DNA of 41,300 nucleotides from a virus: positions 1 to 41,300 of IMG/VR virus record IMGVR_UViG_3300010885_038679; one strand, given 5' to 3'. Shown piece by piece: positions 1 to 41,300 of the stretch; position 1 is the first letter of the stretch; each line of letters starts with the position of its first letter. The position numbers were made by a program, and so were the translations under genes. A model generated the notes under the pieces. It had not been told where the DNA came from and did no database searches. It saw only the letters and a list, made by a program, of their open reading frames with translations.

Positions 1-220
1 AATCTTCGCCACGATCGTAAGCACCAATCGCTTCGTAAACCACTTCACGAACCGCGGTGTCCATTGCTTCGCCAAACTTTTCGTAATCTGAGTCAGCCAA
101 GTCACGCAGGTTTTGTTGAACCAGGCTCCAAGGGCTTTTGCGATAAGTGTGATACTCGATAATGTCTGCAACAGCTTGGTCGCCGGCTTCGCTAAACATA
201 CCAAAACTTTGAACTACCAT
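1..220 (-). CDS. Hypothetical protein, 3' end cut by window edge
   Basis: An open frame starts with ATG at 220 and runs off the left edge after 73 codons without a stop. A strong Shine-Dalgarno (AAGGAG) lies about 7 bases before the ATG, and a good sigma70 promoter lies at 251-279. The visible part is acidic (rich in Asp and Glu) and soluble, with no membrane segment or signal peptide. I do not recognise the family. The promoter, ribosome site and uninterrupted frame make it a real gene; the function is unknown. Confidence 0.75.
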   Translation of the reverse strand, partial: MVVQSFGMFSEAGDQAVADIIEYHTYRKSPWSLVQQNLRDLADSDYEKFGEAMDTAVREVVYEAIGAYDRGED

Positions 221-250
221 TTCCAACTCCTTTTTGCTTAACATGTATGT

Positions 251-279
251 ATTATAAGCGGTTTCGGGGTTTTGGGCAA
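251..279 (-). promoter_or_regulatory. Sigma70-type promoter for the left-edge gene
   Basis: On the minus strand TTGCCC (-35, 274-279) is followed after exactly 17 bases by a perfect TATAAT (-10, 251-256). Start of transcription would be near 244, giving a leader of about 25 bases that carries the AAGGAG ribosome site of the gene starting at 220. Confidence 0.75.
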
Positions 280-288
280 CCTTTTCGT

Positions 289-313
289 AAAAAACCCTAC
301 AAAAAGTAGGGTT
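289..313 (-). terminator. Rho-independent terminator
   Basis: An 8-bp stem AACCCTAC / GTAGGGTT (293-300 with 306-313, 5-base loop) is followed on the minus strand by a run of six T (294-289). It overlaps the stop codon of the gene at 312-599 and insulates it from the promoter at 251-279. Confidence 0.8.
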
Positions 314-599
314 ATTTTGTTGCTTTTTTGCGACTTTGTAAGTCATTGATTTTTAACACTTTTTTGTACCCTGTTTTTTGTGGTTTTTTCACGTTAAATT
401 CCAAATCTGTGTAATATTTTAGCATTTTCTTGCTCATATTATGAACCACATCCATACTGTCGTCGTCAATGACCCATTGGTAAGGACACAATTTCCAAGT
501 CTTGGTAACTGAAAATTTATAGTATAAACTACGATGCTCTGCGTCTGCGGCATCAAATATTCTTAATGGTCGTTGCCCTAGAACAAACGATTTTAACAT
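312..599 (-). CDS. Hypothetical small phage protein
   Basis: A 95-residue protein, basic at its C-terminus (a Lys/Arg-rich last 25 residues), with no membrane segment. The start is supported by a GGAGG ribosome site just before the ATG. It follows the zinc-finger gene by only 4 bases and ends inside a rho-independent terminator, so it is the last gene of a short minus-strand unit. The family is not recognised. The basic tail could bind nucleic acid, but that is only a suggestion. Confidence 0.65.
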   Translation of the reverse strand: MLKSFVLGQRPLRIFDAADAEHRSLYYKFSVTKTWKLCPYQWVIDDDSMDVVHNMSKKMLKYYTDLEFNVKKPQKTGYKKVLKINDLQSRKKATK

Positions 600-603
600 A
601 GGC

Positions 604-804
604 TTATCCTCCGTTGATGGCTTTTATTTTTTCACGTTTTTCATGATCATCCCTGCACTCGGGACTACAGAACGTAAAATCTGTTGGTACTTCACATTCA
701 ATACAGAATCCTGTTCGGACCGGTACAAATGGTTTAGCGGTTGCACGTCGAAGTTCTTCGGCCGCTTCCATTGCTTCTTGTGCGTCATCAATTATATCTG
801 CCAT
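604..804 (-). CDS. Small zinc-finger protein, DksA/TraR-like or zinc-ribbon
   Basis: A 66-residue protein with two CxxC pairs: CIEC near residue 34 and CSPEC near residue 46, spaced as in a four-cysteine zinc finger. The N-terminus MADIIDDAQE followed by a helical segment resembles short phage TraR/DksA-type proteins, which bind RNA polymerase. The C-terminal CSPECRDDHEKRE also resembles small zinc-ribbon proteins of other families. A role in adjusting host transcription is plausible but not shown. It is packed between two other small genes in the same orientation. Confidence 0.7.
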   Translation of the reverse strand: MADIIDDAQEAMEAAEELRRATAKPFVPVRTGFCIECEVPTDFTFCSPECRDDHEKREKIKAINGG

Positions 805-822
805 TATCTTAGTTTCCTTTTT

Positions 823-1089
823 TTAACTTCCATTACTTAGTACCCACATAAAAATGTCAGGCCCTTCAAGTATTACCATTTCATCTGCATACTTCAAGCA
901 TTTGAATCTATATTTACGATCAATAACTATAATCTCTACCATCTTGGGAGTAAAACGTTGAATCTGTGCAACATGCATGCCGCCATCACTTACCGCCACA
1001 TACTGACCTTCTTTGAGAGTGCGACCAAGCAAGTCTAGATGACAGCCATTGGTTGGTACACTTTTAATTGGTCGCCTGGTCTGCAACAT
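823..1089 (-). CDS. Hypothetical small phage protein
   Basis: An 88-residue protein. Its middle part (GQYVAVSDGGMHVAQIQRF, then TPKMVEIIV) reads like a small beta-barrel or SH3-like fold, a type often seen in tiny phage proteins, but I cannot assign a family. It sits one base after the gene at 1091-1354 and shares its promoter at 1381-1409. No signal peptide or membrane segment is visible. Confidence 0.6.
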   Translation of the reverse strand: MLQTRRPIKSVPTNGCHLDLLGRTLKEGQYVAVSDGGMHVAQIQRFTPKMVEIIVIDRKYRFKCLKYADEMVILEGPDIFMWVLSNGS

Positions 1090-1090
1090 T

Positions 1091-1354
1091 TTATTCCCAC
1101 CGATTCAGTTGATGATCCCAATGTCTAGAATCATAAATTTGAAATTCAATTTCTAAACCCACGGCACCTAATCTAACCTTGCCTCCGGCATGATCTCGCT
1201 TGATAGTAAAATTAAGTTCAATCAGAAAAATAGTATTTGTACGATATGCATTCAACTCCCACGACTTGACTTTGGTAAGTAGTCCATGCTTAATAAAAAG
1301 TCCTGAAAACTTGTTACTAAAGGGATTGACGATTTCAAATATAAAATTTATCAT
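1091..1354 (-). CDS. Hypothetical phage protein
   Basis: An 87-residue protein beginning MINFIFEIVNPFS and ending in Trp- and His-containing beta-rich sequence. Proteins of this length with this type of start are common as unknowns in T4-like phages (recalled, not searched). It is the first gene after the promoter at 1381-1409; the expected leader is about 20 bases and carries no clear Shine-Dalgarno, so translation may start without one. Function unknown. Confidence 0.6.
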   Translation of the reverse strand: MINFIFEIVNPFSNKFSGLFIKHGLLTKVKSWELNAYRTNTIFLIELNFTIKRDHAGGKVRLGAVGLEIEFQIYDSRHWDHQLNRWE

Positions 1355-1380
1355 GTGGTAAATGTATCTGGTGTGCGTGT

Positions 1381-1409
1381 ATTGTACACGAATACAAGTA
1401 CTATGTCAA
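1381..1409 (-). promoter_or_regulatory. Sigma70-type promoter
   Basis: Perfect TTGACA (-35, 1404-1409), 17-base spacer, TACAAT (-10, 1381-1386) on the minus strand. It drives the gene starting at 1354 and the small genes after it. It lies in the short gap beyond the stop of the gene at 1415-1639. Confidence 0.85.
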
Positions 1410-1414
1410 GTTTT

Positions 1415-1639
1415 TTAACCCCAGTCTTTTTTGTCTCCGTTGGCTTCGTTGTCTCGGTAACCTGCGGTGTATGCCGCTAGCTCTGCCGCAGTCATTTGAT
1501 CCATGTCAATGCGACGGGTTCTATGAGTGTCACCTGCAAAGTAATGAGGCCAGTAATCACGTCCATAATATGAATCGGCTTGACCGCGATCGTAAGGGCC
1601 ACCATGGCGTTGATCGTAAGTTGCGGTTTGTGTAATCAT
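1415..1639 (-). CDS. Hypothetical small Tyr/Asp-rich phage protein
   Basis: A 74-residue protein, rich in Tyr, Gly, Arg and Asp in the first half (YDRGQADSYYGR) and ending AYTAGYRDNEANGDKKDWG. Proteins with this pattern of repeated tyrosines and a charged tail recur in aquatic T4-like phages as short unknowns (recalled, not searched). An AAGGAGAAAC ribosome site precedes the ATG. It is in a tight minus-strand run with the genes at 1650 and 1858. Function unknown. Confidence 0.6.
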   Translation of the reverse strand: MITQTATYDQRHGGPYDRGQADSYYGRDYWPHYFAGDTHRTRRIDMDQMTAAELAAYTAGYRDNEANGDKKDWG

Positions 1640-1649
1640 TTGTTTCTCC

Positions 1650-1853
1650 TTAGATAGTTGGCATTGTGGGCATGAACCTGATGGTGAAGCCTTTGCTTAC
1701 AGGCCAAAGTTCATACTGTAGTTCACGAATCTCTCGACGCATTTCATCAGCATCTCTGTTTTGCCAAACAGAAGTTGAAACAATGCGTTCACCTGTCCGA
1801 GTACGCCTGTCTGTTTTGTAGATGTACATGGTATGAATCGGTTTCATAATCAT
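1650..1853 (-). CDS. Hypothetical small protein
   Basis: A 67-residue basic protein with a pattern of alternating Arg and hydrophobic residues. A ribosome site (AAGGAG) precedes the ATG at 1853. It lies 4 bases after the GIY-YIG-like gene and 10 before the next gene, consistent with one transcript from the promoter at 2191-2219. No family recognised. Confidence 0.55.
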   Translation of the reverse strand: MIMKPIHTMYIYKTDRRTRTGERIVSTSVWQNRDADEMRREIRELQYELWPVSKGFTIRFMPTMPTI

Positions 1854-1857
1854 CTCC

Positions 1858-2184
1858 TTATAGTGTATTTAAAGTGGGCTTCAACAATGCAGTCAGTTCA
1901 CGCTCACGAGCATGAGCCGCAGTCTTGCCACGTACTACTTCTAGCAAGTAAGGAGTGAAGCCTTCACGTCCATATGTACGAAGTGCTTCGCACAGGTTCC
2001 AGTTCTTGCTTTCTGTATTAGCACGGCTCAAGTGACGGTTAAAACGTCCACGCACAGAGCTCAAAGCAGAGCCATCTACAACGGTAATGCCAATGTAGCT
2101 GTCGCCTGTAACTTCACAAAACAATTCGTAAATTGCGTGGTTACGGTCTGTACGTCTTTTGCGGGATACTGTTTTGCTGTTCAT
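1858..2184 (-). CDS. GIY-YIG-like nuclease-domain protein
   Basis: A 108-residue protein. An AIYE...SYIGIT pattern (residues 17-34) matches the GIY...YIG strand pair of the GIY-YIG nuclease fold. A helix with RFNRHL (47-52) and a late Glu/Asn pair (ARERELTALL..LN) fit the usual arrangement. GIY-YIG domains cut DNA in homing endonucleases and repair enzymes, but small stand-alone phage versions are largely uncharacterised. I chose the ATG at 2184 over the one at 2202, because 2202 lies inside the promoter and 2184 falls at the expected transcription start. No Shine-Dalgarno fits before it, so the mRNA may be leaderless. Confidence 0.7.
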   Translation of the reverse strand: MNSKTVSRKRRTDRNHAIYELFCEVTGDSYIGITVVDGSALSSVRGRFNRHLSRANTESKNWNLCEALRTYGREGFTPYLLEVVRGKTAAHARERELTALLKPTLNTL

Positions 2185-2190
2185 GTGTTT

Positions 2191-2219
2191 ATTATAACGC
2201 ATTTAGAGCCAGACGTCAA
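2191..2219 (-). promoter_or_regulatory. Sigma70-type promoter giving a near-leaderless mRNA
   Basis: TTGACG (-35, 2214-2219), 17 bases, perfect TATAAT (-10, 2191-2196). The start codon at 2184 lies 7 bases beyond the -10 box, where transcription should begin. A palindromic element lies 32 bases upstream of the -35 box (2252-2267). Confidence 0.85.
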
Positions 2220-2251
2220 CCGTTTTTAGGGCTTTTTTTGACTCTATTTTT

Positions 2252-2267
2252 GTTGTATTTTAGCAAC
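2252..2267. promoter_or_regulatory. Palindromic GTTG-N8-CAAC element, copy 1
   Basis: GTTGTATTTTAGCAAC, a near-perfect inverted repeat, lies upstream of the promoter at 2191-2219. Two close relatives sit just upstream of the promoters at 11382-11410 and 11750-11778. There is no T-run after it on either strand that would make it a terminator. It is best read as a protein-binding operator or activator site. Confidence 0.5.
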
Positions 2268-2331
2268 AAACTGGAATATACACTGGATTAAGCTGGATTA
2301 TATATTCTATTATCCACTATAATATTATTGA

Positions 2332-2523
2332 TTATGGTACTTTATATGGACCTGTATATACGGTATAATTACCAGATTCGGGCTCAGAATCATTATAGAT
2401 TTTCATGAATAGTAATGCTTCGCCGCAAAACTCAAAATATACTTCATCGATTATGTTACTAGTTTGATTTGTATATTCTACTAGATTAACCCGCCATAAT
2501 CCAGAAAAATTTATATCAGCCAT
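2332..2523 (-). CDS. Hypothetical small protein
   Basis: A 63-residue acidic protein, beta-strand-like, with no membrane segment. It begins 43 bases after the stop of the B12-type radical SAM gene and is probably cotranscribed with it. Between them lies a possible 17-codon reading frame (2516-2569) that could couple translation. Base composition here is more AT-rich than in the neighbours. Family unknown; moderately likely to be real. Confidence 0.5.
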   Translation of the reverse strand: MADINFSGLWRVNLVEYTNQTSNIIDEVYFEFCGEALLFMKIYNDSEPESGNYTVYTGPYKVP

Positions 2524-2565
2524 TATCGGGAAAATAATCTTCCATTACACCTTCTCTATGTAATT

Positions 2566-4062
2566 TCATTGTGCATTGTTCAAATGTTTGCCCGTGGTCA
2601 AATTATAATTATAACTGGCTCGTGCCATTGAGTTTTCATAGGATTTCTCATTGAGATTGGTCTGATTAAATGGCATATTTTCCACAATAGATTCTGGTAT
2701 GTCATGGAACCAAGCACCTGCAACTTCCCAGCCGCCAATTTTTATATGTTGTCTAGCAGAAGCATTACATTTGTTAGAAATTTCTTGTGCCTTGGCCGCA
2801 GTCATTCCAGATGTATGTACCCAGTCCAATGACCGTATGTTGTGCGCCAATTCTTTAGTGGTATACCCATAAGATTTTGGTTTTTTTTCAAACAAGCTGT
2901 ATGGCACATCACCCTTTGCTGTTCGGTGCATTCCAAGTGCATTGAAATTCCAACTTCTAAATAGACGACTCTTGTTCTCAATTAGGTAATCATTCCATTT
3001 ATGAATTTCTTCTTCAGAGTCACCTGGTAGACCAGCAATTAAACTGGCATGCATTTTAACACCACTCTCATTGAGAGTTTGTGCAATTTCAAGTACCCGG
3101 TCAACTGCAATGCCTTTTCCAACTACCTGTCTAGATTCTTTTCGCATAGACTCGAGGCCAATAAACCCACCCTTGATACCCAAGTCAAGTAGCATAGAAA
3201 GCATATTGGGTTTGGTGATAATTAGTTCAGGCCTAATATAACTCACAAATTCAAATTTTGATAACTTAGCAATTTCAATTGCTCGTTTAACTATATCTAG
3301 TTTTTCGTAGCTGTCGTTAAATGTATCATCAGATATCATGTATCGGTAGGTACCAAACAACTCATAATTTCTTTTAAGTTCGCTACCGATGCTTTCTGCT
3401 GTTCGTATATAATCGTATGACTTTTTACCCAGGAAAGGATGTGTGCAAAATGCACATTTAAAAATACAGCCCCTGCTTATTTCAATAGGTAAGGGTTGAT
3501 GAGATAAGAATCCATCCTCTTCCTTAAAGACTGTTTCAATTTCATCCACATTTATTATTTGATAATCTCTGTCAGCTGATACTATTTTAATTTTGCCAGG
3601 ACCCGGACCAGGAATGCCGTGTGCATCTGTTGTATAAATCAAATCTGACGTTTTTCCATAGAGATAATCAACAAGCTTGACAAATGCAATATCACTGAAC
3701 CCACTAACAAACCAGTCAGAATAGTTATATAACAATGACGGTGGAGTGGTACTGGTGCCTCCAACAACAATTGTTATGTCCGGAAAGAGACTCCTAAATC
3801 TCCTGAAAAAAGTAAGATCCTGTGCCCACTTATTGGCTGGAAAATCATACCAGGCAGCACTGATACCTAATATTTTTGTTTCTGGTGTAATAAGTGTTGA
3901 CAACAATTCAATCATTTGATCCTGATCAAGTGCCCAGGCGTAGTCAATGGCCTTTAGTGAATATCCTGCATTTTCAAATGCTGTTCTTAATCTAAAAGGA
4001 CCAATTGCTCTGCCTATTCGATCAAATGTGATACCACCAATCAGTATTACATTATAACTCAT
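2566..4062 (-). CDS. Radical SAM protein with B12-binding-like N-domain
   Basis: About 498 residues. The first ~180 have the Rossmann-like pattern of a cobalamin-binding domain (VILIGG at the start, IVVGG near 98-102), but I see no DxHxxG lower-ligand motif, so cobalamin may bind base-off or not at all. The radical SAM core follows, with the cluster motif CIFKCAFC (C199, C203, C206). This is the layout of BchE/methyltransferase-type class B radical SAM enzymes. The start was set at 4062, where ATG overlaps the stop of the lipoprotein gene (TAATG), instead of the longer frame to 4122. The substrate is unknown. It stands apart from the seven-gene array further right. Confidence 0.85.
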   Translation of the reverse strand: MSYNVILIGGITFDRIGRAIGPFRLRTAFENAGYSLKAIDYAWALDQDQMIELLSTLITPETKILGISAAWYDFPANKWAQDLTFFRRFRSLFPDITIVVGGTSTTPPSLLYNYSDWFVSGFSDIAFVKLVDYLYGKTSDLIYTTDAHGIPGPGPGKIKIVSADRDYQIINVDEIETVFKEEDGFLSHQPLPIEISRGCIFKCAFCTHPFLGKKSYDYIRTAESIGSELKRNYELFGTYRYMISDDTFNDSYEKLDIVKRAIEIAKLSKFEFVSYIRPELIITKPNMLSMLLDLGIKGGFIGLESMRKESRQVVGKGIAVDRVLEIAQTLNESGVKMHASLIAGLPGDSEEEIHKWNDYLIENKSRLFRSWNFNALGMHRTAKGDVPYSLFEKKPKSYGYTTKELAHNIRSLDWVHTSGMTAAKAQEISNKCNASARQHIKIGGWEVAGAWFHDIPESIVENMPFNQTNLNEKSYENSMARASYNYNLTTGKHLNNAQ

Positions 4063-4352
4063 TATCGTCCATAGCCTTGACGATATGCTTCTTGTTCTCT
4101 CTTGCGCTGTTCTTCTTGCCAACGTTGACGTGCGCCACGTTCACAAGCGGCTCTGTCACTGTGAAGTTGATATTGAGCACAGGTGCTGTTTACAATGATC
4201 ACTTGCTCGTGTGTTACCACTCTGTGCTGTGGCTGTGCCATTGCATTGCCAATGATAAGGCCAGTGGTACCAGCAAGTACAGCAGTACCTGTTCTACTTG
4301 CACAACCCGTCAGGGCCATAGTTGCTACGATTGCGATTAAAAGTTTTTTCAT
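4062..4352 (-). CDS. Small lipoprotein
   Basis: A 96-residue protein with a clear lipoprotein signal: MKKLLIAIVATMALTGC, lipobox LTGC with the modified cysteine at residue 17. A Gly/Ala stretch follows, then a charged Arg/Glu/Gln-rich tail. It should be exported and lipid-anchored in the host envelope. Candidate roles include superinfection exclusion or a spanin-like function, neither shown. The start at 4352 is chosen for its AAAGGAG ribosome site and the signal peptide; the longer frame to 4439 overlaps the neighbouring gene. Its stop overlaps the radical SAM start. Confidence 0.8.
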   Translation of the reverse strand: MKKLLIAIVATMALTGCASRTGTAVLAGTTGLIIGNAMAQPQHRVVTHEQVIIVNSTCAQYQLHSDRAACERGARQRWQEEQRKREQEAYRQGYGR

Positions 4353-4371
4353 GTTAAACTCCTTTAGGTAT

Positions 4372-4635
4372 TTATAGGCTAACTGATTTAAACATAAGCA
4401 TGTCTTGTTCATCCTCAAAACAAACCTTGTACTTGTCAAAGTTGGTCATGTCTCTTAGATTGCTGTCATGTCCACCCCAGGTCATGTTCCAGCGGCCTTC
4501 ACGATAGTCAAACGGCTCCCAGGCCCGACCAAAGTTTTTCTCACACCATTTGTGAGCCTGCACTCGTTTGTTCAAATCGATGAAAGTTTCATGCACCAAG
4601 TTATTAAATGATGCTGGGTGAACAAAATGTGTCAT
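4372..4635 (-). CDS. Hypothetical protein
   Basis: An 87-residue protein rich in aromatic residues and His (WCEKNFGRAWEPFDY, WNMTWGG). No signal or membrane segment. Its ATG overlaps the stop of the preceding gene (TAATG at 4635), so it is translationally coupled to it. The family is not recognised. Confidence 0.65.
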   Translation of the reverse strand: MTHFVHPASFNNLVHETFIDLNKRVQAHKWCEKNFGRAWEPFDYREGRWNMTWGGHDSNLRDMTNFDKYKVCFEDEQDMLMFKSVSL

Positions 4636-5030
4636 TAACCTCTCCTCATTGTGGCAATATCATGTGCCTCTTCATTACTAAAAATTGGAACTGCATTTGA
4701 TTTATGCATAGTGCCAATGCCTTTGACCTTGGTACCTGTGTACTGCGGTGATGCTCGATATGTTCCGGCTCCTGCTTCACCTGTGTTAAGAGATGGGAGA
4801 CGTGCGCTTGTTCTACCAGGTGGTGCGCTGAGATTGTACACCAGCGGCTCAGCACTCATTGCACGTCGGCGTTTACGTTCTTCTTGTTCCACGCCTTGAC
4901 GCTTTAGTATTTCATTCCAAGATTCTTCCAATTCTTCTGCCTTTCGTTTAGCTTCTGATGAGGCAAATTTAATTTTACCTTTTTTCTTGCCTGTGGTACT
5001 AAGCCACGGACCTTCCATATGCATCGACAT
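4635..5030 (-). CDS. Hypothetical phage protein with coiled-coil N-half
   Basis: A 131-residue protein. Residues 15-60 are Lys/Glu/Arg-rich and predicted helical (coiled-coil-like). The rest is Pro/Gly/Ser-rich and likely disordered. An AAAGG ribosome site precedes the ATG at 5030, and the promoter at 5060-5088 gives a leader of about 20 bases. The alternative frame beginning at 5122 in another phase overlaps the promoter and is rejected. Function unknown; similar charged, disordered proteins occur in T4-like phages. Confidence 0.65.
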   Translation of the reverse strand: MSMHMEGPWLSTTGKKKGKIKFASSEAKRKAEELEESWNEILKRQGVEQEERKRRRAMSAEPLVYNLSAPPGRTSARLPSLNTGEAGAGTYRASPQYTGTKVKGIGTMHKSNAVPIFSNEEAHDIATMRRG

Positions 5031-5059
5031 ATTAGCCTTTCAAAGTTGCTCATTGTGTT

Positions 5060-5088
5060 ATTATAGCGTATAATTAAGTACTTGTCAA
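5060..5088 (-). promoter_or_regulatory. Consensus sigma70 promoter
   Basis: Perfect TTGACA (-35, 5083-5088), 17 bases, perfect TATAAT (-10, 5060-5065) on the minus strand. It drives the group 4635, 4372, 4062 and 2566. It sits in the divergent gap shared with the plus-strand HNH gene, whose own promoter I could not identify with confidence. Confidence 0.9.
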
Positions 5089-5126
5089 ATTTCTTGGTAA
5101 GTATAGTTTTATCCTGAACCACTTTT

Positions 5127-5684
5127 ATGATCCACGATTCACAATATCCAGCTTTACTACTAAATGCTGACTTTCAACCGGTCCACATGCATCCATTGAG
5201 TACAATATCCTGGCAAGATGCAATTAAGTCTGTCTTCACAGACCGTGTAAATGTTGTAGCTGAATACGATGTAGAGGTCCATAGTGCTACTCGAAGCTGG
5301 AGACTGCCCAGTGTAGTGGCCCTAAAAGACTATGTCAAGCGAGACCAAACTCCTACATTCAGTCGTTACAATGTTTATCTTAGAGACCAGTTCACTTGCC
5401 AATATTGTGGTGGCGAATTCGAAGCCAGGCACTTGACATTTGATCACGTTATCCCAAGAGCACATGGCGGTATCAGTTCGTGGCAAAACGTTGTTGCGGC
5501 CTGTAGTCCATGTAATCATCGCAAAGGTGCAAAGTTACCGCAGGAGGCTAAAATGTTCCCATTAACAAAGCCAGTGCCTCCTAGTGCATGGGACCTGTAT
5601 GCACGTGGTAAACGTAGGCCGCAAAGCAATCTCCATGAAACATGGAGAGACTACCTGTATTGGGATATTGAGTTAGATGCTTAA
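5127..5684 (+). CDS. HNH endonuclease
   Basis: A 185-residue protein with a complete HNH/treble-clef core: zinc cysteines CQYC (C91, C94) and CSPC (C126, C129), catalytic DH (D106-H107), N121 and the final N130-H131. This is the McrA-like family that cuts DNA with a bound metal. It is one of only two plus-strand genes in the window and lies divergent from the gene at 4635-5030. No good Shine-Dalgarno precedes the ATG. Its stop overlaps the stop of the convergent oxygenase gene by a few bases. It could be a homing-type, packaging or host-DNA-degrading nuclease; context does not decide. Confidence 0.85.
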   Translation: MIHDSQYPALLLNADFQPVHMHPLSTISWQDAIKSVFTDRVNVVAEYDVEVHSATRSWRLPSVVALKDYVKRDQTPTFSRYNVYLRDQFTCQYCGGEFEARHLTFDHVIPRAHGGISSWQNVVAACSPCNHRKGAKLPQEAKMFPLTKPVPPSAWDLYARGKRRPQSNLHETWRDYLYWDIELDA

Positions 5685-6277
5685 TACTCGCCAGGAGCAT
5701 CAACAAGGCCAATTGGGTTAATTCCTGATTGCCTTGACTCTTGCCACTTAGTCTCTGGCATGATATCTAAGATTAAGTGGGTTCTAAACTCTGTGCCTCT
5801 GTTGGTTGCACTATGAGTCACACGATTATTCAATTCGTATAGATAACCCATTTCCATATGGTACTCTTCGGTTTTCCAAAGTTGTACACACTGGTCGTTG
5901 GTATAAATTGGTACATGTAAACGCACACAATTATCATGGAACCACTGTGGATCTTTGTGCCAACCTAGTGTTACTCCTGGAAGTAGCGTAGCAACTTCAC
6001 CACGAATCCATTTGTATCCTGCAAACCTAGGCAAGGTCAAGATCCAATCTAGCAGGGGCTTGCTTGCTCGTAGAATTTCTGTTTGCTCTGGTGTGTAAGT
6101 TTTATTAGGCTTGCTGATAGGAAACGGATATTCTACCAATTTGCCATCAGACAGAACTTTTTCAAATCTATCATATGTACCATTGCCCCAGTTGGCTTTT
6201 TTACAAGCTTCAATGATAGGGTCTACTAGACTGGTATCAATAGCGTCTACCACACGATGATTTAATTCAAATAGCAT
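5681..6277 (-). CDS. Aspartyl/asparaginyl beta-hydroxylase-like 2OG-Fe(II) oxygenase
   Basis: A 198-residue protein of the Asp/Asn beta-hydroxylase type. The iron-binding pattern is HKD (H107, D109) and a distal His in RVTHSATN (H155), with an arginine for 2-oxoglutarate at R165 (EFRTHLILDIMP). The phrase YELNNRVTHSATNRG recurs in the paralogs at 21030 and 21762. It uses 2-oxoglutarate, O2 and Fe(II) to oxidise an unknown substrate. It follows the oxygenase at 6279 by one base and is the last gene of the run beginning at 9788. Confidence 0.85.
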   Translation of the reverse strand: MLFELNHRVVDAIDTSLVDPIIEACKKANWGNGTYDRFEKVLSDGKLVEYPFPISKPNKTYTPEQTEILRASKPLLDWILTLPRFAGYKWIRGEVATLLPGVTLGWHKDPQWFHDNCVRLHVPIYTNDQCVQLWKTEEYHMEMGYLYELNNRVTHSATNRGTEFRTHLILDIMPETKWQESRQSGINPIGLVDAPGEY

Positions 6278-6278
6278 A

Positions 6279-6986
6279 TTACCAATCCAGTATAGTTGGG
6301 ATAGTTCTCTTGTTCCGAGGTATATTTTCTCTTACAGGCCAAGTTTTAGCATAAGGTTGGACTGCACTTTTTAGAATATCAATCAACATGATTATTCTAG
6401 GCTCTGTGCCAGTATGCTTGGTACCGTGAAATACATTGCAGTCATCAAAACCAAATAACTCACCATCTACCCATTCATGTCTTTCGTTTTCAATATCAAA
6501 TACACAACCTGTTGCTTGCTTTAACACCAAGTGAAAACGAATATATTCATTTACCAAGCCCCAGTGGTGATTCAATTTGCTTCCAGGTAATGAAATATTA
6601 AAAGTGACTGCACCAAGTACCTCAATGTTCCTATACATCCACTGTTGTATAAATGGCATACGATGTAGCCTTGCATCATTGAATGATATTTTCTCACCAC
6701 CTGGTTGCTTCCAATTCTTCCAGTCCATTGACTTTGCTTCGTGATGGTCAACAAAATCTTCTCTTAGCATAACAGGCATGGCTTTGAAATCACCAACATA
6801 CAATTCTTCACCTGTTAGGTCAGTGATATAGTTTGCTTTGATGCCTTTTTCTTCTTCATTTGTTACACGTGCCTTATACGATTCTCGCATTGAGTTTTTA
6901 ATAAACTCATCACGAATTGTGGTCCAATTGTCGGTTAAAGGATCTAGTAATTTACAAGAGTTAAAGTATATGTAGTTACTTTCCAT
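6279..6986 (-). CDS. Aspartyl/asparaginyl beta-hydroxylase-like oxygenase
   Basis: A 235-residue protein. LNHHWGLVNEYIRFHLVL (around 138-155) and DDCNVFHGTKHTGTEPRIIMLIDI (181-204) match the two iron/2-oxoglutarate segments of the Asp/Asn hydroxylase family: proximal His 140/141, distal His 187, Arg 197. The acidic ligand of the usual HxD motif is not evident; AspH itself uses only two histidines, so activity is still possible. It overlaps the upstream TauD-like gene by 11 bases. Substrate unknown. Confidence 0.8.
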   Translation of the reverse strand: MESNYIYFNSCKLLDPLTDNWTTIRDEFIKNSMRESYKARVTNEEEKGIKANYITDLTGEELYVGDFKAMPVMLREDFVDHHEAKSMDWKNWKQPGGEKISFNDARLHRMPFIQQWMYRNIEVLGAVTFNISLPGSKLNHHWGLVNEYIRFHLVLKQATGCVFDIENERHEWVDGELFGFDDCNVFHGTKHTGTEPRIIMLIDILKSAVQPYAKTWPVRENIPRNKRTIPTILDW

Positions 6987-7836
6987 ACAGGGTTTCTTTT
7001 AAGCTTTCATCGTGTTCAATGTTACAACGCCACATTAAGCGTTCGTCTTCAGCTTTTAAATCTAAGAATGTTCTGCTATGTACAAATGGCCAGTTGTCAT
7101 ATAGGACCATGTCATTTGGAGTCCATGTGTGCGTGTATACACATTCTGGAACAGCAGCCATTGCTTCCATGAGTTCTTCAACAATACCAGTTCCCATGCT
7201 TTTACCATTTAACTTGGTATCAATGATCCATGCATCAGTGACTCCGTGAAAGTTACATCTCGGGCTCCAGCGGCCAGTAATTGGTTGCTGTTTCATTGAA
7301 GGCCATTCAATAATGTCATTGCCAAGATGGTGCCAATTTTGCTGAACAATAGTACGTGCTTCCCAACGTGCTCTAAGTCTTGAATGTACTTCAGGATAAG
7401 CTTTTTCCATATCTAACCAAACAGTTAAACCTGCTTTTGGATTAGGCACAGTCTTCATGTAGATAATACGATGCGGAAACTGAATGCCGCCATCTACGCG
7501 ATTGGCAATGTCAGCATGCCAAGGCATTTCTTTGTCACCCAAACGAGCACTAATTTTGTTACTGATTGCTGTGATAAATTTTGGTTCGCCTGGGGATTCT
7601 GGGTCAAGTACAACTTCCCATTTTTCTGTACTATCATGATAGTTCTTTCCTGTCCACGGTTGTCCCCATAGCGCACAAAACTTCCAATAAGTTAGCTTGT
7701 CCCATTCAGGAGCATGTAATACTATCATTTTACGATCATACAGTAGCTTTCTCAATTCACGAGTATCTTGCTCAAAGATATCACTCATGTCTGTGATCTC
7801 TGTGCCCCAGTCTGGAAAGATGTTTTTTGTTTGCAT
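6976..7836 (-). CDS. TauD/TfdA-family 2OG-Fe(II) dioxygenase
   Basis: A 286-residue protein with the TauD signature: HAD (H107, D109) in EMPWHADIAN, distal H253 in NWPFVHSRTF and the 2-oxoglutarate arginine near R270 (ERLMWRCNI). Length fits the family (about 280-300). Relatives hydroxylate small molecules such as taurine or gamma-butyrobetaine, or act in natural-product pathways. The start has no Shine-Dalgarno and lies only a few bases from the predicted transcription start of the promoter at 7847-7874. Confidence 0.85.
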   Translation of the reverse strand: MQTKNIFPDWGTEITDMSDIFEQDTRELRKLLYDRKMIVLHAPEWDKLTYWKFCALWGQPWTGKNYHDSTEKWEVVLDPESPGEPKFITAISNKISARLGDKEMPWHADIANRVDGGIQFPHRIIYMKTVPNPKAGLTVWLDMEKAYPEVHSRLRARWEARTIVQQNWHHLGNDIIEWPSMKQQPITGRWSPRCNFHGVTDAWIIDTKLNGKSMGTGIVEELMEAMAAVPECVYTHTWTPNDMVLYDNWPFVHSRTFLDLKAEDERLMWRCNIEHDESLKETLYGK

Positions 7837-7846
7837 AATTGTATTT

Positions 7847-7874
7847 ACAATAGTTTATTTACTCAGTTTGTCAA
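7847..7874 (-). promoter_or_regulatory. Probable sigma70 promoter inside upstream gene end
   Basis: Perfect TTGACA (-35, 7869-7874), 16 bases, TATTGT (-10, 7847-7852) on the minus strand. The -35 box is inside the last codons of the gene at 7855-8094. Transcription would start about 4 bases before the ATG at 7836. The -10 box also lies in a perfect palindrome, ATTGTATTTACAAT (7839-7852), which might be an operator. Confidence 0.55.
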
Positions 7875-8094
7875 TCATGAGTCGTTCTGCTTCTTCTTTT
7901 ATTTGTAAATCGCGAGCTTCTGCTAGTAATGGCAAAATAGATTGTACCAAGTTAATGATCATCTCTTTACCTGGCTCTTCCAAACGGGAGTACGAATAAT
8001 TTGTGTTACTTACGTAGACGTATTTACGATTAGATAGCAACTCTTTTAATGAGCCCATTAATATGATAGTGGCTTGGTCGTTTAGGTTTGTCAT
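7855..8094 (-). CDS. Hypothetical small helical protein
   Basis: About 79 residues, mostly helical and charged, beginning MTNLNDQATI and ending ERLMIDKLSK. I prefer the ATG at 8094, 11 bases after the stop of the upstream gene, to the longer frame to 8187, which overlaps that gene by more than 80 bases. Lying directly after a tail-type gene, it could be a small virion or assembly protein. That is a guess. Confidence 0.55.
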   Translation of the reverse strand: MTNLNDQATIILMGSLKELLSNRKYVYVSNTNYSYSRLEEPGKEMIINLVQSILPLLAEARDLQIKEEAERLMIDKLSK

Positions 8095-8105
8095 TTTATG
8101 CTCTA

Positions 8106-8690
8106 TTATCTTATTAACCACTCGGCCACAGATTGCCCGTATAATTCTCCGTCCTGAAGTTTTAATCTTTTCCACAATGGATTGCATACGCTACCTTCTC
8201 TGACAACTGCTCTACCCAATAACACTACTATACCCCACTCTTGTCTTTCCCAACGTGGCAAGTACTGCGGTACCATCCCATTTTTTTGTTTAAATTCTTC
8301 TGATAATATTTCTCTTTGTAGTTTATGTCCATTTAGTTCGTAGTAATATGTTGCATTCTCCGGTATAGTAATACCTTCTGGTAAACGATCGGTTTCATAC
8401 CAGTGACGAAATCCTTTGTCAATCCATTCAACCATTACTTGGCCTTCCCAAAGTAATCTACCAGCAACATCTCTTAAATGTTTTCCGTGCCATTCCTGTG
8501 GACTAGCATTGCTAATAGCCGCTACACTGGTATTGTCCCCGCCAACAACTCCAATGGGCACATCATTGGCGCTGGCAACTCTAATTTTATCACCGCTATA
8601 AAGTGCAACTGTTAGTCCGGTTCGATCCTCGTTGTTTGGGTTACCATCATCCCACTCAAACATTTCGGCATAGCCGCTTGCTATTTTCAT
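8106..8690 (-). CDS. Peptidase G2 / autoproteolytic tail-appendage-like protein
   Basis: A 194-residue protein. The N-terminal third (GYAEMFEWDDGNPNNEDRTG, then LYSGDKIRVAS and VPIGVVGG) matches the start of the peptidase G2 / IMC autoproteolytic cleavage domain found at the C-terminus of phage neck-appendage and tail-spike proteins. There the domain acts as a trimerisation chaperone that cuts itself off. Here it stands alone with no long fibre upstream, so it may be a free chaperone or a split fibre tip. Its ATG overlaps the stop of the nucleosidase gene (ATGA). Confidence 0.65.
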   Translation of the reverse strand: MKIASGYAEMFEWDDGNPNNEDRTGLTVALYSGDKIRVASANDVPIGVVGGDNTSVAAISNASPQEWHGKHLRDVAGRLLWEGQVMVEWIDKGFRHWYETDRLPEGITIPENATYYYELNGHKLQREILSEEFKQKNGMVPQYLPRWERQEWGIVVLLGRAVVREGSVCNPLWKRLKLQDGELYGQSVAEWLIR

Positions 8691-9244
8691 TTAGGTTCCA
8701 ATTTAATTTTTAATTCTTCTAACACTTGTCTGTAAAGTGGTTCTCCAGATGACACTTGTTCTTTCCAAGTTGTACCGGCGCCCACATCTGCAGGGTCACT
8801 GATGTACTTCCATATTTCGATATCAAGTCCAAGTGTATTTGCTACCTTGGCCACGCTGTATGCCTCCATGTCGACTACATCACATTCTACTCGAAGCTTG
8901 TTGGGTTCAGTAATAAAGATATCACCTGACGCACAAGTCTTACCTATACCGGGCATGATAATCATACTTACAGGATCATTGAAGTGAATACCCGGTTGCA
9001 TGCCAAGTGCCATCAAGTTTACGTCATGTTGCCATACAGTATTGATACGATGTACGCCATGCCCCAATCTAATGCCGCCTGCTGTACCCATGTTGATAAT
9101 GCGCCTGGGATGGTATATGTGACATAGCCGCATTAGATTTATTGCGGCATTGACCTTGCCTACTCCAATGCAATGCACATTAGAGTATTCTTTAAAAAGA
9201 CCTGGTGCTTCATCTTCTAAAGCAAACACAATTAGATCATTCAT
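8687..9244 (-). CDS. 5'-methylthioadenosine/S-adenosylhomocysteine nucleosidase-like
   Basis: A 185-residue member of the PNP/UDP phosphorylase superfamily. FALEDEAPGL (E10/E12 region), NMGTAGG, ASGDIFI, VVDMEAY (M126, E127) and ISDPAD (D150) match the ribose-, purine-binding and catalytic residues of MTA/SAH nucleosidases. It would split MTA, SAH or 5'-deoxyadenosine into adenine and a ribose derivative. It is slightly shorter than cellular enzymes (about 230). It overlaps the adenine phosphoribosyltransferase gene, which would use the adenine released. Confidence 0.85.
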   Translation of the reverse strand: MNDLIVFALEDEAPGLFKEYSNVHCIGVGKVNAAINLMRLCHIYHPRRIINMGTAGGIRLGHGVHRINTVWQHDVNLMALGMQPGIHFNDPVSMIIMPGIGKTCASGDIFITEPNKLRVECDVVDMEAYSVAKVANTLGLDIEIWKYISDPADVGAGTTWKEQVSSGEPLYRQVLEELKIKLEPK

Positions 9245-9788
9245 TTAGTAGCCCATGTACAGCAACACCTTGCTCGGTTAAAAGTGTTTTACCACCTAAG
9301 AAGGAAAGATTAATCAGGACAGCAACTGTCATTGATGAATATGCAATACCCAAGTTATTGTGTAATAGTTTGCAAATTGCTTGTGCTGTTCCGCCAGTGG
9401 CCAACACATCATCAACAATGAGAACAGGTCTGTCACCTGCTTGTATATTTTGCTGTATCTCCAGTGTGTCTGTGCCATACTCCAACTCATAACTTTGACT
9501 CCACACATCTCCGGGTAGCTTTCCGGGTTTACGCACAACCGTCATTGGCAAGTGTGACTTGATTGACAATGCTGAACCAAATATAAAACCACGAGCATCT
9601 GGAGCAAATATTTCTTTTGCAGTAGCTTGCCTGGCCACTAAAGAAAACCAGTCTATGGCATGTGCAAATGCCATTGGTTGTTGGGCCAGTTCTACTGTAT
9701 TTTTGTATGAGATGCCAGGCTTGGGCCAATCTTTATAAACCGGTATTGCATTTTTTACGCTGGCAATAATATGAGATGGAATATACAT
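9237..9788 (-). CDS. Adenine phosphoribosyltransferase-like
   Basis: A 183-residue type I phosphoribosyltransferase. The PRPP-binding motif VLIVDDVLATGGTA (residues 122-135) and APDARGFIFG (62-71, cf. EARGF in APRT) identify it as adenine phosphoribosyltransferase-like: adenine + PRPP to AMP + PPi. Its end overlaps the nucleosidase start by 8 bases, so the pair forms an adenine-salvage cassette. It begins immediately after a terminator. A TATAAT box lies about 7 bases before the ATG but without a well-spaced -35, so a near-leaderless start is possible. Confidence 0.85.
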   Translation of the reverse strand: MYIPSHIIASVKNAIPVYKDWPKPGISYKNTVELAQQPMAFAHAIDWFSLVARQATAKEIFAPDARGFIFGSALSIKSHLPMTVVRKPGKLPGDVWSQSYELEYGTDTLEIQQNIQAGDRPVLIVDDVLATGGTAQAICKLLHNNLGIAYSSMTVAVLINLSFLGGKTLLTEQGVAVHGLLNE

Positions 9789-9825
9789 GTATATAATTAT
9801 ACATTTGTCACCTGCTGTGTTTAGT

Positions 9826-9850
9826 CAAAAAAAGCCCGCCCGAGCGGGTA
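9826..9850 (-). terminator. Rho-independent terminator
   Basis: A GC-rich hairpin CCCGC / GCGGG (9835-9839 with 9844-9848, 4-base loop) followed on the minus strand by seven T. It lies just after the stop of the gene at 9853-10551 and separates it from the adenine-salvage genes. Confidence 0.9.
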
Positions 9851-9852
9851 TT

Positions 9853-10551
9853 TTAAATTGCAATCTTGACTCTGGTCAGTCTGGTTTCTTGAGCACCATC
9901 TCTGTCTTTTCCATGTGCCTTAACAACTCCAACTATGGGAAACTGTTCAGGAGTATCGGGCCACATGTCAACAGTCTTGCTACTGGTCCAAAAGTACAAG
10001 TTAGTTCCGTCTGTAGCACGAACTACACTACCGGCAAATACCTTGCCTGCAAATTTATTGATTACAGTAACATCAAGGCGTAGGTGTTGGCCCACAGCAC
10101 CTTGGTGAATACTGGTTGCAATAACTTTATTTAGAGTTTCTTGCCGCTGTTCTTTTACAACTTCTTTATGGTAGCGAGCACCAAGACATGCCATGTATGC
10201 CAGGCCCATGTTAGCGTCAATATCTTCTTGCGTGATAAAATTCATAATCTTTTGATCAAAGTCATTCGTTTTACCACCCAGCATACTAAATGCAAGCCCT
10301 TGAAAATGCTCTGCCATCTTAGCACCCAGTTCTCTGTCGGCGTCAGTAACATTAGGAAAGCTCAGTGCAACTTGTGTCTTGATCAACTCGCGATTGGGAT
10401 GCAGTTTAACATTGCCAGTATCTTGATCCATCTCAGGAAACTTGATATACTTTCCTTCGTTGATGCGGTCAGCAAAGGCCACCAAGGCCCATGCATCCGC
10501 AATAGGTAATTTCTGTTCTTTGAGAAAACGCTTTTTTTGTGCTTGGTCCAT
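9853..10551 (-). CDS. Hypothetical phage protein, ~232 residues
   Basis: Begins MDQAQKKRFLKEQKLPIADAW. The middle is helical. The C-terminal ~80 residues (LRLDVTVINKFAGKVFAGSVVRATDGTNLYFWTS..) look like an OB- or beta-barrel domain. The ATG at 10551 is chosen because of a GAGGA ribosome site and a 7-base gap after the upstream stop; the longer frame to 10644 overlaps that gene. I recognise no family. An association with nucleic acid is possible given the barrel, but is not shown. A strong terminator follows. Confidence 0.7.
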   Translation of the reverse strand: MDQAQKKRFLKEQKLPIADAWALVAFADRINEGKYIKFPEMDQDTGNVKLHPNRELIKTQVALSFPNVTDADRELGAKMAEHFQGLAFSMLGGKTNDFDQKIMNFITQEDIDANMGLAYMACLGARYHKEVVKEQRQETLNKVIATSIHQGAVGQHLRLDVTVINKFAGKVFAGSVVRATDGTNLYFWTSSKTVDMWPDTPEQFPIVGVVKAHGKDRDGAQETRLTRVKIAI

Positions 10552-10558
10552 GGTGTCC

Positions 10559-10753
10559 TCAGAAGGCAAAGGTTCTAACCCAATCAAAGTGAGTACTGGC
10601 GGGCACCCACTTGAATTGTTCTTTCTTACGTTCAGGCTTTTCAAAGTCCATGCAAACCATTACCCAACCACGCTCTGTAGAGAACGCAACTGTGTCAGCA
10701 ACACGAACGACTTCGACTAACCTATCTTTCATTCTTGCCACAGTAACAGTCAT
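10559..10753 (-). CDS. Hypothetical small protein
   Basis: A 64-residue protein with a beta-rich first half and a Lys/Trp-rich second half (ERKKEQFKWVPAS). A very strong ribosome site (AGGAGGT) lies 5 bases before the ATG at 10753, and the gap to the gene upstream is 9 bases. Hence a real coding gene, cotranscribed with 10763-11152. Function unknown. Confidence 0.65.
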   Translation of the reverse strand: MTVTVARMKDRLVEVVRVADTVAFSTERGWVMVCMDFEKPERKKEQFKWVPASTHFDWVRTFAF

Positions 10754-10762
10754 AATGACCTC

Positions 10763-11152
10763 CTATGCTAACTTTTCATATTCCAAACTAACACCCTCTG
10801 AGTAGTAGCCGTTTGACTCACCTAACCAGCGAATGTCGACCCAACCTTTGAAGGTTGCAAATTTGTAAAAGGTCCAAGTGTATGACTCATTGCCTTCGAA
10901 GCCATCCACTTCGCCACCAACTGCTTCTTCTGCTACCAAGATAGGAGTGCCTACCAAGTCTTGCAAGTCGCCAACGATGTCGTTTACTTCTACAGATTCG
11001 CAACAATCTTGGAAGTGCATAAATGTAAAAGTTTCTTTGTCGGTTGCAAAGACAATTTCACGTGAGCCTACTTCACCAGTGACACTGGTAAAGACTTTGC
11101 CAATCATGTCTTTCAATCCAACTGTCATGTTCAATGTTTTTTCGTAAGTCAT
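10763..11152 (-). CDS. Hypothetical phage protein, DUF7448-like
   Basis: A 129-residue acidic protein. The central DCCESVEVNDIVGDL and the C-terminal TFYKFATFKGWVDIRWLGESNGYYSEGVSLEY match a widespread phage/bacterial unknown family that I believe is DUF7448 (from memory). I set the start at 11152 (MTYEK, ribosome site AAAGGAA) and not 11167. The promoter at 11382-11410 gives it an unusually long leader of about 220 bases, which is antisense to a structured RNA at 11171-11367. That arrangement suggests control at the leader. Confidence 0.7.
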   Translation of the reverse strand: MTYEKTLNMTVGLKDMIGKVFTSVTGEVGSREIVFATDKETFTFMHFQDCCESVEVNDIVGDLQDLVGTPILVAEEAVGGEVDGFEGNESYTWTFYKFATFKGWVDIRWLGESNGYYSEGVSLEYEKLA

Positions 11153-11170
11153 TTTTATTCCTTTCATTTA

Positions 11171-11367
11171 TAATAGGAGGGAACCATGTGGATCTCATTC
11201 TGCTGGGTTTGCGAAGCCCAGTCACCACGGTCATTACTGCCAGATACTTCCGTCAACCATTTGGATCTATTGCTAGTCCTCAGTCTTCATGCGTTGTAAG
11301 ATTGCGCCAAACGCCTTGGTGCTCCTCTCTTACGGTCCGCCTAACGGATCTGGTAACCCTTTTATTT
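11171..11367 (+). ncRNA. Candidate structured RNA, multi-branched, plus strand
   Basis: No convincing coding frame fills this stretch. Pairing by hand on the plus strand gives a closing stem (11172-11181 with 11357-11366, then 11183-11186 with 11351-11354). Branches are 11203-11210/11214-11221, 11263-11269/11274-11279, a two-part arm 11296-11301/11328-11333 and 11304-11310/11316-11322, and 11334-11339/11345-11350, which abuts the closing stem. At least five pairs are G-U on the plus strand and would be A-C mismatches on the minus strand, which argues that the plus strand is the functional RNA. A TATAAT at 11169-11174 is poorly supported by a -35 box. No known family recognised. Confidence 0.45.
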
Positions 11368-11381
11368 CTTGCTATGTATCT

Positions 11382-11410
11382 ATTATAGTACTTTTAGGGC
11401 CACTTGTCAA
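11382..11410 (-). promoter_or_regulatory. Consensus sigma70 promoter with long leader
   Basis: Perfect TTGACA (-35, 11405-11410), 17 bases, perfect TATAAT (-10, 11382-11387) on the minus strand. The first gene starts at 11152, so the leader is about 220 bases. Seven bases upstream of the -35 box lies a perfect 9+4+9 inverted repeat (11418-11439). Confidence 0.9.
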
Positions 11411-11417
11411 CCATTTT

Positions 11418-11439
11418 GTTGTTGTATTTTTACAACAAC
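11418..11439. promoter_or_regulatory. Palindromic GTTGTTGTA-N4-TACAACAAC element, copy 2
   Basis: A perfect inverted repeat of two 9-base arms around TTTT, just upstream of the promoter at 11382-11410 and just after the stop of the gene at 11445. Its core (11421-11436) matches the elements at 2252-2267 and 11787-11802. It might also work as a weak hairpin terminator for 11445-11729, but no T-run follows on the minus strand. An operator is more likely. Confidence 0.55.
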
Positions 11440-11444
11440 GCTAC

Positions 11445-11729
11445 TTACTTTTTAGGCAAATCTTTTGCCATCTCGTACCACCGGGTAGCTTGTTTATAGT
11501 TAAAATTTGGGTGTCTGTACATATAATCTCGCTTGCGCTCTGCCGCCTCTAGGGCATCTAGCATACGCATTTTATCGTTAAACGGTAAAGACATTAATAC
11601 TCGGTTCATATCTGTAATGTCTAGCATATACTCCACCCATTTTTCTGTAGCTTTTATATTATAAAAACTCCCATATGCTTTACGATTATTGGCACTTGTA
11701 TATTTGCTTATAAAGTTTTTAGCTTGCAT
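11445..11729 (-). CDS. Hypothetical small protein
   Basis: A 94-residue basic, helical protein beginning MQAKNFISKYTSANN. A strong ribosome site (AAAGGAG) precedes the ATG at 11729. The longer GTG frame to 11771 is rejected because it runs through the -10 box of its own promoter. It appears to be a single-gene unit with its own promoter and upstream palindrome. Family unknown. Confidence 0.65.
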   Translation of the reverse strand: MQAKNFISKYTSANNRKAYGSFYNIKATEKWVEYMLDITDMNRVLMSLPFNDKMRMLDALEAAERKRDYMYRHPNFNYKQATRWYEMAKDLPKK

Positions 11730-11749
11730 ACTTTCTCCTTTAATTAAAC

Positions 11750-11778
11750 AGTATAACACAAACTGGCTCACCTGTCAA
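11750..11778 (-). promoter_or_regulatory. Sigma70-type promoter
   Basis: Perfect TTGACA (-35, 11773-11778), 17 bases, TATACT (-10, 11750-11755) on the minus strand, driving the gene starting at 11729. A palindromic element sits 8 bases upstream of the -35 box. Confidence 0.85.
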
Positions 11779-11786
11779 GATACGCT

Positions 11787-11802
11787 GTTGCATTTTTACA
11801 AC
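11787..11802. promoter_or_regulatory. Palindromic GTTG-N8-CAAC element, copy 3
   Basis: GTTGCATTTTTACAAC, a third copy of the palindrome found at 2252-2267 and 11421-11436, again just upstream of a sigma70 promoter. It lies in the divergent gap between the gene at 11729 and the plus-strand oxygenase at 11818, so it could affect both. Confidence 0.5.
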
Positions 11803-11817
11803 ACTAAATATCTCACT

Positions 11818-12486
11818 ATGAACCCCAGTGTACTTGATCCTCTGACAGACGAACAACGTCTGTCACTTATTTCTTGTTTTGAAAACAATAGTCAAATAAA
11901 AATTCTACCTCAACGTAAATTTGCTCTTGACCTAGAGCCAGCATTAGAAATAGTCAGACCCATCATTGATGGTGTGCTAGGAGCAGGTACATGGGAAGTT
12001 GCTGGCGGCAATTTCTTTGAGACTGAAACAGGATATCGTGTACATGCAGACACAGGCAAAGAAGGTCCCGGCAAGGTGTTACAGACATTTGTGTTTCCGC
12101 TACGTCAGGAATTTCGAGACGATGTTCCTGTCAGACTGGAACGCAATAGATTTCTAGTCCTGAATCAAACATGGACAGGTGATGCGGCATTCTTCTTGCG
12201 TGGTGAAACTGTAGAGCCCAACGAATATAATCAGGTCATCACAGATTATAAAGATGTTGGAAACTTAGATGATATGGAGACCATGGATGGTATACTACTG
12301 GACCATTGTCCTCATTTGGACATTAGAAACTTTGCAGGACTTACAGTAGATAAACACTGGCAATGGATTCCAGGAGTACCAATGACATTCCCTCGCAATC
12401 GTTTACATGTCAGTAGTGCGTTCCCGCGCAACGGCATTAAACGCAAACTAGGTTTAAGTATTTTTACTTCACGCCCGGGTCAGTAA
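11818..12486 (+). CDS. 2OG-Fe(II) oxygenase-like protein
   Basis: A 222-residue protein beginning MNPSVLDPLTDEQ. GYRVHADTG supplies an HxD (H76, D78), LHVSSAF a distal His (H197), and KRKLGLSIF a basic residue for 2-oxoglutarate (R209). This is the order seen in prolyl-hydroxylase-like oxygenases. The ATG at 11818 is preferred; the longer frame to 11689 runs through a minus-strand gene and promoter. It is the second plus-strand gene of the window and converges on the PP-loop gene, overlapping its end by 23 bases. Neither a clear promoter nor a Shine-Dalgarno is seen. Confidence 0.7.
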   Translation: MNPSVLDPLTDEQRLSLISCFENNSQIKILPQRKFALDLEPALEIVRPIIDGVLGAGTWEVAGGNFFETETGYRVHADTGKEGPGKVLQTFVFPLRQEFRDDVPVRLERNRFLVLNQTWTGDAAFFLRGETVEPNEYNQVITDYKDVGNLDDMETMDGILLDHCPHLDIRNFAGLTVDKHWQWIPGVPMTFPRNRLHVSSAFPRNGIKRKLGLSIFTSRPGQ

Positions 12487-13111
12487 ACTCTAACTGACTT
12501 AGTGCCCACTCACGTTCCTTGCAGTTATAACATTCTCCACAACGCCCTTCGGTTAGTGCTGTGCAACTATGTGTAAGCTCAATCAAAGGCCATACATCAA
12601 ATATGTCATACAAACTTAGTGTATGGCGTTTATCTACTAAGGCAAATGGACAAGTGGTGCCTGGCAATTCTACACTGGCAGGTCGACTTGGGTATTCTCC
12701 AGGCAACTCGATTAGCACACGATCAGGGTGTGCTTGGCTTCCATAAAAGATATGTTCAATACTGTGTTTAGACCTAGCTTCATATTCGCCTGTGCGGCCT
12801 TGTTGACTATGATGCACCGTTGGGTCACCAACCTTGATGGGGTCTGGCAGTTGTTCGATTGTAAGTTCAAGCTTGTTTCTAACCCATTCAACAATGGGTT
12901 TAACATAGTCCCATGCTCCATCAGGACGAGCAACAGTAAACGGAACTATCTCTTGTGAGCTCTTATCCATCCTACGCTCTAAGCATAGTAGATATAACAG
13001 CGCCGCAGAATCTGCGCCACCGCTTAACATTACTCCAATTCGTTGCTTGCCTTCAGGTAGTTTAATATCTACCTGTTTGATAAAATTGTCTTTGCCTACT
13101 GTGATTCTCAT
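12464..13111 (-). CDS. QueC-like PP-loop ATPase with zinc site
   Basis: A 215-residue protein. The N-terminal RIGVMLSGGADSAALL carries the SGGxDS PP-loop (residues 30-36) of N-type ATP pyrophosphatases. The C-terminus has SC-x7-C-x2-C-x2-C (C183, C191, C194, C197), the zinc site typical of 7-cyano-7-deazaguanine synthase (QueC). QueC-type enzymes make preQ0, and phages use the pathway to replace guanine in DNA. No QueD, QueE, FolE or transglycosylase gene is in the window, and the middle of the protein diverges from QueC. It could therefore be another PP-loop ligase or thiolation enzyme. It starts 1 base after the stop of the oxygenase gene. Confidence 0.7.
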   Translation of the reverse strand: MRITVGKDNFIKQVDIKLPEGKQRIGVMLSGGADSAALLYLLCLERRMDKSSQEIVPFTVARPDGAWDYVKPIVEWVRNKLELTIEQLPDPIKVGDPTVHHSQQGRTGEYEARSKHSIEHIFYGSQAHPDRVLIELPGEYPSRPASVELPGTTCPFALVDKRHTLSLYDIFDVWPLIELTHSCTALTEGRCGECYNCKEREWALSQLEFTDPGVK

Positions 13112-13112
13112 G

Positions 13113-13859
13113 TTAGTGTCTATGTTGTAAGTGTTTTAGTACCTTGTCTACATTTGCTGGTGTAAACGGTACATTAAGAATTAAGTGCCAACTATTGTCA
13201 GCCCATGAAATTGTTCTGTGTGTTTTTCGAGTGTTTACATAATACACTCGGCCTAGTTCAATGTTTACTTTTTTATCATCCATCCACCAATCGTATTCCA
13301 GCGGGCCGCAGTTCTTTAAGAATGCAACAAGACGAAAGCATGGCCTTGGCAGGCCTGGATGGTCTCTGTGTGGCACAAAATAACCGCCAATGCCCGAGTT
13401 GACAATAAATGTTCTGCCCAATGGATTCCACTCATCTAAGAAATCTTTCAAACTATCAAGTCCGAGATGTGCTTGGTCACAGTCTTGGTACAATTGTGTA
13501 GGAACACAAAACTCATGCTCAAATGGCACTCGTCCCAATTTGTTTGTTGCTTCTGGAATACTTGGAGGACTGCGATGGTCCCAACCAGGAATTGTTGTAA
13601 GTGTCATTGACCGACGATTATTTGGACGGTCTGTTCTTGGAAGGTAATCTACCCAATCTGTGCTGTATTTTTCTGTAATTACCTTGTCAATGCTGTGTGC
13701 ATCCAGGTGCCAATCTAACGGCTCAAAGTCCCCCAGTTGCAACAATGCCAGTTCTGCGGCCACTAATTCTGGACGCATAATGCCCATGCCTTGTCGGCTT
13801 CCACTAACTCCGTCACCAACAACTGCGTTTGGATTATTTTGATTGAATAAGTTTGTCAT
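13113..13859 (-). CDS. 2OG-Fe(II) oxygenase-like protein (Asp/Asn hydroxylase type)
   Basis: A 248-residue protein from the ATG at 13859 (MTNLFNQ). YFVPHRDHPG gives HxD (H164, D166). GRVYYVNTRKTHRTISW gives the distal His (H214), and a beta-rich C-terminus (WHLILNV) completes the jelly-roll pattern. Substrate unknown. No Shine-Dalgarno is seen before the start. A 7-bp hairpin (13876-13902) lies in the 49-base gap to the SprT-like gene. Confidence 0.75.
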   Translation of the reverse strand: MTNLFNQNNPNAVVGDGVSGSRQGMGIMRPELVAAELALLQLGDFEPLDWHLDAHSIDKVITEKYSTDWVDYLPRTDRPNNRRSMTLTTIPGWDHRSPPSIPEATNKLGRVPFEHEFCVPTQLYQDCDQAHLGLDSLKDFLDEWNPLGRTFIVNSGIGGYFVPHRDHPGLPRPCFRLVAFLKNCGPLEYDWWMDDKKVNIELGRVYYVNTRKTHRTISWADNSWHLILNVPFTPANVDKVLKHLQHRH

Positions 13860-13875
13860 ACAAATAGTTATCACT

Positions 13876-13902
13876 AGTTAGATAACCTTGCATCGTCTAA
13901 CT
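13876..13902 (-). other. Hairpin between genes
   Basis: A perfect 7-bp inverted repeat AGTTAGA / TCTAACT (13876-13882 with 13896-13902) with a 13-base loop, between the SprT-like gene and the oxygenase downstream. No T-run follows, so it is not a standard terminator. It might be a processing or regulatory hairpin. Confidence 0.35.
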
Positions 13903-13908
13903 GCGCTG

Positions 13909-14358
13909 TTAAGGAATTTTTCTAGCTTGTACTTTATCTAGTCTATAGTGTTTCATTCTATAGCATCTGCTGAGTGTGATGTTGTAGTTTGCCAACTGCT
14001 GTCGCCATAAAAAGAACTGTGGCCCATGTGTCATATTATCGTTAGTCAACCATTCCCACTGATGAACCATTTCATGGGCCATGGTGTTGATGAATAATCG
14101 CTTGCTCAAGAAGCTTTTGTTAATTTTCATCTTAACCTTGGTTTGATCGTCAAGTACTCCTTGACACTCGCCCCAAAATGCCTTGGTATATACTAATCTA
14201 AAACTGGGCATTTTAAGTTCGTTGTTAAAAACATTGCGATTGATGTTTCTAAATACTTCCCTACAGTCAGCAATGGTAGGCCTAAACTTTGCGTCATGTT
14301 CATCAAAGCTTTGAACCATCTTAAATAATTTAGTTCTAGTGATATCCTTCTTACTCAT
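13909..14358 (-). CDS. SprT-like zinc metalloprotease
   Basis: A 149-residue protein with the SprT/Spartan core: HExxH as HEMVH (H95, E96, H99) and a third His in NMTHGPQF (H111). SprT-like proteases in eukaryotes cut proteins crosslinked to DNA. Phage versions are common, but their targets are unknown. No zinc-ribbon C-terminus is visible, so this is the minimal form. A small hairpin (TACTC/GAGTA, near 14370-14384) lies in its leader. Confidence 0.8.
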   Translation of the reverse strand: MSKKDITRTKLFKMVQSFDEHDAKFRPTIADCREVFRNINRNVFNNELKMPSFRLVYTKAFWGECQGVLDDQTKVKMKINKSFLSKRLFINTMAHEMVHQWEWLTNDNMTHGPQFFLWRQQLANYNITLSRCYRMKHYRLDKVQARKIP

Positions 14359-14404
14359 TGGATAAAAGCCCCATGTTATTACTCTCAGCGAGTACTATAT
14401 TTAT

Positions 14405-14458
14405 TGACATACTAACTTAGTTTAACCACTACTTGCTTACGCAATAACTACTTACTTA
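14405..14458. repeat. Short direct repeats in intergenic gap
   Basis: Within the 97-base gap between two minus-strand genes, the plus strand reads ACTACTTGCTTA and, 10 bases on, ACTACTTACTTA, an imperfect direct repeat with one difference. No consensus promoter is seen: a TATAGT at 14394-14399 has no fitting -35. The repeat may be a binding site for a phage factor or chance. Confidence 0.3.
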
Positions 14459-15370
14459 ATCAGTGATTAGTTTAAGACCTTCAATGATGTCACCGTCTAC
14501 CAACATGTCCATTGGATGCTTAACACCGGCAAACTTAGTAGTGCTCCAAACTTTAAAGTTTTCATTATAGTGCCACCAGGGACTAATTCCCATCATCAGG
14601 TGTATACGTGGAGGAGCAGTTCGAGTTTGAGCATACGCACGGTGCATGGTATTTGTGTCCCATGAATATGCAAGCCCAGCTTTTAAATGTCTAGGATTAA
14701 ATCCTTCCTGCTCTAGCACATAATCAGGATGTGTTACCAATGGAATATTAATTCGTAAATTTGTTGTCATTGGTTCGTCTTTGTGCCAGGTGACTCCGGC
14801 ATACTTGTCATTGCCAACTGGACCTTCTTGTTCTGCATATATAATGCGAATTGCAGTTCTGACCATAGTGCATTTAAACAAGTCTAAAAATGTACCCAAT
14901 GACTTAAATCGACTAGCAGGTGTTCTTGTAGCAAATCCAAACGTATCGTAATGCGTGTTTCTTTTTATGTCTGGCATATTCTCTTTTGAAAAAGTAGAAT
15001 AGGGATTAGGCACTCCATTTGTACCAGGATTGTGATTACCTTGTACCTGTTGATGTACATCACCGCTGTTGCCATCAACATGATCTGGATTGTAAGTAAG
15101 TCCCATTCCACCGTAACTTAAATCCATCTGACCTTCGCCAGACAATCTATAATTCCATTGACCAAAAGTTAATAACGCTTCGTATGTATCATCTACTAAT
15201 TCTTGAAAATTTACAGACTCTGGCAGTTGAAATTTCAACAAGGGTGGATATTCTCTTGCAGGTGTTACATTTAAATCATGCTTGTTTATTTTAAACGGTG
15301 TCAATGAGTCAAAATAGTTTGCTCTAGTTTCAGTTAACGGTGCTGTATCAGTATCTCTAACGAGTATCAT
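14456..15370 (-). CDS. 2OG-Fe(II) oxygenase-like protein
   Basis: About 304 residues from the ATG at 15370, which overlaps the upstream stop (ATGA); a TTG at 15382 is an alternative start. GVTWHKDEPMTTNLRINIPL gives HxD (H196, D198). WDTNTMHRAYAQ gives the distal His (H243) and PPRIHLMMGI the 2-oxoglutarate arginine (R255). A Gly/Asn-rich segment (80-125) is an insertion before the core. Substrate unknown. It is coupled to the next oxygenase gene, so the two may act together. Confidence 0.75.
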   Translation of the reverse strand: MILVRDTDTAPLTETRANYFDSLTPFKINKHDLNVTPAREYPPLLKFQLPESVNFQELVDDTYEALLTFGQWNYRLSGEGQMDLSYGGMGLTYNPDHVDGNSGDVHQQVQGNHNPGTNGVPNPYSTFSKENMPDIKRNTHYDTFGFATRTPASRFKSLGTFLDLFKCTMVRTAIRIIYAEQEGPVGNDKYAGVTWHKDEPMTTNLRINIPLVTHPDYVLEQEGFNPRHLKAGLAYSWDTNTMHRAYAQTRTAPPRIHLMMGISPWWHYNENFKVWSTTKFAGVKHPMDMLVDGDIIEGLKLITD

Positions 15371-16353
15371 TTTGTAATCCAATCCTTGTACTTTTCATAA
15401 CTTGGCTCAAGAGCTTTGAGCCATTCTGTAATCTTTGGCCTACCCTTGACTGCCATGATAATCTTAGGCTTAGCTAAATCTGCACCGTGCATGAATGCTC
15501 CGTTATTGAATACAAATGTATTTGTGTCTGGTGGTAGCTCAACATAGGTTCTCTTGTTTCTAGGAACTCGCTCTGCACTAACACCATAGGCCGCACCTGT
15601 TCTTACAGTAATAGGTTTAGGGTCATAATCAGCCGTACGCTCGGGCCACTTACTCATCCAAAACGTAGGCCCATCGTTTGTGTCCCAGAGCATGATACGT
15701 AGGCTATCAGGCCAAGGATAGATAACTGCGTCTGGATCTATGTGTGGTGTTACTTCATTGATATTTGACCATAGCACAACTTTTTCAACGCTGTGAAAAG
15801 GCAAACAACTAAAAATTTGTTCGAACATTCGAGGGAAGTGTCCAGTCCAGTCATCTACCACTGTGTTCTTGTAGTTAAACTTAGTATGATCTACTTCTGG
15901 GTGCAAGAAGCAACATAGGCCTTTCCAGAATTGTGTTTCGTTTAAACCACGTGTGATGTCAGCTTGCTTTTCATTCCATAGCTTCCAGAACAGGTCCCAG
16001 TCATCTGGCTCAATCTTGGGCACATCTAATGGCACCCACGGAATAGGAGTCCATTTCTCATCAACCAGGGCAATCTCGGGCCAAGCCGCAGGACTAATGC
16101 GACTTAAAAAGTCAACGTTGGTGTTGGGCATGTGTACCACTTTAGCACCTAGCCTAATCCACTCATGCCATGGACTGCGACCGTTCATTAATTGTATTGC
16201 TGAATGTATGTCAAGCACAACCCATTCCCCGGGGTGCTGATCAGCTGGCAAGGATTCCCCTGCTGGTAATGTTAGTGTGCGTCCTGTTAGACGATTAGTG
16301 CGCCAATTTACATGGGCCACTATTGTCACTTTTGGTGGGATAATGGGATTCAT
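15367..16353 (-). CDS. Putative 2OG-Fe(II) oxygenase, divergent
   Basis: A 328-residue protein. VTPHIDPDAV gives HxD (H204, D206), followed by SLRIMLWDTNDGPTFWM. The distal His is in NNGAFMHGADL (H289), with Lys295/Lys297 where an Arg is usual. The first 130 residues are unlike the other oxygenases and Trp/Pro-rich. Divergent, so confidence is lower. No Shine-Dalgarno is evident before the ATG at 16353. It overlaps the next gene by 4 bases. Confidence 0.65.
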   Translation of the reverse strand: MNPIIPPKVTIVAHVNWRTNRLTGRTLTLPAGESLPADQHPGEWVVLDIHSAIQLMNGRSPWHEWIRLGAKVVHMPNTNVDFLSRISPAAWPEIALVDEKWTPIPWVPLDVPKIEPDDWDLFWKLWNEKQADITRGLNETQFWKGLCCFLHPEVDHTKFNYKNTVVDDWTGHFPRMFEQIFSCLPFHSVEKVVLWSNINEVTPHIDPDAVIYPWPDSLRIMLWDTNDGPTFWMSKWPERTADYDPKPITVRTGAAYGVSAERVPRNKRTYVELPPDTNTFVFNNGAFMHGADLAKPKIIMAVKGRPKITEWLKALEPSYEKYKDWITK

Positions 16354-16383
16354 AATAGTAATTATGATTGCAAACTTGCTGTG

Positions 16384-16989
16384 TTATTTCAATAGCACTG
16401 ACTGAATATCTGCCCAATGATTAAAGCGACGAACTGAAATATCAGCAAAACTATAATTCCAAGGTTGCGTTAACAGATAGGTGGCATGGCCAGCTTGGGC
16501 ACTTGCTCTTGCTGTTGATTCTGTCGACGTAACACAAAATGCTGGTTCATGTTCTTTGAGCATTGGATATAAATTTGCCTGCCTGTTTACAACATAAAGC
16601 TCATTGAATACATTTGGAAACAATAATTCTAAGTTTGCTCTTCGTAATGTTGCACGATGCATATCTTTAGACGCCTTGGTATAACCTACAATATACCAAC
16701 CAGCCTTGGTAAATTCAGTTAGTATTTTTTCTGCTCCGAGACAGGGCCACATTGCACCCCATTGCCACGAATGTTCGCAAAATTCGCTCATCCACAAATC
16801 AGCTAGCTCATCTGGAACATTTAGCCAGTCACCCAAGTGTTCTCTGCTGGTTATTGTATTGCCGTTGACATTTTTTAATCTGTCGTGTTGTGCTAACCAT
16901 TTTACAAAAGCAGTTATTGTATCTATGCAAGTATCATCTAAGTCAATGATTAACTTGTTTTTGTAATCATCAGCCGGCAAGCTCAACAC
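16384..16989 (-). CDS. HAD-superfamily protein lacking normal motif IV
   Basis: About 201 residues. LIIDLDDTCIDT (D16, D18) is the HAD nucleophile motif DxDxT; IVGYTKAS supplies the usual Thr/Ser motif II. The acidic pair of motif IV (normally a DD or ED followed by SxxN) is replaced by CVTSTESTARASAQAG. Either the enzyme lost phosphatase activity or uses other acids. Relatives include 5'(3')-deoxyribonucleotidases. The start is uncertain: GTG at 16989, TTG at 16986 or TTG at 16980, all overlapping the end of ClpS. A GGAG ribosome site fits 16986 best. Confidence 0.7.
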   Translation of the reverse strand: MLSLPADDYKNKLIIDLDDTCIDTITAFVKWLAQHDRLKNVNGNTITSREHLGDWLNVPDELADLWMSEFCEHSWQWGAMWPCLGAEKILTEFTKAGWYIVGYTKASKDMHRATLRRANLELLFPNVFNELYVVNRQANLYPMLKEHEPAFCVTSTESTARASAQAGHATYLLTQPWNYSFADISVRRFNHWADIQSVLLK

Positions 16990-17281
16990 TTACTCCAAGC
17001 GGGTGACCATTGGTACGAGCAATTTGTGTTGACTCCATGGCTTTTTGTTCAGCCACTTCGTATGTGTAAATTCCAGCAGTACCTTTACCATTTTGATGTA
17101 CCTGCATCATAATTTGTAGTGCGGCTTCTTGATTGTGGTGAAAAATTACTTTAAGCAACTCAATGACAAATTCCATTGGTGTGGCATTGTCGTTTAAAAT
17201 TACCACTCGGAATTTTTCTGGTTCTTTTATGCCAGTTGTATTATCTGTTTTCTTAACTGTTTGAATTGCTGTTTCTGACAT
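16970..17281 (-). CDS. clpS: ClpS-like N-degron adaptor
   Basis: A 103-residue protein with the ClpS fold signature: RVVILNDNATPMEFVIELL, IMMQVHQNGKGTAGIYTYEVAEQKA and ARTNGHPLGVSVE. The N-degron pocket residues are mostly kept (ND, the TPM that follows, and the His in QVHQ), with Asp-to-Asn at one position of the usual NDD. ClpS hands proteins with N-terminal Leu, Phe, Trp or Tyr to ClpA/ClpC-ClpP. It lies between Hsp20 and the HAD gene, just after the Hsp20 terminator. No Shine-Dalgarno is seen; a TATATA box lies a few bases before the ATG, so a near-leaderless start is possible. Confidence 0.92.
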   Translation of the reverse strand: MSETAIQTVKKTDNTTGIKEPEKFRVVILNDNATPMEFVIELLKVIFHHNQEAALQIMMQVHQNGKGTAGIYTYEVAEQKAMESTQIARTNGHPLGVSVELAG

Positions 17282-17316
17282 TTGTTATATACCCGTGTTC
17301 TTGTCTAATATTTATC

Positions 17317-17344
17317 TAAAGGGTGGGATTTTTAATTCCCACCC
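17317..17344 (-). terminator. Rho-independent terminator after Hsp20
   Basis: A perfect 8-bp stem GGGTGGGA / TCCCACCC (17321-17328 with 17337-17344), 8-base loop, followed by TTT on the minus strand. It lies 15 bases after the Hsp20 stop. Confidence 0.75.
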
Positions 17345-17358
17345 ATGTGAAAAGTTGA

Positions 17359-17781
17359 TTATTCCTTGATTAGAGGAATCTTCTTAGGCTTGTATTCTTC
17401 AGGTACAAGAGTTTCGAAATCGATTACCAACATGCCATCCCTAAGGCTTGCAGTTCGTACTTCTACATGATCTGCAAGCACAAACTCCCTACGGAAGTTG
17501 CGTTTTGCAATACCACGATAGATGTAGTTTGCTGTAGGTTCATCATTGGACTTTTCACCTTTCACAACCAAGGTATTATCCTGGTGTGTAATATCAATTT
17601 CAGATTCGTTGAAACCAGCCACAGCCATCGTGATACGATGTTTGTTGTCTTCTAGTCTCTCTACGTTGAATGGTGGGTATCCGCCGTTTGTTGTTGTACC
17701 ATTGCTGATCAAGCGGTCCAACTCTTCAAACATGCGATCGAATCCGATACCAAATTGTGAATAAGGTAATTGCTTTGACAT
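17359..17781 (-). CDS. Small heat-shock protein, Hsp20/IbpA-like
   Basis: A 140-residue protein with an alpha-crystallin domain over about residues 36-128 (NKHRITMAVAGFNESEIDI, LVVKGEK, RNFRREFVLADHVEV, LRDGMLVIDFE) and a C-terminal IPL that matches the IxI-type oligomerisation tail. It holds unfolding proteins in a refoldable state. Hsp20 is frequent in aquatic T4-like phages, where a role in scaffolding or capsid maturation is suspected. It forms a single-gene unit: promoter 17876-17904, structured leader, ribosome site AAAGGAG, and terminator 17317-17344. Confidence 0.95.
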   Translation of the reverse strand: MSKQLPYSQFGIGFDRMFEELDRLISNGTTTNGGYPPFNVERLEDNKHRITMAVAGFNESEIDITHQDNTLVVKGEKSNDEPTANYIYRGIAKRNFRREFVLADHVEVRTASLRDGMLVIDFETLVPEEYKPKKIPLIKE

Positions 17782-17789
17782 AATTTAAT

Positions 17790-17806
17790 CTCCTTTGTAA
17801 AGCGAG
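17790..17806 (-). promoter_or_regulatory. Possible Shine-Dalgarno-masking hairpin of Hsp20
   Basis: On the minus strand CTC(G)CTT can pair with AAGGAG across a 4-base loop (UACA). This sequesters the Hsp20 ribosome site in a 6-bp stem with one bulged G, as in simple RNA thermometers. The stem is short and weak, so it would melt near growth temperature. Confidence 0.4.
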
Positions 17807-17811
17807 TTTGT

Positions 17812-17867
17812 TTGATAACCCCTTCATGGGCATTATCAAGTGAATCACTAGCCCTCATGGCACTAGT
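17812..17867 (-). promoter_or_regulatory. Twin hairpins in the Hsp20 leader
   Basis: Two consecutive hairpins on the minus strand: ACTAG/CTAGT (17847-17867) and TTGATAA/TTATCAA (17812-17839). The lower stems differ completely, but both carry the same tip: a U-G pair, a bulged G, CC or CCC paired with GG or GGG, and an AUGA(A) loop. Conserved tips on different stems suggest recognition by a protein or another RNA. Confidence 0.45.
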
Positions 17868-17875
17868 ATATCACT

Positions 17876-17904
17876 ATTATATTTATTTCTCAGCAAGAAG
17901 TCAA
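17876..17904 (-). promoter_or_regulatory. Sigma70-type promoter of Hsp20
   Basis: TTGACT (-35, 17899-17904), 17 bases, perfect TATAAT (-10, 17876-17881) on the minus strand, directly after the bS21 stop. The leader to the ATG at 17781 is about 87 bases. Confidence 0.85.
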
Positions 17905-17907
17905 GTA

Positions 17908-18180
17908 TCAATACATCCGGCGTTTTATGCCATCGCGTGGCACACGTTTTCCGTTTAGTTCATCTGTTTCTACTTGTTTTAAATGACGACGTCTTGCTTT
18001 ATTTGCCGCAACTCTACGTTCAGTAGTTGGTTTGACATATTCTCCGCGATCGCGAACTTCGTCCATTTTGCCACTATCTTGTATCTTGTTTTTAAATTTT
18101 CTAAGTGCTTTTTCAACTTGGTCATCTTTGACCAATACACTTGTGCCCCTAATTTTAGGGCGTTGATTGTCTCTGCTCAT
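17908..18180 (-). CDS. rpsU: Ribosomal protein bS21-like
   Basis: A 90-residue protein. The core VLVKDDQVEKALRKFKNKIQD...ERRVAANKARRRHLKQ is the bS21 signature: basic, helical, ending in an Arg-rich helix. It has about 12 extra residues at the N-terminus and a longer C-terminus than the usual ~70-residue protein. bS21 sits next to the anti-Shine-Dalgarno on the 30S subunit and helps mRNA selection. Phage-encoded bS21 is known and thought to replace the host protein. The ATG lies 2 bases after the ClpX stop with no Shine-Dalgarno of its own, so it depends on coupling. Confidence 0.92.
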   Translation of the reverse strand: MSRDNQRPKIRGTSVLVKDDQVEKALRKFKNKIQDSGKMDEVRDRGEYVKPTTERRVAANKARRRHLKQVETDELNGKRVPRDGIKRRMY

Positions 18181-18182
18181 TA

Positions 18183-19412
18183 TTATGCTACTATTTCTAA
18201 GTTTTTATAAATTTTGACTGTACTATGGTCTTCCACAGATTGCTCAGTAATTATAACTTTACTTAATCCTTCTTGGACTAATTCAGGCAAATTGAACTGA
18301 ATATCCAACAATACCTTTTCAATTATGCTTCTAATACCACGTGCACCTGTTTTTTTAGCAATGCTCAACGTAGCAATAGCCATACGTGATTCTGGCGTAA
18401 ATTCAAGTTCAACTCGATCTAGTGCAAATATTGCTTTATACTCTTTTTCAATGCTGTCTTCTGGATCAGTCATGATATGTACTAAGTCATCAGCAGTTAA
18501 TGTATCCAGTGCGGCAACAACAGGGATACGTCCCATAAACTCTGGAATCATACCAAACTTGACAAAATCTTCTGGCTCCACTTCTGCTAGCCATACATCT
18601 GTTTTAACATCAGCACGATCTACTTCTGCTCCAAATCCAATTTTGGCACCACCACTTATACGTTTTTTAACTTGTTCATCTAGGCCAACAAATGCACCAC
18701 CTAAGATAAACAAGATATTTTTTGTGTTTACTATATTTGTATCACTGCCTGGATGTTTACGACCACCATTTTGTGGCACACGACATTCAGTGCCTTCAAT
18801 TAACTTGAGCAAGGCCTGTTGTACACCCTCACCTGACACATCTCTAGTGATACTAGAACTTTCACTCTTACGACCTTTTTTATCAATCTCGTCAATGTAG
18901 ATGATACCTGTCTCAGCCTTTTTAATATCGCCATCGGCTGCTTGCACCAATCTATGAATAACACTTTCTACATCATCGCCTACATAACCTGATTCAGTTA
19001 GTGTAGTAGCATCTGCAATTGCAAAAGGTACATTGATTTTTTCAGCAAGTTTTTTTGCTAAAAGTGTTTTACCTGAGCCAGTGGGGCCAATTAGTAATAC
19101 ATTTGATTTCTTAATAAGATCCGTACTACCCTGACTCAATCGTTTGTAGTGATTGCGAACAGCTACACTTAAACTTCGTTTGGCCAAGTCTTGACCAATA
19201 ATGAATCTATCTAAGTATGCTTTGATCTCACTTGGCGTTGTTGAATTAATAAATTCGCTGGGCTTATCTTTCACGTCGGATGCTATAGCATCTACACAAA
19301 GATTAATACACTCGTCACAAATGTATGCGTTTTCTCCAGCAATCAATGCTTTGACTTCATCTCTGCTTTTACTACAAAAACTACATGTTAATTTTTGAAC
19401 TTTATCTACCAA
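18183..19412 (-). CDS. clpX: ClpX AAA+ unfoldase
   Basis: A 409-residue, apparently complete ClpX. It has a zinc-binding domain with C10, C13, C32, C35; Walker A GPTGSGKT (109-116); Walker B IIYIDEID; pore loop GYVG; the RKH loop; an IGF-type ClpP-docking loop (KIGFGAEV); and the sensor-II GARGIRS. All key elements are intact, so it should unfold substrates and dock to ClpP. No clpP is in the window, so it would rely on the host ClpP or a phage copy elsewhere. The start is TTG at 19412, supported by a GGAGG ribosome site 6 bases upstream. It overlaps the gene before it and is directly followed by bS21. Confidence 0.97.
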   Translation of the reverse strand: MVDKVQKLTCSFCSKSRDEVKALIAGENAYICDECINLCVDAIASDVKDKPSEFINSTTPSEIKAYLDRFIIGQDLAKRSLSVAVRNHYKRLSQGSTDLIKKSNVLLIGPTGSGKTLLAKKLAEKINVPFAIADATTLTESGYVGDDVESVIHRLVQAADGDIKKAETGIIYIDEIDKKGRKSESSSITRDVSGEGVQQALLKLIEGTECRVPQNGGRKHPGSDTNIVNTKNILFILGGAFVGLDEQVKKRISGGAKIGFGAEVDRADVKTDVWLAEVEPEDFVKFGMIPEFMGRIPVVAALDTLTADDLVHIMTDPEDSIEKEYKAIFALDRVELEFTPESRMAIATLSIAKKTGARGIRSIIEKVLLDIQFNLPELVQEGLSKVIITEQSVEDHSTVKIYKNLEIVA

Positions 19413-19824
19413 GAGTGACCTCCATTATAGCAAGGAGGTGTTCAAAATCTTCAAAGTGTGGAATATCAACAGCGTTAAGAAGTGCAACCAGTTCGTCGTT
19501 GCCTTGCTTGACATGGAAAATAACTGGCTGGTCTACTTTAGACATTGCCAAGGCCATACGTACTTCATGTTCTGTACAACTTGCTGTATCAACGAAAACC
19601 ATACCACAGTTGTCAACCACATGCCAATACCAAACCCAAGCCTTGGGATCCTTTGCCGCTGTTTCATTGGCATAAAATGTAAGCTGATTCTGTATGCCTT
19701 TTTCTAATAGGTTAATTATAGTATCTTGCCATACTTTGTCATTACTAACCAAACAAAATGCAAGGCCACCACTTGGCATATAGAGAGTTGGTGGACTTAC
19801 AACATAAACACTTGAATCACTCAA
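19402..19824 (-). CDS. Hypothetical protein with Rossmann-like pattern
   Basis: A 140-residue protein with alternating hydrophobic strands and helices (AFCLVSND, CGMVFVD, QPVIFHVKQ), consistent with an alpha/beta sandwich. I recognise no catalytic motif. The start is TTG at 19824 with an AAAGG ribosome site. It overlaps the start of clpX by 11 bases, so its translation is likely linked to that of ClpX. A ClpX-related adaptor role is possible from position only. Confidence 0.6.
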   Translation of the reverse strand: MSDSSVYVVSPPTLYMPSGGLAFCLVSNDKVWQDTIINLLEKGIQNQLTFYANETAAKDPKAWVWYWHVVDNCGMVFVDTASCTEHEVRMALAMSKVDQPVIFHVKQGNDELVALLNAVDIPHFEDFEHLLAIMEVTLGR

Positions 19825-19837
19825 AATAGACCTTTAG

Positions 19838-21028
19838 TTAATTAACATCATCGCGGCTTGGATAGGTAACATTGAACCATCCTCTACTGCGCTTTCGTTT
19901 AGCAATATCTTCTTTGCTTGCTACATATATTTTATCTTCTTTTAAAGGTTGTTGTTGCTCGGATTGAACAGGAGCATCCCATGCTTCTCCGGGCGTACCT
20001 GGAGGTGCTGTGATTAAATCACTAACATATAGCTCGCCAATGACTTCTTCCTTGGCATCAGCCTTGGCCTCAGCAAGTTCCTCTACCTCTGTTTCTGTAG
20101 CAGGATACACTGGATCTAAGTTACTGGCAATGCTTTCACTGTGTGTTTCAGGTTCTTCGTACACAGGGGTAGGGGTAGGTGTTGTGTCAATTGGTGGTTC
20201 AGTTTCCTGAATCCTTACTGGGCTGTCACCCTCCGCTTCTTCATCTTGTTGTTGACGGAACCATTGGAAGCTGTATTGACTTGCCAACAATAAGATAACT
20301 GCCAACGGATCAAATACACTAACAATAATAATAATTACCCATGTTACAGCTTTTTCTAACACATTAGCATCTGGGTTGTCACCATAAACAAATGCCGCAA
20401 TGTACTTGACGGGACCTACTTCTGCTTCAACCTTGCGTACCTCGGCAGCAATAGGGGCTCGTTCTTCTCTAAATTTAGTAATTGCTTTCTGCTCGGCTGC
20501 AATTTCAGCAAGCATTCTAGTTCTTTCTCTCGCTTGAGATTTACGTATAGCGACGGCTTTATCCGCACCCGTTTCTGAAGTCGAGCGGCCCATAACTTGG
20601 TCCACTGCCTCATCGAGTTGTTTAAGTGCTTTGCGATTAACATCTATGGTATCCTGTGAAGTTTTAATTTTTTCATCATATACAGCAATCCTACTTTGAA
20701 CATCACCACTAACTAGGCTCTGGTCACTGTGTGCTTTACTCAGGAAGCCAAAGATACCCATTGAGGTAATGATCATTAAGATGGCCACTGCCAGTGACAT
20801 GTATGCTTTAATATAGACTGGCGCCCGTTTCCAGTTTTGTTTTAGCCATACAGTTGCAATAAGCTTGCTAACTTCTAGTGCTACCCCCATAACAATAATA
20901 GGAACAACTGCGGCCGCAAATATTGATACCAGGCCTGCTACGCTGTACCAAATTGCAACAACGGATATAGTTAATCCGCTTAGTAGTGCCAAGTAGGCAA
21001 CTAACTTGTCTGTGCGTGTGATTTTCAT
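19838..21028 (-). CDS. Four-TM membrane protein with periplasmic-type coiled coil
   Basis: A 396-residue protein. TM helices lie at about 9-30, 31-55, 75-97 and 226-251. A long charged coiled coil (about 105-205) lies between TM3 and TM4, and an acidic, Pro/Thr-rich tail (258-396) follows. The layout resembles DUF4407-type membrane proteins (from memory) and unknown membrane proteins of T4-like phages. It probably sits in the host inner membrane. Superinfection exclusion, envelope stress or anchoring of replication are all possible. I chose the ATG at 21028, just after the stop of the oxygenase gene. Confidence 0.8.
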   Translation of the reverse strand: MKITRTDKLVAYLALLSGLTISVVAIWYSVAGLVSIFAAAVVPIIVMGVALEVSKLIATVWLKQNWKRAPVYIKAYMSLAVAILMIITSMGIFGFLSKAHSDQSLVSGDVQSRIAVYDEKIKTSQDTIDVNRKALKQLDEAVDQVMGRSTSETGADKAVAIRKSQARERTRMLAEIAAEQKAITKFREERAPIAAEVRKVEAEVGPVKYIAAFVYGDNPDANVLEKAVTWVIIIIVSVFDPLAVILLLASQYSFQWFRQQQDEEAEGDSPVRIQETEPPIDTTPTPTPVYEEPETHSESIASNLDPVYPATETEVEELAEAKADAKEEVIGELYVSDLITAPPGTPGEAWDAPVQSEQQQPLKEDKIYVASKEDIAKRKRSRGWFNVTYPSRDDVN

Positions 21029-21029
21029 T

Positions 21030-21752
21030 TTAAATGTGTGTCCTTGCTGGAAAGCAGTGTGGTAGATCATCAAACAAAGTCCAGTAATCTAACATGTTAC
21101 TATCCTTGTCTAAGTCATATGTGTTATTCTTTCCTTGAACGTTTGGTACCTTGCCAAATGCGTTGGGAAATTTTATCCACATTTTTTCATAGTATTCTCT
21201 AGGCATAACATCAATGATCAAATGAGTTCTTGATGTTTCGCCATGGTTTACTGCGGTATGTTCAATCTTATTGTTAAGTTCCCATACCTCTCCGGGTTCA
21301 ATGTGGTCACGAACCCCTCCATTTTCCAAATCGTAACTTATATGATATAAGTAACAATCTGGATTTGTTTCTAGTGCTATGTTATAGCGTCTGCTGTATC
21401 GATGCGAAAATCTCGTATCAATATGCATTAATGTATCGCCACCCGGATGCATACGAGCAATGTCTGCTTGTACCAGTACAGGGTCAGCAATGCCGGTTAA
21501 TTTCATTATGTAATTAATGGGTTGGCGAAATGCACACATTATGTCAACCATGTCTTTTGTAATAGGACCAGTGATATCGTAGAAGCCTGCGATACGTTCT
21601 GGGCTATTTGGCAAATGCAATAACTGTGTGTTATCGCCTTTACGCTTGTTCTTTGCGTTCCATTTGTATGCGTTAAGTAATTCAACTGCTATATTAAATA
21701 ATTTAGGATTATATACAGCTATCTTGCGGGCGGTTAGTCCTGGTTCATGCAT
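21030..21752 (-). CDS. Asp/Asn beta-hydroxylase-like oxygenase, paralog A
   Basis: A 240-residue protein with HID (H110, D112) in DTLMHIDTRF, distal H165 in NNKIEHTAVN and R175 in TSRTHLIIDVMP. It shares with the next gene the start (LTARKIA), ADIARM, RRYNIA, GEVWELNNKI and the ending LPHCFPA, so the two are tandem duplicates. Ribosome site GAGGTG before the ATG. Substrate unknown. The conserved C-terminal LPHCFPA(R/K)TH lies outside the oxygenase core and is a good family marker. Confidence 0.85.
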   Translation of the reverse strand: MHEPGLTARKIAVYNPKLFNIAVELLNAYKWNAKNKRKGDNTQLLHLPNSPERIAGFYDITGPITKDMVDIMCAFRQPINYIMKLTGIADPVLVQADIARMHPGGDTLMHIDTRFSHRYSRRYNIALETNPDCYLYHISYDLENGGVRDHIEPGEVWELNNKIEHTAVNHGETSRTHLIIDVMPREYYEKMWIKFPNAFGKVPNVQGKNNTYDLDKDSNMLDYWTLFDDLPHCFPARTHI

Positions 21753-21761
21753 TGTATCACC

Positions 21762-22496
21762 TCAAACATGTGTCTTTGCCGGGAAGCAATGTGGCAGGTC
21801 AGTGAACAACGGTGCTTCTATTCTTTTACCGTCCATGTCATAATCATAAGTTCGATTCTTGCTTTGTGGGTTTGGCACTTTACCATAAGGATCATAAAGT
21901 TCACACATACGATCGTAATAATTTTGTGGCATGACGTCAATGATCAAATGTGTTCTCCAAGTCTCCCCATAGTTTACTGCGGTGTGAATAATTTTGTTAT
22001 TCAATTCCCATACCTCACCTTCATTGATGTGGTCTCGCATTCCACCATTATTTAAATCATAACTGTAGTGATACAACCAGCATTCAGCATTAGTACTAAT
22101 TGCAATATTGTACCGGCGAGCATAGCGTTGATTAAATCTAGTGTCAGTGTGAAATACTGTATCACCTTCACGTGGACGCATTCTTGCTATATCCGCTTGT
22201 ACAACTACAGGATCTGCAATTCCAGTCAGGCTGGCTAGGTATTCGCATTTTGACTTTAGTATGTTGTCCCACATGTCCTGTATGCCCGGAGGGTATCCTC
22301 TTGAGACTTCAATAAATGCTTTCTGTCTGGCTTCGTTTACAGGCAGGTATATCAAATGAGTTAAGTCTGTTCTTACATATCGGTGTGGTTGTTCAACAGG
22401 ATCCCAGTCCCATTCGGCTTCCCACTTTCGATAGTCGTCAAATATTGAGTTATCAAACTCAGCAATTTTTCTAGCTGTTAAACCTTCTTCATACAT
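21762..22496 (-). CDS. Asp/Asn beta-hydroxylase-like oxygenase, paralog B
   Basis: A 244-residue tandem paralog of the gene at 21030-21752, with HTD (H116, D118), H171 and R181 in the same positions. The parts between the shared blocks have diverged, especially residues 15-90, which suggests different substrates or partners. Its ATG overlaps the stop of the nuclease-like gene (TAATG), and 9 bases separate it from paralog A. Confidence 0.85.
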   Translation of the reverse strand: MYEEGLTARKIAEFDNSIFDDYRKWEAEWDWDPVEQPHRYVRTDLTHLIYLPVNEARQKAFIEVSRGYPPGIQDMWDNILKSKCEYLASLTGIADPVVVQADIARMRPREGDTVFHTDTRFNQRYARRYNIAISTNAECWLYHYSYDLNNGGMRDHINEGEVWELNNKIIHTAVNYGETWRTHLIIDVMPQNYYDRMCELYDPYGKVPNPQSKNRTYDYDMDGKRIEAPLFTDLPHCFPAKTHV

Positions 22497-22840
22497 TATT
22501 CATCATCCTCCTCTTCGGTGACCTGGAAGCTGGTTGCTAGTCCTTGGTCTACCATGGCTTGATTGATATTTAATGTGGGCTCACCGGCTTCGTTAGGAAT
22601 ATACGCCCAACCAAGCACACGACCTAACTTGGCACGTTTGGTGATAATAGGTTCCACGATGAGTCCATCTTTACATAACTCAGTTAAGACAATTCGCACA
22701 TCTGAGTCTTTGCCGCATGATGCAACTCCAAACAGTCTAATCTTTTGACGTGTATAAACATTAAAGCCAAGATCTAGTTCTACGTCTAGCATGTCAGTGC
22801 CGCGTACTTCTAGCAATCTTGCTGGATATAATCTTCTCAT
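22496..22840 (-). CDS. Staphylococcal-nuclease-like protein, probably inactive
   Basis: A 114-residue protein. The N-terminal YPARLLEVRGTDMLDVELDLGF..RQKIRLFGV and the C-terminal LGRVLGWAYI..LNINQAMVDQGLATSF follow the SNase (thermonuclease) OB-fold. The usual RLxGIDTPE, which supplies a calcium ligand and the catalytic Glu, reads RLFGVASCGKD, so the enzyme is probably not active as a nuclease. It may bind nucleic acid. A GAGG ribosome site is present, and it overlaps the SleB gene by 4 bases. Confidence 0.65.
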   Translation of the reverse strand: MRRLYPARLLEVRGTDMLDVELDLGFNVYTRQKIRLFGVASCGKDSDVRIVLTELCKDGLIVEPIITKRAKLGRVLGWAYIPNEAGEPTLNINQAMVDQGLATSFQVTEEEDDE

Positions 22841-23454
22841 TTTTCCTCTTTTGGTTTTACTCTATAAAAAACATGATTGCCAATTCGGTTAACAGAGTCT
22901 TTGACTCTTCGCCAAGTTGGTTTCCAATTAATATATGTAGCATGAAAGTGAGTCGCCCCATTGGTCGGATCTTCAACTTCCTCTTTGTTATTTAACGTAA
23001 TTAAGGCCACACCTATAGCCTGATGCCATAACTGTCCCGAAGGGAACCCAACACCAGGAAGGCAGGTCCAACTAAATTGGCAACCTTGCTTTACTACGCC
23101 ACATATGGTATTGGCGTAGCCTTCATCCAATCTGTTGAGAGTTACGTTTGCAACAGCCACCTGTCCTTTTAAACTTTCACCACGGCTTTCGTAGTAAATG
23201 TTTTCAGCTAAACATTTTACCTGCTTGTCGGCCAAGGCTTTTTTTGCACCACCAATTTCTTCCAAATTGATATGCATCAGTTTACGCATTCGCTGTTCCC
23301 ATGTTTCTTTGTCATTCACATGAGTTTGATTGGCTGTTCCAGACACGGCTGAAGAAACCAATAATAATGATAAAGCCAATATGATGACTTTAGATAGCAA
23401 ACGTGTGACCGCTTGCTGTGACATGCCCGAGAAATTCTTTGGGGTCATGTGCAT
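22837..23454 (-). CDS. SleB-type cell-wall hydrolase with N-terminal signal anchor
   Basis: A 205-residue protein. CLAENIYYESRGESLKGQVAVANVTLNR (81-108, putative catalytic E89) and ATHFHATYINWKPTW are hallmarks of the SleB/CwlJ hydrolase_2 family, which cleaves peptidoglycan glycan strands. Residues 19-38 form one hydrophobic segment rich in Ala, Ser, Val and Leu after a basic residue. This fits a signal peptide or a SAR (signal-arrest-release) anchor. It is a good candidate for the phage endolysin. A very strong ribosome site (AAAGGAGGTG) supports the ATG at 23454. Confidence 0.85.
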   Translation of the reverse strand: MHMTPKNFSGMSQQAVTRLLSKVIILALSLLLVSSAVSGTANQTHVNDKETWEQRMRKLMHINLEEIGGAKKALADKQVKCLAENIYYESRGESLKGQVAVANVTLNRLDEGYANTICGVVKQGCQFSWTCLPGVGFPSGQLWHQAIGVALITLNNKEEVEDPTNGATHFHATYINWKPTWRRVKDSVNRIGNHVFYRVKPKEEK

Positions 23455-23486
23455 GTTACACCTCCTTTCATTAGGACTACCTCCAG

Positions 23487-24005
23487 TCAGGCCTTTGACA
23501 ATAAAATATTATCTAAGACTTCACCTGGGTTACTGTATCCATAATCAACCTGGGTGTAGGTTATATTATGCTTCGCCAGTAACGCCGCAATCCTCTGATC
23601 GACCTCAATGCTAGCATCAAGGTTATGCACACGGCCGCGATCATCGAACCACGGGCCGCGCCCTAGAAATGCCACGTAGTTATCGTAACGCTTCCAGAGT
23701 TCTACTACTACCTGTTCCCACCCTGCAGGATAATCTGCAGGGGCATAGATAGCACTCAATAACACAGGACTATCTGTGATAACAAAATCAACTTGTCCCG
23801 CAAGCCTATGTATTCTTTGAACTTGTCTTCCAAATACGTATGCTTGATTTTCCAGCGCACAATGCCTGCCTTCCCAAACTAGGTCCTTAGCAACTTCCGT
23901 TACTAACTCTACATTCCACCCTCGGCGTTTTGCTTCATGATATAAGCCTGACGCTAGGGTGCTTTTACCCGCCCCTGGGCCTGCAATGACATTAATTACT
24001 TTCAT
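23487..24005 (-). CDS. P-loop nucleotide-kinase-like protein
   Basis: About 172 residues, with Walker A GPGAGKST (residues 9-16), a Walker B-like DFVITDSP and an Arg-rich lid (GRGPWFDDRGR). This is the fold of AAA_28/NadR-type phage kinases; the substrate may be a nucleotide or other small molecule. Two adjacent ATGs exist (24008 and 24005). With the promoter at 24012-24040 the mRNA should begin at about 24005, so the second Met may be a leaderless start. No Shine-Dalgarno is present. Confidence 0.75.
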   Translation of the reverse strand: MKVINVIAGPGAGKSTLASGLYHEAKRRGWNVELVTEVAKDLVWEGRHCALENQAYVFGRQVQRIHRLAGQVDFVITDSPVLLSAIYAPADYPAGWEQVVVELWKRYDNYVAFLGRGPWFDDRGRVHNLDASIEVDQRIAALLAKHNITYTQVDYGYSNPGEVLDNILLSKA

Positions 24006-24011
24006 CATGTT

Positions 24012-24040
24012 ATTGTAGCAAAATACTTATAATAAGTCAA
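24012..24040 (-). promoter_or_regulatory. Sigma70-type promoter giving a leaderless mRNA
   Basis: TTGACT (-35, 24035-24040), 17 bases, TACAAT (-10, 24012-24017) on the minus strand. The -35 box directly abuts the T-run of the terminator upstream. The start codon at 24005 or 24008 lies within 4-7 bases of the -10 box. Confidence 0.85.
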
Positions 24041-24067
24041 GAAAACAGGGCAACCAATGTGCCCTGT
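24041..24067 (-). terminator. Rho-independent terminator ending the radical SAM operon
   Basis: A perfect 8-bp stem ACAGGGCA / TGCCCTGT (24045-24052 with 24060-24067), 7-base loop, followed on the minus strand by TTTTCTT. It lies 64 bases after the stop of the secreted nuclease gene and overlaps the next promoter. Confidence 0.88.
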
Positions 24068-24130
24068 CTAGTGATACCGTATGATGCGGTTTTAAGTTTT
24101 CACAATTTATTTACGTCATTAACACTAATG

Positions 24131-24946
24131 TTATTCAGCATTTTTGCCACATTTGGCACGTTTGGCATTGGTCAATGCACCAAAGTCTACTTTCCATTCT
24201 TCGCCCACTGCTACTTCTTTGGCACCTGCTGGATACTCATAACTAACACCAGCTTCCTTTTGAATCTGTGCAATCTTAACACGGAACTTGGTTAAGTCAT
24301 TGCCCAAGTTAACATATGGTTTTGTGTGTGGAAATGTCCATCCGGCAATTTCTTTTGTAGCATTATTAATTACAATTTTATAGTAACCATGCGGAACAAT
24401 TACACCGGCGCCAATGGTAGGATCACCAGCGCCATAAAATGCGCCAACGTATATGGTAAAAGCCTGGTTGTGTTGGACTGTCCAACCTCTTATAGACGTC
24501 TCTAGCAACTTCCAGATTCCCCTGTTTAAAGAGCCGTGCTGAGGATACATGTTTGTCATTAAAAAACTTTCGTATTCTACAATCTCACTCCATGATAAAT
24601 CACCATCCGGAGCGGCATGCCCTTTGTCATATCCTGTGCCAGCATAGTCGTCGGGCTTTGCACCACCAACTACACTCTTGTCAGCAACAAACGCATTTGT
24701 TCGTGGCCAGCATCCAATTGCATTTGGTGGAGTTAATGTATAACTTACATAAGCTGGAATTTTTGCAGGAGCATCATACGCAACTAGATATGCTTCGCGG
24801 CAAATTGGTTTTGCATCACGTTTTGTTTCAGCAAAACCATAAGGTGCGTGTACTTTACATGCAGCCAAGGGCAATGGCGGCCGTTGTTCCCATGCATATG
24901 ATAGATTAGCAAAAACTGCTAATACTAATACCAAAATCTGTTTCAT
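24131..24946 (-). CDS. Secreted DNA/RNA non-specific endonuclease
   Basis: A 271-residue protein with a cleavable signal peptide (residues 1-18, LSYA then W). The NucA-type core follows: DKGH (D107-H110, the DRGH motif with Lys for Arg), TNMYPQ (N132) and LNRGIWKLLE (N141, E149). These enzymes degrade DNA and RNA without sequence preference using Mg2+. With a signal peptide it should act in the periplasm or medium: scavenging nucleotides, degrading competing phage DNA, or thinning released host DNA. It is the last gene of the radical SAM operon. A 34-base repeat lies before its ribosome site. Confidence 0.88.
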   Translation of the reverse strand: MKQILVLVLAVFANLSYAWEQRPPLPLAACKVHAPYGFAETKRDAKPICREAYLVAYDAPAKIPAYVSYTLTPPNAIGCWPRTNAFVADKSVVGGAKPDDYAGTGYDKGHAAPDGDLSWSEIVEYESFLMTNMYPQHGSLNRGIWKLLETSIRGWTVQHNQAFTIYVGAFYGAGDPTIGAGVIVPHGYYKIVINNATKEIAGWTFPHTKPYVNLGNDLTKFRVKIAQIQKEAGVSYEYPAGAKEVAVGEEWKVDFGALTNAKRAKCGKNAE

Positions 24947-24954
24947 TAGAAAAT

Positions 24955-24988
24955 TCCTTTAAAACAATACTTATCAATAAACGGGTAT
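24955..24988 (-). repeat. 34-base intergenic repeat, copy 1
   Basis: Plus strand CCTTTAAAACAATACTTAT within a 34-base block that recurs at 26557-26590 with three differences. It covers the end of the carbamoyltransferase gene and the AAAGGA ribosome site before the nuclease. It may be a phage promoter or an RNA processing or leader element, or the trace of a local duplication. Confidence 0.6.
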
Positions 24989-26431
24989 ATTATGTAGGCT
25001 TTGAAATCTTAGTGCATCTGCCCAAGTGTTGACCAGGGGTTCACCTTTGATATTCAAACTTGTATTCATCAAGATGGGGCAACCTGTGCGAGCGTTCCAT
25101 TCTTCTAGAATACTTCTAAACAAAGGATTATCTCGTTCAGTTACTGTTTGTACTCTGCTGGTATTGTCTACATGGCAAACACCTGGTAGCAAGTCAGGAG
25201 TCCTGCAACGTGCCACGAACTGCATGTAAGGACTGTCCTTGACCGGCATGTCAAAGTATGTGTCGGCATGTTCTGCTAATACTGCTGGCGCAAATGGTCT
25301 AAACTGTTCGCGCTTCTTGACAGTGTTCATTCTCAGCTTGGCATCTACACCTCTAGGGTCGCAAAGTAAACTTCTATTGCCTAAAGCTCTTGGGCCAAAC
25401 TCTGTACGTCCGTTTGCCAGTGCAACAACTTTGCCTGCTTCTAAGTCATCTACAAGTGATTTGATGTCTACATCTTGTTTAATATCTGTGCCCAAGTAAG
25501 GTCCTGACCATTTTAAATGGCGTTGTGTGTATGCGGCAACAGCACCAATGGCACTACCAGAATCGCCGGGGTTGGGCATAATCCAAATATTTTTAAAGAT
25601 GCCGCTTCTTGCAATAACAGAGTTTGCTACACAATTGAGAGCAACACCGCCCATGAAAATTAAATTGTCACTTGTGGTATTTGCTTTGATTACTAATACA
25701 GTTTCTAATAGGTATTCTTCTGCAAGTTTTTGTACACTTGCGGCAATATCAAATTTTGAGGCAGGACTATCACATGGCTCCCACCAAGAACAACCACGAT
25801 GTAAATTATGTCGCAGTTTAAAATCAGGTGGTGCCCATTTCCTAAAGAATGTTTCTCTTAATTCTTCAACGTACCGAGGTGTGCCATGAGCGGCCATGCC
25901 CATGAGAATATATTCTTCTTCGTTGGGCTTTAGGCCAAGCCATTGTGTCATTGCTGTGTAGAATAATCCAAAGCTGTTGGGGTAACGCTTACGCCAACGA
26001 TTGACCATCTTATCTTTACGTGCTTCCCAGATACTGACTGTGTCCCATTCACCAATCGCATCTACGACTAAGATACTAGCATCTTCATATGGACTGGTGT
26101 AATAGCCGGCTGAAGCATGACTATGATGATGGCCAACATAGTTAACGGGCAAGTGATCTAATCCCACTGCACGTAGTTGGTCACCAGGAACAATCCGCCA
26201 TGGCCGTTGACCAGAAATCAATCTACGTAGGTCTTTTTGTACGGGCCGTTCAAACCATACCAGTTCGGTTGGTTCACCATACTGCCGCATGTCTGCCAAC
26301 ATGTCTGCATTTAGCAGATTATCGTTCTTAACTCTACTGTAGCGTTCTGCATGTGCGGCCCACACAATCCGATCTCCATCAATTAATGCCAGACTGGCAT
26401 CATGATTTTGTGCTGTAATACCAAGTATCAT
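24974..26431 (-). CDS. NodU/CmcH-family carbamoyltransferase
   Basis: A 485-residue protein. The N-terminal domain has ILGITAQNHDASLALI, HHHSHA (metal-binding histidines) and LVVDAIGEWDT. The middle has GGVALNCVAN and the C-terminal domain has TEFGPRALGNRSLLCDPR and NTSLNIKGEP. This is the full NodU layout: carbamoyl phosphate and ATP are used to O-carbamoylate sugars or antibiotics. The phage substrate is unknown; a modified nucleobase, sugar or peptide are candidates. It starts 3 bases after the stop of a 37-codon gene that ends PFIY. Confidence 0.92.
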   Translation of the reverse strand: MILGITAQNHDASLALIDGDRIVWAAHAERYSRVKNDNLLNADMLADMRQYGEPTELVWFERPVQKDLRRLISGQRPWRIVPGDQLRAVGLDHLPVNYVGHHHSHASAGYYTSPYEDASILVVDAIGEWDTVSIWEARKDKMVNRWRKRYPNSFGLFYTAMTQWLGLKPNEEEYILMGMAAHGTPRYVEELRETFFRKWAPPDFKLRHNLHRGCSWWEPCDSPASKFDIAASVQKLAEEYLLETVLVIKANTTSDNLIFMGGVALNCVANSVIARSGIFKNIWIMPNPGDSGSAIGAVAAYTQRHLKWSGPYLGTDIKQDVDIKSLVDDLEAGKVVALANGRTEFGPRALGNRSLLCDPRGVDAKLRMNTVKKREQFRPFAPAVLAEHADTYFDMPVKDSPYMQFVARCRTPDLLPGVCHVDNTSRVQTVTERDNPLFRSILEEWNARTGCPILMNTSLNIKGEPLVNTWADALRFQSLHNIPVY

Positions 26432-26434
26432 ATG

Positions 26435-26548
26435 TTAGTAGATAAATGGATCTCGCTTGCGTAGCTCAGCAATGCGCTTTTTTAATCGACGCTTGTCTTG
26501 GTATCTACGATATGGTCCAAGAATAAAGTCTAGTATTTTTTTAAACAT
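26435..26548 (-). CDS. 37-residue microprotein paired with the carbamoyltransferase
   Basis: An intact 37-codon frame beginning MFKKILDFILGPYRR, then a Lys/Arg-rich stretch, ending KRDPFIY. A strong AAAGGAG ribosome site sits 7 bases before its ATG, and its stop is 3 bases before the carbamoyltransferase ATG. It has an amphipathic N-terminal helix and a very basic centre. Small proteins ending in a PFIY-type sequence accompany carbamoyltransferases in some bacterial clusters (DUF5989, from memory), though that family is more hydrophobic. A subunit, anchor or activator of the enzyme is a plausible role. Confidence 0.7.
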   Translation of the reverse strand: MFKKILDFILGPYRRYQDKRRLKKRIAELRKRDPFIY

Positions 26549-26556
26549 TGGATATC

Positions 26557-26590
26557 TCCTTTAAAACAATACTTATTAATATACAGGTAT
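26557..26590 (-). repeat. 34-base intergenic repeat, copy 2
   Basis: Second copy of the block at 24955-24988 (31 of 34 identical). It again spans the end of one gene and the ribosome site of the next, here the microprotein. Confidence 0.6.
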
Positions 26591-27333
26591 TACAGCAATG
26601 CCTTGAGGCTGTCAACAACTATGCGGTTGAAATCGCCTCTGCTACCACCATGCGAAATAATGTGTATTCGTGGAGTATCACTGTTGTTCCAAACGGAGTG
26701 ATGGTTGCCAATGTCAACCAAGCAAGCATTGCCTGTTTCTTTAAAAGGAACATATCCCTTACCATCCATTTTAAACTCACATCCTTTGGGATTGTTTAGT
26801 GCTACGTTGATAGGTCCAAGAAAATGTTCTTGTCTGTCTTGATGTGGCTGTATGTAACCTTGTGGGTCTAGCCACATGTAACGCAATCGTTGATAATTGT
26901 GATTAGGAAATACATCACGAAAGTAACGTGTGGTTTCTGGACAACGTTCTGTAATTTCATCGCACCACTTGTACACAATGTCTGCTTGTGTTTTACCTGC
27001 GTTATCAGAGTATGCTTCCCAGTGTCCTGTCTTGTCCCATGCTTCGCCGTGTAAGCAAATGCTCTTCCAGCCAAGGTTTGCATACTCGGGATTTTCGCCT
27101 GGAGTAGTACGATGCATTACAAACAAGTCTTCCAAGCCAAATGCTTCTTTTAACATTGTTTCAAATGGCGCACCGGGCAATATCAGCGGCAAGTATGGCC
27201 AACCGGATTGGCTAATAATCCAGTCAACTAATTGTCCTTCGTGTTCAAATGTAGGAATTTCTTGCGTTTTAAAATCCATGGTCCATGGATTATCAATATC
27301 GTTAAAGAACTCTTGTATTACTCGTGGAATCAT
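26590..27333 (-). CDS. Asp/Asn beta-hydroxylase-like oxygenase in the radical SAM operon
   Basis: About 247 residues from the ATG at 27333, which overlaps the upstream stop (ATGA). YIQPHQDRQEHFLGPINVALNNP gives HxD (H164, D166). VDIGNHHSVWNNS gives the distal His (H211 or H212) and TPRIHIISHG the arginine (R222). It has an Asp-Arg-hydroxylase-like core with an N-terminal extension of about 140 residues. Its place between the unknown proteins and the carbamoyltransferase suggests it works on the same product as the radical SAM enzymes. Confidence 0.82.
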   Translation of the reverse strand: MIPRVIQEFFNDIDNPWTMDFKTQEIPTFEHEGQLVDWIISQSGWPYLPLILPGAPFETMLKEAFGLEDLFVMHRTTPGENPEYANLGWKSICLHGEAWDKTGHWEAYSDNAGKTQADIVYKWCDEITERCPETTRYFRDVFPNHNYQRLRYMWLDPQGYIQPHQDRQEHFLGPINVALNNPKGCEFKMDGKGYVPFKETGNACLVDIGNHHSVWNNSDTPRIHIISHGGSRGDFNRIVVDSLKALL

Positions 27334-28721
27334 TTTATTTGTCCTACGTGTTGCCAAGCACTACTTCCTGTATCTGTAGTACCACATATTTGTAAACTAT
27401 TATTATTTGCTTTTAAATCATTAATGAATTTTTCGTACAAATCTTTTAATTCGCTTGGACGGAAATGTCTTAAACTTGCTTCAGTGTAGAAACTATTGCT
27501 AAACCAAATTAAGTTGTTTCCCGGATGCTGTTTCATATCATTAACCAAGTCTTGGTAGTTACTGTACAAGTTTGTTTTTAAAAACTTATGTGGCAATTTA
27601 CGATACTTGTCCCACAGTTCTAACCAAGCTTGTTCGCCACCAAAGTATTCCATAGTCTTGTTCCACTCGGGTGTATAATCACGGCCTACAAACCAAATTG
27701 GTCTAAAGCCAGTATCAATTTCTGTTTGGTATTTGTTTACTGCGGCAAGATAATCCCGCCCATCCCATGTTTCGAATAGCCATTGTTTAAATGCCAATGC
27801 GGAATCACTGTAATCAAAATAAACCATTTGTGTATTACTGTCCCAGTCACATTGATTCATTAATTGAATTGGCTTAAAGCCTGCGGCTACGCAATAGATA
27901 CTGTCTAATTTGGTATTCTTATTATAAGGGATATTGTCCGGGCGCATTGAATCAGTGTTAAACACATACACACTACCTTGGAATCCACTAAAGTCCATTA
28001 GGTCAATGTAACGCTTTTGATTATACTCAACTACTTGCACAGATGTATCACCGGCTAACACTTGTTCTAACTCGTTACCTACTTCGGGATATATGTGTTG
28101 TTTTAAGTTACGAATCTCGTCTGGGAAATTACCAATTGAGTATCCATGTTTAATCATAGTGCTAGCTAAATTCCAACCATCGCGCAACTGCCCTGTGTAC
28201 TGTCGTGTTTGTCCTGTTGGCTTGATTTCGTATGGTGTGTAGTCATCGTGAAAGTTGCTACTGCTTCTTACTACCAAGGGCAGTTCTGCTGTTGTAGTTT
28301 CATATCCGCCAAATTTTGGACTTCCTGCGGCACGCCAATGTTCCATATTAATTAAAAAACATTGATTATGTAATGAATAAAATCCATTTGATGGGTCCTT
28401 GGGATTGTCTTCTAATATGTGCGCCAATACACTATAGCCATTTGCTTCAGCATGATCAATCATCATTGTAACAAGACGTTCGTTATAACTACGATAACCA
28501 TAAGCCACTACATAAACGTAATCAGGTTTATTTAGGTCTGCCTTAGCAAGTATGCTGTCTACGTTTGTGTCTACAATAAGACTGGCATTTTTGTTGTTTG
28601 TCCAATTATAACTAACAATCTGTAAATTGACTGCAAAGTTAGTAATACCTCGTATGTGTTCTTGGTATGATTCTGATCTATTGTTGATCTGATTGTATAA
28701 TCCAAATTCTATTGTTTTCAT
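27330..28721 (-). CDS. Unknown protein of the radical SAM operon (I)
   Basis: About 463 residues, soluble, rich in Tyr, Trp and Asn, with no Cys-cluster motif and no transmembrane segment. Strand-helix patterns (PDYVYVVAYG, GSVYVFNTDS, RPIWFVGRDYT, NNLIWFSNSFYTE) suggest repeated alpha/beta units of a Rossmann or glycosyltransferase-like fold, but I recognise no family. The start is ATG at 28721, or GTG at 28727 overlapping the previous stop. It is tightly linked (4-base overlaps) to its neighbours on both sides, so it belongs to the same process. Confidence 0.75.
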   Translation of the reverse strand: MKTIEFGLYNQINNRSESYQEHIRGITNFAVNLQIVSYNWTNNKNASLIVDTNVDSILAKADLNKPDYVYVVAYGYRSYNERLVTMMIDHAEANGYSVLAHILEDNPKDPSNGFYSLHNQCFLINMEHWRAAGSPKFGGYETTTAELPLVVRSSSNFHDDYTPYEIKPTGQTRQYTGQLRDGWNLASTMIKHGYSIGNFPDEIRNLKQHIYPEVGNELEQVLAGDTSVQVVEYNQKRYIDLMDFSGFQGSVYVFNTDSMRPDNIPYNKNTKLDSIYCVAAGFKPIQLMNQCDWDSNTQMVYFDYSDSALAFKQWLFETWDGRDYLAAVNKYQTEIDTGFRPIWFVGRDYTPEWNKTMEYFGGEQAWLELWDKYRKLPHKFLKTNLYSNYQDLVNDMKQHPGNNLIWFSNSFYTEASLRHFRPSELKDLYEKFINDLKANNNSLQICGTTDTGSSAWQHVGQIK

Positions 28722-28723
28722 AT

Positions 28724-29671
28724 TCACTCTATTAGTCTAACGGTTTTAATTCGGCCAAGTTCAAAAATTTCATTAATTTCTTCTATGGTATAGTCGCCTA
28801 CTATTCTACCAAGCAACGGTCTACCTGATATATTATGATAGGGCTGTGACATATCGACATACTGCGCTAGGTCGTTATCCTTGACCCATTGCTGAATTGC
28901 GTCAACTTCTTTTTTCCACTCCCGGGCTCCACTGGGCACGTCGTTGCCACGGAATGCTAATACTACTTCGTTGCTTACTGTTTGTTGAGGTCGTAACATA
29001 CCTGTTTTAACTAAATCAATATCTCCGTCGCGCCAGCAATGTTCTAAGTTCTTGCCAACGGTGTGATAACCTAATAAAAGATCGCCAAAGGTAGTATTGT
29101 GTTGCCAGTACTGATACAAACTCATATCGTCAATTGGTACAGTATGTGTTCCGCTAATTGGTGCTGTGTGAGCGGAACCATGTAAGAAAAATCCACAACT
29201 GACATCACCAGCAATCAGTCCAGAGTTATCAAGTGCCCTGTCCAACATTGCCTCTATGCGATGTATTTCAACATTTAATTCTTGTAGTGGATCATATCCA
29301 ACAATTTTTCCGCGTAGCTCTTCTTCAAATTGATGGAATTGTAAATGTAGATAATTTAAAATTTTTCTGTTGTCTGCTTTTGGATTAAACTCAGGCTCCA
29401 TATCAATATAGGAAACTTGTATGTATTGTCCAGAGTTTGCTTCATCAACCAGCTTTTTCATGTTGCGCCACATTGACTGTACTTTTTCCAATGTGGGCAA
29501 TGTAACTATCCATTGATTAGCAAAAATGTGGCAATCAGGCAATGCAAGATGCCAGCGCACACGATCTAACCATAGCTCTGCAACTGGGGTGTCGACAATT
29601 TGGTAGCGCAACGTTTCAATACGTGTGCCATCTGTGAAGTCTATTTCATAAAACTTGTTTAACATTCCCAT
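28724..29671 (-). CDS. Unknown protein of the radical SAM operon (II)
   Basis: A 315-residue soluble protein with a conserved-looking acidic start (YEIDFTDGTRIETLRYQIVD) and His/Trp-rich blocks (LALPDCHIFANQW, GDVSCGFFLHGSAHTAP, LLGYHTVGKNLEHCWRDGD). The clustered His, Asp and Cys could bind a metal, but I see no known motif. It starts 3 bases after the last radical SAM gene and overlaps unknown I. A partner, scaffold or substrate-presenting role for the radical SAM array is possible. Confidence 0.72.
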   Translation of the reverse strand: MGMLNKFYEIDFTDGTRIETLRYQIVDTPVAELWLDRVRWHLALPDCHIFANQWIVTLPTLEKVQSMWRNMKKLVDEANSGQYIQVSYIDMEPEFNPKADNRKILNYLHLQFHQFEEELRGKIVGYDPLQELNVEIHRIEAMLDRALDNSGLIAGDVSCGFFLHGSAHTAPISGTHTVPIDDMSLYQYWQHNTTFGDLLLGYHTVGKNLEHCWRDGDIDLVKTGMLRPQQTVSNEVVLAFRGNDVPSGAREWKKEVDAIQQWVKDNDLAQYVDMSQPYHNISGRPLLGRIVGDYTIEEINEIFELGRIKTVRLIE

Positions 29672-29674
29672 AAC

Positions 29675-30922
29675 TTAACCTATAAATTCAAATAACTCAA
29701 GCTTACTAATATCCTTGCCGCGCCGTTGGCCAAACTGTTGGTAAAAACTGTAGCAGTCTTTGGCAAGTTTATCTTGGTTCTCAGCAACAGGCTGATTTAA
29801 TCTGGTCAACAAGCGTTGATAATTAGCAACTTCTGTGATATTTAGTTTGTGATCTGTACCTTGTATAAATGCTGAATATTTTGCAGAATAATGATCTAGT
29901 GCTTCCTGACTCAGGCAAGCAAAATTTTGGAACTCTGGATAAGATAAGAAGTTAAAATCTACAGTAATAGGTGTACGCATTTGTGTTCTTAGTTTGCCCA
30001 TGTCTAGTAAGAACTGATCAAAGTTTTGTAAGCTTACTGCATTGATGGTTGTCATAATAAAAATGTGATCCAGGCCAGCTTGATCTAACGTAAACACATT
30101 GTCAAGCCATTGCTGATAATCCATGCCATCACGTAGTATCTCTGCAACATGTCCTGCACTTTCGTTGCTGGTATAGATAGACACATTTTTAATACCTTTT
30201 ACTTTCTCAACGAATCGTTCTAATACAGTTGGTTTTTGGCACATGTTACTGTTGATAGCAATCTTAACTAGAGGATTCTTAGAGCGCACATGATCTAACA
30301 ATGTAAATGTTTCTTCATGCAACAACGGCTCTCCGCCAGTAACGCGAATAATGTCTATGTTATCAATTACACTGTCTAGCCAAGACCAAAACAATGTTAA
30401 GTCAACTGGGGACTCTTTGTATTCATCAGCAGGACGTTGATAATGTTTGCGAGTATCTGTGAAGATGTTGCTGTATGTTCCGTTGACTCGTATATCATTT
30501 AACCACTGACTACTAAAGTCAGCATTACAATAGGAGCATCCCAAATTGCAAGTCTTTTGAAACGCAAGTTCTAACACACGTGGTTTAAAGTTTGTTGCAG
30601 GGTAAAAATATTCTACTGCATCTAAATGATCAGGGTAGTTGCCACTCTTAATGTGTCGGTCGCTTGTTAGCCCTTGTTCTTCTAGTTTCCAGCAATAGCC
30701 ACACGCATCCGGCTTTTCACCATTGAGCATACGACTTTGCTGTTCTCTCTTGACAGGTGTGTTATAAAAAGTCTCAACTGTATTACCAACATCATGAAAT
30801 GGATTATGGTGGCAACTGGCAATCTTACCATTGTATAACCAAATGGTAGCTTCGTGAAACTTGGCCATACAAAACGTAGGGCTAGTTTCTTTAATCAATT
30901 GGTGCAGTTTAATTGTGTCCAT
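29675..30922 (-). CDS. Radical SAM protein, array member 1 (SCHH type)
   Basis: About 415 residues. The core motif is TCNLGCSYC (C125, C129, C132), followed by IRVTGGEPLLHEE. Before it lies an N-terminal cysteine module (C18; SCHH with C37; CGYCW with C74, C77) typical of twitch-domain radical SAM proteins placed N-terminally, probably for an auxiliary cluster. The C-terminus ends QRRGKDISKLELFEF, a motif seen in all seven members. The ATG at 30922 is preferred over TTG at 30928. It overlaps member 2. Substrate unknown. Confidence 0.88.
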   Translation of the reverse strand: MDTIKLHQLIKETSPTFCMAKFHEATIWLYNGKIASCHHNPFHDVGNTVETFYNTPVKREQQSRMLNGEKPDACGYCWKLEEQGLTSDRHIKSGNYPDHLDAVEYFYPATNFKPRVLELAFQKTCNLGCSYCNADFSSQWLNDIRVNGTYSNIFTDTRKHYQRPADEYKESPVDLTLFWSWLDSVIDNIDIIRVTGGEPLLHEETFTLLDHVRSKNPLVKIAINSNMCQKPTVLERFVEKVKGIKNVSIYTSNESAGHVAEILRDGMDYQQWLDNVFTLDQAGLDHIFIMTTINAVSLQNFDQFLLDMGKLRTQMRTPITVDFNFLSYPEFQNFACLSQEALDHYSAKYSAFIQGTDHKLNITEVANYQRLLTRLNQPVAENQDKLAKDCYSFYQQFGQRRGKDISKLELFEFIG

Positions 30923-32264
30923 GATCAACTATAATGTTTCGCAGGTCTTCAAATTCGGGAAATACCTGGTAAAAGTCTTCGCCACGTTTCATATCTAACC
31001 ATTGGTTCTTATCCCAATATAATTTCCACTCTGGGTCTGGTTCTTGGTTAAGCAAGTTTAGCACACTTTCAAATCCATTAATACAAAAGACTGGGTCGAG
31101 TACACTACTAAATTCATCATAGTACCAATGTTTATTTTTACGGTTTTCGAATGTTGGTTTAAAACTCTTTACCCAGTTAATGTGGTCAGTGTATAACACT
31201 CGCAATTTTTCTTTATGATGCTCTGGTAAACTTTTAACATTGTAAGCGGGCGGCCCAAACAACAAGTTTACATTTAAGTCATATGGTCCAATATATTTCT
31301 TTTCAACCCATTCGCGATGAAAGTCCAATACGTTATACACATTCATAATACTAACCGTAGGACTTAACAAGAAACGTATGTGTGGCACTTCATCGATCAT
31401 ACGCTGTCTATTTTCGACTACTTTGGCCCAACTAATGTTCTTTCTAATGTACTCGCCCTTTTCATGACTTCCGTCTAGGCTGGCACCAATGCTAACATTC
31501 TTAAATTGCTTCCAGTATTCAATAACATCAAATTTTGAGTGTGTCAGTTTACTAAAATTTGTGTTGTAGTATAGGTCAACATCAGTACGCCCGGTGTCTA
31601 TTAGAAATTGCAATATCTCATAATGCTGTGGAGTAATCAGCGGTTCGCCGCCGGCAAAATAGATACGCTTTACTGTTGTTAAGTTTCCTTTTAGTTCATC
31701 TACTGTTACATTAGCACTGGTAAATTGTATTGGTTGCGCTAGCTTATATTTCTTTTCTGGAAATTGAGTTATATACTCTTTTTCTTCAGGATACCAACTG
31801 GTACTATAGTGAGAAAAGCATGTGCGGCAACGTAAATTGCAAGTGTTATCAAATCTAATATCAATGTAATGTATAACTGGCTCTTCAACTGTATGTTCTT
31901 CTGTTATTGCATTACGAACGTATTCTTCTGCACCACTCCATTCGTGCATCCACTCTAGCATACCATGTCGCATACTTCGAGTATCAATTTCTTCATTCAT
32001 CCAACAACGTTCGCATTGTTTGTTTTTTACGCCTGCACTTAAATCTCGACGCATTTCTACAAAGTTTTGATGATTGTAAGTTTCTTTGAGTGGTACGCCG
32101 GCAACGATATCTGGGGCAAATTTATTGTTGCCAGCATTTTGTATACAGCAAGCACTTAGCTTATTGTTTGTATCAATGTAATAAGAAAAGAAAGGGGCAG
32201 GACAAAACGTTCCGTTGTTCTTTATTGCATTCCATTCTTCATCTGTAAAAATTTTCTTTGTCAT
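30909..32264 (-). CDS. Radical SAM protein, array member 2 (CPAPFF type)
   Basis: A 451-residue protein. N-terminal module FCPAPFFSYY (C21), ACC (C39, C40) and CERCW (C84, C87). Core TCNLRCRTC (C142, C146, C149) and IYFAGGEPLI. It ends KRGEDFYQVFPEFEDL. Its first 80 bases are almost identical to those of member 3 although the rest has diverged. It overlaps both neighbours. The N-terminal cysteines probably hold an auxiliary iron-sulfur cluster, as in SPASM/twitch proteins. Confidence 0.88.
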   Translation of the reverse strand: MTKKIFTDEEWNAIKNNGTFCPAPFFSYYIDTNNKLSACCIQNAGNNKFAPDIVAGVPLKETYNHQNFVEMRRDLSAGVKNKQCERCWMNEEIDTRSMRHGMLEWMHEWSGAEEYVRNAITEEHTVEEPVIHYIDIRFDNTCNLRCRTCFSHYSTSWYPEEKEYITQFPEKKYKLAQPIQFTSANVTVDELKGNLTTVKRIYFAGGEPLITPQHYEILQFLIDTGRTDVDLYYNTNFSKLTHSKFDVIEYWKQFKNVSIGASLDGSHEKGEYIRKNISWAKVVENRQRMIDEVPHIRFLLSPTVSIMNVYNVLDFHREWVEKKYIGPYDLNVNLLFGPPAYNVKSLPEHHKEKLRVLYTDHINWVKSFKPTFENRKNKHWYYDEFSSVLDPVFCINGFESVLNLLNQEPDPEWKLYWDKNQWLDMKRGEDFYQVFPEFEDLRNIIVDHGHN

Positions 32265-33553
32265 TTTCTTATACTTTTATTGTTAGGTGTGTTTACTATC
32301 AAATCAATGTATTCGGGAAATATTTTAGAGAAGTCCTCATCCCTATGCTGATCTAGCCATTGATTTTTTTCCCAATGTTTAGCCCAATTTGAATCACTGT
32401 CTTGCTGTAATAGTTTTATAGCATTTTCAAATCCGTTTATACAAAATTTAAAATTGCTAGATGTGTCATTTAAGTCACGGTCGAAAGAGTTAATCCACGC
32501 AATGTGTTCTGTATATATTTCTTCTAACTTTTTCTTGTGGTGGCTGGGTAAATTTTTAATATGATATTGCAGAGGAAAAGTTAGAATGTTAATACTAAGA
32601 TCGTAAGGACCTATATATTTCTTTTCCACCCACTCTCGGTGCAAATCTATCAGATTGTAAGCATTCAATAGACTTATTGTTGGACCTAATAAAAATTTCA
32701 CATGTGGTACTTCAACAATCATACGTTCTCTGTTAGCAACAACCTTTGTCCAACTGATGTTTTTTCGAATATATTCGCCTCGTTCATAACTACCATCTAA
32801 ACTTGCTACTACACAAACAACCTTAAATTTTTTCCAATAGTCAATGACATCATAAACAGAATGTGTTAGCTTACTGAAATTTGTAGTGTAATACAAGATT
32901 ACGTCGGTTCTTCCAATTTCAATTAAGTAGTCTAGTATTTCATAATGCTGTTGATTGATTAATGGCTCGCCGCCAGCAAAGTATATTCTTTTTACAGTAG
33001 TCAGATGTTTTTTTAAATCGTCAATTGCAACGTTTGCCTTTATAAATTGCTCATGCGCCATTACATGCCCGTTGGTTTGTTCCACATACAGTTTTTCCTC
33101 AGGATACCAAGTACTGCTAAATTTAATGCCGCATGAGCGACAGCGCAAATTACAAGTGTTATCAAATCTTATATCCATAAAATATATTACAGGATCATCA
33201 ATGCTACCGTCATCGTCGATTACACTTCTGACCTGCTCTTCTGAATGTTCCCAGTCATTCATCCAGCTTAACATTGTTTGACGATATGATTCTATTCCAA
33301 TATCCTCCAGTTTCCAGCACGAATTACATTGTTTATTTTTTACACCATTGACTAAATCCTGTCTTAGTTCTTTGAAACTGTGACTATTGTATGTTTCTTC
33401 TAAGGTAGTTATTTTACTGGAAGTGTCATGCTGACAACATGCACCTAGATTATTAGTTGGATCAACAAAGTAGGAAAAGAAAGGGGCAGGACAGAACGTT
33501 CCGTTGTTCTTTATTGCATTCCATTCTTCATCTGTAAAAATTTTCTTTGTCAT
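32261..33553 (-). CDS. Radical SAM protein, array member 3 (CPAPFF type)
   Basis: About 430 residues from the ATG at 33553 (MTKKIFTDEEW), which overlaps the upstream stop (ATGA). N-terminal module C21, C39, C40 and CNSCW (C76, C79). Core TCNLRCRSC (C134, C138, C141), then IYFAGGEPLI. It ends HRDEDFSKIFPEYIDL. It is the closest paralog of member 2, arising by tandem duplication, and the DNA here is more AT-rich than in member 2. Confidence 0.88.
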   Translation of the reverse strand: MTKKIFTDEEWNAIKNNGTFCPAPFFSYFVDPTNNLGACCQHDTSSKITTLEETYNSHSFKELRQDLVNGVKNKQCNSCWKLEDIGIESYRQTMLSWMNDWEHSEEQVRSVIDDDGSIDDPVIYFMDIRFDNTCNLRCRSCGIKFSSTWYPEEKLYVEQTNGHVMAHEQFIKANVAIDDLKKHLTTVKRIYFAGGEPLINQQHYEILDYLIEIGRTDVILYYTTNFSKLTHSVYDVIDYWKKFKVVCVVASLDGSYERGEYIRKNISWTKVVANRERMIVEVPHVKFLLGPTISLLNAYNLIDLHREWVEKKYIGPYDLSINILTFPLQYHIKNLPSHHKKKLEEIYTEHIAWINSFDRDLNDTSSNFKFCINGFENAIKLLQQDSDSNWAKHWEKNQWLDQHRDEDFSKIFPEYIDLIVNTPNNKSIRK

Positions 33554-34764
33554 TTGAACAATGGTTCCATCCATTCAGTAAACTCAAGTGGTAATATGTC
33601 TAGTATGTCTTCGCCACGTACTTCGTCATGTTGTCTGAACTTTGTATATAATCTTGTTAGATCTTTTGTATTAGGTAATGCACTATTCATATGATTTACC
33701 AGGCCCGTTACTACATCTGGATTTTCAGATCCGAAACTGCTGGACTTTAGTTTGTCTTCAATCATGTCTTTAATACGGTCTGGTATGGCCCACATAGTCA
33801 TGTGTTCTGGACTATGAATCAGGTTGTACCAAATTTGGAACTCGTGTGTATTTTCTTTAATCCAAGCTGTAAACTCTGGAATGTACCAAGCATTCAGCCA
33901 GCCAATTGTGTGGCTAACTGAAATATTTGTGTTATCTAGCAGTCCTTCTTGTTTCATCTTGCTGTAGGCCAGTATGTTTTCTTTTACTTCGTCCCACTTA
34001 CCAGGATGACGCAAGTAGTTATACATACTACCCATACCGTCAATGCTTAAACCAAGGCCAACACTCTTAAAATTATCGTTTAGGAATTTAACACGTTCGC
34101 CTGCAAAGATTGTAGCATTGGAGCTCATAGAAATATCAATGTCTTGACTGCGGCCGCTGGCAACTAGTTCTTGCCAAATATCGTTCCACTGTTGAATGTA
34201 AAATGGTTCACCGCCAACAATTTCCAAACGCTCTACTGTGCCCATCCACTCTTTACGATTCTTCCATAGTAGACCGTTTTTGTCTCCGCTTTGGTTGTGA
34301 ATCATAGTGTAACCATTGTTCCCGAATAGTTCCTTGTGTTCAGCCTGCCAAAGATTACTATGGCTAGGCGTACAACTACGACACTTCAAGTTACAAGCAT
34401 TACTAATAATCATTTGATACTCAGTTGGATTGCTTGGCTCTGCATCAAAATTTACCAATGACTCGTGCGTATCAGTTACATTACGTGTATAGATTTGACG
34501 TTTGCTACGATGTCCATTGCGTTCGTCCATGATACAAGTTTCACAACCTTCTGGCTTTTCGCCATCCCGGAAACCTTGTCGTAATGACTTCATGTAGTCG
34601 CTAGCAAAAATCTCTTTAATAGAGTTTGTTTGTACGTGCATAAACTTTCCATCATTGTCTTTGATGTAGTCTTTAAACAAACAACAAGGGCGCACCTTAC
34701 CATCAGGATCGTTACTAAATCCAGTCCACGGAAGTGTACAATACCACTTATCAGATGCTGTCAT
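33550..34764 (-). CDS. Radical SAM protein, array member 4 (twitch domain)
   Basis: A 404-residue protein. N-terminal WYCTLPWTGFSNDPDG (C9), RPCC (C27, C28) and CETC (C74, C77). Core ACNLKCRSC (C124, C128, C131), followed by LEIVGGEPFY and a second half with GLGLSIDGMGS. It ends EVRGEDILDILPLEFTEW. The N-terminal layout is intermediate between the CPAPFF and SCHH types and is the one most like annotated twitch-domain radical SAM proteins of aquatic phages. Confidence 0.88.
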   Translation of the reverse strand: MTASDKWYCTLPWTGFSNDPDGKVRPCCLFKDYIKDNDGKFMHVQTNSIKEIFASDYMKSLRQGFRDGEKPEGCETCIMDERNGHRSKRQIYTRNVTDTHESLVNFDAEPSNPTEYQMIISNACNLKCRSCTPSHSNLWQAEHKELFGNNGYTMIHNQSGDKNGLLWKNRKEWMGTVERLEIVGGEPFYIQQWNDIWQELVASGRSQDIDISMSSNATIFAGERVKFLNDNFKSVGLGLSIDGMGSMYNYLRHPGKWDEVKENILAYSKMKQEGLLDNTNISVSHTIGWLNAWYIPEFTAWIKENTHEFQIWYNLIHSPEHMTMWAIPDRIKDMIEDKLKSSSFGSENPDVVTGLVNHMNSALPNTKDLTRLYTKFRQHDEVRGEDILDILPLEFTEWMEPLFK

Positions 34765-36115
34765 ACCAACTCACAAATCTCGTATCTAGTACTTCTCTAA
34801 AGTTTTTATTTCTGCGCTGATCAAACTGTTCAATGAATATTTTTAAATCGTTGTGTGCATCTTCTTTGCTAATGTATGCTTCCCAATGGGGATTCTCTTC
34901 TGAAAGTATTGTAATAAGACGCTCAACATGTGCAATCTCAGTATCGTGGCAAAGCGTACGATTGTTAATTAACCACTGCTGGAAGTCGCCTACTAGTTCC
35001 ATACGCATTGCATACGGAATCATTTGTATACGCATAAACACAGGGTAGTGTACAAAATTACAACTAAGCTCTACACGTACCTTGCCATACTTCTTCTTTA
35101 AGTCACTGATCATGTTAAAGTAGTCAATCATTGACCAAATGCCAATGTTGTTGATACTTGTTGTAAAGTTTAGTTTATCAACAATATCAGAAGGGCTTTC
35201 AAGAACCTTGTAAACATTCTTTAACCATACTTCTTTTTCAAATCCATCACGGATATATTCTGTGTGCTCTAAACTGCTTTCGATGCTTGTGTGGATTGCT
35301 GTTTTGAAGCGTCCTGTCTTACTCAATAAACGGTCAAGTATTTCTTCTTTACATACCAGGTTACTGTTAATAGATAGGTCACCGGCAAACTTACCTTCCG
35401 AGAGACGATCCATGAAACGCCAAAAGTTTGGACTCATGGTTGGCTCGCCACCTGTTACACGAATCCATTGTAATGTTTTCTCTAGGTCAGGTAACCATTT
35501 AAAAAATGCTTCGGTATAAGGATTGACTTCGTCATCGCGTATAACATCTTCCGAAGAGTGTGTGCTGTAGCGTGAATCAGTTTTGAGCCCTACATATGGT
35601 CCGTTCTGCTTGATATCGTTTGCCCACTTGCTACTAAAGCTTGGCCCGCAATACGCACAAGCAAGATTGCAAGTGCGATCAAATGCAACTTCAATCATGT
35701 ATGGATCAGCGTTTAGCTGGCGTAACGGTCGCTTAAGGCCGTTTAGCTGGGGTACAGCGTTATCTGTCCAATTTGATAATAATTTTCTTGGTACAGCTTG
35801 TGTCTTGACATACCGATCACTGATACCGCCATTTGCTTCTACCGACCAGCAATAGTTACAACCAGATGGTTGCTCACCATCAAGCATACTTTGTCGCTCT
35901 TTGCGCTTTTGCGGAGTATTGTGTAAGCTACTGGGGTCATTAGGATCTAATTCAATCTTATGGAAGGGGTTGTGATGACAACTTGCTGTTGCACCTTGAT
36001 ACAACCAAATAGTTCCTTCAAACCACTTTGCCCCACAAAAGGATTTACTAACAGGGTCCATGTTTGCTTCTTTAAAGATAGTAAACTGGCGAGTATCGTT
36101 TGTGTTATTATTCAA
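34751..36115 (-). CDS. Radical SAM protein, array member 5 (SCHH type)
   Basis: A 454-residue protein. N-terminal SFCGAKWFEGTIWLYQG (C27), SCHHNPFH (C46) and CNYCW (C86, C89). Core TCNLACAYC (C149, C153, C156), IRVTGGEPTM. It ends QRRNKNFREVLDTRFVSW. Overlaps members 4 and 6. It shares with members 1, 6 and 7 the phrases AKW, SCHHP, GxxSDR and the VTGGEP strand, so these four form one subfamily. Confidence 0.88.
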   Translation of the reverse strand: MNNNTNDTRQFTIFKEANMDPVSKSFCGAKWFEGTIWLYQGATASCHHNPFHKIELDPNDPSSLHNTPQKRKERQSMLDGEQPSGCNYCWSVEANGGISDRYVKTQAVPRKLLSNWTDNAVPQLNGLKRPLRQLNADPYMIEVAFDRTCNLACAYCGPSFSSKWANDIKQNGPYVGLKTDSRYSTHSSEDVIRDDEVNPYTEAFFKWLPDLEKTLQWIRVTGGEPTMSPNFWRFMDRLSEGKFAGDLSINSNLVCKEEILDRLLSKTGRFKTAIHTSIESSLEHTEYIRDGFEKEVWLKNVYKVLESPSDIVDKLNFTTSINNIGIWSMIDYFNMISDLKKKYGKVRVELSCNFVHYPVFMRIQMIPYAMRMELVGDFQQWLINNRTLCHDTEIAHVERLITILSEENPHWEAYISKEDAHNDLKIFIEQFDQRRNKNFREVLDTRFVSWYDSI

Positions 36116-37472
36116 TTGAGTTAATCCAATCCATTAAGTCTGGGAATGCCTTTGCAAAGTCTTTGCCACGACGTTGGTCATACTGTTGATAAAAACTCTT
36201 AAAGTCTTTTTCTAGCTTTTCTCTTCCAAACGCATCCTTGTGAGGGGTCTTAACAACGTCCAAATAATCAATCAATCGTTGTGTTTGATTAAGTTCCATT
36301 TGGTGTAGCAATGGATTGTCCTTGTTCTTATCAAACCATACTTGCAATTTATCCTTTCGAATTTGACGCATTGCATCTGGCATTACTGTAGGACTTTGAA
36401 AACTCGGGAAACGCAAGATGTTCAAAGAAAAGACAGGAAAGTTCTTTCCATATTGTTTTTTAAAGTCTAGCATCCAGTCCAAGAACTCTGGCAAACTTTC
36501 TAAACACAGCAAGTTAATTGTACACATTACATGTAGTGTTTTAAAGTGTCCACTACTGGCAAGCTTGTGCATATTGCCAACCCACTGTTGCCAGTCCAAT
36601 CCATCGCGAATGTATTCTGCTTGAATACCTACTGCTTCATTGCTGGTATAGATTTCTAAATTATCAATGTACTGTGCTTTGTCAACTAACTTGTCAATTA
36701 TTTCATCCTTGCCACCCAAGTTACTGTTAATAGCAAGGCGCATGTTTTTGTTGCGCTTTTCGTTTGTGGTAAACCAATCTAACAATCGCCAAGTATGGGG
36801 ACTCATTAGCGGCTCACCGCCTGTTACACGTAACTCATAAAGTGTACGATGCAAGTCACTTTCCCACCATTTAAAGAACGCTTCAATGTAAGGATTACTT
36901 GGATTGTGATCATATAAGCCAGCAGATTCGTGTAAGTGATTGTAATGCCCGCGTCCGTCTGTGTGCAGATTAATGTAGTTGCCGTTCTTCTTTAGGTCGT
37001 TGACCCATGTTGTACTGAACGCCGGGTTACAATAAGAGCAAGCAAACTGACAAGTACGATCAAACGCAATTTCAAGTGTACGTAAGTTAAAGTCTTCGCG
37101 GTAATCCATTTCTGCGGCAGCTTCTAACAACTGATCATTATAGATAACGCTTTTGTACACGCGGTCACTAATGTTATCACGACCAATGTCTTCTACTTTC
37201 CAGCAGTACTCGCAACCAGATGGGCGTTCGCCATCTTGCATTTGTCTGCGCTCTTCTTTTTTATGGGCTGTATTGTGCAATGCTTTAGGGTTAAACTTAA
37301 CCTCTTGCTCATTAACTTGATGCGGTAACGGGTGATGACAAGAAGTGGTTTGTCCCGACCCTAGCCAAATAGTGGCATTGTACCATTTGGCCAAACACAT
37401 ACTAGGGCTCTTAGAATCTAGTAATGCTTTAATTTGATGATCCGTAGATCTGCCGTCTTTTCTTAGTGTCAT
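36108..37472 (-). CDS. Radical SAM protein, array member 6 (SCHH type)
   Basis: A 454-residue protein. N-terminal SMCLAKWYNATIWLGSG (C26), SCHHPLPH (C45) and CEYCW (C87, C90). Core TCQFACSYC (C141, C145, C148), with Gln in place of the usual Asn after the first Cys, and LRVTGGEPLM. It ends QRRGKDFAKAFPDLMDW. Starts at the base where member 7 ends. Confidence 0.88.
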   Translation of the reverse strand: MTLRKDGRSTDHQIKALLDSKSPSMCLAKWYNATIWLGSGQTTSCHHPLPHQVNEQEVKFNPKALHNTAHKKEERRQMQDGERPSGCEYCWKVEDIGRDNISDRVYKSVIYNDQLLEAAAEMDYREDFNLRTLEIAFDRTCQFACSYCNPAFSTTWVNDLKKNGNYINLHTDGRGHYNHLHESAGLYDHNPSNPYIEAFFKWWESDLHRTLYELRVTGGEPLMSPHTWRLLDWFTTNEKRNKNMRLAINSNLGGKDEIIDKLVDKAQYIDNLEIYTSNEAVGIQAEYIRDGLDWQQWVGNMHKLASSGHFKTLHVMCTINLLCLESLPEFLDWMLDFKKQYGKNFPVFSLNILRFPSFQSPTVMPDAMRQIRKDKLQVWFDKNKDNPLLHQMELNQTQRLIDYLDVVKTPHKDAFGREKLEKDFKSFYQQYDQRRGKDFAKAFPDLMDWINSIE

Positions 37473-39055
37473 TATTTTCTCAGTATATTATATGCTTCTT
37501 CAGCTAGCGTTGTCAATTCCGACAACTCCGGGAAGGTGGTTTCAAAGTTGGTACCGCGTCGGCTATCGTGCTCTTTAAAGAATGCATGAAAGTCTGCTCT
37601 TGCTGATGATAGTTCATCATCATATACTGGTTGATTTGCCCAATCATACAGTCGCTGAACTTTATCAACTTCATAATCTTTGAAACCTTTAAAAGGAGTT
37701 TCTTTTGATTCTAGATGTTCTCTCATAAACGCAATGCTTTCTTCTAACACTTTTAAGTTTTCTTTTGGTAATATTTTTAGACTCAGCCAATTTGGATCCA
37801 TTAACATTGGAACATCAAACCAAATTAACTGACGATTGGTGTTAAACTCTTGGCGTAGTTTTAAAATATTTTTTACATACTCCAGCCATCCTGGTATACT
37901 TAGCGCATTGAATGTTACAATGAAAGTCAAACTGTGCTTTTTGCCTTGCCGCAAGAATTTAGTTACATTGTCATACATAACTTCAAAATCTAATCCATTG
38001 CGAATATATTCTGCTTGCTTGCCCCAGGAGTCCAAGCTACAATAAAGCATGAAGTGATCAATGGCATTGGCATCTTCGAGTGCCGACAAGCTTGTTAAAA
38101 ATTTGTTCCACTGGTCACCTGGCGGACAGCAATTGCTAGTGATGCTTAAATGCAAATTAGGATTGATTGGCTTTTCAAGCACATAGTCAAATACTTTAAA
38201 AGTATTTTTATCCATTAAAGGTTCGCCTCCGGTCATACGGAAAGTTTGTAGTGTTGGATACACTGACGGGAACCAGTCCCAAAATGCTTTTAGATATGGA
38301 TTGTTTGGTCCGTTATCAGGTACCATGTTTGAATCAATCATCCATTGTAGATCGTTATGCTTGCCTCCTGATGGCAGCAAGTACGGACCATGCTTCTCAG
38401 CTTCCTTTTGCCACTCTGTACTAAGATGTGGACTACAGTAAGCACACTTAAAATTACATGCTTGGTTAAAGTTTACTTCAACATATCTAGGTAGCGGATT
38501 GCCACTGTGTCCATCCTTGGCAAGTTCTTGTAGTATACCCGGACGGAAAACATCTTTACTACGATATGCTCTGTCACTTAACTCCTCGCCCGAGTCTTCA
38601 ATGTCCCAACAAAAACTGCACTCCTCCGGACGAACACCATTAAGCATTTTCTTACGCTGTTCTTTTTTGTGTTTTGTATTATGAATAGCACCTGAATCTA
38701 ATGCAATTTCTGCCAAGGGAATATGATGTGCTGGAGGATGATAGCAACTATGAGTTTTTCCTGTAGGAATGTGTAAGCTTACATTGTACCATTTGGCCAA
38801 GCACATGCTAGGTGACACTTGGTTTATAATCTCAAACACCTTGCGAGTGTCTATTGCATAAATGCTTTTGAGGTTGCCGTCGACTGCTACTGCACCGTCA
38901 CCCTTTTTACTATTCACAAGTGCCAACTTTGCCTGTTCACGTTCAGCATCAGACATAAAGGTAACCAGCTTTGGTTCTTTTAATTCACCAATCTTACGCT
39001 TGATGGTGTCCTCGGATATGTATTTTGGACCGCCTACTTTATCAAATATATTCAT
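37472..39055 (-). CDS. Radical SAM protein, array member 7, first gene of the operon
   Basis: About 527 residues from the ATG at 39055. It has an extra N-terminal segment of ~80 residues (charged, ending INQVSPSMCLAKW) not present in the other members, possibly a leader-peptide- or partner-binding region. N-terminal cysteines C85, C104, C146, C149. Core ACNFKCAYC (C200, C204, C207), FRMTGGEPLM. It ends SRRGTNFETTFPELSEL. It is the promoter-proximal gene. The TTG frame to 39088 is rejected, since it runs into a terminator. Confidence 0.88.
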   Translation of the reverse strand: MNIFDKVGGPKYISEDTIKRKIGELKEPKLVTFMSDAEREQAKLALVNSKKGDGAVAVDGNLKSIYAIDTRKVFEIINQVSPSMCLAKWYNVSLHIPTGKTHSCYHPPAHHIPLAEIALDSGAIHNTKHKKEQRKKMLNGVRPEECSFCWDIEDSGEELSDRAYRSKDVFRPGILQELAKDGHSGNPLPRYVEVNFNQACNFKCAYCSPHLSTEWQKEAEKHGPYLLPSGGKHNDLQWMIDSNMVPDNGPNNPYLKAFWDWFPSVYPTLQTFRMTGGEPLMDKNTFKVFDYVLEKPINPNLHLSITSNCCPPGDQWNKFLTSLSALEDANAIDHFMLYCSLDSWGKQAEYIRNGLDFEVMYDNVTKFLRQGKKHSLTFIVTFNALSIPGWLEYVKNILKLRQEFNTNRQLIWFDVPMLMDPNWLSLKILPKENLKVLEESIAFMREHLESKETPFKGFKDYEVDKVQRLYDWANQPVYDDELSSARADFHAFFKEHDSRRGTNFETTFPELSELTTLAEEAYNILRK

Positions 39056-39072
39056 ATGTGCGTACTTAGCAT

Positions 39073-39078
39073 ATTGTA
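39073..39078 (-). promoter_or_regulatory. Possible -10 box of the radical SAM operon
   Basis: TACAAT on the minus strand, 18 bases before the ATG at 39055, but no matching -35 box: the expected position reads GCAATG and lies inside the terminator hairpin. Transcription may need a phage activator, or be readthrough from upstream. Confidence 0.35.
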
Positions 39079-39083
39079 AAAAG

Positions 39084-39108
39084 CACAAAAGGCCGCATTG
39101 CGGCCTTT
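39084..39108 (-). terminator. Rho-independent terminator
   Basis: A perfect 9-bp stem AAAGGCCGC / GCGGCCTTT (39088-39096 with 39100-39108) with a 3-base loop, followed on the minus strand by TTTTGTGCTTTTT. It ends the small-gene group upstream (39124-40892). Confidence 0.88.
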
Positions 39109-39123
39109 GTTAAGATGTATTAC

Positions 39124-39639
39124 TTAAACAGTAATTCCGTGCCTGGCGATTGCTTCGCGCAAGGCAGTTTCAATCAGCTGATTGAATGTGATATCTTGTT
39201 CGTGAGCCAGTTTCATGTATGTTAATAGTTCTTCATCACTGAAGTCAACGGGCATACTTACTCTTGTGTCGTATTCTTCCTCGTTGACAATGGCAGCAAG
39301 TTTTTCAATAAAGTCTGACGCTAACTCTAAGTCTGTGTACTCAACATCTTCCCAGGCTTCTGATATGTTACTGTCTCTATCACTGCCTTCCTTATCATGC
39401 GCTTCTTTATACGCAGGATTGATTAGTCTGTAGGCTCGTTCACGTGTGTAGTCATATGCTGTGACCTGGTACACTTCTTGAGTTTTTGTATCAAACACAA
39501 TGCTAGAACTATGTCCATCTTGCTCGCCGTTCCAGCTATCTAATGCATAAGCATTTGGTCCAAAACAATTCCAACCATACGTGCTACCCTCAGTGATACG
39601 ATAGCCTACTGCTTCCATGAATTCTTTTAATGTTACCAT
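39124..39639 (-). CDS. Hypothetical phage protein with RHH-like C-terminus
   Basis: A 171-residue acidic protein. The N-half (MVTLKEFMEAVGYRITEGSTYGWNCFG...) is of unknown fold. The last ~45 residues (MPVDFSDEELLTYMKLAHEQDITFNQLIETALREAI) read like a ribbon-helix-helix DNA-binding or dimerisation domain. Such domains often regulate transcription. Ribosome site AAAAGG before the ATG. It is followed by a strong terminator. Confidence 0.65.
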   Translation of the reverse strand: MVTLKEFMEAVGYRITEGSTYGWNCFGPNAYALDSWNGEQDGHSSSIVFDTKTQEVYQVTAYDYTRERAYRLINPAYKEAHDKEGSDRDSNISEAWEDVEYTDLELASDFIEKLAAIVNEEEYDTRVSMPVDFSDEELLTYMKLAHEQDITFNQLIETALREAIARHGITV

Positions 39640-39659
39640 TTTAAATACCTTTTATAAGA

Positions 39660-40145
39660 TTAAGTTGGGAAAGGCCAGTTATTACTTGGCGTTGTTGGAC
39701 GTGTCTTCAGTTTAACGTTCTCTTCAATGACTGTACCATCTTCATCACACAGGCTAACTTGGTACGGTGCAATAATATGTACTGCGGCATCTTCTTCTTG
39801 CCAGTCATGTTCACCATCATAGAGCCAACCTGCACCACCTTCGTAATATAGTTCTTTGAGTTCTTGTTGTTCTAATTCCAAGATGTCATCACTGAATTCC
39901 CAGTCAACGCTGATGCTGTCATCAAATTCACATCCCCATCCAGCATCTGTTTTGGCGTAAGCTACAGGATCACCAGCCCAAGGAAGATTTACGTCCATGT
40001 CAGCTTCAACAAAGCCTTGTCCCCAGCGATAGGTTTCATCTATGTTAAACCAACTAGTAGATCCGTCCGCATTGTCGCGGAACATTTCTACATGGTAAAC
40101 AATACTTTTCTTTTCTAGTGGCTTAATTAAATATACTTGACTCAT
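39660..40145 (-). CDS. Hypothetical acidic phage protein, paralog of next gene
   Basis: A 161-residue, strongly acidic protein. YRWGQGFVEADMDVNL and GCEFDDSISVDWEFSDD have counterparts in the gene at 40142-40558 (YRWGEFYCES..LDL, DDGCWAEWSFPDD), so the two are diverged tandem duplicates. Its start overlaps the other's stop by 4 bases. The function is unknown; acidic small phage proteins are often DNA mimics or inhibitors, but there is no direct evidence here. Confidence 0.65.
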   Translation of the reverse strand: MSQVYLIKPLEKKSIVYHVEMFRDNADGSTSWFNIDETYRWGQGFVEADMDVNLPWAGDPVAYAKTDAGWGCEFDDSISVDWEFSDDILELEQQELKELYYEGGAGWLYDGEHDWQEEDAAVHIIAPYQVSLCDEDGTVIEENVKLKTRPTTPSNNWPFPT

Positions 40146-40558
40146 TCTGTGTCTCCTGCGCCTACTACGTTGCCATCTTCGTCAGTTAACTCCAATGGGC
40201 CTTGTAAGATATAATCTGTATCATCACAACTCCAACCCAGGCTTTCGAGGCCTTCAAAGGAATCTTCGTCCCAGGCATTCTCAATGGCTGCCTGATCTTC
40301 TTCGCTCATGTCATCTGGAAAAGACCATTCGGCCCAGCAACCATCATCAAGGCTTACTAATTCCCAATCATAATCACTGTTGCTTAGATTGTATTCTATT
40401 AAGTTATTCAAATCCAATTCAGGCTGTTCATTGCTTTCGCAATAGAACTCGCCCCAACGATAACCTTCATGTCGAATAACAGTTTGGCCATCTTTGTACC
40501 AATACTGTTTTTCAATAGCAGACTTTTTGTATAGAGTTTTAAGAGTCCAGATTGCCAT
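40142..40558 (-). CDS. Hypothetical acidic phage protein, paralog of previous gene
   Basis: A 138-residue, very acidic protein (long Asp/Glu runs in SEEDQAAIENAWDEDSFEGLE). It shares the YRWG and WSFPDD-type blocks with the gene downstream. A strong ribosome site (AAGGAG) lies before the ATG at 40558. No membrane segment. Function unknown. Confidence 0.65.
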   Translation of the reverse strand: MAIWTLKTLYKKSAIEKQYWYKDGQTVIRHEGYRWGEFYCESNEQPELDLNNLIEYNLSNSDYDWELVSLDDGCWAEWSFPDDMSEEDQAAIENAWDEDSFEGLESLGWSCDDTDYILQGPLELTDEDGNVVGAGDTE

Positions 40559-40568
40559 GACGCTCTCC

Positions 40569-40892
40569 TTAATTATCTAAATCCATCTCAAGTGCTTCTT
40601 GCACAAGAGTCAATACTTCTTCAATGGTGCCTGCTACAATTTTAGCATTGACGTAGTCGCCTTTTTTATTGCGGCCACCTACTTCTACCATGTAGCCGTT
40701 GTCATAACGATTTACAGTAAAGTTTTCATTTACTTTTGTAATCTTGTCGCTTAACTTGTTTATTGGTTTTGCTGTTGCCATGATATCTCCTTGTTTAACT
40801 AATTCATCAAATTCTAACATAAGTTCCTCTAGGTCGTCAATGAGATCCTGTTCAGAAACTGTGGGTTCTTGTTTGGTTTTGCGCTTTGCCAT
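40569..40892 (-). CDS. Hypothetical small charged protein
   Basis: A 107-residue protein with a basic start (MAKRKTKQE), an acidic helix (IDDLEELMLEFDELVKQ) and a C-terminal beta-type domain (FTVNRYDNGYMVEVGGRNKKGDYVNAKIVAGTIEEVLTLVQEAL). The last part resembles small double-stranded-RNA- or DNA-binding-like alpha/beta units, though only loosely. It is followed 10 bases later by the acidic paralogs. Family not recognised. Confidence 0.6.
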   Translation of the reverse strand: MAKRKTKQEPTVSEQDLIDDLEELMLEFDELVKQGDIMATAKPINKLSDKITKVNENFTVNRYDNGYMVEVGGRNKKGDYVNAKIVAGTIEEVLTLVQEALEMDLDN

Positions 40893-40900
40893 TTTAAAAT

Positions 40901-41287
40901 TTATACATCAAATGTAAATGATATCCTATGATGGTCTGTAGTATTAAGAGGTACTCGGTGTACACAGTCCAAGTCGAAACAAATCCAATCGCCTGTTTTA
41001 GCTCCTACGGGTATCCATTTGCCATCAATTGGTAGTTCAATGGGTATATCGTTTTCTATTAATTTTGGATAATATACAAAACTACCATATGATGTCCCTA
41101 CCCTTTTTGTTTCACTGTGTGTATGTGCAGGCAAGTCTGTATTAGTAGGGAGAATATTAAACCATCCATTTATAATATTTTCCTTACCAGACTGTTGTTT
41201 TATTATATCAACCAACGGCTTAAATTCTTCCCAGTGTTGTGGCATCAGATGCTCTAATTTATTTCTACGTAGATACATCGCCATCAC
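40901..41287 (-). CDS. Putative 2OG-Fe(II) oxygenase (PF13759-like), possibly cut at its 5' end
   Basis: About 128 residues visible. WFNILPTNTDLPAHTHSET (H55, H57), YGSFVYYP, GDWICFDLDCVHRVPLN (H110) and HHRISFTFDV (R121) match the short putative 2OG-Fe(II) oxygenases with two close histidines in the first motif. The frame is open to the right edge, so the true start may lie outside. Within the window, GTG 41287, ATG 41284 or ATG 41278 are possible. No ribosome site is visible before the edge. Confidence 0.7.
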   Translation of the reverse strand: MMAMYLRRNKLEHLMPQHWEEFKPLVDIIKQQSGKENIINGWFNILPTNTDLPAHTHSETKRVGTSYGSFVYYPKLIENDIPIELPIDGKWIPVGAKTGDWICFDLDCVHRVPLNTTDHHRISFTFDV

Positions 41288-41300
41288 AACAGATGATAAC

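Follow-up and report, generated by a model that had tools for sequence, protein, structure and literature searches.

This locus raises the question of why a phage should carry seven radical SAM genes in a single run, and whether together they constitute a pathway. An earlier note on this DNA had proposed a multi-step pathway, or parallel modification of related substrates, with a common C-terminal docking tail. In the window, the whole 41,300 nt stretch analysed here (IMG/VR record IMGVR_UViG_3300010885_038679), the run comprises seven consecutive ORFs, m1 to m7, which span 29675–39088 on the minus strand. Each overlaps the next; measured by longest ORF, the overlaps are 20 nt (m7/m6), 4 nt (m6/m5), 25 nt (m5/m4), 14 nt (m4/m3), 8 nt (m3/m2) and 1 nt (m2/m1). 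The m1 ORF stays open up to a TTG at 39088. However, an intrinsic-terminator-like hairpin lies just upstream of m1 on the same strand (39108–39088; a stem of 9 bp, then a run of T), so the ATG at 39055 is the likelier start, and the hairpin is likely to form the upstream border of the transcription unit. An eighth radical SAM gene in the window (2566–4122) is unrelated to the seven.

All seven products are members of NCBIfam NF033640, the N-terminal-twitch radical SAM subfamily, scoring 254–334 bits against a curated cut-off of 170 bits for the full model. The m1 gene (37472–39055; NF033640 E 1e-96) belongs to an orthologue clade that stands first in most arrays. Its neighbour m2 (36108–37472; E 1e-92) is the most conserved member, with 57–83 % identity to its orthologues. 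Two extra m2-like members are m3 (34751–36115; E 2e-75), which the tree places in common to the window and loci L095 and L148, and m7 (29675–30928; E 1e-79), common to the window and L095. The orthologue clade of m4 (33550–34764; E 1.5e-89) is present in most arrays according to both the tree and the locus comparison; a Pfam SPASM match covers residues 9–77 of m4 (E 1.7e-9). The remaining genes are m5 (32261–33574; E 1.8e-99), of the m5/6 orthologue clade, and m6 (30909–32264; E 5e-99).

In every protein the CxxxCxxC and the GGEP each occur once, and the N-terminal twitch has its four conserved cysteines (C26, C45, C87 and C90 in m2). Columns C20, C39, C76, C79, C127, C131 and C134 and the GGEP are invariant in the alignment of the seven. 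These counts and the family scores bear out the earlier description of consecutive, overlapping, same-strand radical SAM genes with an N-terminal cysteine module in every member. The proposed split into two types holds as well, with m1, m2, m3 and m7 of SCHH type and m4 (CTLPW), m5 and m6 (both CPAPFF) forming the other; within the SCHH type, m1 reads SCYH. Comparison with L095, the closest relative having the full array, gave pN of 0.11–0.32 and pS of 0.76–0.84 over the seven genes, and all seven are therefore under purifying selection. None of the seven reached the cut-off of the viperin model NF038283 (best 38.8 bits, cut-off 180 bits), of the NCBIfam RiPP radical SAM maturase models or of a QueE-type assignment by NCBIfam. 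No publication turned up in a literature search under the name of the NF033640 family.

The C-terminal R-x-x-(D/N) motif reported previously does exist, with R403 invariant across the members. A simple regular expression (R..[DN] plus a hydrophobic residue) matched 311 of 459 phage tails, where about 94 would be expected after shuffling, and 26 of 59 bacterial ones, where about 9 would be. This expression was too crude, and a tail profile was therefore used, an HMM built from the last 70 residues of bacterial homologues only. It matched 7/7 window members (E 2e-5 to 5e-14) and 435 of 505 tested phage and window sequences, against 0 of 600 control ORFs; the NF033640 model itself extends to the C-terminus. 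Since a profile made from bacterial homologues alone detects all seven, the motif marks the whole family and not the array. An array-specific docking tag is thus ruled out by the very kind of occurrence that the earlier note had named as decisive against it. The tail may instead bind something common to the entire family.

Relatives were sought with the SCHH-type subset, the alignment of all seven having no conserved stretch for searching, and at least 579 confirmed matches were obtained in IMG/VR. The m2 protein and the tested P2 and P3 proteins (below) had no match in 50,697 cultured-phage records, a set from which records near the window were possibly excluded; families f1, f3 and f5 likewise had no match in cultured phages. 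The comparison of gene content in related phages that had been suggested revealed ordered orthologous lineages. Among 78 distinct uncultured phage loci, 63 retain the order m1, m2, m5/6, m4, after which a fifth type and P3 usually come, and a typical array holds five or six radical SAM genes. In the tree the radical SAM types cluster by array position. A recent burst of duplication is ruled out by the tree as the origin of the array, m5/m6 excepted; m6, with 60 % identity to m5, is the only clear tandem copy. The four lineages m1, m2, m5/6 and m4 are old, and many uncultured aquatic phages have kept the array in one order. Of the original proposal, the multi-step system is supported by the ordered orthologues over redundant duplication, whereas the docking tail as an array feature falls.

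Downstream of m7, also on the minus strand, lie P3 (28724–29671; 315 aa), P2 (27330–28727; 465 aa) and an Asp/Asn beta-hydroxylase-type 2OG-Fe(II) oxygenase (26590–27357; PF05118 E 1.3e-11), with a NolO/TobZ-type carbamoyltransferase (PF02543 and PF16861) at 24974–26431. P3 is a conserved companion whose homologues adjoin P2 or the array. Its model (pLDDT 83, pTM 0.82) has no fold match in the PDB, and its BFVD matches are uncharacterised phage proteins only. Its profile was rebuilt from matched segments because fused ORFs had drawn in PF05118 hydroxylases. P2 (pLDDT 88.7, pTM 0.87) has more than 200 viral homologues, an invariant NFHDDYTP motif and a GT-A-like fold. Foldseek gave probabilities of 0.97–0.99 to COLGALT1 and other GT-A proteins, with a whole-chain TM of only about 0.25; for the collagen hydroxylysine galactosyltransferase/lysyl hydroxylase pair COLGALT1/LH3 the range was 0.92–0.99 at a similar global TM. 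A PDB search showed no sequence similarity for P2, and for P2, P3 and f1 alike neither Pfam nor the PDB yielded an informative sequence match. LH3 pairs a hydroxylase with a glycosyltransferase; P2 likewise has a 2OG hydroxylase as its neighbour or fusion partner, but one of PF05118 type.

In other phages hydroxylase–P2, P3–hydroxylase, hydroxylase–halogenase–P2 (a Trp halogenase) and P2–B12/radical SAM fusions are found, which tie these activities together. Shared synteny and the fusions rule out P2 and P3 being unrelated neighbours. Most m1–m2 arrays lack P2, and P3–hydroxylase–P2 is in turn found close to replication genes where N-twitch genes are missing; the array and the P3–hydroxylase–P2 module are therefore separable.

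Companion genes were counted at 80 m2-anchored array loci. The glycosyltransferase-like family f1 was present at 73, f3, whose profile matches glycogenin (E 1.6e-7), at 71, a Peptidase_G2/tail-fibre family (f8) at 57, f7, the family of the window's carbamoyltransferase, at 55 and array-type P3 at 53. In relatives, tail-fibre and glycosyltransferase genes precede the array and the carbamoyltransferase comes after it; beside the arrays of the window and L095 no tail-fibre genes were seen. An amidinotransferase family (f27) occurs at 13 related loci, and its profile has no match in the window.

Phage modules with several radical SAM genes are already known from CP220 and pelagimyophages. Campylobacter phages CP220/CPt10 carry an exchangeable module downstream of baseplate genes, in which five radical SAM genes are accompanied by one for an amidinotransferase and two of nucleotide-sugar-transferase fold (PMC2853527). 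The CP220 amidinotransferase matches f27 (E 2.6e-44). However, its radical SAM proteins are shorter, begin at the CxxxCxxC without an N-terminal twitch and gave only partial, weak profile matches (best E 2e-6), and neither P2 nor P3 was found in the 150 kb of CP220 searched. Several radical SAM genes are also reported from marine phages: in pelagimyophages, cassettes of them lie with glycosyltransferases beside the tail fibres of the host-recognition cluster (PMC7029224), and a T4-like TARA genome has 12 (PMC5332604).

Taken together, there is about an even chance that the array forms the core, carried by the phage, of a pathway that tailors a putative glycoconjugate substrate in several steps. 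This reading is favoured because of the ordered orthology, intact motifs, purifying selection, recurrent glycosyltransferase, carbamoyltransferase and tail-fibre companions, fusions and P2 fold likeness, and also because CP220 and pelagimyophages have comparable modules. Counted against it are the low whole-chain TM of P2, the want of tail fibres beside the window and L095 arrays, the separable modules, and the Trp halogenase fusions, which point to a peptide or aromatic substrate no less than to a sugar. Each radical SAM enzyme would make one 5′-deoxyadenosyl-radical change, and the putative [4Fe-4S] cluster of its N-terminal twitch would bind the substrate or oxidise it. With the hydroxylase, P2, glycosyltransferases and carbamoyltransferase, an unusual sugar or side-chain group would be built or decorated on a surface glycoconjugate. 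The preferred target, itself only tentative, is the phage's own tail-fibre glycoprotein; the host envelope glycan, as second choice, is rather unlikely. The pathway carried by the array, uncharacterised so far, most likely modifies a surface sugar or tail-fibre component in several steps. Conceivably, five to seven specialised radical SAM enzymes act in series with a 2OG hydroxylase, a GT-A enzyme and P3 as a partner of new fold, in some variants also with a halogenase or a B12-radical-SAM protein, and so give tail fibres or envelope glycans a chemical decoration of a new kind.

A widespread pathway with several oxygen-sensitive enzymes is presumably valuable to large aquatic phages. If tail fibres or host surface glycans are decorated, the array would bear on how phages and hosts recognise each other in lakes and oceans. 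From the order of the orthologues a sequence of steps can be proposed that is open to testing, and P3 is confidently modelled yet has no known solved relative.

Peptide maturation is a frequent role of SPASM/twitch radical SAM enzymes, and m1–m7 show sub-cut-off resemblance to many peptide maturases. Crosslinks, hydroxyls or halogens might thus be placed directly on a ribosomal peptide or virion protein, as in RiPPs, with no glycan involved. The fusion of P2 to hydroxylase and Trp halogenase in relatives speaks for this. However, the known maturase models all stay below their cut-offs, glycosyltransferases and a carbamoyltransferase make up the companions, and among ORFs of at least 60 aa, a limit that shorter precursors would escape, the array showed no conserved gene for a short precursor; direct peptide modification is accordingly judged unlikely. 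Phage DNA-modification pathways also include radical SAM enzymes and 2OG oxygenases, and a weak QueC-like match lies at 12464–13111. Nucleic-acid hypermodification of the phage genome against restriction is nevertheless very improbable, given that none of the seven is of QueE type by NCBIfam cut-off, and that in relatives the array adjoins tail-fibre and glycosyltransferase genes, with no recognised companions for DNA-base modification.

Finally, a duplication-prone family could have expanded with no pathway, its copies acting in parallel on related substrates or being loosely selected cargo. The m5/m6 tandem pair and the extra m2-like m3 and m7 are in keeping with this, as are tandem runs of NF033640 genes in Bdellovibrionota genomes. 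The same lineages in the same order at 63 of 78 loci and the purifying selection on all seven make it improbable. NF033640 membership, which brings the N-terminal twitch, radical SAM core and C-terminal motif, says nothing of order, partners or substrate. Among cellular homologues, sampled around Bdellovibrionota MAGs, runs of two or more N-twitch genes share the family and the C-terminal signature but are often on mixed strands with other neighbours, and the m1–m2–m5/6–m4 order was not seen. In two MAGs of the Bdellovibrionota group (L092 and L093), P2 adjoins N-twitch genes, in one of them together with P3.

The 41.3-kb window, sourced from IMG/VR, carries ten minus-strand genes that overlap one another or lie a few bases apart (39055 to 26590): seven radical SAM genes (m1–m7, 39055 to 29675), the companion genes P3 (28724–29671) and P2 (27330–28727), and a 2OG-Fe(II) hydroxylase (26590–27357). 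A carbamoyltransferase gene on the same strand, from 26431, comes next, and a terminator-like hairpin (39108–39088) lies just upstream of m1. A perfect (12/12) sigma-70-like promoter (TTGACA-18-TATAAT; 37516–37487, minus strand) at the start of m2 could be due to chance. All seven radical SAM proteins exceed the curated cut-off of NF033640, the NCBIfam N-terminal-twitch subfamily, and all seven retain intact the four-Cys N-terminal twitch, CxxxCxxC and GGEP. Against the orthologues in L095, the nearest relative that has a complete array, all seven are under purifying selection (pN 0.11–0.32, pS 0.76–0.84), where only the contrast is meaningful since dS is saturated.

Searches with the SCHH-type members (m1, m2, m3 and m7) returned at least 579 confirmed viral stretches. 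The best 80 loci, on contigs of up to 457 kb, were read; having been picked by closeness to m2, they do not sample the family at random. Nearly all have m1 followed by m2, an m5/6-like gene, an m4-like gene and a further type. In a quick tree of 107 proteins from the family, members of the m1, m2, m4 and m5/6 types grouped by type, and nearly every array contributed to each group; some of its branches are long, so that its deep nodes and a few of the forks further in are uncertain. When all members were typed by clade profiles, the order m1, m2, m5/6, m4 was kept in 63 of 78 distinct loci, the commonest string being m1-m2-m56-m4-c5-P3, with c5 the further radical SAM type. The array is old and ordered. 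Within it m2 is the most conserved member; in the window m5 is accompanied by a tandem copy, m6 (60 % identity), and two more genes, m3 and m7, are m2-like. NF033640 genes over the cut-off also occur in 40 of 144 sampled Bdellovibrionota genomes (L198–L206), often two or more in a row, and in some cases adjoining family-2 glycosyltransferases.

The C-terminal motif had been inferred in the earlier note to be a docking or recognition tail shared by the seven. A profile built on the C-terminal 70 residues of 59 homologues from bacterial loci only, nearly all Bdellovibrionota (consensus LDKLRGEDFEEVFPEL), recovered every window member (E 2.2e-5 to 5.2e-14) and, at E ≤0.01, 435 of 505 tails from phages and the window, with no match among 600 control ORFs. 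The motif is therefore a signature of the family wherever it was looked for, and an array-specific docking tail is refuted on the terms that the earlier note itself had set.

P2 has more than 200 distant homologues in viruses, and P3, or a longer version, occurs beside P2 and beside m1-m2 arrays (array-type P3 matches, E 1e-10 to 1e-20). The hydroxylase (PF05118) occurs as a separate gene next to P2, is fused to the P2 N-terminus in many phages, and forms a fusion with P3 in two. One protein (L033:4447–7953) combines Asp/Asn hydroxylase, tryptophan halogenase (PF04820, E 1.3e-85) and P2; another (L013:9791–13321) joins P2 to a B12-binding radical SAM domain, and proteins of similar length are found at L020, L035, L041 and, in part, L069. 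The predicted P2 structure (pLDDT 88.7) matched COLGALT1, LH3, ADP-glucose pyrophosphorylase and other GT-A proteins, with Foldseek probabilities mostly of 0.9–0.99 but low whole-chain TM; P2 is likely of the GT-A fold class. The P3 model (pLDDT 83) had no match in PDB, and in BFVD matched uncharacterised phage proteins only. A second contig (IMGVR_UViG_3300009164_004823; L009/L010) encodes P2 and P3 100 % identical to those of the window and is apparently this virus assembled a second time.

Four families recur around the m2-anchored loci, with counts that are lower bounds because contig ends cut loci: f1 (73/80), which has an invariant DxD, appears glycosyltransferase-like by eye and had no database match; the glycogenin-like f3 (71/80; E 1.6e-7); the tail-fibre-like f8 (57/80; Peptidase_G2, PHROG tail fibre); and the carbamoyltransferase f7 (55/80). 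Tail-fibre-like genes usually come first, then f3, f3 and f1, and after these the radical SAM array with P3 and carbamoyltransferase behind it. No recognised fibre genes were found at the corresponding place in the window or L095.

The radical SAM enzymes may work one after another on a single class of substrate, which would be a glycoconjugate. A multi-step system whose members are not interchangeable is highly probable, while for glycoconjugate tailoring in general the chances are about even. The tail fibre is one possible target, an idea drawn from the array's position in relatives and the resemblance of hydroxylase-P2 to hydroxylase-glycosyltransferase pairs. The host envelope is another, by analogy with similar pelagimyophage clusters, whose glycosyltransferases are so read by the authors (PMC7029224).

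Multiple radical SAM genes within one phage are already known. Of the Campylobacter phages, CP220 has 11 and CPt10 has 12, five of them forming an exchangeable module (PMC2853527), and one TARA T4-like genome has 12 (PMC5332604). Besides its five radical SAM genes the CP220 module holds an amidinotransferase and two nucleotide-sugar-transferase-fold genes, with baseplate genes upstream. Unlike those of the window, its radical SAM proteins are without the N-terminal twitch, and the module is therefore a parallel from a different family; its amidinotransferase (CPT_0086) is nonetheless homologous to f27 near arrays (E 2.6e-44). The amidinotransferase-like f27 is seen at L171:17167–18195 and L097:18515–19573. 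Cultured phages, in a search set that may lack records close to the window, yielded no more than distant single relatives or small groups, in Vibrio phages such as K566 and KVP40. New in the present array are the order in which the orthologues are fixed, its partner genes with the fusions they form, and how widely it is spread among uncultured phages.

Elsewhere on the minus strand of the window, an endolysin, an AAA_28 ATPase and a DNA/RNA non-specific endonuclease (22837–24946) adjoin the carbamoyltransferase. At 12464–13111 a PHROG for QueC-like queuosine biosynthesis is matched weakly and in part (E 1.6e-7, approximately 50 residues). An eighth radical SAM protein (2566–4122; PF04055, E 8e-18), outside the N-twitch family, has an N-terminal half that looks B12-binding-like by eye. 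Further 2OG-Fe(II) oxygenases (6279–7836 and 40901–41287) are of a second Asp/Asn-hydroxylase type (PF05118), TauD-type and 2OG-FeII_Oxy_5-like, and a comparable set is reported from two co-isolated cyanophages (PMC3037559).
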